42,212 nucleotides of DNA, taken from positions 1-42,212 of the IMG/VR virus record IMGVR_UViG_3300037847_004997; one strand, given 5' to 3'. The notes beneath the pieces were generated by a model. That model was not told the DNA's origin and did not search any database. It saw only the letters and a list, made by a program, of their open reading frames with translations. This document shows, one piece after another, positions 1 through 42,212 of the stretch. The first letter of the stretch is position 1. Each line of letters starts with the position of its first letter. This DNA is from a virus. The translations under genes were made by a program, and so were the position numbers.

Positions 1-9
1 ATCATTGCC

Positions 10-60
10 GACGCGACGCGACAAATGTGACGCGACATACGCGACGCGACACGACGCGAC
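10..60. repeat. Cluster of GACGCGAC direct repeats
   Basis: Five exact copies of GACGCGAC lie at 10-17, 15-22, 29-36, 43-50 and 53-60, with a one-mismatch copy (TACGCGAC) at 38-45. The start-to-start steps are 5, 14, 14 and 10 bases. The block is strikingly GC-rich in an AT-rich genome and sits just before the first early gene. A sixth exact copy, extended to GACGCGACACAC, lies at 616-627 inside a small gene. Iterons, repressor or activator sites, or a packaging/terminus signal are all possible; the sequence does not decide between them. The window starts within 10 bases of the first copy, so the array may extend to the left. Confidence 0.85.
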
Positions 61-71
61 ACACAAAATTA

Positions 72-101
72 TTGTAAACAATGTTCATAAATATTTGTTT
101 A
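72..101 (+). promoter_or_regulatory. Possible early promoter with inverted repeat
   Basis: Between the GACGCGAC cluster and the first gene is an AT-rich stretch with a TTG at 72-74 and a TTTG at 94-97, 19 bases apart. This is close to the flavobacterial TTG-N17-23-TAnnTTTG pattern, but the TA is misplaced. TAAACAA (75-81) and TTGTTTA (95-101) form an inverted repeat around it that could be an operator. It is the only sizeable non-coding space before the early genes, so a promoter is expected here. The exact boxes are uncertain. Confidence 0.3.
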
Positions 102-141
102 TTAACTAAATTATTTGTAAATTACTTAAAATAAAATAAAA

Positions 142-381
142 ATGAAAATACCTGATTACTTACATTCAAAGTTGTTACACTACAAGGACAACGACCAAGT
201 TTTTCAAAAAACTTACGACACAATTCATAAGCTGACTACTGCATTAACTGAAACAGAGATTACAGCTTACGACATCACAGATAAAAAGCAAATCGAAAAC
301 CTGATGGCTTCAAACGCTGATTACATTTGTGAAATGATAATACCACTAGTTAACTTTACAATTGAAAAATTTAAGAAATGA
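142..381 (+). CDS. Hypothetical early protein, 79 aa
   Basis: This is the first gene of the early arm and has no family I recognise. The 79-residue product is hydrophilic, has mixed charge and looks mostly helical, with no signal peptide or membrane segment. The ATG is preceded by the A-rich leader AAATAAAATAAAA, the usual form of a Bacteroidetes translation start, and the same leader occurs before the DnaA-like gene at 2834. The stop overlaps the next start as ATGA (378-381), so the two are probably translated together. First-position early phage genes often encode small host-takeover proteins, but nothing in the sequence shows that here. Confidence 0.7.
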   Translation: MKIPDYLHSKLLHYKDNDQVFQKTYDTIHKLTTALTETEITAYDITDKKQIENLMASNADYICEMIIPLVNFTIEKFKK

Positions 382-563
382 GCAACAATACAATAAGAAA
401 AAGAATTACTCATTGGACAATCAAGGTTCAATGGGATAATGGAGAAGAAGAATTTTTGGACTATATTCCAAACTATGTAGCATCAGCTGTAGATGAATTT
501 CTAACAGAGGTTGAAATACATAACAAAGACGAACATTCATTAACTAACATAACAGAGGAATGA
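378..563 (+). CDS. Hypothetical protein, 61 aa
   Basis: Small unknown protein of 61 residues. The N-terminus is basic (RKRITHW) and the C-terminal half acidic; no known domain or membrane segment is seen. It starts in an ATGA overlap with the upstream gene and ends in another ATGA overlap with the 50-aa gene at 560, so it lies inside a chain of translationally coupled genes. That tight packing is the main reason to believe it is real. Confidence 0.65.
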   Translation: MSNNTIRKRITHWTIKVQWDNGEEEFLDYIPNYVASAVDEFLTEVEIHNKDEHSLTNITEE

Positions 564-712
564 AAAAGCAAGAATACACAATCCATATTTATTATGGTGG
601 AGAGTATCCTGATGAGACGCGACACACTGACTGCATTGATACTGCACGAAAGTGGGCGAAACATGGGGAGCATAGCGAAATTATAAACTCACAAGGAATT
701 TTTATCCAATGA
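560..712 (+). CDS. Very small hypothetical protein, 50 aa
   Basis: A 50-codon gene joined by ATGA overlaps at both ends (560-563 upstream, 709-712 downstream). It fills exactly the gap between the 61-aa and 149-aa genes, which supports it strongly. The product begins MKKQEYTIHIYYGGEYPDE and has an aromatic, beta-like N-terminal half followed by a charged segment with a Cys and several His. I recognise no family. Its codons for Asp-Glu-Thr-Arg-His contain a copy of the GACGCGACACAC element of the left end, so the DNA may have a second, regulatory role. Confidence 0.65.
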   Translation: MKKQEYTIHIYYGGEYPDETRHTDCIDTARKWAKHGEHSEIINSQGIFIQ

Positions 713-1158
713 AAAATTATTTAAAACCATATAGCACACATAACTGCGGAAGAGAAGGATTGCTTGAGTTAGCTTTCGATAAAATGAAAAACTCAAAAGC
801 TAAAGACGTTTATAAGAACAACCAATCTTATTGGTATCGAGGTGTGGTTGTAGAAAAACTTGACAAGAGAATAGAAATGTATGACCTGTCAAGCGACGTG
901 TACAGACCCTTATCAAACAAGGAGCTGACTTTATTTGTACAAGAAGAAACAAACGTAGATAAGTTTGTGATTGATTTACAAATAAAAAACACGAAGAAAT
1001 CACTTAGTTTGATTAGAAAATTATTTCACATAGCTATAGCAAAGAAGAGTGAAAAAGACAAACTATTCTACTTTAGAAAGGCTATGAGACGTATTAAAAA
1101 ACTAAGGAAACTATTTGATATTAACAATAAAATGACTAAATTTGTCAATAAACTTTAA
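709..1158 (+). CDS. Hypothetical basic protein, 149 aa
   Basis: Unknown protein of 149 residues. The N-terminal half is mixed, with a SYWYRGVVVEKLDKRIEMYD segment that looks like beta strands. The C-terminal 60 residues are very Lys/Arg-rich and helical (KKLRKLF-type stretches), which would suit nucleic-acid binding. It starts in an ATGA overlap with the 50-aa gene and is followed after 11 bases by the annealing-protein gene, so it sits at the head of the recombination module. No catalytic motif is visible. Confidence 0.7.
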   Translation: MKNYLKPYSTHNCGREGLLELAFDKMKNSKAKDVYKNNQSYWYRGVVVEKLDKRIEMYDLSSDVYRPLSNKELTLFVQEETNVDKFVIDLQIKNTKKSLSLIRKLFHIAIAKKSEKDKLFYFRKAMRRIKKLRKLFDINNKMTKFVNKL

Positions 1159-1169
1159 TTAAATTCAAG

Positions 1170-1589
1170 ATGAAAACAGAGAAGCTCAAAGAGCTGTACA
1201 AGAAGTATGGCTTAACGAAAGACGATGTCTTTAAACATCAACATTACATTATCATTACCAGGTCTGGTATAGATAAAATCCAAGCAACAGAAAAAATCAC
1301 AATCAACTACGACGTGATAAACTGCGACCCTACCTATTGTGTGGTCAAGGCAAGTGCCGATGCGAGTGGTAATAAAATCCAAACGTTTGGCTCTGCGCTG
1401 AAAGGTAGCACACATAGAGACGGAAACTGTAACACGTGGTACGTAATGGAAATGGCAGAAAAAAGAGCCATGTCTAGAGCTGTACTTAAGTTGACTGGAT
1501 TCTATCAGTTGGGTGCTTTTGGCGAAGATGAAAGCGAGGATTTCAAAAGAAATAGTAACTCAAATGTAAAAGCATCATGGCAAAAGTAA
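1170..1589 (+). CDS. Putative single-strand annealing protein (ERF/Rad52-like)
   Basis: A 139-residue protein whose core is a beta-rich segment (about 40-90) followed by the helix EMAEKRAMSRAVLKLTGFY (about 92-110). An [E]-x-A-E-[KT]-[RK]-A-x-x-R-A helix is typical of short phage annealing proteins of the ERF/Rad52-like group. Such proteins pair complementary single strands during phage recombination. The downstream gene, overlapping by 13 bases, encodes a PD-(D/E)XK exonuclease, and an SSB-like gene follows. This is the classical exonuclease-annealing protein-SSB set, and the context raises confidence. The protein is shorter than typical Erf, and the tail after residue 120 is polar and disordered. 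The family call rests on one motif plus position. Confidence 0.6.
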   Translation: MKTEKLKELYKKYGLTKDDVFKHQHYIIITRSGIDKIQATEKITINYDVINCDPTYCVVKASADASGNKIQTFGSALKGSTHRDGNCNTWYVMEMAEKRAMSRAVLKLTGFYQLGAFGEDESEDFKRNSNSNVKASWQK

Positions 1590-2338
1590 AAGAAAAGCAA
1601 CTAACAAAGTCAGATATTATTAAAAGACTTAATAATGATGACGATTATTATGGAGACTTTGGTAAACAGTATTTATCAAATTCAGACATAAAAGACTTAT
1701 TGGAAGACCCAAAAGAATTCCATCAACCAAAACCAATGGAATCAAATTTACTGTATGGTCAAGCGTTTCACGATGCTATCATGTTTGGTAAGTCAAAGCA
1801 CTTTGACGAAGCTGTTGAAAGTAGCACAAGAACTACCAAGATATACAAAGAGGTTGAGGCAGAAAAGGGTCAAATGGTTTTACTGCAAAAGGAGGTTGAC
1901 GATATTATAGAGCTGTACCAAGCTGGTATAGACAATAAGATTGTCAGAGAACTATTGGAACGTGAGGACATACAGTTTGAGGTTCCTATGATTGCAGAAA
2001 TGACCGACAACAATATACTTTGGAAAGGCAAAGCCGACATTGTAACAGACGACGCTATCTATGATATAAAAACTAGCTCCAACGCAGGTAGTTTTATAAG
2101 TTCATCTAGAACATGGAACTATGATAGCCAAGCTTATATCTATTCTTACATGTTTCAAAAGCCAATGATTTTTCTTGTCTTTGATAAGAAAAAGAAAACT
2201 GTACATCAATTTGATGTTAGTGATGAAACATATGAGAGAGGGTATGACAAAGTTCAGAGAGCTGAACAAGAGTACCTAGATTATTTTGTAAACAAGACTA
2301 AAAAACTTCAAGACAGAATAACTTATGGGACTATATAA
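1577..2338 (+). CDS. PD-(D/E)XK recombination exonuclease (RecB/YqaJ-like)
   Basis: A 253-residue nuclease of the RecB/lambda-exonuclease-like PD-(D/E)XK superfamily. Visible landmarks: LLYGQAFHDAI (58-68) with His65; the motif GKADIV with Asp154; DIKTS with Asp163 and Lys165, giving the D...D-x-K active site; and QAYIYSYMF (from Gln185), the Q-x-x-x-Y helix usual in this group. It would degrade one strand from a DNA end and hand the other strand to the annealing protein encoded just upstream, whose gene overlaps this one by 13 bases. The length is normal for phage PDDEXK exonucleases. The reading frame is intact with all expected catalytic residues. Confidence 0.8.
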   Translation: MAKVKEKQLTKSDIIKRLNNDDDYYGDFGKQYLSNSDIKDLLEDPKEFHQPKPMESNLLYGQAFHDAIMFGKSKHFDEAVESSTRTTKIYKEVEAEKGQMVLLQKEVDDIIELYQAGIDNKIVRELLEREDIQFEVPMIAEMTDNNILWKGKADIVTDDAIYDIKTSSNAGSFISSSRTWNYDSQAYIYSYMFQKPMIFLVFDKKKKTVHQFDVSDETYERGYDKVQRAEQEYLDYFVNKTKKLQDRITYGTI

Positions 2339-2417
2339 CAAAAACTGTGATGACGGTATCTTCATTGGCAGATTACTAGCTATCGCTTTATTACTATTTA
2401 TTTATTTTAACTTTTAA
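2325..2417 (+). CDS. Possible 30-aa membrane peptide
   Basis: An ATG at 2325, overlapping the end of the exonuclease gene by 14 bases, opens a 30-codon frame. Its second half, GRLLAIALLLFIYFNF, is a continuous hydrophobic segment able to cross a membrane. It fills most of the otherwise empty space before the SSB gene. Small one-helix peptides are common in phage early regions (holin-like or host-inhibiting), but the role is unknown and a chance frame is possible. Confidence 0.4.
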   Translation: MGLYNKNCDDGIFIGRLLAIALLLFIYFNF

Positions 2418-2426
2418 TTTTAAATT

Positions 2427-2759
2427 ATGTCAACATTAATTAATGCGTCAATCAAAGCTTCAGAACTGAAGAAGATTGACAAAAACAAAATCATTAAAGG
2501 AGAAAAGGATAGCTATATTCCTATCTTAATATCTGTAAATGATGAGTCCAGATTTGGCAAAAACGTTTCTATCAGCATACAACAATCTGAAGATGAAAGA
2601 AAAAACAAAGCGCCAAAACATTTTATTGCTAACGGTTCTGTAATATGGACTGACGGAAAAATTGTAAAAGGACAAAGAGATGGTGAAGGAAGTCAACCAC
2701 AAAAAGCACAAACTCCGTTTGTCGAAGATGCTTTGGGTGATGACGACTTGCCATTCTAA
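2427..2759 (+). CDS. SSB-like single-stranded DNA-binding protein
   Basis: A 110-residue protein with a beta-rich body and an acidic tail ending in DDDLPF (105-110). The D-D-D-[IL]-P-F tip is the hallmark of bacterial and phage SSB proteins, where it docks partner enzymes. The body is shorter than E. coli SSB (178 aa), and its OB fold is not obvious from motifs, so the identification rests on the tail, the size and the position after the annealing protein and exonuclease. It would coat single-stranded DNA during replication and recombination. A strong hairpin follows the stop codon at once. Confidence 0.7.
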   Translation: MSTLINASIKASELKKIDKNKIIKGEKDSYIPILISVNDESRFGKNVSISIQQSEDERKNKAPKHFIANGSVIWTDGKIVKGQRDGEGSQPQKAQTPFVEDALGDDDLPF

Positions 2760-2766
2760 AAACACA

Positions 2767-2821
2767 GAAGGTTGGGGTGCGAAAGTTAAGAACGCACTTC
2801 TATCAGCACCCCCCTTCTTTT
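2767..2821 (+). terminator. Bulged terminator hairpin with alternative fold
   Basis: GAAGG (2767-2771) and GGGGTGC (2774-2780) pair with GCACCCC (2806-2812) and CCTTC (2813-2817), giving a 12-bp stem with a TT bulge and a 25-base loop. TTTT follows (2818-2821). It lies between the SSB stop (2759) and the ATG of the DnaA-like gene (2834). The 5' arm can instead form a small hairpin, GTGCG (2777-2781) with CGCAC (2793-2797), which excludes the long stem. The T run is short, so read-through is likely: a partial terminator or attenuator ahead of the replication genes. Confidence 0.65.
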
Positions 2822-2833
2822 AAATAAAATAAA

Positions 2834-3388
2834 ATGAAAAAAAATAGAAAAGAGTTACCTCACATTGCTAAAATTATTGGTGATGCAAACAAAGTCAAGC
2901 CAGAGTTTTTATTTCAAAACACAAGAAAAGCTGACGTAGTACACTTGCGCTCATTGTTTCATTACATGGCAAAAAAGCTTACTAGAAAAACATTAAAAGA
3001 AATAGGTGATTTCAGTATGAAGATGGGTAGACCTCAAGGGCACAACCACGCTTCAGTTTTGCATGCCTATCACAAGATAAAGGGATACGCTCAAATTGAT
3101 AAATCATTTGCTAAAAAACTAGACCAATTAGAAGAAAGGATTTCAAAGGTGTTGTTTTTAGAAAAATTTAATTCAAGGAAAGCCATAGAGCATTGTGAGT
3201 TTATTATAAATCAAATCATGGATGAAGATGACAATGAATATTTAGAAGCACTGCACGATTTGATAAGCGACTTATATAAACAAAAAAGAAAACAAGATAT
3301 TGTAGATTTACGTAACGAATTAATTATTAAATACAATGAAAGGATATATCAAGCTTCACAGAACGATACTGGAGTGGGAGTGGTATAA
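2834..3388 (+). CDS. DnaA domain IV-like DNA-binding protein
   Basis: A 184-residue protein whose N-terminal part (about 30-85) reads like the DNA-binding domain of the initiator DnaA. It has an R-x-x-D-V-V-x-L-R-x-L helix, then LKEIGDFSMKMGR, then GHNHASVLHAYHKI at 69-82, matching the DnaA signature G-R-D-H-[ST]-T-V-x-H-A-x-x-K-I. The ATPase domain is absent. The rest is helical and charged. It probably binds DNA, either at the phage origin or to act on host DnaA sites. It starts 12 bases after a terminator-like hairpin behind an A-rich leader and overlaps the next replication gene by 53 bases. Confidence 0.65.
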   Translation: MKKNRKELPHIAKIIGDANKVKPEFLFQNTRKADVVHLRSLFHYMAKKLTRKTLKEIGDFSMKMGRPQGHNHASVLHAYHKIKGYAQIDKSFAKKLDQLEERISKVLFLEKFNSRKAIEHCEFIINQIMDEDDNEYLEALHDLISDLYKQKRKQDIVDLRNELIIKYNERIYQASQNDTGVGVV

Positions 3389-4085
3389 AGACACAAATAC
3401 AAAAATAGTATTCATACACTTATTGCTAAACGCTTGTTTTGACAAGTGCAGGTTTATGGGTAATGCTGTAAATAGAGGCGAGTACTTAACCTCTATCAAT
3501 AGAATTTGTAAAGACCTAAACTTAACACCAAGACAAGTAAGAACTTCTTTAAAAAGGTTAAAGGACACAGGCGAAATAGACATACAGGCGACAAACAAGT
3601 TTTCTCGTATATCTATATGTAACTATGATAGTTATCAGCTTGAAGAAGAAAAAACTAAGGCGACAAGGACACGCAAACGACAAACAAAAGACACGCAAAC
3701 GACACGCATAAAAAAGAAAGTAATAAGTAAAGAAAATAATAATAATAAATACTATCAAGATAGTTTGAAAAACAAAGCATGGGTTGAAACTGTCTGCATG
3801 AATTATTCTCTAGCAGAAGTAAGTTTGAGGTCAGCTCTCTCAAAGTTCAAACAACACCTTGATATGACAGACGATAAGAAAACAAGTTTAAGGGATTTCA
3901 AAACTCATTTCATTAATTGGTTGAAATACGCACACAAAGATTTTGAAACAAAAAAAGTGGGCTCTTTCAAATGGAAGTGGAAAGGTCAAGTGGTTAAAAC
4001 AGGCACAGAAACACAAATGCAAAAAGACCAAAAGATTTATGACCAACCAGGTTTTGAATTTAAAATAATACAGAATGGAAATTAA
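3336..4085 (+). CDS. Winged-helix replication protein (DnaD/lambda O-like)
   Basis: A 249-residue replisome organiser-type protein. Residues 1-100 open with GYIKLHRTILEWEWY and contain LNLTPRQVRTSLKRLKDTGEI, the winged-helix start found in phage DnaD/replication-initiation proteins. Residues 104-135 form a basic, low-complexity linker (Lys/Arg/Thr-rich). Residues 140-230 form a second helical domain that in relatives recruits helicase. The start at 3336 lies 53 bases inside the preceding gene but is needed for the conserved N-terminus, so the overlap is genuine. The primase-helicase gene follows with an 11-base overlap. The DNA encoding the linker carries iteron-like repeats (see 3659-3765), as in the lambda O gene. 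Confidence 0.7.
   Translation: MKGYIKLHRTILEWEWYKDTNTKIVFIHLLLNACFDKCRFMGNAVNRGEYLTSINRICKDLNLTPRQVRTSLKRLKDTGEIDIQATNKFSRISICNYDSYQLEEEKTKATRTRKRQTKDTQTTRIKKKVISKENNNNKYYQDSLKNKAWVETVCMNYSLAEVSLRSALSKFKQHLDMTDDKKTSLRDFKTHFINWLKYAHKDFETKKVGSFKWKWKGQVVKTGTETQMQKDQKIYDQPGFEFKIIQNGN
3659..3765. other. Candidate replication origin: iterons plus AT-rich region
   Basis: Inside the wHTH replication gene, GACACGCAAACGACA occurs exactly at 3668-3682 and again at 3690-3704, 22 bases (about two helical turns) apart. A partial copy, GACACGC, lies at 3701-3707, and GCGACAA-type variants lie just before. At 3708-3765 follows a nearly pure A/T stretch (AAAGAAAATAATAATAATAA-like) that could melt easily. Iterons beside an AT-rich element, within the linker of the initiator gene itself, is the layout of lambda ori. 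The repeat also encodes a Lys/Arg/Thr linker, so protein low complexity is an alternative explanation. Confidence 0.45.
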
Positions 4086-5829
4086 TGGCTACGAAATAGA
4101 AGAATACAATATTTATTCGCTAGACACAAAAGCTAAAAAATCTACATGTCCGAAGTGTTCTCACACTAGAAAAAAGAAAACTCAAAAATGTTTGATGTTA
4201 GATTGGGATAGAGGCTTAGGTACTTGTCAACACTGTGGCGAAGTATTACAGCTCCACACATACAAAACAACAAGTTCACAATCATACATACGACCTGTGC
4301 AAATTCCTACTTCTGACATGGCTAAAATATATCAATGGTTTTCAAAAAGAGGTATATCAAGAGCTACAGTTGATGGAGCTAGAGTTACAAGTGGAAAAGA
4401 ATACATGCCACAAATACAAAAAGAAACCAATGTAATTATGTTCAACTATTATGTTGATGGTAAGCTTGTAAATATAAAATACAGAGATGGCGCAAAGAAC
4501 TTTAAATTATACAAAGGAGCACAGAAAACCTTTTACAATATAGATTCAATAAAAGACAATGAAGAGTGTGTTATTGTAGAAGGAGAAATAGATTGCCTCT
4601 CTTTTATCGAAGCAGGAGTTAAAAATGTAGTAAGTGTACCAAATGGATTCACTTCAAAAGGTCAAATTAATTTAGATTATTTAACTGACTTTTACTCTTA
4701 CTTTGAAAACAAATCTAAAATCTATTTATGTTTAGATAATGATGAGGCAGGTGAAAACGGTAAAAAAGAACTAATAAGACGTCTAGGTTCAGACAAAGTT
4801 TATTTGTGTGATTTACAAGATTTAAAAGACGCAAACGATTTTCTTGTGAAACATGGAGCTCAACAACTAAAAGCAGTAGTTGAAAATGCTATACCATGCC
4901 CAATAGAAAACGTCATCAGAGTTTCTGATATGTATAAAGACCTTGATGAGTTTTATAAAAATGGCATCAAGAATGGTTATAAAATAGGGCTGAATGGTTT
5001 TGATAATATATTCTCAACTTACACAAAACAATTTATAGTTGTAACAGGATTCCCTTCCAGTGGTAAATCAGATTTTGTCGACCAAATGACTATTGGTTAC
5101 AATATGATGTATGGTTGGAAAACAGCTTATGCCTCCACAGAAAACTATCCACAATATTTACATGTAGACAAGCTTGTTAGAAAACTTTATGGAAACACAC
5201 CTGACTTTGAAGGAACAAAACAAAATGATTGGAAGAAGTGTGTCGAGCATATAAATAGAAACTTTTTCTTCATTGACTTTGAAGAGGGTTTTGATTTAGA
5301 TAAAGTATTAAAGAAAGGCGAAGAGCTTGTAAAAAGAGTTGGTATTAGGTGTTTAGTTATAGACCCATACAACAAAATCAGAGACAAGTCTAGCCTCAAC
5401 ATGAGCATAACAGACTATACAAACATGTATCTAAATAAAGTAGATAACTTTTGTAAGAAACATGATGTAATTTGTATTGTTGTTGCTCACCCTACAAAAC
5501 CACAAAGCGACAAAGGTAAACTAATAGAGCCTACTTTTTATGATGTAAAAGGTGGTGGAGAGTTTTACGACATGAGCCCTCATGGATTATTAGTACATAG
5601 GGATTATGATAATGGAACAGTAAAAGTGAAAGTTCTAAAGGTAAAGTTTGCTAACTTAGGTGAAAACCAAGCAGAGGTTCTTTACAGTTGGAATGTAAAT
5701 AATGGACGATACACTACCATAAACAATGGTGTTCCAAATTGGGATAATGAAATATGGATTGACAACAAAAACAATCCTTTTGAATTATCTAAGTCTATTG
5801 ACATTGATTTTAACGATATAGAAATATGA
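4075..5829 (+). CDS. Primase-helicase (T7 gp4/Twinkle-like)
   Basis: A 584-residue bifunctional replication enzyme that primes lagging-strand synthesis and unwinds DNA. Visible parts in order: a zinc ribbon with Cys25/Cys28 and Cys51/Cys54; a TOPRIM primase core with VEGEID (168-173) and LDNDEAG (220-226); and a RecA-like DnaB/gp4 helicase with Walker A GFPSSGKS (325-332), Walker B CLVIDPYN (426-433), VVAHPTKP (469-476) and LLVHRD (505-510) near the arginine-finger position. All key residues are present and the length is close to T7 gp4 (566 aa). Upstream genes encode the presumed origin-binding and loader proteins. A matching DNA polymerase is not seen in the window. Confidence 0.92.
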   Translation: MEINGYEIEEYNIYSLDTKAKKSTCPKCSHTRKKKTQKCLMLDWDRGLGTCQHCGEVLQLHTYKTTSSQSYIRPVQIPTSDMAKIYQWFSKRGISRATVDGARVTSGKEYMPQIQKETNVIMFNYYVDGKLVNIKYRDGAKNFKLYKGAQKTFYNIDSIKDNEECVIVEGEIDCLSFIEAGVKNVVSVPNGFTSKGQINLDYLTDFYSYFENKSKIYLCLDNDEAGENGKKELIRRLGSDKVYLCDLQDLKDANDFLVKHGAQQLKAVVENAIPCPIENVIRVSDMYKDLDEFYKNGIKNGYKIGLNGFDNIFSTYTKQFIVVTGFPSSGKSDFVDQMTIGYNMMYGWKTAYASTENYPQYLHVDKLVRKLYGNTPDFEGTKQNDWKKCVEHINRNFFFIDFEEGFDLDKVLKKGEELVKRVGIRCLVIDPYNKIRDKSSLNMSITDYTNMYLNKVDNFCKKHDVICIVVAHPTKPQSDKGKLIEPTFYDVKGGGEFYDMSPHGLLVHRDYDNGTVKVKVLKVKFANLGENQAEVLYSWNVNNGRYTTINNGVPNWDNEIWIDNKNNPFELSKSIDIDFNDIEI

Positions 5830-5909
5830 AAAAAATAAAAAAATATTTGACAAGATTAAATAAAATCCTTTGGAGAGGATTAGAGAAAACAAGCTTCGGA
5901 AAATTTTAA
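5826..5909 (+). CDS. Possible 27-aa basic peptide
   Basis: The helicase stop codon overlaps an ATG (ATGA at 5826-5829) that opens a 27-codon frame ending four bases before the next ATG at 5914. The product is strongly basic and amphipathic (MKKIKKYLTRLNKILWRGLE...). The coupled start and exact fit into the gap support it; the tiny size argues for caution. No function can be given. Confidence 0.4.
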   Translation: MKKIKKYLTRLNKILWRGLEKTSFGKF

Positions 5910-5913
5910 AACT

Positions 5914-6249
5914 ATGAAAACAATTTTATTATACATAACAGTTACAGCAACTATATATCACGCTGTACCAGAACAGACAGATGCGACCCCATTTATTACG
6001 GCGTCGAATAAAGTTATTAATAAAGATGCTCCAGGCTCACATAGATGGATTGCAGTTTCAAGAGACCTAGAAAAATTAGGATTTGTATTTGGAGCAAAGG
6101 TATGTGTTGAAAATGCTGGACAAATGAATGGTTATTGGACGGTTCAAGACAGAATGAATAAAAGATGGTCACACAGAATAGATTTTTTAGTTGATGAATC
6201 TATGCGTGGAGGCAAATGGGAAAACGTAAAAATATATTTAGTTGAATAG
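5914..6249 (+). CDS. 3D/RlpA-like double-psi barrel protein
   Basis: A 111-residue protein that reads as a single 3D (three-aspartate) domain, a double-psi beta barrel related to RlpA and MltA. Residues 10-32 contain TATIYHAVPEQTDATPF with Asp23. RWIAVSRDL (44-52) matches the I-A-V-[DS] strand. YWTVQDRMNKRWSHRIDFLV (75-94) carries Asp79 and the R-I-D Asp90. In known relatives this fold cleaves or binds peptidoglycan. Because the domain begins at residue 9-10 there is no room for a full signal peptide, so it would need a holin or act inside the cell. It lies in the replication arm, far from the structural genes. A lysis role is therefore possible but not shown. Confidence 0.6.
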   Translation: MKTILLYITVTATIYHAVPEQTDATPFITASNKVINKDAPGSHRWIAVSRDLEKLGFVFGAKVCVENAGQMNGYWTVQDRMNKRWSHRIDFLVDESMRGGKWENVKIYLVE

Positions 6250-6643
6250 CTTAATTAGAAATAGCAAAGAGGTAAGAAAAACAATAGATTTTACAGGTGT
6301 GCAAAATGGATTGATGCACCCAAGTGATATTGATGCTGTTCTTGAGTTTGATAACGACATTCTAATTTTAATGGAAGTTAAAAAACAAGGCATCGAGATT
6401 CCTGTTGGACAGAAACTATTACTTGAGCGTATTTCACAATCATGGCATACCCCACGAAGCGTGGTGTTAAAAGTAGAATATCTAAATATATTTAAAGACG
6501 ATGAAGACGTTCCTTTAGACCAATGCTATGTCACAGAGTTTTATTTTAATAAAAAATGGCGAGATACTAAAAAACCTGTGAATTTGGTTATGGCTCTAAA
6601 TGTATTAGGGAAAAAATGGAAGAATGAAAAATGTAAATTCTGA
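6242..6643 (+). CDS. PD-(D/E)XK-type nuclease/resolvase-like protein
   Basis: A 133-residue protein with the pattern MHPSDIDAVLEF (25-36) followed by LILMEVKKQG (41-50). This gives Asp31, then Glu45-x-Lys47, and Gln57 in VGQKLLLERI: the D...E-x-K...Q active site of small Holliday-junction-resolvase-like nucleases. I chose the TTG start at 6242, which overlaps the previous gene by 8 bases, because the residues before the first internal ATG (at 6314) look like part of the fold (RNSKEVRKTIDFTGVQNG). It could trim or resolve recombination intermediates. No close named family is certain. Confidence 0.55.
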   Translation: MNSLIRNSKEVRKTIDFTGVQNGLMHPSDIDAVLEFDNDILILMEVKKQGIEIPVGQKLLLERISQSWHTPRSVVLKVEYLNIFKDDEDVPLDQCYVTEFYFNKKWRDTKKPVNLVMALNVLGKKWKNEKCKF

Positions 6644-6866
6644 ATTAGGATTCATACATATTAGTATGGGAATATGCTTTAAACACAATATTAAAGTATA
6701 TCCAATAATATTTAATAGAAAGTATTTAAAGATTGAAATAGATAACAACGGTATAAAAAAACAAGGCACAAAAACATATGACCCAAAAACAGAACAAAAA
6801 GAATTACAACAAAAAATTGCAGAACTTTACAGATTGCTGGCAGAGAGAATACAGCCAGCAAAGTAG
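6624..6866 (+). CDS. Hypothetical protein, 80 aa
   Basis: An 80-residue unknown. The first half is hydrophobic/beta-like (IHISMGICFKHNIKVYPIIF). The C-terminal third is a charged helix ending ELYRLLAERIQPAK. It begins 20 bases inside the preceding nuclease gene; an alternative ATG at 6666 (MGICFKHN) would avoid the overlap. The next gene begins 7 bases after its stop. No domain recognised. Confidence 0.55.
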   Translation: MKNVNSELGFIHISMGICFKHNIKVYPIIFNRKYLKIEIDNNGIKKQGTKTYDPKTEQKELQQKIAELYRLLAERIQPAK

Positions 6867-6873
6867 AGTTTAC

Positions 6874-7170
6874 ATGCTTGATGAAAAACATCTTCAATAT
6901 TTGTTTTACACTTTTGTTGAAATGAATGATGAAGAGTTCATCGAAAATATTGAAGAGATTTTACACTTTGCTGTGTATGTGGTTTATCTAAAAGATATTC
7001 CTACTAAAGAAGTCATGTGTGATGAGGGCCTGATACATGAGCTTGTACATCTACTCAAAAAAAGTACCAGAAACGAGGTTGATTTAGATAAATTAAGAGA
7101 TAATTTCAACAAATTGTTGATTATTCCAAAAAAATTCGTTACTTTACAAAAAAAACAAGGAAATGGCTAA
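6874..7170 (+). CDS. Hypothetical acidic protein, 98 aa
   Basis: A 98-residue acidic, helical protein of unknown function. I place the start at the ATG at 6874 (MLDEKHLQYLF...), 7 bases after the previous stop. A longer frame from 6778 would overlap the previous gene by 89 bases and add a Lys/Gln-rich stretch that looks like out-of-frame reading of that gene. Its stop overlaps the next ATG by 8 bases. No signal peptide, membrane segment or catalytic motif is visible. Confidence 0.6.
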   Translation: MLDEKHLQYLFYTFVEMNDEEFIENIEEILHFAVYVVYLKDIPTKEVMCDEGLIHELVHLLKKSTRNEVDLDKLRDNFNKLLIIPKKFVTLQKKQGNG

Positions 7171-7570
7171 CATTTCTAAACAACCAAAAAAAGAAACGAT
7201 ACTTGATTTAGTAGCTGAATTCAATTCGGCTTTCGGAATTAAGACATCTAAAAAACCTACGCTAGCAACTAGCGAAGATTATAAATTAAAATTCAATTTA
7301 CTCAAAGAAGAGCTTGATGAATACCTTCAAGCTTGTGAAGATGAAAACTTGGTTGAAGTGTCTGACGCTATTATAGATATGTTTTATGTATTATCTGGAA
7401 TAGCTTTATTACATGGAATACAAAACAGGGTTCCTGATATGTTTCTAGAAGTTCACAACTCTAACATGAGTAAACTTGAAAACGGAAAAATATTAAAAAG
7501 AGCTGATGGTAAAATTATCAAAGGTTCTGAATATTTTAAACCTAACCTTAAAAAATTTATAGATGGATGA
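7163..7570 (+). CDS. MazG-like nucleotide pyrophosphohydrolase (PRA-PH fold)
   Basis: A 135-residue all-helical NTP pyrophosphohydrolase of the MazG/PRA-PH superfamily. The metal-binding set E-E-x-x-E...E-x-x-D is visible as Glu49, Glu50 and Glu53 in KEELDEY, then Glu65, Asp68 and Asp72 in VEVSDAIIDMFYVL. The C-terminal part (from about 95: HNSNMSKLENGKILKRADGK) matches the phage subgroup, in which an N-S-N-x-S-K motif follows the helices. Known members hydrolyse nucleoside triphosphates to monophosphates; phage copies may adjust nucleotide pools or signal nucleotides. It is linked to its neighbours by 8-base overlaps on both sides. Confidence 0.8.
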   Translation: MANISKQPKKETILDLVAEFNSAFGIKTSKKPTLATSEDYKLKFNLLKEELDEYLQACEDENLVEVSDAIIDMFYVLSGIALLHGIQNRVPDMFLEVHNSNMSKLENGKILKRADGKIIKGSEYFKPNLKKFIDG

Positions 7571-7799
7571 AAATCTAGAAAGGTTGATAGAGAAAGTTTT
7601 AGGTTATAAAACATGGAGTGATAAAAAGAAGATAGACACTCTTCTGGAATATGACTGTAACATGTACACTAATCTAGGAATAGACTCTACAAAAACACAA
7701 GTTGAAAACGTAAAAAGAAACTCAAGGGCAATATATAGGGCTATATCTAAAGTTAATCCAAAGGTAGGTAAAGACTTCCTTTGGCATATGGATAAGTAA
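7563..7799 (+). CDS. Hypothetical protein, 78 aa
   Basis: Unknown 78-residue protein, mostly helical, mixed charge, with one Cys and several Trp/Tyr. It overlaps the MazG-like gene by 8 bases and ends one base before the next start. It lacks any motif I know. Its place between the pyrophosphohydrolase and phosphoesterase genes suggests nucleotide or DNA metabolism, by context only. Confidence 0.6.
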   Translation: MDENLERLIEKVLGYKTWSDKKKIDTLLEYDCNMYTNLGIDSTKTQVENVKRNSRAIYRAISKVNPKVGKDFLWHMDK

Positions 7800-7800
7800 A

Positions 7801-7971
7801 ATGCCTATAGTAGCCAGAGAACGATATATTCTTACGACGTTTAATCAAATGCACGAAAAATTAAACAATGCGTTTGAGGAGATATCTGACGGCGACTTTG
7901 AAGATTGCAAACAAACAATTAACTCTTTAATACACGATTTAAGAGATGTAAAAAAATCAATGGACCAATGA
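7801..7971 (+). CDS. Very small hypothetical protein, 56 aa
   Basis: A 56-codon gene that starts one base after the previous stop and ends in an ATGA overlap (7968-7971) with the phosphoesterase gene. It fills the gap exactly. The product (MPIVARERYILTTFNQ...) looks like a short helical hairpin: helix, then an acidic turn with EEISDGDFEDC, then a second helix LIHDLRDVKKSMDQ. It may be a small coiled-coil or adaptor protein. No family recognised. Confidence 0.65.
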   Translation: MPIVARERYILTTFNQMHEKLNNAFEEISDGDFEDCKQTINSLIHDLRDVKKSMDQ

Positions 7972-9065
7972 AAAAAGTTTGCTGGATTACACCAGACGAG
8001 GCGAGAGCTTTATCACTGCCCCCAAAACAACCTGAAAAAAACAGAAGGAAGTTCAGGGCTACTCTCGACTTTTTTCAACAACAAGAGTTAAGGAAAATAA
8101 AACATAAAGGAGTTTATGAATATTGCAAAGCAAGAGGCATAGACTTCGATAATGTAAGACAGTACTGGGACAAAACAAAAGAGTACTCGGTACAAGTAAG
8201 ACCAGAAACTGTATCATATACAGATATATCTAAACAAATTATATCTGAAATGAACAAACATTCTCCGTCTTACGAGAAAATAAAAAGAGTTAAATCTAAA
8301 AACCCACACCTGTTGGTTATAGACCCTGCAGATGTACACATAGGAAAACTTGCAACAAGTTTTGAAACAGGTGAAGACTACAATCAAGAGATAGCAGTTC
8401 AAAGGGTTAGAGAAGGTGTAAAAGGGATACTTAATAAATCTTCTGGATTTAACATAGAAAAAATATTATTGATTATAGGTAACGACATATTACATATTGA
8501 TTCTCCAAAGAGAACAACCACATCTGGAACACCACAGGATACAGATGGTATGTGGTATGAAAACTTTTTAAAAGCTAAAAAATTATACGTAGAAATTATA
8601 GAAAAGTTAATTGGGCTGTCTGACGTGCATGTAGTGTATAATCCATCCAACCATGATTATACAAACGGATTCTTTCTGGCTGATGTAATTAAAAGCTGGT
8701 TTAGAAAATGCGCAAATGTTACATTTGATACAAGCATATCACATAGAAAATATTTCAAATACGGAAAAAATCTTATAGGAAGTACACATGGTGATGGAGC
8801 AAAAATACAAGACTTGCCACTGCTTATGGCTGTTGAATCAGCTAAGTCCTGGCATGATACAAAGCACAGGTATTTTTACACACACCATGTGCACCATAAA
8901 ACATCGAAAGATTTTCAAGGAATTACTGTTGAGTCCTTGAGAAGCCCCAGTGCTGCTGATTCATGGCATCACAGGAATGGATATCAACACAACCCCAAAG
9001 CAATAGAAGGATTTTTACATCATCCTGAATTTGGGCAAGTAGCACGTTTAACTCATATATTTTAA
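7968..9065 (+). CDS. Calcineurin-like metallophosphoesterase
   Basis: A 365-residue protein. The first ~110 residues are basic and helical, possibly DNA-binding. They are followed by a metallophosphoesterase domain with its metal ligands in order: DVH (122-124), GND (171-173), NHD (228-230), THGD (273-276) and HHVHH (306-310). The set matches the D-x-H, G-N-D, N-H-[ED], G-H, G-H-x-H pattern shared by Mre11/SbcD nucleases and phosphodiesterases. A DNA end- or hairpin-processing nuclease is the likeliest role given the recombination and nuclease genes nearby; a nucleotide phosphatase is the alternative. It starts in an ATGA overlap. Confidence 0.8.
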   Translation: MKKVCWITPDEARALSLPPKQPEKNRRKFRATLDFFQQQELRKIKHKGVYEYCKARGIDFDNVRQYWDKTKEYSVQVRPETVSYTDISKQIISEMNKHSPSYEKIKRVKSKNPHLLVIDPADVHIGKLATSFETGEDYNQEIAVQRVREGVKGILNKSSGFNIEKILLIIGNDILHIDSPKRTTTSGTPQDTDGMWYENFLKAKKLYVEIIEKLIGLSDVHVVYNPSNHDYTNGFFLADVIKSWFRKCANVTFDTSISHRKYFKYGKNLIGSTHGDGAKIQDLPLLMAVESAKSWHDTKHRYFYTHHVHHKTSKDFQGITVESLRSPSAADSWHHRNGYQHNPKAIEGFLHHPEFGQVARLTHIF

Positions 9066-9067
9066 TT

Positions 9068-9244
9068 ATGTACGATTGGTCACAACTTTCTTTTACCATT
9101 AGATGGCCTCACCAAGGGATTATGGTTGGCTATGAATTCTATGAACCTACTCACGAAGAAAACTATATAACAATAAAAGCACACTTGTTTTTTTTGACAG
9201 TCAATTATGAATTTGGTTATGGAGAATCTCCATACGATGAATAA
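9068..9244 (+). CDS. Very small hypothetical protein, 58 aa
   Basis: A 58-codon gene starting 2 bases after the phosphoesterase stop. The product (MYDWSQLSFTIRWPHQG...) is aromatic-rich, with alternating patterns suggesting a small beta sheet, and ends in an acidic YGESPYDE tail. It is the last gene before a strong terminator, so it would close the long early transcript. Function unknown. Confidence 0.6.
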   Translation: MYDWSQLSFTIRWPHQGIMVGYEFYEPTHEENYITIKAHLFFLTVNYEFGYGESPYDE

Positions 9245-9251
9245 AAATTTG

Positions 9252-9259
9252 TATATTTG
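9252..9259 (+). promoter_or_regulatory. TAnnTTTG box, possible promoter
   Basis: TATATTTG at 9252-9259 fits the flavobacterial -7 consensus TAnnTTTG and lies in the 100-base gap between the 58-aa gene and the 153-aa gene. No TTG is found at the usual upstream distance, and a terminator lies between this box and the next gene, so it may be non-functional or give a short transcript. A second TATATTTG at 9335-9342 is too close to the ATG at 9346 for an ordinary leader. Confidence 0.25.
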
Positions 9260-9308
9260 TATATAGCGATATATTCTTATGTATCCCTGTCTTGTTTTCA
9301 TCGAAAGG

Positions 9309-9335
9309 CCCTCATATCCCATGAGGGTTTTTTTT
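9309..9335 (+). terminator. Rho-independent terminator
   Basis: CCCTCAT (9309-9315) pairs perfectly with ATGAGGG (9321-9327) around a 5-base ATCCC loop, and eight T follow (9328-9335). This is a textbook intrinsic terminator on the + strand. It closes the early transcript after the 58-aa gene. The last two + strand genes (9346-10255) therefore need read-through or their own promoter. Confidence 0.9.
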
Positions 9336-9345
9336 ATATTTGTGT

Positions 9346-9807
9346 ATGGAGTTTCCCTTCGATAAATTGTTTATTAATAAAGAAGCCACAGATGATGAAA
9401 TCGTTGTGATAAGACAAATATTGAGGAGCATTGATGTACCAAAATATTTAATCAACAACTTTTTGTATTTGCATATTGGTGAAGATGGTACTATTGAGTT
9501 ACTTTCATTTGACAATAATTATGTGTATATTGCTTCAAAAGAATTACAGGTAACAAATAAAATGGCTGTGCAATACTTGAAGGACAGAGATAAAATCGAC
9601 CAAGAGGTAAACAAGTTGCTATACTGGGCAGGATTAAATAACATTAAAAAGTATGTTCCTGTTATTTCTGAAGAAACTTTAGAAACAGGTACTTCTAAAA
9701 AATACGCCAACTTTAATGTGTACGCTAACTCTATTGAAAACGCTACTCTTGTGGCAACTTTAATGAGCAACAAAGATTACTTGTACATGGAAGATGTAGA
9801 TGCGTAG
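9346..9807 (+). CDS. Hypothetical protein, 153 aa
   Basis: Unknown protein of 153 residues, acidic, with a helical first half and no recognised motif. I start it at the ATG at 9346 (MEFPFDKLFINKEA). An upstream TTG at 9340 adds only two residues and lies in a TAnnTTTG box. It follows the strong terminator by 10 bases and overlaps the next gene by 8 bases, so these two genes form a separate pair at the end of the + arm. No signal peptide or membrane segment. Confidence 0.65.
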   Translation: MEFPFDKLFINKEATDDEIVVIRQILRSIDVPKYLINNFLYLHIGEDGTIELLSFDNNYVYIASKELQVTNKMAVQYLKDRDKIDQEVNKLLYWAGLNNIKKYVPVISEETLETGTSKKYANFNVYANSIENATLVATLMSNKDYLYMEDVDA

Positions 9808-10255
9808 ATATTCAAAAAAAAAGAGACAGATAACTAGGTTTAAAAAAACCAAAGTTGATGGCATTGAGTTTCAGTCCAAACTTGAATCTCACATGTACTT
9901 ATTACTGAAAGCTCACAAAATAGATTCTGGCTACGAATCAACAAAGTTCACAATCATTGACGGATTCATGGCTGATTTTAGTAGCTATGAAAAAACCCCA
10001 ACTAAAAAATTCTTACACGACAGAGGACATAAAAAGATTTTACCCATAACATATACGCCTGATTTTGTCGATACACAAAACCCTCCTCGTTACATAATAG
10101 AATGTAAAGGAAATCCAAACGAAAGGTTTCCTTTGGTCTGGAAGCTATTTAAACGCTATATAAACCTAAATGATTGGAGAACAGACCTATTTGTACCAAG
10201 AAATCAAAAAGATTGCTTAGAAGTCATTAAAATAATAAAAGAAAAATATTATTAA
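9800..10255 (+). CDS. DUF1064-like PD-(D/E)XK endonuclease
   Basis: A 151-residue nuclease-like protein. VDGIEFQSKLESHMYLLL (19-36, Glu29) matches the opening D-G-x-x-F-x-S-x-x-E of DUF1064-type phage proteins. TYTPDFV (84-90, Asp88), IIECKG (99-104, Glu101 and Lys103) and WKLFKRY (114-120) supply the D...E-x-K...K active site. Proteins of this kind are considered Holliday-junction resolvase-like endonucleases that clear branched DNA before packaging. It is the last + strand gene; its stop codon abuts the stop of the convergent 2209-aa gene with no spacing. Confidence 0.65.
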   Translation: MRRYSKKKRQITRFKKTKVDGIEFQSKLESHMYLLLKAHKIDSGYESTKFTIIDGFMADFSSYEKTPTKKFLHDRGHKKILPITYTPDFVDTQNPPRYIIECKGNPNERFPLVWKLFKRYINLNDWRTDLFVPRNQKDCLEVIKIIKEKYY

Positions 10256-13200
10256 TTATTTTTTTGGTCTAGGGTCGTTTCCAGTTAGCCTGATGTATTC
10301 TAAATCTGGTTTACTACTCAAAAAGTATTTATCAATATTTCTTTCAAGTATATCTGCATATCTGTCTATGTCAGCTCTGGGTCCTGGAGCAATCACCGCC
10401 AAAATTCTAAGCTTATAAAGAAGTTGTGTTGCTTTTTGTAAATCTTCTCTCATTGGCTCATTATGAGCTGTAACATAACCAATCTTATCAGGAAAAGCTC
10501 CACCTGATTTTGTTAAGTACCCATCCTTTAATTGACCTGCTCTTCTTATACCATCAATAGACTCAATTGCAATACCGTAATACCCTGCGTTTTTTGAAAT
10601 CATATTAATAACACCGTCAGTGGTTCCGCTTTTTTTCAGGTCTGCAGAAATAAACTCACTTATATCAGTTCCAAGACCTTCATTAAGCTCTCTAATTATT
10701 AAATCTTCAAAAATATCAGGAATAGGTGCAGGTTGTAGTGTTGATATTAAATCTTTAGCAGTTGACTCAATAACACTATAAAGTTTTTTTGCGCTAAACT
10801 TATTTTCATATTCAAGCTCGTATTTACTTATAGCATTTCCAAAGGCATCCTGCGCTGTATACATGTTTTGAAAACCTATAAGTTGATTATACGCCTCTAA
10901 TGATTCAGCTCCTGGTATTCCTTCTGGAAAATTAGTAGGGTCAAAGTTTTCTGCTGCTTCTATTATAGGTAGTCCTAAGCCATATCTATTTTCTCCTAAA
11001 AACCTTGTTACCCCACCCCACTCTTCAATATCATCATCATCAATACCCATCAAAAGACCATAAACGCCAACCAGTCCTGTGGCATACGCAACATTACCTA
11101 AATTTTTTATACCACCATAAGTAATAATTTCAGCAGCTTTACCTCTAAGCCTTGCTGCAGCCATTTCTTTTTGGTCTAACGGCATATCAGGGTCTAGTAA
11201 AATACTATACGCATTAATTGCATCTTGTTTTGCGTTTATTATAAATCTATGAAAAGGAAATAAAACTTTAGTTAATACTACGTTTTTGTCAATCATTGTT
11301 CCTGAATTTCTATTCATATACACTCCAGCCTCTCCTGATTTTGAAGTTTGTCTCATTGTTTCAGAAACTCTAGCGTCTGCATGATTGATTGCGTCTATGT
11401 TTGGATTTGCATTTTGTTTTTGCCACCAAGCATCTAAATCAGAGATGTCTTCTCCTTTAGATAGCATGTAGTCTAAATAGTGAGCTTCAAAAGCAGTGTT
11501 TGCAGCTGCAGCATCAGCATTTGCTAAAAATAAATCTAATGCTGTTTCATTGGAACTAGCAAGAAGATTTACAAACTTATCAAAAGCCATATCTCCAGCC
11601 TTCAAAACATTTTTAAATACTTTTTGTACTTTGCTATCATTAGGGTCTAAATTAAAAGCTGTTAAATAATATGACGGACTGTAGTTTTTAGTTAAATCTA
11701 AAGATAACTCTGACCTTTTTGCGTTTCTCAATCCAGTTCTTGATTTCATATATATATTTGACAACCTACCATTATTGCTGTTAAGTCCTAGTTTGTCTAA
11801 AACCATAGCGCCAAAATTGCTCGATAAATTTCCATTATTATATCCAGCTGTGAATGTAATAAACTGTGCGCTTCTTTGTCTAAGATAATTTCTTGCTCTA
11901 TCATTTCTAATCAAAGGTGATGTACCAGCTAATGCACTTGCAAACTGACTAATTGGCTGTGTAAATCTTGTAAGAGCTACAGCACCAACAGTACCATACA
12001 TAAGGTTTCCTAGTTTTGGAAGTTTTGCTCCTTTCGACGATGTAATATCTATAGATGTTCGATTGAAGTCTCTAACTTGCTCTTCAAAATAATTAAGTCT
12101 GTTTTGAAGACCAATCATCAACATGTCTTTTACCTGACCATCTTCAAAAAGATTACCAAACTCTTCGCTTTTAGAAACCATATCCAAAATTAAAAAGTTA
12201 TTATAAGCTTTTGAATCCATCATTACTCCAGAGTATGCATTGTATGCATTATCAAAATACATTCCTAAATCCAACCTTAGTTCATCACTTAAATTTTCTG
12301 GCCTTGTAACATCTTTTAAATTATTAGCATTGACTTGACCTTCTAATTTACTTACACCTAAATAATCATTTTTAACTATACCTCTTTCGTTTCTTAAAAA
12401 TCCTGGAGTATATGTTCCTCTAGAATAGAAAAATTGATTTTCATTATTACCTTTATAATCAGACATTCTTCTTTTGGTGTCATCAAATGTTCCATCGAAT
12501 CTACCTGCTATTCTATCAATAGCATTTAAGTTAAATGGCAATGCGTTTTTAGCAACGTCAGCAAAAGAATTTGCTTGGTATAATTCTAATCTATTTACTA
12601 TTGTACTTAACGTGTTGAATTTTGCTAAATACTCATCTTTTTTAACGCTGAATTGACCCTTAATACTTTCATAATCTTTTCTTGCTAAATCAAGTTCTTG
12701 TAGTATTAAGTTTTTTGCTCTAATAAATTCTAAGTCTACACCATTAATATCTAATTCACCACTTTCTCTTTTTAACATATGCAGTAAATACATTTCATAT
12801 GAGTTTTCAAGACTATTTGGATTACCCATATCTTTATATCTATGCTTCCACTTGCTTCTATGCTTATTATCTTTTGCCCAAGCTTTATAATCTTGAATCC
12901 ATGAGGCTTTATCCTGTTTTTTATGCAGACCACCTAATTGTTCGGCCTCTGCAGACAACCTTAATCCTTCTCTTACTACATCAGCTAAAGGACCTCTAAT
13001 GTTTTCGTCTTTAATTATGGTGTTTAAAAGCTGGTCTAAAGTGTATGATTCTTGACTTGCGTATAAATAATTTGAAAAGTTGATTACTAAAGCAGCAAGG
13101 CTTTTACCCCCAACATTTATTTTTAATTTACTATCACCAGCTAACGCTGTAATTTTACCTATAATATCTTGAGCATCAAGCATTGCTTCTACCTTTCCAA

Positions 13201-16200
13201 ACTTAGGAACTCTTCCATCTTTGAGGTCATTAAAATATTCAATGAAAATATCAAACTGGTCTCCCATTCTGTTTTTGAGATTACCATCCTTGTTAAGGTT
13301 TTCTAATCTATTAAAAATAGATGCGTTTCTTTTATTGTTATCATCTTCTTGACTTATTGGTATAGGACCTTTAGTTTCATCTGGAGATTCTTGAAGAGGC
13401 AACTCTCCTATTGTCACTTGTCTCTGACGCGCTTGATTAATAGAACTATTTAAATCAAACTCATTTCTTTCTGAAGGCGAAACTACATTATATACAATAG
13501 GTTCAACACCAAAAGTTCCAAAAGAGTTGATATCATTAGCTTCTCTTTTGCCTTTTCTTATGTCTTCGAGGTAAAGCTCTCCTGCTCTTATCATCACCTC
13601 TTCGCTTTCATAATCAACTTTTACTTCAAAATTTTCAAGACCTTTTTCTTTTGCTTCATTGGTTTGTTCTTCCAATATTTGTTTTGCAGCCTTGTCTTTG
13701 TATTGATTTTGAACTACTTCTTCAGCAAAGTAAATACCAAGCTCTGATGGATATTTAGAAAGCATGTCATTTGTTTCTGCTCTTAATTTTTCCATCTCTG
13801 TTTCAGCTGCATCTCTTGCGCTAGGAGATGCGTCTTGATTGCTTCTTACATCATTCAAAGCAACCATTCTTTGAAAGTTTTTCATGAACAAAATTTTATC
13901 TCCGTCAGTCATTTCTAAAAGAAGTTCAGCTCTTCTTTGTTCATGCTTTCCTATTTGAAACTCTATATCTGACAATCCTGACAAAAGAGTTTGATACTCT
14001 AAACTATTTTGTAAATATTTTTCTTTGTCCTTAATTCTTTTGTCTTTAAGAACCCTTTCTTCAAACAATTTTATTTCGGCAGATTTTGTCATGTGGTCAA
14101 AGTGAATGTTTCCGCTTTGCCCATCTAAAACCTCTAAGTTTTGTAATATAATATTGTCTCCAGCTTTTCTTATTTTTGGATTTTGTAGCTGACGTATAGC
14201 TACACCACTTCCATAAGAACTTATTGTTGTAATAATACCAGTCTCTAACATTATTTTATTTAGCTCCTGTTGATTGTACTCTTTAACTCCAGAAACAACA
14301 TCAATCATATAATTATTAAATGCAATAAGACCTTCTTCTTTAAGTTCGTTTTTTAATAACTCTTTGTCTACCCCAAAAGTTCTATTCAGTGTTTTAATAA
14401 TACCATTGTTGAATGACTTTGTGTATTGAGTAACAAATTTGTTTAATTCAGTTTTGGACATTTTATCCATAGCTGTTTTGTTACCCATTAATCCTTTAAA
14501 GTATTTATATGTAAACAAAGAAGTAACAGCTACTTCCTGACCACTCTTAAGTAAAGAAAGCATTCTCTTTTCAGCTCCTGACATATCTAGTATAGCTTGT
14601 TCTTCTGGGGATATGTACTCGCCTCTTTTTTTCTTTTCTAATACTCCGTGTTTTAAATCATCATAATTTCTTAGTGACCCACCATATCCACTAACTCCCA
14701 CTGCAATCATTCCTAGTTTTGGGTTTAATACAAACAGTGCCGTAGTAGCTACACTACCTCCTACAGGTTCAGCAGTCTTGGCAAAAAATTCACCTACACT
14801 ACCTGAATCCATAATGTCTCCTTCAAACTGCGGAAGGTATCTGTCTTTTATATCTTTAAAAACTTCAGGATTTAAAGGGTTGACGTGTTCAAGACCTGGC
14901 AATCCGCCTAATCCATAAACTAAAACACTTGCTTGTTCTGGCTTTAATCCCATGCCGACTAATGAATCATATACAATATAGTTAGCATTAACAAGTATTT
15001 CTTGACCACCAAATACAACTGATTGAGCCCAGTTTTCTACATTTTCAATACCAGCTCCAATTGATTCACCTAAAGGGTAATCGAATCTAAAAGACTCTTG
15101 TTTAGCTACAAGACCTTTTGCTTGGTCTATATAATACCCTAGATTCCCATAGTCTTCTCCATTCCCAACTTCTAATGTTTGTCTTCCAGCTCTAACATCC
15201 ATAACGAAATCGTAATCATATATGTTGTTCAAAAGTTCTGCGTATGAAGATGCTCTACCGTTTATTTTGATGCCATCTGTAGGAACGTTAGCTTCATTGA
15301 ATCCCATTTTTTTAAACTCATTCATCAATTCAGGAGTAGCATTTTGAAATAGATTATATCTATTTGTTGCTCTCAAAAGATGGGTAATACTATTAGCAGC
15401 AGTTATTTTTTTTGCTTGCAAGTCTCGTCTTAAATGATTTATTTTTTGTTGTAAGTCACTTGTTGTTTTTATGTCAAAAATTTCATAATCTTTATCCAAT
15501 AACAACTGAAAGTCTCTATCATTTAAAGGTTGTACGTTCTTGCCTAGTTTTTGATTTATCTGTTCGTATAAATATTTTTTATCGCTGCCTGGTGATTCTC
15601 TAAACTGCTCAAATGCATTTAAATGAATTTCCATTTTGCTATAAAAATCATGCTCTCCATCCATATTGAGGGCATGCACCATAGCATTACTTAAATCTTC
15701 TTCATACTTACTTATATTGAAAGTTCCATTATCAAAATAATAATCTTGTGACCTGCCAAATAAAGAAGATAGAAAAATTGTATTGACGTCTTTTGGCTGT
15801 GTAAAATTAGCTGTTTGTCTTGCTATAAAGTCAGGTAGTCTATCCTCTGGTGTTAAAGAAAAGGTAGAAACTAAGTTCTCACTCATTACCTTCTCTCCTT
15901 TGATGAGTAAATCTTGAAACTCAACTAAAGCTTCTTTCATTAAAGTTTCTACTGGCTTGCTTTGTGGGTCTAAAGCATTTAACCCTGCCAGCCTTGATTG
16001 GTAGCTTGGTGTATAAAGTTGTAATTGAATTGGTTGACCCTCACCCTGCATAGATACCATTATTTGGTCTGAACCGATACCCATAGGTGTAGCCTTAATA
16101 CCATAAGCCTGAAACCTTTGGTTTATAACTTGTGCTGCTTCCTCTTCGCCCATTGATATAAACGAATTGTTTAATCCATAAACACTACGTCTAAAAAGCA

Positions 16201-16885
16201 TTTCACCTTGAAACAATGGGTTTGGATTACTGGCTTTGTAAAGCTTTTTCCATGACCCTTCTCCAAAAGCAATCGCAGCGTCTTTATCATCACCAAACTC
16301 TACAACTTCGCCTCTTTTTTTAGCTTCATTGTATGCTTGCTTCCAAGGTTTATCCATGTATTTAGTAACCCATGTTCCGTCTTTGTCTTGAAATAATGTT
16401 GGGAATCCAACCCAAGAGCCATTAGAAAGCTGTTCTGCTCTCATTAAATGCGTGGAATGTCTAGTGTCTCCGTCTTCGTCTTGATAAGTGTATTGTCCTA
16501 CTCTTGCTTTAGCTTGTGGTGGGTCAATCTTTATGGGATTTAAGTCCAATGAAGAACTTTCTTCTTCCGAAATTAAGGGTGATACCGTAGGAGTATTGCC
16601 GACTTGATTTTTTTTTTCAGGGGGCTGGTTTTCAATTTGTGGTGGTTGGTCTACATTTTTTAGTAATGAGGCATATATCATTTGAATTTTTGCATCGTCA
16701 GCAGCTCCTGAACCAGACTGCATATGAATTGACGGCAATAAAGCTTTAAAGTTTTTGTTGTTTACAAAATTAGCTGCATCACTCTTTGACAAAACTTTTC
16801 CGTTTTGAGCGTACATATCTATTAAAAACTTTTCAGCTTTTGCCTTATCTATAAGTGGGTCCTGTACTGGTGTGTTCACAATCAT
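10256..16885 (-). CDS. Giant virion (ejection) protein, 2209 aa, gp16-like position
   Basis: A 2209-residue protein, last of the late arm. Residues 128-214 contain a conserved phage segment: VGQYTYQDEDGD, STHLMRAE, WVGFPTLFQDKDGTWV, GEVVEFG and AFGEGSWKKLY. Most of the middle is helical and charged. Gly/Ala-rich hydrophobic segments (such as LMYGTVGAVALTRFTQPI and VAYATGLVGVYGLLMGI) could insert in membranes. Size, position after two smaller virion proteins and membrane-active segments suit the T7 gp16 type of internal protein that forms the DNA-ejection channel. No complete lytic transglycosylase or peptidase motif is visible. The frame is intact over 6.6 kb. Confidence 0.65.
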   Translation of the reverse strand: MIVNTPVQDPLIDKAKAEKFLIDMYAQNGKVLSKSDAANFVNNKNFKALLPSIHMQSGSGAADDAKIQMIYASLLKNVDQPPQIENQPPEKKNQVGNTPTVSPLISEEESSSLDLNPIKIDPPQAKARVGQYTYQDEDGDTRHSTHLMRAEQLSNGSWVGFPTLFQDKDGTWVTKYMDKPWKQAYNEAKKRGEVVEFGDDKDAAIAFGEGSWKKLYKASNPNPLFQGEMLFRRSVYGLNNSFISMGEEEAAQVINQRFQAYGIKATPMGIGSDQIMVSMQGEGQPIQLQLYTPSYQSRLAGLNALDPQSKPVETLMKEALVEFQDLLIKGEKVMSENLVSTFSLTPEDRLPDFIARQTANFTQPKDVNTIFLSSLFGRSQDYYFDNGTFNISKYEEDLSNAMVHALNMDGEHDFYSKMEIHLNAFEQFRESPGSDKKYLYEQINQKLGKNVQPLNDRDFQLLLDKDYEIFDIKTTSDLQQKINHLRRDLQAKKITAANSITHLLRATNRYNLFQNATPELMNEFKKMGFNEANVPTDGIKINGRASSYAELLNNIYDYDFVMDVRAGRQTLEVGNGEDYGNLGYYIDQAKGLVAKQESFRFDYPLGESIGAGIENVENWAQSVVFGGQEILVNANYIVYDSLVGMGLKPEQASVLVYGLGGLPGLEHVNPLNPEVFKDIKDRYLPQFEGDIMDSGSVGEFFAKTAEPVGGSVATTALFVLNPKLGMIAVGVSGYGGSLRNYDDLKHGVLEKKKRGEYISPEEQAILDMSGAEKRMLSLLKSGQEVAVTSLFTYKYFKGLMGNKTAMDKMSKTELNKFVTQYTKSFNNGIIKTLNRTFGVDKELLKNELKEEGLIAFNNYMIDVVSGVKEYNQQELNKIMLETGIITTISSYGSGVAIRQLQNPKIRKAGDNIILQNLEVLDGQSGNIHFDHMTKSAEIKLFEERVLKDKRIKDKEKYLQNSLEYQTLLSGLSDIEFQIGKHEQRRAELLLEMTDGDKILFMKNFQRMVALNDVRSNQDASPSARDAAETEMEKLRAETNDMLSKYPSELGIYFAEEVVQNQYKDKAAKQILEEQTNEAKEKGLENFEVKVDYESEEVMIRAGELYLEDIRKGKREANDINSFGTFGVEPIVYNVVSPSERNEFDLNSSINQARQRQVTIGELPLQESPDETKGPIPISQEDDNNKRNASIFNRLENLNKDGNLKNRMGDQFDIFIEYFNDLKDGRVPKFGKVEAMLDAQDIIGKITALAGDSKLKINVGGKSLAALVINFSNYLYASQESYTLDQLLNTIIKDENIRGPLADVVREGLRLSAEAEQLGGLHKKQDKASWIQDYKAWAKDNKHRSKWKHRYKDMGNPNSLENSYEMYLLHMLKRESGELDINGVDLEFIRAKNLILQELDLARKDYESIKGQFSVKKDEYLAKFNTLSTIVNRLELYQANSFADVAKNALPFNLNAIDRIAGRFDGTFDDTKRRMSDYKGNNENQFFYSRGTYTPGFLRNERGIVKNDYLGVSKLEGQVNANNLKDVTRPENLSDELRLDLGMYFDNAYNAYSGVMMDSKAYNNFLILDMVSKSEEFGNLFEDGQVKDMLMIGLQNRLNYFEEQVRDFNRTSIDITSSKGAKLPKLGNLMYGTVGAVALTRFTQPISQFASALAGTSPLIRNDRARNYLRQRSAQFITFTAGYNNGNLSSNFGAMVLDKLGLNSNNGRLSNIYMKSRTGLRNAKRSELSLDLTKNYSPSYYLTAFNLDPNDSKVQKVFKNVLKAGDMAFDKFVNLLASSNETALDLFLANADAAAANTAFEAHYLDYMLSKGEDISDLDAWWQKQNANPNIDAINHADARVSETMRQTSKSGEAGVYMNRNSGTMIDKNVVLTKVLFPFHRFIINAKQDAINAYSILLDPDMPLDQKEMAAARLRGKAAEIITYGGIKNLGNVAYATGLVGVYGLLMGIDDDDIEEWGGVTRFLGENRYGLGLPIIEAAENFDPTNFPEGIPGAESLEAYNQLIGFQNMYTAQDAFGNAISKYELEYENKFSAKKLYSVIESTAKDLISTLQPAPIPDIFEDLIIRELNEGLGTDISEFISADLKKSGTTDGVINMISKNAGYYGIAIESIDGIRRAGQLKDGYLTKSGGAFPDKIGYVTAHNEPMREDLQKATQLLYKLRILAVIAPGPRADIDRYADILERNIDKYFLSSKPDLEYIRLTGNDPRPKK

Positions 16886-16894
16886 AACTGTGTA

Positions 16895-18760
16895 TTAACG
16901 TGCTTTAGTGTATTGAAAAATCGCCATTCCTGTTCTGTTATCTGATTCCTTGAATCCATTGTCTTTTGCCCATTCTCTAAAGTCTTTTAATTCTGACCAC
17001 ATCTTCTGGTACATTTTTTTCAATTGAGAATCGTTAAGTAAATCCGTAGAGGAAGTAAAGTAGTTTTTACTAGTGCTTTCTATTTCTCCTCCATCTTTGC
17101 CTGCAACTGGCTGTATCACTTTCTTATCCTTTTTGGTACCACCAAGAGCGTCACCCATAAGACTAATACTATATCTTACTTCGCCATCAACCACATGCTC
17201 TATAGCTGAAATTTGATTTATATTTTCTATCTCATTTCCTCCTCCATCTATAAACTGCATGTCTTCAAAAACGCTTCCAAAATCTTCATAAGCAAGTAAT
17301 CCAACTCCGCTCAAAGCACTAGGGTCACTGCCCAAGTTTTGATGTAGGTTGTTTAGTTTTGGGAATTGAGAAACATCTATTTTATTTACCTTTCCATTAT
17401 TTTGAAGTTGAACTTCCATTTGACTTATATCCAAACCTTTCCCTGCATCTTGATTATTTTCAATTCTTTGTTGTGCAAGAGAGCTTACAGACATAATATA
17501 GTTTAAACCATCAAGATTACTCGAGAATCCGTCTCCAGATGAATTTAATAACACTTGTGGCACAAAAGAAGATGGCATTGATGGTGTTTTCTTTGTCGGC
17601 TTGCTTGGGTCGGTTGCTTTATCTCTGAACTCCTTATAATCAACATTAAATGAAGTGTAGATTCTGTTACGAATCATACCTCTGACAAGCTCTTTTTGTT
17701 TTTCACTAAGCACTATGTCTCCTTCATTTGTAGACCTAATTAAATCCACTGCATCAGCCTCTGTAAATGTAATTATGTCACCATTTACATCATATAAACC
17801 ACCATAGGCAGCTTGATTTACTGAATCTTTAGCAAGGCCATCAAAACCAGAATGGTGAACAGCTCTCATATTCATTTGGTCGTATGCTATTGACATGAGC
17901 TGGTCATCGTCTAAAGATAAAATTTTGTTTTCAACTGCCGTCATAACATTCTTCATTCCAGCAGGGTCAAAATGCTTTCCATAAATAGAAACTGAACCAA
18001 GTACTTGTCCTGAGCTATATGGTATTAGTTCGTTGGAGGTTGGGTCTATAAAACCTTTTTCACCAATATTTCTTTCAAATTGAGATACAAACTTTTCAGT
18101 ATCAAAAGCCTTATAACTTTTATAGTCATTGTCTACTAACGCGCTTAATGGTTTATTAACTGTTGTAGTAGTTATTTTACCATCAGCTTTATCTCCGTCT
18201 TGTACCTGTGAAGTTACAGCTACATATAATTTACCATCATTACCTCTGAATGGTCGGAATGATTGTTTTGCTACAGTAGGAACCAATTCTTGGTTTTGAT
18301 TCATTACATATACTGTTGGAGCTACATCTTGACTTCTCATTATACCAAAATTGTATTGGTCAAGAGTAAGATTAGATAAACCTCCACCATCTACACCTTT
18401 TCTAATAACTTCATTGTTATCATTAACTTTTGTAAGTAATGCTGATACTTGATTTGCTTCATTTACTGATAAGCTCTTTACATAAGCTGCGTCTCCTCTT
18501 GTGGCGATTCCAGCTCTGTTCTGGTCATGTGTGTTTGAGAGGTTGTTTCTGATAAGGTTAGCAAAACCATAAGTTAGATTATTAAGGTCTGTTGAGTTTG
18601 TAGCTACAAATTTAGAGGCATCAGTTACTTCTTGCAACTGTTCAGCTCTTTCTGCACGAACTTTATTTTTGGCTTCTTGTACAGCTATCTTACCCTGAAG
18701 GTACATGTTAGCTGCACCCTGGTAATCTGCTTCTAATGCTTTATATCTAAATCTGGACAT
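16895..18760 (-). CDS. Putative internal virion/ejection protein, 621 aa (gp15-like position)
   Basis: A 621-residue protein. The N-terminal 60 residues are a helix rich in Ala, Gln and Arg (LEADYQGAANMYLQGKIAVQ...), and the remainder mixes polar loops and beta segments. No catalytic motif is apparent. The gene lies 3 bases after the 251-aa gene and 9 bases before the 2209-aa gene, so the three form one translational unit. The order small Gly/Ala/Gln-rich, medium, giant copies the T7 gp14-gp15-gp16 core operon. Assignment rests on that order, not on sequence similarity I can verify. Confidence 0.5.
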   Translation of the reverse strand: MSRFRYKALEADYQGAANMYLQGKIAVQEAKNKVRAERAEQLQEVTDASKFVATNSTDLNNLTYGFANLIRNNLSNTHDQNRAGIATRGDAAYVKSLSVNEANQVSALLTKVNDNNEVIRKGVDGGGLSNLTLDQYNFGIMRSQDVAPTVYVMNQNQELVPTVAKQSFRPFRGNDGKLYVAVTSQVQDGDKADGKITTTTVNKPLSALVDNDYKSYKAFDTEKFVSQFERNIGEKGFIDPTSNELIPYSSGQVLGSVSIYGKHFDPAGMKNVMTAVENKILSLDDDQLMSIAYDQMNMRAVHHSGFDGLAKDSVNQAAYGGLYDVNGDIITFTEADAVDLIRSTNEGDIVLSEKQKELVRGMIRNRIYTSFNVDYKEFRDKATDPSKPTKKTPSMPSSFVPQVLLNSSGDGFSSNLDGLNYIMSVSSLAQQRIENNQDAGKGLDISQMEVQLQNNGKVNKIDVSQFPKLNNLHQNLGSDPSALSGVGLLAYEDFGSVFEDMQFIDGGGNEIENINQISAIEHVVDGEVRYSISLMGDALGGTKKDKKVIQPVAGKDGGEIESTSKNYFTSSTDLLNDSQLKKMYQKMWSELKDFREWAKDNGFKESDNRTGMAIFQYTKAR

Positions 18761-18763
18761 ATC

Positions 18764-19519
18764 TTAAAAAATACTTTTAAAAAATCCACCAATAGCGCCC
18801 AAACCTTTACCAAGCATTCTAGGAGCAAAACTTACAGCTTTTCCTACATCTGTGTTAAAAAAACCACCACCAGCGTCTCTAATTAATTGCCTTCTTTCTC
18901 CGAAACTTTGACCTTCACTCAAATAATCAGCTCCAATACCATGTTTTTTCATTCTTCTTTGCTGTCTTAGATTCCTTTCAGCTCCTGGTTCATTACCTTT
19001 GTTTGTTTCGTCAAGTTCACTTGCTGCTCCTGCAGACATCATCATACTTCCAAGACCCATGATTGCGCTAGTTTGTGCTTGTTCTCCAGCCTGTATCTGT
19101 GAACGAGCTCTATCTTCAGTGTTTATATCTCTCTGCTCTTGCATCCCTCTTCTAACCTGAAAGTCTTCTGCTTTTTTCATTTCTAAACCAAAAAGCTTAT
19201 CTCCCATAGAAGCCATAACTTGTTGTTGTTGTCCACCTGCTTGTTGTTGTGCATTTTGCATCATAGCAATAGCTTCGCTACCTCCTAAACCAGATGCTAC
19301 ATCTTGTGCTCTTGATTGATTTTGGTTAATCATATTCATCTGCATCTGTTCCATTGCTAAACTTGGCTTTACGTTATCGTATGCGCCTATGCTTAAATCT
19401 TGATACTCAAGCTTGTTTAAGTCTCTTCTTCCTTCGGCAGCTGTTCTGCTACCACTCATAAACCCCTTTACAGCGCCTGCTGCAGATGTTAATAAACCTA
19501 AAGTTGTTAGAAATGCCAT
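18764..19519 (-). CDS. Putative internal virion protein, 251 aa (gp14-like)
   Basis: A 251-residue protein starting MAFLTTLGLLTSAAGAVKGF, a small hydrophobic Gly/Ala helix, followed by a Gln/Met-rich helical region (about 55-140, including QQQAGGQQQQVMASMGD), a second Gly/Met/Ala helix (IMGLGSMMMSAGAA, about 150-165) and a Gly/Phe-rich end. This composition is typical of the small podovirus ejection protein that forms the outer-membrane part of the injection channel (T7 gp14 type). It leads the 251-621-2209 gene set and has a good promoter candidate just upstream. Confidence 0.6.
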   Translation of the reverse strand: MAFLTTLGLLTSAAGAVKGFMSGSRTAAEGRRDLNKLEYQDLSIGAYDNVKPSLAMEQMQMNMINQNQSRAQDVASGLGGSEAIAMMQNAQQQAGGQQQQVMASMGDKLFGLEMKKAEDFQVRRGMQEQRDINTEDRARSQIQAGEQAQTSAIMGLGSMMMSAGAASELDETNKGNEPGAERNLRQQRRMKKHGIGADYLSEGQSFGERRQLIRDAGGGFFNTDVGKAVSFAPRMLGKGLGAIGGFFKSIF

Positions 19520-19538
19520 ATTTTTATTCTAGTTACCA

Positions 19539-19572
19539 CAAATATACAAAATTTACATGTAGCTCTTGACAA
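19539..19572 (-). promoter_or_regulatory. Promoter candidate for the ejection-protein genes
   Basis: On the - strand, TATATTTG (19546 down to 19539) fits TAnnTTTG exactly, and a TTG lies upstream at 19572-19570 with 23 bases between, the upper limit of the flavobacterial -33/-7 spacing. It sits in the 33-base gap ahead of the 251-aa gene. It would allow separate transcription of the three ejection-protein genes. Confidence 0.45.
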
Positions 19573-20278
19573 CCTCGCTGTCTACAGCGAACAACTCAAC
19601 GAAGGAGTTGCTGTCATTTGTCAGTTTTACTTTTGCAAAATAACCTCTAAGACCAAAAGACTCTGCTTCTGGGTTTTTAGCTATGAAACAAAAGTTGCCT
19701 ACACTAGGTGTATTTGTACTTGTGTTTGTTGTTATTATGTTGTCTGTTATAGTAGAAATTGAACCTATAATTTTTGTGCTTCCGTCATTGAAATACAGAA
19801 CATCCGACTCTGATATTTGGTTTGGTATGTTGTCTGTAAATCTATAGCGATTAGCAGTAGGTATTTCTTGCAAATTACCTAATCCTTGTATAGATAATTC
19901 ATTAAAATTTAAAGTATCTGAACTTAATCTTCTAATGTAAGCATGTTTAAATCCTTCTTTGTCTAAGAACTTACCTGCAGGCACAACACCACTTTCTAAG
20001 TCTGTATCTACTGTTGCTGTCCAATTAGAGCTGTTAGTCTCTAACTTTAAATTTTTAAATATTTTTATATCAGATGGGCCTTCATTTACTGCAAACTCTA
20101 CATAGCAACCATATTTTTGATTGTAGAAACTTGTTCTTGCTCCATCATCATGTATGTATAGGTTACCTTCACTAAAAGTGTAAAACCTATTACCTAATCT
20201 TGTCATCCAGTCAGGCTCATAAGAATGGAATGAAGTCCAGCCGTTATTTAATTCGTCAAATGTTATTGTTGTTGCCAT
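19553..20278 (-). CDS. Nozzle/stabilisation protein terminal segment as a separate gene, 241 aa
   Basis: A 241-residue protein beginning ITFDELNNGWTSFHSYEPDW (5-24), then NRFYTF, GNLYIHD, SFYNQKYG and NEGPSDIKIFKNLKLE. This run (F-x-E-x-x-x-G-W-x-S-F-x-S-Y-x-P, then N-x-F-Y-[TS]-F, L-Y-x-H, FY, N-x-x-P-x-x-x-K-x-F-K) is, as I remember it, the block that follows the beta-propeller part inside crAss-like gp10/stabilisation proteins. Here it stands alone. Its first base overlaps the last base of the 1768-aa nozzle gene, so it is coupled to it. It probably assembles with that protein in the tail nozzle. Confidence 0.55.
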   Translation of the reverse strand: MATTITFDELNNGWTSFHSYEPDWMTRLGNRFYTFSEGNLYIHDDGARTSFYNQKYGCYVEFAVNEGPSDIKIFKNLKLETNSSNWTATVDTDLESGVVPAGKFLDKEGFKHAYIRRLSSDTLNFNELSIQGLGNLQEIPTANRYRFTDNIPNQISESDVLYFNDGSTKIIGSISTITDNIITTNTSTNTPSVGNFCFIAKNPEAESFGLRGYFAKVKLTNDSNSFVELFAVDSEVVKSYM

Positions 20279-23200
20279 TATCCATCATCTTTTATGACAG
20301 GCCATGTGCTCCCTGCAGGAGTATAGCCCATGTCGTTTAACATTTTTGTAACCCAATACAGATAATAGTATTCCCACTTATCAAATCTATCTGTTGTACT
20401 GCCTGGTTTGAAAGGAGCTTGACTATCATCTATACTTCCTCCAGTTTTAATTGTATCTTCAATATCAAACTCTACTCTTAAAACATTTTGAGAAAATTCA
20501 GATGACAAGCCGTTTGTTCCTGAATAATTTCCATCTCCGTTAGAAACAGCTTGTAAAAATAGTTTAAAATCATTATCTCCATCGACTTGAAAAACACCAC
20601 CCCTATAATAATTAGAGTTACCAGCATTTTTAGTTGATATAAAATCCTTAAACCCTCCTGTGGGTGGATTCCCAGTTCCTATAACGTCAGTTTCGTAAGT
20701 CGTCGTTCTAGCTTCAGAATCAGTGAAACTGGTGTCATGGTAACCATTCTCTGCTTCATCCTGAAAGACTAACACTATAACATTTTCTGCATCAGAAGGA
20801 AAATTTCCTGCACCTAGCGCTTCTGGTCCTCTTAACGCTTGAAACGTTCTCTCTCTTTGAACAGGAGTGCCCCCTAAATGGTTTGTATTACTAACTGTTA
20901 CATGTGAGTCATACTCTGTAGAGCCATTGTCTGATGACCCAGGCGCATATATATTTTGTATCTCTGCTTTTAAAGAGTTTGAAGCCATTGCATTCAAAGC
21001 GTCTCCTGTATCGTTCATAGAACCAGATGAGTCAAAATAGAAATATATATAAGTATCAACTGTTAAAGCTAAAGCTTGTGTCGAAACAGTACCCACTGCT
21101 TTACATGCCCCATCTCTAGTAACCTCATAGATAAACGAATCATTTAAAGTTGTTCCTTCATTGTGCTGATATGTTATTGTGTTGTCAGAATTAACTGTTG
21201 CTGTTCCTGAAGTAGGAGGTGTTTGAATAGTCAAAGTAAATGGAGAGGGTACTGTGTCGTTTTGTAAGACATCAATAACCACACTACCTCCGTTTGTAAT
21301 TCCTGTTATAGTATCAGGAACTATATTAGGAAGTGCATCCACATAGTTGTAAACTATATATAAGTTATCTGCAGGTGACGATATATCAAAATCAAAGGTT
21401 ATTTTATTTACTTCATTGTCTGAATCAGATTCGCTTGTGTCTATATCAGGGTAGGTTGCTAAAGCTTTTATTTGGTCTACAGTTAGTCCGCTTGCTGGGC
21501 TTATTAAATAACCTAAACTATTACATATATTAAAATCTCCTGTGTGATAGTTTAATTGTTTTACTGAACGGACAGTTATTACGTCTCCGTCTGCAGGAAC
21601 ATAAGTGCTTCCCACATCACCAGTAAATGATTGGTTTCTTGTAAGACCACTTGCTAAAAAAACATCATCTTCAGACCAATGTGCATTTGTTCCTACTTGA
21701 TATTTGTTTTGTATCGTTTGATTCGCCTCATCTGTATCGTTGATAACAATCTGCGTTACTTTTCTTTGTGCTGCTACAGGACAACCAAGTGTTATATCAC
21801 CTGTTGAAGTTGCACCTGAAGTTACTGTTACTGTAGCAGTTGGATGTGTTGAAAGAGCACTTGATGTTACAGGAAAACTAATAGAGCCTGCATTCGCTAC
21901 AAATCCACTTGTACTTGGATATGTTATACCATAATAATCAACTTTTACAGTCCACATCATGGCGCTATTAGACTGAAAGTTATTCCATGAAACAGTAGCT
22001 GTTCCTGGCGTTGTTCCTAACTTATAAACAAAACTGTATGTGGTTCCAGATTCTATTGTTTTTGTAACGATGGAGCCGCAATCATACACTAAAGCTTCGG
22101 CAGGCTTATCATCTGTGTTCATAGACAACACATATTGATGGTGTTTTGGGTCAAACCCACCTACATTATAAGCGTCTTTATACTGCCATAGAGTGTTTTT
22201 AAAATATGATTTCATTCCATAATATGATATTGGTGTAATACCATCATTACCAAGTCTTAAAACAGTTCCTCTGTTTGCATCTGTAAAGTACATTCTACCT
22301 GCGTAAAAAGCAAAACTTTCTGGATTTTCAGAAATACCATATTCACCAGAAAAAGGAACTTCCTGTCCCAAAACAGATTCAATTTTTGTTAAAGATGCGC
22401 TTCCGTCAGCTGAATGTAAAAGTGATTTTCCAAATAAAACTTTTGACACCCTGTCCTCTTGAAATATTATTAAATCCTGCTCACGTGAAAATATTTTTTG
22501 AACACTACCGTAGCTTTGGTCTAAATTTTTTCTAATACCTCTTGATGCATTAAACTCATTGAGCGCATTGTAAGAACTCATTTGGTTTATAGTAGAAGAG
22601 TGAATTAATGTAGTTTCTAGTTTTCTTCTTTTATACCCTTCTAATAAAGCTATATTTGGCCTCAAATCTAAATCTAAAAATGGAGAGTTTCTCTCATCTC
22701 TAATCTGAATACTTTCAACTCCATTTCCAAAAACAAAACAGTTACCTGTTGATAGTGTAAGTTTTGCATCTTGCGACGATGTTTGATTTTGTTTATTTCC
22801 TAAATGGAATCCACCTGCTATTTCAAAACACTCTTCTGTTTCGTAAAAAATTTCTGATTCATTATCGTCTGGGTCTGTTTCAAAAACAATAATACCATTT
22901 ACTAGTATTAATGATATATTAAATTCGCCCCAACCTCTTTCTAGTTTTCTTGTAAACTCTGTGCTTTTAACATTAACAGTATGTCTTATACCATTACCGT
23001 TGCTGTTCGTCGCGCCTTCTGTTCCAAATTGCAAATGAAACTGATTATCAGGGTCTGCATAATATGTTTGGACAACTCCATCAATTTCAGGCTTTTCCCA
23101 TGCTGTTTCAGCTATTAAAAACTTTTCAAAACCAGACATAGTGTCGTCACCTACGTAAGAGTCGCCTGAAACAAATTCTTCATTATAGTATCTTCCATCA

Positions 23201-25584
23201 TCTCCATCAGAGTCTGCTCCTTCCCATGCTTCAAACGCAATTTTAATTCTACTACCTATACCTATGGTAAGGTGGTTATATACTGTGCTGCCACCAGAAT
23301 CTCCTTTTACTTGCGCTAATCCAAACTCATTATCTACAGGAAGAGTCCGATTTACATGCCCTCTACATGAATTGCTCAAGCCCCAAGGAACATGGTCAGA
23401 ACCATTGTATTCTGCAAAATTATTAGGGTCAAAATCCATTTTAAATCCAACTGGTTTTATTTTCATAAATACACCAGGTATTTCTTTTATTGGATTATCT
23501 GCTGCATCTCTATTGCCTTCTATCCAACCCTCATCTGGGTCGTCATTATCAAACCTCTTAACCTCTTCATCCATTTTTGTTTTAGTAGCAACTTCTAAAA
23601 CCTTAACTTTTACCTCTCTATTTAGATGACCATTGTCATCAGATTTGACTAAAAGATTAGTGCCTTCTTCAACTTTACCTATATTGTTACCAGTTAACAA
23701 AATCCACCTATACAGCCCATCCTCATAAAATATTGTACTGTATAAGGTGAAGTGTAGTTTTTTAGTCATTTTTATAAAAAACTTATACCTATCTGCCCAG
23801 TATGGTGGCTTATGTTTTACAGTAATCTCTGCTTGATTTAAATCAATAGAGTTTTCTACTGGTATAAAAATTTCAGGCGAATTGTTTCCTTCTTTCACTA
23901 CAGAAGGTAAAACCGTACTATATCTTCCGTATTCATCTAAATATACAAGTCCAAATTCATAAGAACGATTACTTTTTAAAGAAAGCGTGTTAGAGGATTC
24001 TCTAAGTGTAAACACAGAGTCATCTGTAAATTTAAATTGCTCTTCTTTTGTAGAAGTATCGCCATCTGCTGTTGAAGAGTCAGAAGGGGTGTTGTCAATC
24101 GTATAGGTTATCTTTGGAGCTTTTATTGTAATACTTGTCGATGTACTACTAGCTAAAGTAAAACTCCCATATTGTGTGGTTACACTGTTTGGCGGAGGTG
24201 TAGTATTTACCAAAGAAGCGAAATTGTTTGAGAGTGCAGATAAAAGTTGTTGTAAATCTGCGCTATCATCAAACGCTGCTGCATTTGCATAAGTTTCCGT
24301 AAGCTTTACGGCGTTATCAAGCTCTGCTGTTCCGTTAAAGTGTGATGGGTCTGTAGATGTGTCTTCATCGGATTCTAGGTCTGCTCCAACGTATAAGTAA
24401 TAATTTTTTTCTAATTCAACATTAGTTAAATCCAAAGTCATTTCAGTTTTATCAGAACTGAAGGTTACTGTTCCTATATTACCTTCAAATGTTGTAGATT
24501 TTTTTTCTGCAAAATAATTGGTAGCTATGAAGTCAGCATCACTCTCATTTTCTTTTAAGTCATACTGTGTTGTTATGTTTCCAAAAACAATTCTGTTTTC
24601 AATAAACTCTTGTGCTTTTGCCGTGAGAGGTACGTCATCAAATATTCTAGATATTTCATCATCTGGCAATGCTTTATATATTTTCTTATTACTAAAAACT
24701 ACGCTTTTCTCTATCTCATCTATAAAGCCACTTTCTTTTTTATTTAAAGTTTCAGCTATGAAACAAGTAGGGTTCTGGGTCATTTTAAAAACAATCTGAA
24801 TGTCAGTCACCCTTTTATCTCCAGTATTGAATTTGATTTGATATGAATTAAATATATTGACCATAGCTTTATTTTCCATGGTCGCATAATCAAAATCAAA
24901 ATCACCTGGCGTAAATTGATAATTAGAAAAAGATGATAACGCAGAGTACTCGCCATCTAAATATTTATACCTATACGCAAATGCAAAAAAGTTTTCTTTA
25001 ACTGAATTTTCAAAAGCTGTAGGTGTGTTAAAAGGTGTAACAAGTGGAGCAAAACGTGGAGGTTTCTTGTATAGACTTATATCGTCTTCCACAAAGTTGT
25101 TTTCTCCAAAAGTTTTTGCTCTTGTGATATTTACACTTCTAGGTGGATTTAATCCGTCTGTAAAAAGCAACAGCTTCTTGCTATCATATGTGTTTAAAAT
25201 AATGTTAGCTCCTGTTATTTTATAATCCTTATTAAAGTTTAAAACTTGTTTTGAAGGCTCTCTTGTGTCTCTTAATACAGTTGCTGTAACTGTATTTTTT
25301 GCATCATATTCATATATAAATGAATGCCCTAAAGAGTTTACAACAAACCAATATATTTTTTCATTAGCTTCATCATTTACAGAGCCTATTGTTATAGGAT
25401 TGTTAGATGTCTGATTGAATGTAAGTTGTTTATTTCCTAACGTGTTTTCAATTGCTCCAGCGTCTGACCCCTCTGTGTTAAGCACACGTATGTTAAGGGC
25501 GTCTGTATATCCACCTTTTGGAACAAGCCTTTCATCAAGGTCTTTGTTCATTTTACCGTTAGAAAAATTGTTGTTTATTTTCAT
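20278..25584 (-). CDS. Tail nozzle/stabilisation protein with C-terminal Ig-like and VWA domains
   Basis: A 1768-residue protein. It opens NNFSNGKMNKDLDERLVPKG, then ALNIRV and GAIENTLGN, the typical start of the tail-hub/stabilisation proteins (P22 gp10 and T7 gp12 class) of Bacteroidetes podoviruses. The body to about residue 1165 is beta-rich, with propeller-like strands (FAFYAGRMYFTDANRGTVLR; VGGFDPKHHQYVLSM). After that, about 600 residues appear added: beta domains, a cadherin/Ig-like unit at roughly 1404-1505 (VVIDVLQNDTV, TITYQHNEG, DSFIYEV) and a von Willebrand A domain from about 1509 with the metal site DSSGS (1518-1522) and VIVLVFQDEAENG near 1602. The VWA domain could bind a surface ligand. 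Confidence 0.75.
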   Translation of the reverse strand: MKINNNFSNGKMNKDLDERLVPKGGYTDALNIRVLNTEGSDAGAIENTLGNKQLTFNQTSNNPITIGSVNDEANEKIYWFVVNSLGHSFIYEYDAKNTVTATVLRDTREPSKQVLNFNKDYKITGANIILNTYDSKKLLLFTDGLNPPRSVNITRAKTFGENNFVEDDISLYKKPPRFAPLVTPFNTPTAFENSVKENFFAFAYRYKYLDGEYSALSSFSNYQFTPGDFDFDYATMENKAMVNIFNSYQIKFNTGDKRVTDIQIVFKMTQNPTCFIAETLNKKESGFIDEIEKSVVFSNKKIYKALPDDEISRIFDDVPLTAKAQEFIENRIVFGNITTQYDLKENESDADFIATNYFAEKKSTTFEGNIGTVTFSSDKTEMTLDLTNVELEKNYYLYVGADLESDEDTSTDPSHFNGTAELDNAVKLTETYANAAAFDDSADLQQLLSALSNNFASLVNTTPPPNSVTTQYGSFTLASSTSTSITIKAPKITYTIDNTPSDSSTADGDTSTKEEQFKFTDDSVFTLRESSNTLSLKSNRSYEFGLVYLDEYGRYSTVLPSVVKEGNNSPEIFIPVENSIDLNQAEITVKHKPPYWADRYKFFIKMTKKLHFTLYSTIFYEDGLYRWILLTGNNIGKVEEGTNLLVKSDDNGHLNREVKVKVLEVATKTKMDEEVKRFDNDDPDEGWIEGNRDAADNPIKEIPGVFMKIKPVGFKMDFDPNNFAEYNGSDHVPWGLSNSCRGHVNRTLPVDNEFGLAQVKGDSGGSTVYNHLTIGIGSRIKIAFEAWEGADSDGDDGRYYNEEFVSGDSYVGDDTMSGFEKFLIAETAWEKPEIDGVVQTYYADPDNQFHLQFGTEGATNSNGNGIRHTVNVKSTEFTRKLERGWGEFNISLILVNGIIVFETDPDDNESEIFYETEECFEIAGGFHLGNKQNQTSSQDAKLTLSTGNCFVFGNGVESIQIRDERNSPFLDLDLRPNIALLEGYKRRKLETTLIHSSTINQMSSYNALNEFNASRGIRKNLDQSYGSVQKIFSREQDLIIFQEDRVSKVLFGKSLLHSADGSASLTKIESVLGQEVPFSGEYGISENPESFAFYAGRMYFTDANRGTVLRLGNDGITPISYYGMKSYFKNTLWQYKDAYNVGGFDPKHHQYVLSMNTDDKPAEALVYDCGSIVTKTIESGTTYSFVYKLGTTPGTATVSWNNFQSNSAMMWTVKVDYYGITYPSTSGFVANAGSISFPVTSSALSTHPTATVTVTSGATSTGDITLGCPVAAQRKVTQIVINDTDEANQTIQNKYQVGTNAHWSEDDVFLASGLTRNQSFTGDVGSTYVPADGDVITVRSVKQLNYHTGDFNICNSLGYLISPASGLTVDQIKALATYPDIDTSESDSDNEVNKITFDFDISSPADNLYIVYNYVDALPNIVPDTITGITNGGSVVIDVLQNDTVPSPFTLTIQTPPTSGTATVNSDNTITYQHNEGTTLNDSFIYEVTRDGACKAVGTVSTQALALTVDTYIYFYFDSSGSMNDTGDALNAMASNSLKAEIQNIYAPGSSDNGSTEYDSHVTVSNTNHLGGTPVQRERTFQALRGPEALGAGNFPSDAENVIVLVFQDEAENGYHDTSFTDSEARTTTYETDVIGTGNPPTGGFKDFISTKNAGNSNYYRGGVFQVDGDNDFKLFLQAVSNGDGNYSGTNGLSSEFSQNVLRVEFDIEDTIKTGGSIDDSQAPFKPGSTTDRFDKWEYYYLYWVTKMLNDMGYTPAGSTWPVIKDDG

Positions 25585-25585
25585 G

Positions 25586-26473
25586 TTACTTTATCCACTT
25601 ATCTCTACCTCTTAAACTCTGTGTAAGCTCTCCTAGCTTTATAGAGTTAAGTCTAATTTTAGCATTTCTCAAAGATGCGGAAGCTTGTTTTTGAGCTCTC
25701 CTAACTATAAATTCTTGAACACCAAATTTAGATTTTAAGACGCAGGATTGCAGATAGTCATACATAAAATTTTCGGCAAGCTTGTGTACTTTTATTTCAT
25801 TATCGGCAGCAGAATATAATCCATCCGAAACATACTCAATAATTATATTTTTATCTTTTAGGTCTGAACTAAAAAGTATATATCCTTGATTCTTGTCTAT
25901 CAGATAACTACCATTAGCATTGCCAGATGCAGTATCTAAACCAAATCTTTTACCAAGCAGGTTTGTGTCAGGTTTACTAACATTATCTCCTGTTTGTTCT
26001 CTCCAGTTAGTTTCAATGACTGGAGTACCTTGTAACGCTTGATTGTTAGAGTCAATTAATAAGTTTTTTTCAACATCATTATCTTGTAAGTATGATTTAG
26101 TGATTTTTGAGTTATAGTTTTGTGGTATCATGTGAGTTAAACCATCGTCTCCTACATATGATATTTTCACTAAACTTACAAAGTCATGAGGTAAGTGCAT
26201 TTTTAGTGTTTGAGGAATCTCTGCCTCAAATCCAACTATTTCTCTTAAAGCATCATAATGAAGCTCTTGTATACCTCTTTTTGCATGAAAAACAATTTCG
26301 TTTCTATCAACTTTATTAATCACTTTATCATCTCCAACATATGATATTAGAAAATTATTTATGATGTCATCTAGCAATAAATATTGATATGTACCCCAAT
26401 TTTCAAATGCTGGGTTATTACCATTATTTTGGTAGTATTCTCTTTGTGTAATATTTACTCCTACTTTTGGCAT
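25586..26473 (-). CDS. Putative head-tail connector/ring protein, 295 aa
   Basis: A 295-residue protein with helices in the N-terminal third (NWGTYQYLLLDDIINNFLI; NEIVFHAKRGIQELHYDAL) followed by a beta region (LPHDFVSLVKISYVGDDG) and a helical C-terminus. A helical opening, a conserved L-P-x-D-[FY]-V strand and a beta sandwich are usual for podovirus adaptor or tail-tube A proteins that sit between portal and nozzle. It lies one base before the nozzle gene and 2 bases after the 246-aa gene. The name is position-based. Confidence 0.55.
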   Translation of the reverse strand: MPKVGVNITQREYYQNNGNNPAFENWGTYQYLLLDDIINNFLISYVGDDKVINKVDRNEIVFHAKRGIQELHYDALREIVGFEAEIPQTLKMHLPHDFVSLVKISYVGDDGLTHMIPQNYNSKITKSYLQDNDVEKNLLIDSNNQALQGTPVIETNWREQTGDNVSKPDTNLLGKRFGLDTASGNANGSYLIDKNQGYILFSSDLKDKNIIIEYVSDGLYSAADNEIKVHKLAENFMYDYLQSCVLKSKFGVQEFIVRRAQKQASASLRNAKIRLNSIKLGELTQSLRGRDKWIK

Positions 26474-26475
26474 AA

Positions 26476-27216
26476 TTATCTACTTTCTTTTTGAAATTGT
26501 TGGCTTTCTAAATCTTTTGCTGCTTTTGCAATATCTACATCTCTAATACTCAATCCAGCTAAAGTACATATTTTGTATACTAGTTCTGTTTCATCAGATG
26601 CTGGTATTTCAAATTGTGTACTAGTGCTTGAGTTGTAAACAGGGTCAGAATCAACAGTAGTATATCCCCAATGAGGGTCAACTGGCTTTCTAATATAATT
26701 CATAACAAGTGGTATTTCTGTACCTTGCGGTGTAGCATCTGTATACGAAATACTAGTTGGTCTAGCAAAAATGTTTAAACCCTCTCTTTTATATATTGGA
26801 TATGTTAAAGAGGGAGGTGTAAGATTGCTGTTCACAATCATATCAAACTTGTGACCTTGCAGTTGTTGAAGTACTTTATTGTTATAGGTAATATTTATAA
26901 GCTTATAAAAGTTAGATGGCAAAGTAAAATAATCATCATCTGAATCTGCTGCAGTTCCAACTATTGTGTAGTTTAATGTTTCCCTAGCAGTAAAAATGTC
27001 TATTTTATTTTGAATCTGCGCTACAGAATCACCATAACCCAAAGATTTTTTCCTTGTGTTTTGTGCAAGTATAGCACTAGAATAATCAGAGAAATAAGCC
27101 TCAAAGATTTCAAGTTGTGCTTGTTTTGCAAAAAAATCGAACTCTGATGGGGTAATGTATCCTCTGTTATCTTTATTAAGTAAAAATAAAACCGTGTTTC
27201 TTACGCTGTTTATCAT
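26476..27216 (-). CDS. Putative head-tail connector protein, 246 aa
   Basis: A 246-residue protein: MINSVRNTVLFLLNKDNRGYITPSEF starts a helical N-terminus, then FDFFAKQAQLEIFEAYF, then a beta region with YFTLPSNFYKLINITYNNK (about 115-135), and a helical end. The [FL]-x-L-P-x-[ND]-[FY] strand matches the layout of the 295-aa neighbour, so the two may be related adaptor proteins. It follows a terminator and a promoter candidate and heads the group of tail genes. No catalytic motif. Confidence 0.55.
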   Translation of the reverse strand: MINSVRNTVLFLLNKDNRGYITPSEFDFFAKQAQLEIFEAYFSDYSSAILAQNTRKKSLGYGDSVAQIQNKIDIFTARETLNYTIVGTAADSDDDYFTLPSNFYKLINITYNNKVLQQLQGHKFDMIVNSNLTPPSLTYPIYKREGLNIFARPTSISYTDATPQGTEIPLVMNYIRKPVDPHWGYTTVDSDPVYNSSTSTQFEIPASDETELVYKICTLAGLSIRDVDIAKAAKDLESQQFQKESR

Positions 27217-27231
27217 AAGATATATTTTCTA

Positions 27232-27266
27232 CAAAAATACTAAAAAAAGAGGTCACATTTCTGCAA
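27232..27266 (-). promoter_or_regulatory. Promoter candidate overlapping a terminator
   Basis: TATTTTTG on the - strand (27239 down to 27232) fits TAnnTTTG, and a TTG at 27266-27264 lies 24 bases upstream, one base beyond the usual range. The TTG is inside the terminator hairpin of the preceding gene. A start here would reset transcription for the connector and nozzle genes, 16 bases before the ATG at 27216. Confidence 0.35.
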
Positions 27267-27270
27267 CCTC
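27242..27270 (-). terminator. Rho-independent terminator with GAAA tetraloop
   Basis: Read on the - strand, GAGGTTGCA pairs with TGTGACCTC (nine pairs, two of them G-T) around a GAAA tetraloop, and seven T follow. It lies 66 bases past the stop of the 259-aa gene. The 60 bases before it are non-coding and contain a TATCTTTG box (- strand, 27318-27311) with no -33 partner. The hairpin separates the capsid block from the tail genes. Confidence 0.88.
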
Positions 27271-27336
27271 CTTAACCCAATCACGGTAATTCAAAATGAA
27301 AAATTCTACGCAAAGATAATTAAATAATTATATATA

Positions 27337-28116
27337 CTATAAACTATTGGTTATCTTTTGTAAAACATCAAGTCCTTCGTCTGTTTTAAAGAATAGTGCT
27401 AAGGCTGAATAAACGTTTTCACCAAAAGGCGCTACGATTACTTTTTTCTTCTTATTATTAGACCAAACAACTGTTCTGTTGTCTGCTTTAATATGTAGTA
27501 CACCCATCTCTACAGCACGAACCGCTATATTTCTAAGTTTTAAGTTTTCATCATCTACTAAATCCATAAATTCACCTGGGTTTGTTTTAGCCCAAATAAT
27601 CATATCTCTTCGTAGTTCAGATGAAGTCATATTAGATACATTTACACCAGAGCCTTTCATTACAACTCTAGCTATAGCTTCTAATTCTTCAATTGGTAAA
27701 TCTTTAGCCATGATTTGTGCATCAAGCGCAGATACCATTTCATCTACATCTTCTTTTGCATTTTTTTCTTTATCCAGCTCAAAAAATATTTTATCATAGT
27801 CTGGATGCATGAATAAAAACTTCTGAAGATTAACATTAAAATCCTCTACAATTAATTTTCCATTTTCAAAAATAATAGGCTCTAATGTAGCTACACCATC
27901 TTGCTCATCTACAAAAGGTGAGATTTGGTTTGTTGCATACCTTAAAGCTCTATTGATTGAACCATCAAAATATGTGAGAGGTTTTGATGATGTATGTTTT
28001 ACAGAAATCATGTGTCTGATAGGCATTTTACCGCCTTTTAAAATGAAAACCCTTGTCTTTCTTTGAAGGTTTGGGAAAAGAGATGCATACCCTTTTTTTG
28101 TGGTTTTTGTTGACAT
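27337..28116 (-). CDS. Hypothetical structural-region protein, 259 aa
   Basis: Unknown protein of 259 residues encoded between capsid and connector genes. I start it at the ATG at 28116 (MSTKTTKKGYASLFPN). The frame continues 18 codons upstream to 28170, but those codons lie in the terminator hairpin after the capsid gene and are not credible. A basic N-terminus is followed by beta segments to about 110, then helices (ELRRDMIIWAKTNPGEFMDLV) and a C-terminal beta/helix unit. Being isolated by two terminators, it may be expressed at a set lower level than the capsid protein. A head completion or accessory protein is plausible from position only. Confidence 0.6.
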   Translation of the reverse strand: MSTKTTKKGYASLFPNLQRKTRVFILKGGKMPIRHMISVKHTSSKPLTYFDGSINRALRYATNQISPFVDEQDGVATLEPIIFENGKLIVEDFNVNLQKFLFMHPDYDKIFFELDKEKNAKEDVDEMVSALDAQIMAKDLPIEELEAIARVVMKGSGVNVSNMTSSELRRDMIIWAKTNPGEFMDLVDDENLKLRNIAVRAVEMGVLHIKADNRTVVWSNNKKKKVIVAPFGENVYSALALFFKTDEGLDVLQKITNSL

Positions 28117-28138
28117 TATATTATATTTTAATTTAATT

Positions 28139-28168
28139 AAAAAAAAGGGGAGAAGAAAACTCCTCCCC
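28139..28168 (-). terminator. Strong rho-independent terminator after capsid gene
   Basis: On the - strand, GGGGAGGAG pairs with CTTCTCCCC (nine pairs, one G-T) around a TTTT tetraloop, and eight T follow at once. It begins 8 bases after the stop of the major capsid gene and ends 22 bases before the ATG of the 259-aa gene. This is the strongest hairpin seen in the window and a common device to boost capsid mRNA while limiting downstream expression. Confidence 0.93.
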
Positions 28169-28176
28169 ATTTATTA

Positions 28177-29562
28177 TTATTGCATCAATAAGAAGTTGTT
28201 TACTCCCATTGTACATAAAGCTCTTTCTGATAAGAAATGAACTTCCATGTTATCTTTGTCGCTAGTCATAGCTCCACCTGCTGAACCAACTACCCAAGAC
28301 TTATATTTTCTGTCTTCAGTAGGAGATACTCGGTATCTAACGTGTAAGAATGGTCTCTTAGCGTTTTCTCCAAGTACTTGGTCATAGATAGTTACTGTAC
28401 CAGCTGGAACAAGGATTCCATCAACGCCACCGATATTACCTCTAGTAGTAGCGTCATTTAAGTATTTCCAGTCACTCTTATAGAAATCATATCCAATTCT
28501 AAATCCAGAGAAACCTAGATTAAGAGCCATATCTTCGTCATTGTCAAATAGACCATAAGAAGATGTAGAAGCTCCTGAATTGTTTTGAGCTGCAAGAACT
28601 GTGTCAATCTTGAAAGAAGTGTCTCTGTTTACAAACAGTACATTTTCTTGGATTGCTCCTTCTTTATCAAGAACTTTAGCAATGTTCTCTAAGTCAGTTC
28701 TATCTCCGATATCACCTGTAGATACATTACCATTATTTTCGATTTCATAGAACAAACCTTTAGTACCTTTGTATCCAGCTGTTGCTGCTCCTGAACCAGA
28801 AGCTGCAGGCTCGCCTTCTACCATAGACATTTCAAGATAGTCTTCAAATCGAAGTCTTGTTTCGTGCTCTGACTTCAGATACCATAAGTATCCAGAAGCA
28901 CCATTTTCTGTTGCTACTTCAACCCAACCTACGTGAGCCATTTCTGAACCACTTACTTCATATTTATCTTTGATGATAATTGGGTTGTTTTCTTTAGCCT
29001 CGAAATCAGCTTCAAGAGAACCAACCATACCATTAGTTCCTTTTTTAAATTCAGAACCGTATACGAAGATTGTTACGTTGTCAGAAGCATCAAAAGGACC
29101 ATTTCCATCAGTACCAGCCTGGTGAAGTAAGTCTTTAGATGCATAAGTTACAACATCTACAGCGTTAGCAGCAGAAGCGTCTGTTACTAAACATACAGCT
29201 TGAGAACCAGCTTTTGAAACAATGATTGTTTGGTTAGCTCTTAAGTTGTGACCTGTAATAGCGATAGTATTTAAATCTGTAATACTACCTGATGCTTGAA
29301 TGTGTAATCTTCCTTGCTCACTCCACTTAATTAAATCAGAGCTTGAAGGAATTTCTGCGCCTACCATTCGTAAGAATGATGCAATTGACCTGTTGCCATA
29401 TCTTTCAAACTCTTTTTCATACAAATCTGGAAGATATTGTTGCGCAAATGTATAGTCGCTGTTAGAGAGGTAGTTAGCATTTCCTAACGACTTCCCTGGT
29501 GCAGGTGTCAATGAGGTGCTTCCACCTATCGAACCATTTGCAAAATTAATTGATTGTGCCAT
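28177..29562 (-). CDS. Major capsid protein
   Basis: A 461-residue protein in the classic place: after portal and scaffold genes and before a strong terminator. The N-terminal part contains YLPDLYEKEFERYGNRSIA (about 43-61) and FLRMVGAEI. The middle holds beta-rich loops (about 90-200), and then comes a long helical segment (HETRLRFEDYLEMSMVEGE). I see no catalytic motif. These features fit the HK97-fold capsid proteins of Bacteroidetes podoviruses. Regular use of Ala/Gly/Val-rich segments and codons richer in G/C than its neighbours suggest high expression. It would form the icosahedral shell with the scaffold encoded just upstream (19-base gap). Confidence 0.75.
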   Translation of the reverse strand: MAQSINFANGSIGGSTSLTPAPGKSLGNANYLSNSDYTFAQQYLPDLYEKEFERYGNRSIASFLRMVGAEIPSSSDLIKWSEQGRLHIQASGSITDLNTIAITGHNLRANQTIIVSKAGSQAVCLVTDASAANAVDVVTYASKDLLHQAGTDGNGPFDASDNVTIFVYGSEFKKGTNGMVGSLEADFEAKENNPIIIKDKYEVSGSEMAHVGWVEVATENGASGYLWYLKSEHETRLRFEDYLEMSMVEGEPAASGSGAATAGYKGTKGLFYEIENNGNVSTGDIGDRTDLENIAKVLDKEGAIQENVLFVNRDTSFKIDTVLAAQNNSGASTSSYGLFDNDEDMALNLGFSGFRIGYDFYKSDWKYLNDATTRGNIGGVDGILVPAGTVTIYDQVLGENAKRPFLHVRYRVSPTEDRKYKSWVVGSAGGAMTSDKDNMEVHFLSERALCTMGVNNFLLMQ

Positions 29563-29581
29563 TTTTTAAAATTTTTAATAT

Positions 29582-30742
29582 TTAACGTTTTTTAATTTTC
29601 AATCCAGAACTAAAAGCAGAATCGTCATTTAAGACTCTAAATTTAGCACCTGGTTTGGAAGAATCAACGTTAGTTCGCATATCCATATTTATATTTTTTC
29701 CATCTCTAACAACATCATTGACCGCATCTGCTTTGCCTTGTTCGTAAAAAAACTTGGCGTATGCATCAGGGTTCATTGCCATTGATAGAGCTGTATGGTA
29801 TTTACTAGCGTCTTTCAAAAGACCATCCTCATCAACGTGTTTGTTGATAAAGTTTCCTAAATCACTGTTTGTATCATAAACAGCTTTCTTGTCTTTTGGT
29901 TTGAACATAAGCTTCTTACCGCCTAAATTGAACTCAAAACCTTTGAATTCGTCGTTAAAAAGCTTTGATGATTTTTCTTGAAAAACATCTCGCTGACGCT
30001 TTGTAAAATCAGCTTGCTTCTTTTGTTCCTCCTGGTAATCATTATAAAAACTATAAGCTTTTTTATAATCCTCTGGTACAGTCTCGGCACTTGACTCAAG
30101 AGGAGCTTTGTATTTTTCCTTGAGATTATTAAAATACTCTTTAGCTTTAAATAATTCTTTCTTTTTTTCCAGAACCTTTCCTTTTATGTCGTTTTCATCT
30201 GCATCTTCATCATAACCAAATTTTTGGTCTATTAAATATGATACATCAGAATCATCAAGTCCAGGATTAGATTCTTTCATATAATTACGTAGTATTTCGT
30301 CATCTGATACAGCTTCTATATCTTGTTGAAGCTTAACATAATCTGATAAACCACGTTTAGTATCTTTTTTATATTCAAGATACTTTTCAACTTCTTCTGG
30401 AAGTTGTTGTTTTTCTTCAGTATTTGAAAGAACGTCTTTCAGCTTATCAACATTCATATCGAAATTATCTGTTAGATATTCGTTGATAAGTTGCTCTTTA
30501 GTGATTTTTTGTTCTGGCTGCTCTTCTTCTTCTTCTTTCTTTTCTTCTACAACCTCAACTTCTTCACTAGTTTCCTTTTCCTCAACAACTTGTTCAGTTG
30601 TCTCTTCTGCTTTTGCTTCAACTTCTTTTGTCTCTTCAGCTTTAGCAGATTCTTTTTTTTCCTTATGCTCTTTTTGAATTTCTTCTGGAGACTTACTAAG
30701 GTCTACTTTAAAGTCTACTGACTCGTCGTTATTGTTACTCAT
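29582..30742 (-). CDS. Putative capsid scaffolding protein
   Basis: A 386-residue, highly acidic protein. Residues 25-80 are almost entirely Glu, Lys, Ala, Val and Thr (runs such as EEVEVVEEKKEEEEEQ). Charged helices likely to form coiled coils follow (about 90-280), and then a short basic C-terminus (GLKIKKR). The position between portal and major capsid genes, high charge and a basic tail are typical of scaffolding proteins, whose C-terminus binds the inner face of the capsid. Nothing suggests a built-in protease. It starts after a 38-base gap with a possible promoter box. Confidence 0.7.
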   Translation of the reverse strand: MSNNNDESVDFKVDLSKSPEEIQKEHKEKKESAKAEETKEVEAKAEETTEQVVEEKETSEEVEVVEEKKEEEEEQPEQKITKEQLINEYLTDNFDMNVDKLKDVLSNTEEKQQLPEEVEKYLEYKKDTKRGLSDYVKLQQDIEAVSDDEILRNYMKESNPGLDDSDVSYLIDQKFGYDEDADENDIKGKVLEKKKELFKAKEYFNNLKEKYKAPLESSAETVPEDYKKAYSFYNDYQEEQKKQADFTKRQRDVFQEKSSKLFNDEFKGFEFNLGGKKLMFKPKDKKAVYDTNSDLGNFINKHVDEDGLLKDASKYHTALSMAMNPDAYAKFFYEQGKADAVNDVVRDGKNINMDMRTNVDSSKPGAKFRVLNDDSAFSSGLKIKKR

Positions 30743-30765
30743 ATTTAATTTAATTTAAGTTTATA

Positions 30766-30773
30766 CAAAAATA
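30766..30773 (-). promoter_or_regulatory. TAnnTTTG box upstream of scaffold gene
   Basis: TATTTTTG on the - strand (30773 down to 30766) fits the flavobacterial -7 element and lies in the 38-base gap before the scaffold gene. No TTG is seen 17-23 bases upstream, so only half of the promoter pattern is present. The following leader AAATTAAATTAAAT is a Bacteroidetes-type A-rich start region. Confidence 0.25.
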
Positions 30774-30780
30774 ATACAAT

Positions 30781-33234
30781 TTACATTATGTTTTTCTGGG
30801 CCATCATTTGCTTAACGGCTTCCATTGGGTTAGCTGGGTTTGGATTTTCTTTTTCTTCCTCAAACTCCTGTGCTGGTAAATCTTTTTTTCTTTGTTCTAT
30901 AAGCTTGCTTTGTTGTGAAGCTTGAATTTTTGTTCTTTCGTCTTTTCTATCTTCCTTAACTGCTTCTCTTGATTTTATAGCGCTAACTTCTGCTGATTTC
31001 ACTTTACCCTCTAACTCATACTTCATTTGAAGGAGCTTCATATCTATTTCTGCTTGTTGCTGCATCCTTTGGGATTCAAGCTGTGCTTCCATCTGCATTA
31101 GTTGTGATTTTGTTTGTGCTTTCATTTGCTCTTCTTGCATTCTTGATTGAGAAGCTGCCTGCGAAGACTGTACATTAGATTGTGTTTGCAATTGCATCGC
31201 AGTTTTTTGTTTTTCCATATCAAGAACTTCTTTCCTTTGCTTTTTCACTTTCAATAAAGTGTTTGCAAGGTTTACATTGTTGATAGACCTCACATCAATA
31301 GCATCATCTAAGTCTATTGCTTTTGCTTGTAAAGATTGTTGAATGTTTTGCTCAAGCATTTGTTTTTCTTCTTCATCTGGCTCTAAATCTATATAAATAC
31401 CAAAATCGTGTAAGTGAAGTTCTAAAATATCCTGCACAATTGTAAGGTTGTTTTTACCTATCATTCTAGCAAAGCTTTCTGCAAATGTTGAATATTGAAG
31501 AATATCTGATATTCTACATGACAGCGCCTCACAAAGACGTCTTGTTAAGAATATACCAGATTGGATTATATGTCTCGTAGCAGTGTTACTATTCAGGGCA
31601 GCTAATTTTTGTATTCCAACCAATGAATACTTATCAGGCTGACTTCCATCTCTAGCTTCATTTATGCCTGTTACAGCTCTAATCATATTAAGTTGATAAT
31701 TGTACATATTTATTAAGCTGCTAATTTTAGCATTTGAACCAGAGCTTGTTAACTCTTGTATTGGTATTCTAGCGTTATTAAACTCTCCATCTTCCGTGTA
31801 ACTTCTACCTACAACACTACCAGTTTGGAAGTACATTGATAAAGCTTCAGACGGATTATATGACGCACCATTACCTAAATCAACACTATTAAGACCGTCT
31901 GCATCAATAAAAACACCATCTGGTATCATTTTTTGAACTACTTGTTGTAGCTTCAAGTGTACCAACTGTATTTGGTCAGCAAAAGGTATCATTCTTTTAA
32001 CTAAAGAATCAATCTTACCTTTTGACATTTTAATAGCATTTACAATATATGGTGGTATAGTTTTTTGAAAAGAAGATTTTGGTCTAACCATGTTTTGCAT
32101 CAACTCCCACTTTAGAATCGTATTTGTTCCTAAAACCATAACTCCTTCATACCAAACATCTATTCTTCTAGAAACTCTTTTGAATCTTGCTTTTTCTGAT
32201 TGAGGAGGGTTGAAAGAATCATCTTTTCTTAATGCTTTTTCTGCTCCGTTTGTAGTTTCTTTTATTTTATAAACTACTTCTGAATCTGTTTTGTAACAGA
32301 AATACAGTAAAGAAACATTGGATTTATCTAATCCACTTTGTGCCTGTAAATTAATTGTGCTTTTATAGCCATCATATCTTGATGCTGTTTTTGCAATAGA
32401 TTCCAACTCTTCTTGTGTAAGAGCAGGATTAATTTTTTTTAATTCTGTTACATGTACGGATTTAACTTCTCCAAAATAATAACAGTCTCCAAAGTTTGGG
32501 TCTTGAGTTGGAGAGTATACAAAATTTACAGGGTCTACATACTCCACTCTAACACCATCATGAACATCAAAAGAATGCTTGACAACTGACATACCTAAAA
32601 CAACATTGTCTTCGTCAACACGTCTTTTTATTTCATCATATCTATTGTGCTCTAACAGTGTTTGTAAAGCAACTTCTTGAGCAACCTCCACTCCTTGCTT
32701 ATACCTTAACTTCATATAAAGGTCAAGCTCTTCATTTGTTTGAGGTAGTTGACTCTCATCAAAATTAAAAGCATCGACTCCTGTGTTTTCTTTAATAATT
32801 TTCAATGGCTCATATGCTATCATATCTGCTTCCATCTCTTGTCTAAAAAGAGCTCTGTCCTCACTTGATAACTCGTCTATAGCCTCAACATTTATATCAA
32901 ACATTCTGTTTGATATTCCATTAACAACAATGTCAACAAATTTGGGTATAATTGGAACAGGTGTCCAATCTAAATTCAAATAAGATAAATCACCATTAAC
33001 CGATAATTCATTTTTGTATTTTTCTATAGGCTGTTCACCACGCGCATATAATCTTCTAGATAAGAACTCTGACCTTATCTCTCCGTATAAGGAACTTCCA
33101 TAATCTCTAGAAAACCACTCTGATTCTATCGCCCTTCCAACTCTTAATCCATATTCCATCGAAGATTTTTCTTCGTCTGGTGAAAATTGGTTAGGGAAAC
33201 CTGCGTATGAGCCTAACTTAGGTTTATTTATCAT
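30781..33234 (-). CDS. Portal protein
   Basis: An 817-residue protein forming the ring through which DNA enters and leaves the head. The N-terminal part includes RRLYARGEQPIEKYK (60-74), SYLNLDWTPVPIIPKFVDIV (84-103) and VNGISNRMFD, a run I associate with crAss-like podovirus portals. The centre holds membrane-free alpha/beta segments and a long helical stretch (RMIPFADQIQLVHLKLQQVVQKMIPDG). From about residue 640 to the end the protein is Gln/Lys/Met-rich coiled coil, like the barrel/tunnel helices of portals. It lies 2 bases after the terminase gene and before the scaffold, the standard packaging-to-capsid order. Confidence 0.82.
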   Translation of the reverse strand: MINKPKLGSYAGFPNQFSPDEEKSSMEYGLRVGRAIESEWFSRDYGSSLYGEIRSEFLSRRLYARGEQPIEKYKNELSVNGDLSYLNLDWTPVPIIPKFVDIVVNGISNRMFDINVEAIDELSSEDRALFRQEMEADMIAYEPLKIIKENTGVDAFNFDESQLPQTNEELDLYMKLRYKQGVEVAQEVALQTLLEHNRYDEIKRRVDEDNVVLGMSVVKHSFDVHDGVRVEYVDPVNFVYSPTQDPNFGDCYYFGEVKSVHVTELKKINPALTQEELESIAKTASRYDGYKSTINLQAQSGLDKSNVSLLYFCYKTDSEVVYKIKETTNGAEKALRKDDSFNPPQSEKARFKRVSRRIDVWYEGVMVLGTNTILKWELMQNMVRPKSSFQKTIPPYIVNAIKMSKGKIDSLVKRMIPFADQIQLVHLKLQQVVQKMIPDGVFIDADGLNSVDLGNGASYNPSEALSMYFQTGSVVGRSYTEDGEFNNARIPIQELTSSGSNAKISSLINMYNYQLNMIRAVTGINEARDGSQPDKYSLVGIQKLAALNSNTATRHIIQSGIFLTRRLCEALSCRISDILQYSTFAESFARMIGKNNLTIVQDILELHLHDFGIYIDLEPDEEEKQMLEQNIQQSLQAKAIDLDDAIDVRSINNVNLANTLLKVKKQRKEVLDMEKQKTAMQLQTQSNVQSSQAASQSRMQEEQMKAQTKSQLMQMEAQLESQRMQQQAEIDMKLLQMKYELEGKVKSAEVSAIKSREAVKEDRKDERTKIQASQQSKLIEQRKKDLPAQEFEEEKENPNPANPMEAVKQMMAQKNIM

Positions 33235-33236
33235 AA

Positions 33237-35468
33237 TTATTTAATAATTTCGCTAACAAATCCTTTGTTACTGTATTTTGCAAAGTTAATATTTATTTGA
33301 TTATGTTTTCTAAAGGTTGTCTTTTGCTTACTCTGATTACCCATGATTGCTAACCCTGAACTAATAGAGGCATCATACCTTGTTCTATTGTTAATATCAT
33401 AGTTAGACCAATCTAGTAAAGTCCTGTTAAAAAACATGTTCCCACAAGAACCATAATCAATGTTCTGTTCATCAGAAATCACGCCAACATAGTTTTCAAT
33501 ATAACCTTCAATTGCTTCAGCGTGTACTGAAATTACAGCAGATGATGAGGGTATACCTCCCAACTCTTTTTCAGATTTTGATAATACATTTTTATGTTTA
33601 TCAGGTCTATTCATTGAAAAACCTCTATATCCTCTTTCTTTTAAATAATAAAGTAATCTTGGCTTATTGTTTTCTGCAAGTATAGGCATACCATAAAAAA
33701 CTATAGCCATCAAAACATCTTCATAAAAAAGTTCTGCTGTAGGTGGTCTAGATATGTATTCTAGAAAAAATGAGTTTGTAGGGCCATCATCCATATGAAA
33801 CTTTGTCATACCATGTAATGCTCCTTTAGAACCTCCGCCACCTACTACACCTGATATGTCATATGAGTCACATCCAAATGTACCCATATGTGCATTACCA
33901 GGATATTTATGAAACCCTCTTACCTCTACGTTGTTCATTATTTTTCCGTCAGGTATCCACGTAATTCTAAACCTCCCTTTATTGTCTGGGGCCCAAACAA
34001 CCTCTGTATCTCTTTCTCCGTTTTTCCAATAGAAATTACCTCTATATATACTTGATTTTATAACAAACGAATCATTATAATCTATTTGCTCATATATCTT
34101 AGTAAGATTGAATATTGTGTTTTTTGATTCATCTCTAAAAGCATGAGATTCTGTTCTTGGGAACTGTCTATAAAACTCATTAAGAGCATCTTGGTCGTTT
34201 TTAAAACCATCTACTTCATTCTCCCAATGCTCTATAACCCCTGTTTCAATTATATCTTTATGTGGTCCAAAAGTTTCTTTTGTTGGTGTTTCAAATACTG
34301 GCATTCCATATTCATCTATAAACCCTTCGTAGTTCCATTCCATAGGAATAAATAAAGAATAAAGTCCAGAATTAGTTTGTCCATTTTTGTTTCTTTCAGT
34401 TACATTAGAATCCTCATATAACTTTTTAAAATTATCCCCACCCTTATCTAGTGCATTTGAAGTTGAGCCCATCATACATTTCCCAACTACCCTTGAACCT
34501 AATCTTAAAGTTGTTTTTGTTACCCTCCAGTTGTTTAATATGTTATCTGGTCTTTCCCATTTACCTGATTCATCATGAACAAGTAACTTTAATTTTTCTC
34601 CATCATAAGAGTTGTCTCCAGTATTTTTCCAATCTATAGTTGTATCTAATCCTGTAAGTTCTTCAGGTTTATCACTGGAAGAGATGGTAAGTTTTCTCCT
34701 GGTAAGTTTAGAGGCTGGTACTCTATAGGCAAGTTCTGTTTTTGGTCTATCCATTCCATCTTGAATTGGCTTGAAGAAGAATGGGTAGTTGACGGATATA
34801 GGTACAACTTTATCTGTGAACATTTTTTTAGCATCGGCACCAGATTTGGACAATATCCCAAAGCGTGAGTCTGATGATATTGTTGCAAGGTTAACCGTTT
34901 CCCCAGACGCCATGAAAGAAAATCCTGAACGTCTGTTTTTGAGATAGCACATTCCATAACACCTGTTGTCTGCTTTACAAGCTTCCCAGAAAATATAGAA
35001 TAATCTATTGGCTTCTCTAAACTCTGGGAACCCCACATCAATCTTACTCCACTGCAAGTACATGTAATGAGTGCCAGTAATATAAGTAGGCTTGCTTTTA
35101 TTATAAAACCAAAACCCTTGTTCTCTTTTAACAAATTCGTTTTCAATGTAATCAATGTATTTATCTTTAAAATCTTGAGGATAATCTCTCCAATCAAAAA
35201 TAGTTTGAATTCTTTTCAAATCTTTTGGATATGCAGTTACCTCCCATTTATTATTATCAAACTTATGAACTTTATCTGGTTTTTTAGGTAAAGCTATTTT
35301 TAAGTTCTGTATTTGATACACTTCTCCTATTTGCCCTGTTTTTGAAATCACCACAACATCATGCTGTTTGTCATAGCCATATGACCAACCTTTTTGTTTG
35401 TTTTTTTGTTGTATAATCTTTTTGTCAATATGATTTACAACAGCATAAAGTGTTTGTTGGTGTTTCAT
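33237..35468 (-). CDS. terL: Terminase large subunit
   Basis: A 743-residue packaging motor. The ATPase part shows YLKNRRSGFSFMASGE (175-190), a Walker A-like loop without the usual GKT/GKS, and KLKLLVHDESGKWE (292-305), the Walker B with catalytic Glu300. GSTSNALDKGGDNF (333-346) fits the coupling motif. In the nuclease part MGTFGCDSYDIS (527-538) supplies the first RNase H-like Asp533. These features match terminases of Bacteroidetes podoviruses in my memory. The start overlaps the 93-aa gene as ATGA, and the portal gene follows. A 183-aa frame on the same strand (34646-35197) lies inside it and is not a gene. Confidence 0.85.
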   Translation of the reverse strand: MKHQQTLYAVVNHIDKKIIQQKNKQKGWSYGYDKQHDVVVISKTGQIGEVYQIQNLKIALPKKPDKVHKFDNNKWEVTAYPKDLKRIQTIFDWRDYPQDFKDKYIDYIENEFVKREQGFWFYNKSKPTYITGTHYMYLQWSKIDVGFPEFREANRLFYIFWEACKADNRCYGMCYLKNRRSGFSFMASGETVNLATISSDSRFGILSKSGADAKKMFTDKVVPISVNYPFFFKPIQDGMDRPKTELAYRVPASKLTRRKLTISSSDKPEELTGLDTTIDWKNTGDNSYDGEKLKLLVHDESGKWERPDNILNNWRVTKTTLRLGSRVVGKCMMGSTSNALDKGGDNFKKLYEDSNVTERNKNGQTNSGLYSLFIPMEWNYEGFIDEYGMPVFETPTKETFGPHKDIIETGVIEHWENEVDGFKNDQDALNEFYRQFPRTESHAFRDESKNTIFNLTKIYEQIDYNDSFVIKSSIYRGNFYWKNGERDTEVVWAPDNKGRFRITWIPDGKIMNNVEVRGFHKYPGNAHMGTFGCDSYDISGVVGGGGSKGALHGMTKFHMDDGPTNSFFLEYISRPPTAELFYEDVLMAIVFYGMPILAENNKPRLLYYLKERGYRGFSMNRPDKHKNVLSKSEKELGGIPSSSAVISVHAEAIEGYIENYVGVISDEQNIDYGSCGNMFFNRTLLDWSNYDINNRTRYDASISSGLAIMGNQSKQKTTFRKHNQININFAKYSNKGFVSEIIK

Positions 35469-35746
35469 TTAGAACGTCTTTCTGCAAAACCAGAAAAAGC
35501 TTTTTTCTCTTCTTCTTTTGGTTTTCCGTCTATCATTGCTTTTTCTTGCTCTATCCTATTTAGTATTTCAAAAGCATCAAAGATTGCTAGTTTTTTTGTT
35601 GCAGCTGCGTTTTTTAATCTATCGGCTGCTAGTTCATCATCTGGGTCTGGTTTTATTATTTCTTCTTCTGCTACTTTAATTAGCTCTTTTACAGCTTCAT
35701 GACCAGCTTTAATGATTCTTTCTTTGATTTGATTTACATTTTTCAT
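35465..35746 (-). CDS. Possible terminase small subunit, 93 aa
   Basis: A 93-residue, charged and helical protein (ERIIKAGHEAVKELIKVAEE; AADRLKNAAATKKLAIFDAF; LNRIEQEKAMID) ending in a basic tail. Its stop overlaps the terminase large-subunit start by 4 bases, the usual place for a small terminase subunit, and helical oligomers of about this size recognise DNA for packaging. There is no clear helix-turn-helix, so the role is inferred from position. Confidence 0.5.
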   Translation of the reverse strand: MKNVNQIKERIIKAGHEAVKELIKVAEEEIIKPDPDDELAADRLKNAAATKKLAIFDAFEILNRIEQEKAMIDGKPKEEEKKAFSGFAERRSK

Positions 35747-35758
35747 TATGCTATAAAG

Positions 35759-36319
35759 TTAATTTAAAATAGTACATATATCGTTAGCCCTCATTCTATA
35801 AAGTTTCTCATCATTAATAACGAACTCATACTCGCTGTCTTTAGTGAAGTTTACTTTATTACCCTCTTCGACACCAAGTTTGTCTAATATCTTATTACCA
35901 TAAACAAGAACTCCTGTATTTAACTCTTCTCCCTCTTCATGTAAATACTTGTTTTCTAGCTCTATAGGTTTTATAAAACAATAATCCCCTACCGAGTTCC
36001 ATCTTTCTCCATCATGAAAAAGATAAAACTGATAAGGGTCAATAAAATATATATTGTCTTTGAAATAGTTTGGAGACTTTCTTGGCCTTCCTTTCATATC
36101 GTAATAAATACGAAAGACATTGTGATGCACTATCAAAGTGTCACCAACCTTTATATCTCCTTTATATTTTGAAGGGACATGTAAAACTTCCGCAAACCGA
36201 TTTACATGTTTATGGTTTTCAACCGTAGAATTGACTATAATTTCTTTACCTGCTAAGGTAATTTTGTTTTTATAATGCTCTCCTTTCGGTTTAATAAGAA
36301 AGAAAAAAGGAGATTTCAT
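35759..36319 (-). CDS. Tandem GroES-like co-chaperonin
   Basis: A 186-residue protein that reads as two GroES-type barrels. The second is clearer: VGDYCFIKPIE (110-120), TGVLVYGNKI (135-144), GVEEGNKVNFTKDSEYEFVI (149-168) and LYRMRANDICTIL (173-185), aligning with GroES D-R-V-x-V-K, G-x-V-x-A-V-G, V-G-D-x-V-x-F and S-D-I-L-A-I. The first has FFFLIKPKGE (5-14), FAEVLHVPSKYKGDIKVGDT (42-61) and IVHHNVFRIYYD. T4 gp31 is a known phage co-chaperonin needed for capsid folding. A similar job in folding this phage's capsid or fibre with host GroEL is plausible. It shares one base with the upstream 74-aa gene. Confidence 0.6.
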   Translation of the reverse strand: MKSPFFFLIKPKGEHYKNKITLAGKEIIVNSTVENHKHVNRFAEVLHVPSKYKGDIKVGDTLIVHHNVFRIYYDMKGRPRKSPNYFKDNIYFIDPYQFYLFHDGERWNSVGDYCFIKPIELENKYLHEEGEELNTGVLVYGNKILDKLGVEEGNKVNFTKDSEYEFVINDEKLYRMRANDICTILN

Positions 36320-36543
36320 TAGAAGTTTATATTAAACTCTATAGAAACTGGTATATTTTTATTAAACTCTTTCCACGCGAACACTTCATCATCTTTCTGA
36401 ACATATACAAGATAAGAATCAGATTCTTTTTTATAATCTATCAAACTTATTGTATAGCTGCCACCTAAAACCTCTTGCCCAACAATGTAATGCATGGCGC
36501 TAGATTTATAATCAGCTCCTATTGATATTTTACGAATTTGCAT
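36319..36543 (-). CDS. Hypothetical protein, 74 aa
   Basis: A 74-residue beta-rich protein (MQIRKISIGADYKSSAMHYIVGQ...) with alternating hydrophobic residues and no membrane segment. It overlaps the upstream 85-aa gene by 14 bases and shares a base with the GroES-like gene downstream, so it is part of one unit with them. I recall similar openings in marine Bacteroidetes phages, but no function is known. Confidence 0.65.
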   Translation of the reverse strand: MQIRKISIGADYKSSAMHYIVGQEVLGGSYTISLIDYKKESDSYLVYVQKDDEVFAWKEFNKNIPVSIEFNINF

Positions 36544-36787
36544 CTTTTGGAGGTTCTTCTAAAGTGAACTCCCCTGAATCAAGATTTACAGTGCCTTTTC
36601 CGTGTTTTTCTTCTAAAGAAACCATTGCTCCTGTAAGCTCTGCTGTTACCTTATGGAATTCTCCTAATAATTTTGATTTGTGTGCTTCAATCCCCCCAAC
36701 TTCAAGTTGAAGATTTTGCTGTGCTCCTCTCAACCTTTTTAAAGTTTCAAGTGCTTCTTTTTCTATTATTATAGGTTTTTTTGCCAT
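36530..36787 (-). CDS. Coiled-coil protein, 85 aa
   Basis: An 85-residue protein with a basic start (MAKKPIIIEKEAL), one long amphipathic helix pair from about residue 8 to 62 (heptad-like LKRLRGAQQNLQLEV...LEEKHGKG), and a short acidic tail with GTVNLDSGEFTLEE. The shape resembles small prefoldin-like or tail-assembly helper proteins; I cannot name it. A promoter box and an inverted repeat lie just upstream. Confidence 0.65.
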   Translation of the reverse strand: MAKKPIIIEKEALETLKRLRGAQQNLQLEVGGIEAHKSKLLGEFHKVTAELTGAMVSLEEKHGKGTVNLDSGEFTLEEPPKDANS

Positions 36788-36813
36788 TTTATTAAATATT
36801 AAATTTTATTATA

Positions 36814-36836
36814 CAAATATAAACAAAAATTGTTTA
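36814..36836 (-). promoter_or_regulatory. TAnnTTTG box overlapping an inverted repeat
   Basis: TATATTTG on the - strand (36821 down to 36814) fits the -7 element. It overlaps a perfect inverted repeat, TAAACAA (36820-36826), loop AAA, TTGTTTA (36830-36836), placed directly after the stop of the 203-aa gene. No TTG lies at the normal -33 distance. The repeat could be an operator or a weak terminator. The same 7-base arms flank the putative early promoter (75-81 and 95-101). Confidence 0.35.
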
Positions 36837-37448
36837 TTAAGTAAACACAACAGACACTGTAGAGCCAGAACTTGTACCAAATGGATTAGATGTTGTGTAT
36901 TTTCTCCATGAAAGACTACCAGACGCTGTGAATGTACTAGAGCCTCCTTGAGATTGTCCATTTATAGACAAACCACTAAACGTTGGTCTTGAACCACTAA
37001 AAACAATGTTTAAATAATTACTATTCTGCCAATACAAAGCGGTAATTGTGCCAAATGTACTAGAGCCTAAACTAGAACTTATACTTCCCATGTTAGGGAA
37101 AAAACTACTACCATAACCATAAAAGAAAGAACTGTATATGTTATCTACGCCTGTAGTTATAGTACCAGAAGCTAAGGCCGTTGTTAAATCATGGTCATAA
37201 GCATAAAACTCCCCCATAGAGTGTGGTGTTGAACCGTCAGGTCTATTGGAGCTTGAGTTCGCTGTATTTATAGAATCAAATCCACCTGCCCCTGTACTCA
37301 TGTTTTTTAAAGATATTGGCATAGCATAAAAGGTAGCGTAGGTGGTTCCACTTCCAATTGGTTGGGGAATAGTATTATTATAGTTAGAAATTTCTAGCTC
37401 TTTAGCTATACCAAACAGTGATAAAGAGCCGCTTGAAGGTACCGCCAT
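36837..37448 (-). CDS. Putative tail/adhesin protein, Gly/Ser-rich, 203 aa
   Basis: A 203-residue protein starting MAVPSSGSLSLFGIAKELEI, an opening common to small tail proteins of marine phages. It is rich in Gly, Ser, Thr and aromatic residues. The C-terminal half (about 125-203: ITALYWQNSNYLNIVFSG, FSGLSINGQ, NPFGTSSGSTVSVVF) looks like a compact beta module that I associate with tips of marine phage tail fibres. It lies 1 base after the 105-aa gene in the tail-fibre block, so a receptor-binding or fibre-tip role is likely. Beta-only, no enzyme motif. Confidence 0.6.
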   Translation of the reverse strand: MAVPSSGSLSLFGIAKELEISNYNNTIPQPIGSGTTYATFYAMPISLKNMSTGAGGFDSINTANSSSNRPDGSTPHSMGEFYAYDHDLTTALASGTITTGVDNIYSSFFYGYGSSFFPNMGSISSSLGSSTFGTITALYWQNSNYLNIVFSGSRPTFSGLSINGQSQGGSSTFTASGSLSWRKYTTSNPFGTSSGSTVSVVFT

Positions 37449-37449
37449 G

Positions 37450-37767
37450 TTACCAAGGTTTAGGTAAGTCTTCTCTCTTTGGTACTTGAAGTTCTGTTAT
37501 TTGCGTATCTATATGTGTTTTGTATGCATTGAATTCGTCAGAAGCTGCAGTAACCCATCCCTTTACATCGCTTTCTGTTAAATCATCAAACTCAATAAAA
37601 TTATTTTCATCATATTGAACATCTAGAAAAGCTAAAACTTCAGCTTCAGTTCCATCATCTGCAACTCCCTTGAGTTTATATAATACACCACAAACCACCT
37701 TTTCTTTACCATTTAAAGTAGGTGCTCCTTCAAGTTTTTGTATATCGAAAGTGTATGTTGTTGCCAT
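37450..37767 (-). CDS. Small tail-associated protein, 105 aa
   Basis: A 105-residue protein: a beta-rich first half (TYTFDIQKLEGAPTLNGKEK; VVCGVLYKLKGVADDGTEAE) and a helical second half with WVTAASDEFNAYKTHIDTQI. Proteins of this shape occur beside tail fibre genes in many marine phages and cyanophages (a DUF7936-like group, if I recall the name correctly). The function is not established. It lies 3 bases downstream of the large fibre gene and 1 base upstream of the 203-aa gene, so it may help fibre assembly. Confidence 0.6.
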   Translation of the reverse strand: MATTYTFDIQKLEGAPTLNGKEKVVCGVLYKLKGVADDGTEAEVLAFLDVQYDENNFIEFDDLTESDVKGWVTAASDEFNAYKTHIDTQITELQVPKREDLPKPW

Positions 37768-37770
37768 AGT

Positions 37771-40700
37771 TTATTTATCTTTTAATTTTTCCTCTAAGAT
37801 ACGAACTTTTTCAGTTAGTTCTTTTACAGCTTCAATTAATACTCCAACCATGTTACCATATGCAACAGCCTTGTGTCCATCTGATTCTTTTGTTGTAACA
37901 ACTTCAGGTATAACTTCCTCCACCTCTTGAGCAATAACTCCCATCATAGTTTTGTCAGTTGAGCCCTCATCTGTTCTTTTGTATGTAACACCTCTAAGTT
38001 TATTTACTTTATCTAGTGCATCAGGTATTGTCTCAATGTCTTTCTTAACTCTTATATCAGAATACGCTACAATATCGTGTGAAGCATATATAGATGTGTT
38101 ACTTACATTTCCACTTACATCTAAAGTATAATCAGGTGTACTGTCATTTATACCTACTCTACCAGTATTAGTAATAGTAAATCTTTCAGACCCCATGTAA
38201 AATCTAAATCTGTCAGAATCACACCTTAGAGTTTGTATTGCATCTGAAGCTGTCTCAAATTGAGAACCTCTATTTCCAGAGCTAAAATTAAACCTTGTGG
38301 TTGCATTAAAATCACAAGTGCTACTAAAAGAAGCAGATGTTCCAGAAATACCTGCGCTATGATAAAGCGTGGAGCCTGTTACAGTTAATCTGTGTGCATA
38401 ATCAGATGTGCTTCCGTCACTGGTATGAAAATCAATATATCTACCAACTTCCATAACACCATCACTTCCTATAAATGCATTTACTCCATATCTATTTCCA
38501 CTAGAAGATTCAGTCAGTGCTGATGGTATACTTAAAGTTTTTGAAGTTAATCCAGTAACGTGACCATACCCATCAAGAGTTACATCTTGAATTACAGTAT
38601 TACCTGAATTATTTACAGAGCTCTGGCTAGAGGTATCGTCATGAGATATTGATATTGTTGTATTACTAGATTGATTTGCTGTGAAAGTTCCTGAACCACC
38701 TAAAGCTCCTGTGCCTTGTACTGTAAGAGTTCCGTTGTTTACAGTTGGTATTGTTGGTTTATTAGTTAAGTTGTTGTAGCTGATACTAATGTTTGCAGTA
38801 CCATCAAAACTTGTCCCAGCGATTGTTCTTGCTGTTGTAAGTTTGTCTGCGTTAGGGTGATAATTATCGTGAAATGCTTTATATTGAGTTGTAGTTCCGC
38901 CAAGATACATTTCGCCAGTACTAATCATACCGCCGTTGATAACATTGTCTAAATCTACTCTACAAGACTCTGAAAAGCTTGACCAACTAGAAACATCTCC
39001 TGGGTCAGTTGCATCAGCAACCCAATCTTTAATAACCCATCCTGATTGTTGAGCATTACCACCAACAATGGCAACGTAAACAGCGTTACTGGTAGCGTCA
39101 ACATATACTTGTAAAGCAGCACCATCATAAGTACTATTTTCTTTTATTCTTATATATCTAAAGTTTGTACCACTGTATCTTGAATTCGCTAAAACAGTAA
39201 TATCATTTGAACTATTAGTACCAAAGTGATGGCTTGCATTAAATAATACAGATTGATGGTCACCACTTGCAGTATCCCATATTTGAAACTCTCCTAATGC
39301 CCTATCCCCAGTATTTGTTGCAATTGTATACCAACCAACCGCAAGGTTACTAGCAGAATGGCTTTCTATATAACCTCTATCAAAAAAGGTTTGCATTTCA
39401 GACTCTGTATAATACCTGCCATCTAAGTTCACAGAACCCAGTGATGTAACGTGTCCGTATCCATCTAAAGTAACATCTTGTATAACCGTACCACTACTGT
39501 TGTTAATAGAGCTCTGGCTCGATGTGTCGTCATGTGATATACTAATTGTGGTATTACCACTTTGGTTGGCGGTAAATGTACCACTGCCTCCTAGTGCGCC
39601 AGTTCCTTGAACTGTTAATGTGCCGTTGTTTACAGTTGGTGCTGTTACGGTTTCAGTTGCTGTTGCAATACCTGTTACGTGACCATTACTATCAAGAGTA
39701 ATATCTTGTATATAAGTTCTTCCAGAGTTGTTTGAAGAACTAGCAGCAGAAATATTTGGATGTGCTGTTAAGAAAGCAGAAGCATGATTACCATCAAGAG
39801 TATCAGCGTCTAGGCCATTTCCTGAACCTTCATCTGCTGTTGTTAACACTCTATTAGTACCCACTTGCAATGTAGCTCCAGTACCACTTACCCTTAATAT
39901 ATTATCAGACGCATCATCTACTACAGTTAAAGTAATATTACCTGATGAGCCACCACCAAAAACAATACCTTCTCCTGGGTCGTTTATTGATAATTGATTA
40001 ACTCCACTTATATTAAAATTACTTCCTGATATACCATTAGTGAGTGTCAAGCCTGATATACCTCCTGAAGCAACTAAACCACCACTAAATGTTGTAGATG
40101 TTGATGTAGAAGCGCCTCTTCCAGTAACAGTAGCTAATGTATCTGATTCTGATGTTAAAAAACCAGACGCTGAACCTGTCGCAAGACCAGTGACATGTCC
40201 ATTAGAATCTAGTGTTATATCTTGAATAAATGTATTTCCACTATTATTTGAACTACTTGCTGCAGAAATATTTGGGTGAGCTGTAAGGAAGGCAGATGCG
40301 TGTTGACCATCTAAAGTATCAGCATCTAGACCTGAACCTGAACCATCATTACCAGTGTTCCATAATTTATATTCAGTAGCTTGAACATAGCCAGTAGGTG
40401 CTGATGTACTGCCACTATTTGAATCATATGGTGATATACTACCATCACTTATATGAGCTGTAGCAGTTAATTCTGCAAATTGACCAACTCTAACATATAT
40501 ATCTGTAGCACTTGTACCAACATCTACTTGTCCTACTTCGTCAACAACTTCATCTGTGGCACTAGCATTATAATAAACTATATCGTAATTATTGTCATTA
40601 TTTAATTGACCAACAATTTTACCAAAAGCTGGCAAAGCATTATCACCATAAGATGTACTTCTACCTGCTATTTCAATTATAAACCTTGACGATTGGCTTC

Positions 40701-42099
40701 CGCTAATTCTAGCTATTCTATAATATTGATTACTAGAGGATGTTGTATTTTGTATAGCTCTCCATGTATAAAATTTATTGTTGCCGTCAGTTGAAAAGCC
40801 TTCAGTACCTTTTATAATCCCAGTTACATTTAAATCGTTTGTCATGGTATCACCAGCAACATTAACATATCTACCATCCAAGTCTACAGAGCCTAAAGAT
40901 GTTACATGACCATAACCATCTAATGTTACATCTTGTATAACTGTACCGTTGCTATTATTAACAGAAGCTTGACTTGATGTATCATCATGAGATATACTAA
41001 TTGTTGCATTGGCGCTTTGATTTGCAGTAAACGTACCACTACCGCCTAATGCGCCAGTTCCTTGTACTGTAAGAGTTCCATTATTAACTGTAGGAATACT
41101 TAAACTTTTTGAAGCTAAAGCAGTAACGTGTCCATATGTATCTAATGTAACATCTTGAATAACTGTGTTTCCAGAGTTGTTAACAGAAGCGGCACTACTA
41201 GTATCATGGTGACCTATTGTTATACTGTTTGTGCCTGAATTAACTGTTATAGCTCCAGCTGCTCCACCTATGTTAAAAAGACTAAAATTAGTTCCACCAG
41301 CGGCTAATCTAACTATAGCTTGGTTTGTACTACTATTAACAACAAAATCTAAATTATCTTCAGTTAAAACTAAACTATTTAAACTAGTATTACCGCTACC
41401 ACCCCATCTCAAATCAGATGATGAGTCACATCCTAAAAACCCTTCAGATGTTGAGCTTCCATCATCAGCATGAAGTAGTAAATTAACTTGTCTAGTAGAC
41501 GCGCTTGTTCTTTTAACGTGCAGAGGTGTTGCTATATCACCAGGTGTAATTTCTAAATAACTACCACCAAATAAAAGACCAGCCTCAGCGTTAAGACCAC
41601 CTATGCCAGTTGCCGTAACAACTCTATTGTTAACACCGTTAGTCATGGTTACACCACCTGAACCACTATTGTCGGTAAATGTGTCTGAAATTGTTCCGCC
41701 GTCTCTTTGTGTGAGTGTTATAGTTTTAGTTGTAGTGCCTGTGATAGAAATACCAGTTATATGATTATCATATGCTTGTTTCCAGTTAGTAGATGAACCA
41801 TGACTAGACGTTGATATTGTCCCTGAAAACGTACAATTACCATCTGCTGTGAAGGTAAGCATGTCCACAGGACTACCTAAGTTTTCTGATTTAAATATTA
41901 ATTTATTATTATTGCCAGAACCAGTACCAGAATAGTACATTCTATAGCCATAACCAGAACCATCACCTCTATTACCTATATATATAGCCGCATCACTACT
42001 AGCTAAACCATCTCCACCTATATGAATTTTATCAGTGGATTGAGGAGCAGCATTACTGCCTATTTTTAGGTGAAGGTCGTTTAATACCTTTATAGACAT
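37771..42099 (-). CDS. Tail fibre with S74 intramolecular chaperone
   Basis: A 1442-residue fibre. Most of it is Gly/Ser/Thr/Asn-rich beta repeats (see 38530-41100). The C-terminal 96 residues form a peptidase S74 chaperone domain: SDIRVKKDIETIPDALDKV from Ser1347, MMGVIAQEVEEVIPEVV, AVAYGNMVGVLIEAVKEL and a closing coiled coil. Ser1347 and Lys1352 have the S-x4-K spacing of the catalytic pair in endosialidase chaperones, so the domain should help trimerise the fibre and then cut itself off. A receptor-binding role is expected. The start at 42099 (MSIKVLNDLHLKIGSN) lies 16 bases after the end of the neighbouring gene. The repeats differ in DNA more than in protein. Confidence 0.85.
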   Translation of the reverse strand: MSIKVLNDLHLKIGSNAAPQSTDKIHIGGDGLASSDAAIYIGNRGDGSGYGYRMYYSGTGSGNNNKLIFKSENLGSPVDMLTFTADGNCTFSGTISTSSHGSSTNWKQAYDNHITGISITGTTTKTITLTQRDGGTISDTFTDNSGSGGVTMTNGVNNRVVTATGIGGLNAEAGLLFGGSYLEITPGDIATPLHVKRTSASTRQVNLLLHADDGSSTSEGFLGCDSSSDLRWGGSGNTSLNSLVLTEDNLDFVVNSSTNQAIVRLAAGGTNFSLFNIGGAAGAITVNSGTNSITIGHHDTSSAASVNNSGNTVIQDVTLDTYGHVTALASKSLSIPTVNNGTLTVQGTGALGGSGTFTANQSANATISISHDDTSSQASVNNSNGTVIQDVTLDGYGHVTSLGSVDLDGRYVNVAGDTMTNDLNVTGIIKGTEGFSTDGNNKFYTWRAIQNTTSSSNQYYRIARISGSQSSRFIIEIAGRSTSYGDNALPAFGKIVGQLNNDNNYDIVYYNASATDEVVDEVGQVDVGTSATDIYVRVGQFAELTATAHISDGSISPYDSNSGSTSAPTGYVQATEYKLWNTGNDGSGSGLDADTLDGQHASAFLTAHPNISAASSSNNSGNTFIQDITLDSNGHVTGLATGSASGFLTSESDTLATVTGRGASTSTSTTFSGGLVASGGISGLTLTNGISGSNFNISGVNQLSINDPGEGIVFGGGSSGNITLTVVDDASDNILRVSGTGATLQVGTNRVLTTADEGSGNGLDADTLDGNHASAFLTAHPNISAASSSNNSGRTYIQDITLDSNGHVTGIATATETVTAPTVNNGTLTVQGTGALGGSGTFTANQSGNTTISISHDDTSSQSSINNSSGTVIQDVTLDGYGHVTSLGSVNLDGRYYTESEMQTFFDRGYIESHSASNLAVGWYTIATNTGDRALGEFQIWDTASGDHQSVLFNASHHFGTNSSNDITVLANSRYSGTNFRYIRIKENSTYDGAALQVYVDATSNAVYVAIVGGNAQQSGWVIKDWVADATDPGDVSSWSSFSESCRVDLDNVINGGMISTGEMYLGGTTTQYKAFHDNYHPNADKLTTARTIAGTSFDGTANISISYNNLTNKPTIPTVNNGTLTVQGTGALGGSGTFTANQSSNTTISISHDDTSSQSSVNNSGNTVIQDVTLDGYGHVTGLTSKTLSIPSALTESSSGNRYGVNAFIGSDGVMEVGRYIDFHTSDGSTSDYAHRLTVTGSTLYHSAGISGTSASFSSTCDFNATTRFNFSSGNRGSQFETASDAIQTLRCDSDRFRFYMGSERFTITNTGRVGINDSTPDYTLDVSGNVSNTSIYASHDIVAYSDIRVKKDIETIPDALDKVNKLRGVTYKRTDEGSTDKTMMGVIAQEVEEVIPEVVTTKESDGHKAVAYGNMVGVLIEAVKELTEKVRILEEKLKDK
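38530..41100 (-). repeat. Repeated modules in the tail fibre gene
   Basis: Three copies of a module starting VNNGTLTVQGTGALGGSGTF begin at about residues 338, 823 and 1120 (near 41088, 39633 and 38742). Each continues with TISISHDDTSSQ and VIQDVTLDGYGHVT. A shorter relative starts before the first. A second module, LDADTLDG[QN]HASAFLTAHP, with ITLDSNGHVTG, occurs at about residues 590 and 763. The protein copies are nearly identical, but the DNA differs at many third codon positions, so they are old duplications kept by selection. Confidence 0.85.
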
Positions 42100-42115
42100 A
42101 TTATTTAAATTAAAG

Positions 42116-42212
42116 TTACATTACTTTCTGTATCAGGACTCTATAATCATCGTCTGTTACTGAACTAGCAAATGCAACTTTAACTGTGTTATTTGTTGGT
42201 CTTGTGATGTCG
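42116..42212 (-). CDS. C-terminal end of a virion protein (cut by window edge)
   Basis: The last 31 codons of a - strand gene whose start lies beyond the window. The visible end reads DITRPTNNTVKVAFASSVTD, then DDYRVLIQKVM and stop. A D-[IV]-T-R-x-[ST]-N-[NT] ... D-D-Y-[RT]-V-L-I-x-K-V ending is frequent at the C-terminus of fibre or structural proteins in marine phages. It precedes the tail fibre gene with a 16-base gap, so it is probably another virion protein of the same operon. Nothing can be said about the missing part. Confidence 0.6.
   Translation of the reverse strand, partial: DITRPTNNTVKVAFASSVTDDDYRVLIQKVM

Follow-up and report, generated by a model that had tools for sequence, protein, structure and literature searches.

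The tail muzzle protein encoded in the window (the whole 42,212-nt stretch of viral DNA analyzed here) carries, on alignment with its one-piece relatives, approximately 612 additional residues at a break within an otherwise continuous chain, and this extension ends in a VWA-like domain with a MIDAS-type metal site. Comparison with homologs indicates that the outermost module has been swapped or lost repeatedly among split muzzles. We consider it somewhat probable that the VWA-like domain is part of an exchangeable, probably cation-dependent, adhesin-like module on the tail muzzle; the anatomy is observed directly, and the binding role we infer.

The initial annotation had described a 1768-aa open reading frame with a nozzle part reaching to about residue 1165, followed by beta domains and a cadherin/Ig unit. 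Its frame, strand and coordinates (20278–25584, minus strand) were correct, the conserved muzzle part extends to about residue 1155, and the beta region and a significant Big_9 domain were found where expected. The features of the locus are as follows:

20278–25584, minus strand: muzzle protein, 1768 aa, crAss-type tail muzzle core plus extension (Pfam crAss_MUZ, phrog_14478)
22120–25584, minus strand: conserved muzzle core, residues ~1–1155 (alignment with Tenacibaculum phage Gundel gp60)
21340–22119, minus strand: beta (Ig-like string) region, residues 1156–1415 (nearly all beta by AlphaFold)
21088–21330, minus strand: Big_9 bacterial Ig domain (PF17963), residues 1419–1499 (Pfam E 7e-8)
20281–21075, minus strand: C-terminal VWA-like (MIDAS-type) domain, residues 1504–1768, 265 residues (invariant D-S-S-T-D, AlphaFold, Foldseek)
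21019–21033, minus strand: MIDAS motif 1, D1518-S-S-G-S1522 (DxSGS invariant in 30 aligned members)
20845–20847, minus strand: putative MIDAS Thr, T1580 (ERT; invariant in 30, Ala in L058)
20758–20760, minus strand: putative MIDAS Asp, D1609 (FQDE; invariant in 30)
20276–20280, minus strand: TAATG overlap of the muzzle stop codon and the MUZ_C start (from the sequence)
19553–20278, minus strand: detached muzzle C-terminal subunit crAss_MUZ_C, 241 aa (Pfam PF25729, E 9e-12)

The start of the 1768-aa protein matches the crAss muzzle family PF25731 above the Pfam cut-off (E 1e-10), and the virion structural protein family phrog_14478 (E 1e-276) spans residues 4 to 1493, ending where the VWA-like domain starts. 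The core is 96% identical to that of locus L003 and 61% to that of L005. The beta region, modeled by AlphaFold as almost all beta (pLDDT 84.8), is the fastest-diverging segment (mean pairwise identity 0.44 vs 0.54 for the core), and Big_9 reaches its curated cut-off (33.7 bits vs 23.6). In a Foldseek analysis of all 619 residues of the extension the beta domains dominated, and most matches were to Ig-string adhesins and glycoproteins. The predicted viral structure A0A516LFG0 in BFVD is 46% identical to the extension, so similar proteins have already been deposited.

Portal, terminase, and further structural and tail-fibre genes surround the muzzle gene. In the window the genes run in the order terminase, portal, capsid, ring proteins, muzzle, as they also do in elemoA and MW202828; phi13:2 shows a consistent part of this order. 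The closest isolates by muzzle sequence are the Cellulophaga phages phi13:2, 18:3, 19:3 and 46:3, whose matches cover 76% of the protein at ~36% identity; next come Gundel, elemo and a Manatee Spring podovirus. The phage is best read as Pachyviridae/Pervagoviridae-like, a crAss outgroup. Phage phi13:2 has been handled as an outgroup of the Crassvirales (PMC10172136). Elsewhere in the window, positions 37771–42099 encode a 1442-aa tail-fibre protein with a C-terminus related to long-tail-fibre distal subunits, which is probably the main host-recognition fibre, and positions 10256–16885 hold a 2209-aa open reading frame that ends the structural operon, has no Pfam or PHROG match and, from its position, may encode an ejected cargo protein.

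That the extension sits where the muzzle gene is itself broken in two, with the conserved C-terminal domain made as a separate protein, goes beyond the initial annotation. The window muzzle aligns with the one-piece Gundel gp60 up to window residue ~1155 (Gundel ~1152), and the MUZ_C frame aligns with residues 1157–1382 of the same Gundel protein and with residues 1245–1469 of elemoA gp25 (34%); in crAss001 gp44, PF25729 lies at residues 1244–1333 of a single chain. Because these alignments place both halves on one chain, they show the ~612 residues, together with a stop and a start codon, as an insertion within a chain that is continuous elsewhere. The break falls between the motifs HQYVLSM and TITFDELNNGWTSF, which read as neighbouring strands, probably with a hairpin turn between them. 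The TAATG junction would be typical of translational coupling, and in homologs the gap between the muzzle and MUZ_C genes is mostly 0–16 nt.

The window protein resembles crAss001 gp44 (PF25731, PF25729; PMC10172136) in its homologous N-terminal part, its place after the ring proteins, its MUZ_C domain and the Ig-like domains hung on a propeller chain, but gp44 is a single 1371-aa chain without a Big_9 or VWA-like domain, whereas the window chain is split with ~610 extra residues at the break. A hexamer with a gate and the crass fold are known for the crAss001 muzzle only (PMC10172136). Gundel gp60, Flavobacterium phage elemoA gp25 and Cellulophaga phage Calle_1 gp005 share the homologous core and MUZ_C but are one-piece chains that lack the extension. 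Closer in organization is Cellulophaga phage phi13:2 (gp120/gp121), with a split muzzle, MUZ_C as the next 241-aa gene, and a core followed by a beta region and a Big_9/cadherin unit; it differs in ending in ~150 other residues, without a VWA-like domain. With MUZ_C off the main chain in the window, as in phi13:2, the window muzzle is, from its alignments, a split variant homologous to the crAss-type muzzle family and not a canonical one-chain member.

Splitting and extension go together among the relatives. A separate MUZ_C gene lies downstream in 37 of the 39 extension-bearing loci tested, some of which are near copies of each other; L004 and L048, the two exceptions, both end before the gene could be complete. 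The extension was present in every split muzzle examined and absent from four one-piece muzzles (Gundel, elemoA, Calle_1 and crAss001), which agrees with the earlier view that such domains are not normal in nozzles and led us to reject the idea that the extension is a standard part of all of them. The MW202828 muzzle is also split, and there an extra 183-aa gene, annotated as a putative glycosidase, lies between the muzzle and MUZ_C genes (L071, 12659–13210). An assembly error was rejected as an explanation of the split, which is common to many independent contigs and to deposited isolates. The split falls late in the chain, in a propeller-like part near the ring-joining end, so that a distal position of the extension is not assured.

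The 265-residue C-terminal domain was modeled with AlphaFold on a 30-member alignment with high confidence (pLDDT 91, pTM 0.90) and adopts a predicted α/β Rossmannoid fold of alternating strands and helices, in the order β1-α1-β2-T-β4-α-β5-α-β6-α. The MIDAS-type residues come in the VWA order, with DxSxS placed after strand 1, the Thr after strand 2 and the final Asp after the strand NVIVLVF; the antiparallel β3 and α2 of a classical VWA domain, between strand 2 and the Thr, appear to be absent from the model. Foldseek analysis against the PDB identified as top match the Mn-bound I-domain of integrin CR3 (E 0.058, sub-significant, TM below 0.5), and VWA or I-like domains, including 1ido, complement C2a, PilB and the vWFA domain of an Aeromonas adhesin (9das), account for approximately 11 of the top 50 matches; legumain-type proteases and other Rossmannoids also appear among the sub-significant matches. 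Sequence searches of Pfam, NCBIfam, PHROGs and the PDB returned no significant match to a VWA family. Profile comparison with 36 genuine Bacteroidota VWA domains gave a local match, confined to MIDAS motif 1 and in register at DxSxS, with an HHalign probability of 8–17% and a score of 25.5 vs 13.4 ± 2.7 for column shuffles; this score was reached by 0 of 60 shuffles of the window alignment and 1 of 60 of the A5 alignment. HHalign in global mode did no better than shuffles. As the structural and profile matches are sub-threshold, we name the domain VWA-like, and not VWA, on the combination of its motif, its predicted secondary-structure order and these matches.

An intact metal site had been proposed in the initial annotation, and the residues cited for it are present: DSSGS lies at residues 1518–1522, FQDEA supplies D1609, and the five MIDAS-type positions (D1518, S1520, S1522, T1580 and D1609, with T1580 and D1609 assigned by position) are invariant in 30/30 aligned homologous domains. 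The claim of VWA family membership fared less well, the structural and profile matches being sub-threshold. The aligned domains come from viral contigs and genomes, share 35–97% pairwise identity and form 24 clusters at 90%; the chance of five given positions all falling within the 30 invariant columns of 265 is ~1e-5. One further member beyond the 30, that of L058, has Ala at the Thr position. With a mean pairwise identity of 0.55, against 0.54 for the muzzle core, the domain has not evolved more quickly than the core, although within the closest pair the core is the better conserved of the two (0.96 vs 0.88 for the domain).

Among 296 Bacteroidota genomes the domain was found in one, and tblastn searches with the short-form domain gave no match in plasmids or in the phage collection, which contains no isolate with the domain. 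Recent acquisition from a host, with odd composition, was considered and dropped, given that single occurrence and a segment GC and GC3 like those of the core. At the edge of a contig from a Chitinophagaceae MAG, one gene (L062, 3–1196) joins Big_2 to the short VWA-like domain; the genes downstream of it are bacterial housekeeping genes, and the edge may be that of a prophage.

The endings of related muzzles vary widely. In the window group a long VWA-like domain follows Big_9, and in L051, L066, L067 and L068 a short VWA-like domain comes straight after the beta region. The L007 group has a Gly linker and a short Cys module without a VWA-like domain, phi13:2 and MW202828 have other endings that also lack one, and L043 and L058 carry additional repeats or what may be a second VWA-like domain. 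In L058 (~5706–6917), a 2450-aa muzzle contains, besides the C-terminal domain, a second, internal VWA-like candidate, MDVLFLVDYSSLSGS, for which no significant Pfam match was found. In a muzzle-core tree built by careful search from 25 rows, the L007 group nests within the VWA group as the sister of the window pair (91/93), phi13:2 pairs with L067 at 100/100, and Calle pairs with L051 at 98/94; Gundel and elemoA are long branches with less certain exact places. On this tree VWA presence requires at least 6 changes, tip type 8 and split state 3. Constraining the VWA-bearing muzzles to one clade was rejected (p about 1e-68), as was constraining the one-piece muzzles together (p 4e-5). These comparisons show the outermost module as swapped or lost repeatedly among split relatives, which fits a surface-binding role. 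A short VWA-like domain also ends a 376-aa fibre-like protein on a 94-kb contig (L052). This protein and its neighbour (7473–10205) share an N-terminal domain and Gly-rich GSGGVVVGG-type repeats, but the neighbour ends in an apparent NHL-like propeller, making them a fibre-like pair with exchanged ends.

The distal part of the crAss001 muzzle has been proposed to touch the cell surface, and the muzzle to gate ejection, for which the gate must open (PMC10172136). By homology with the hexameric crAss001 protein, about six copies of the module would be displayed outside the channel in the window phage. The VWA-like domain would bind Mg or Mn and, through the bound metal, an acidic group of a host-surface protein or glycoprotein. 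The muzzle module could thereby make a second, close-range contact after that of the tail fibre, and this contact could be part of what triggers the muzzle gate to open. Two observations speak against a receptor role: the VWA-like domain shows no more divergence than the core, which is not typical of receptor-binding domains, and the genome has a separate tail-fibre gene.

The metal site of integrin I-domains binds ligands through a divalent cation, and the I-domain of CR3 (1jlm/1ido) is the best structural match and shares the DxSxS-T-D site; the phage domain differs in lacking β3/α2 and in having large inserts in its long form, and the match is at E 0.058. VWA modules at the ends of type IV pili adhere or sense contact, as in PilB (PMC8179133) and PilY1 (PMC8806160). 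The likeness to these proteins, a VWA-type MIDAS domain as the modular end of a surface structure, is a comparison of how they work only: they belong to cellular pili, have VWA domains detectable by sequence and sit on a non-homologous carrier, and for PilB both ligands and metal binding have been measured. As a caution, the PilB metal site is dispensable for binding two ligands in vitro (PMC8179133). Halovirus VWA/MIDAS proteins are encoded beside AAA ATPases and outside the structural module, a different setting (PMC7911831). In a search of open-access full text, we found neither a published VWA domain in the tail muzzle of a phage nor a description of a split muzzle.

VWA domains elsewhere serve protein–protein assembly, and the phage domain might be assembly or gating hardware, its copies packing against one another or against the detached MUZ_C and the metal site locking the split muzzle or the gate with no host binding. 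The constant co-occurrence of extension and split, and a conservation equal to that of the core, are in keeping with such a role; we nevertheless consider it unlikely, as split muzzles exist with wholly different outer modules and no VWA-like domain (the L007 group, phi13:2 and MW202828), close sisters swap the domain, and it also ends an unrelated fibre-like protein. A somewhat smaller chance attaches to a Rossmannoid metal-site domain outside the VWA family, such as a divergent hydrolase or binding fold, with a convergent likeness to DxSxS. The missing Pfam, NCBIfam and PDB sequence matches and the legumain-type proteases and other Rossmannoids among the sub-significant folds would suit it, but DxSGSM, the Thr and the Asp are invariant and follow β1, β2 and β4 in VWA order, VWA/I domains provide the top structural match and ~11 of the top 50, and the profile match is in register at the MIDAS motif.

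Strings of beta and Ig domains are common decorations of phage structural proteins, and Ig domains occur in several PHROG structural and tail families, so that the extension could be imagined as a general stalk or spacer with a purely structural metal site and no specific host binding. We regard this as very improbable: a spacer needs neither five invariant metal-site positions across 35% identity nor repeated exchange of modules.

MIDAS domains of this kind are familiar on cells and pili, and the muzzle is the gate for DNA and protein ejection in crAss-like phages. Going further, we tentatively propose, with somewhat less than even confidence, a lineage of tailed phages that uses an integrin-like, MIDAS-dependent adhesin as the host-contact module of its muzzle, with gene splitting as a recurrent event that frees a chain end for module exchange. 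A metal-site adhesin module on the gate protein would be a testable candidate for the surface contact that opens the gate, and the link between splitting and exchange suggests a simple route by which a core tail part may become a platform for exchangeable binders.
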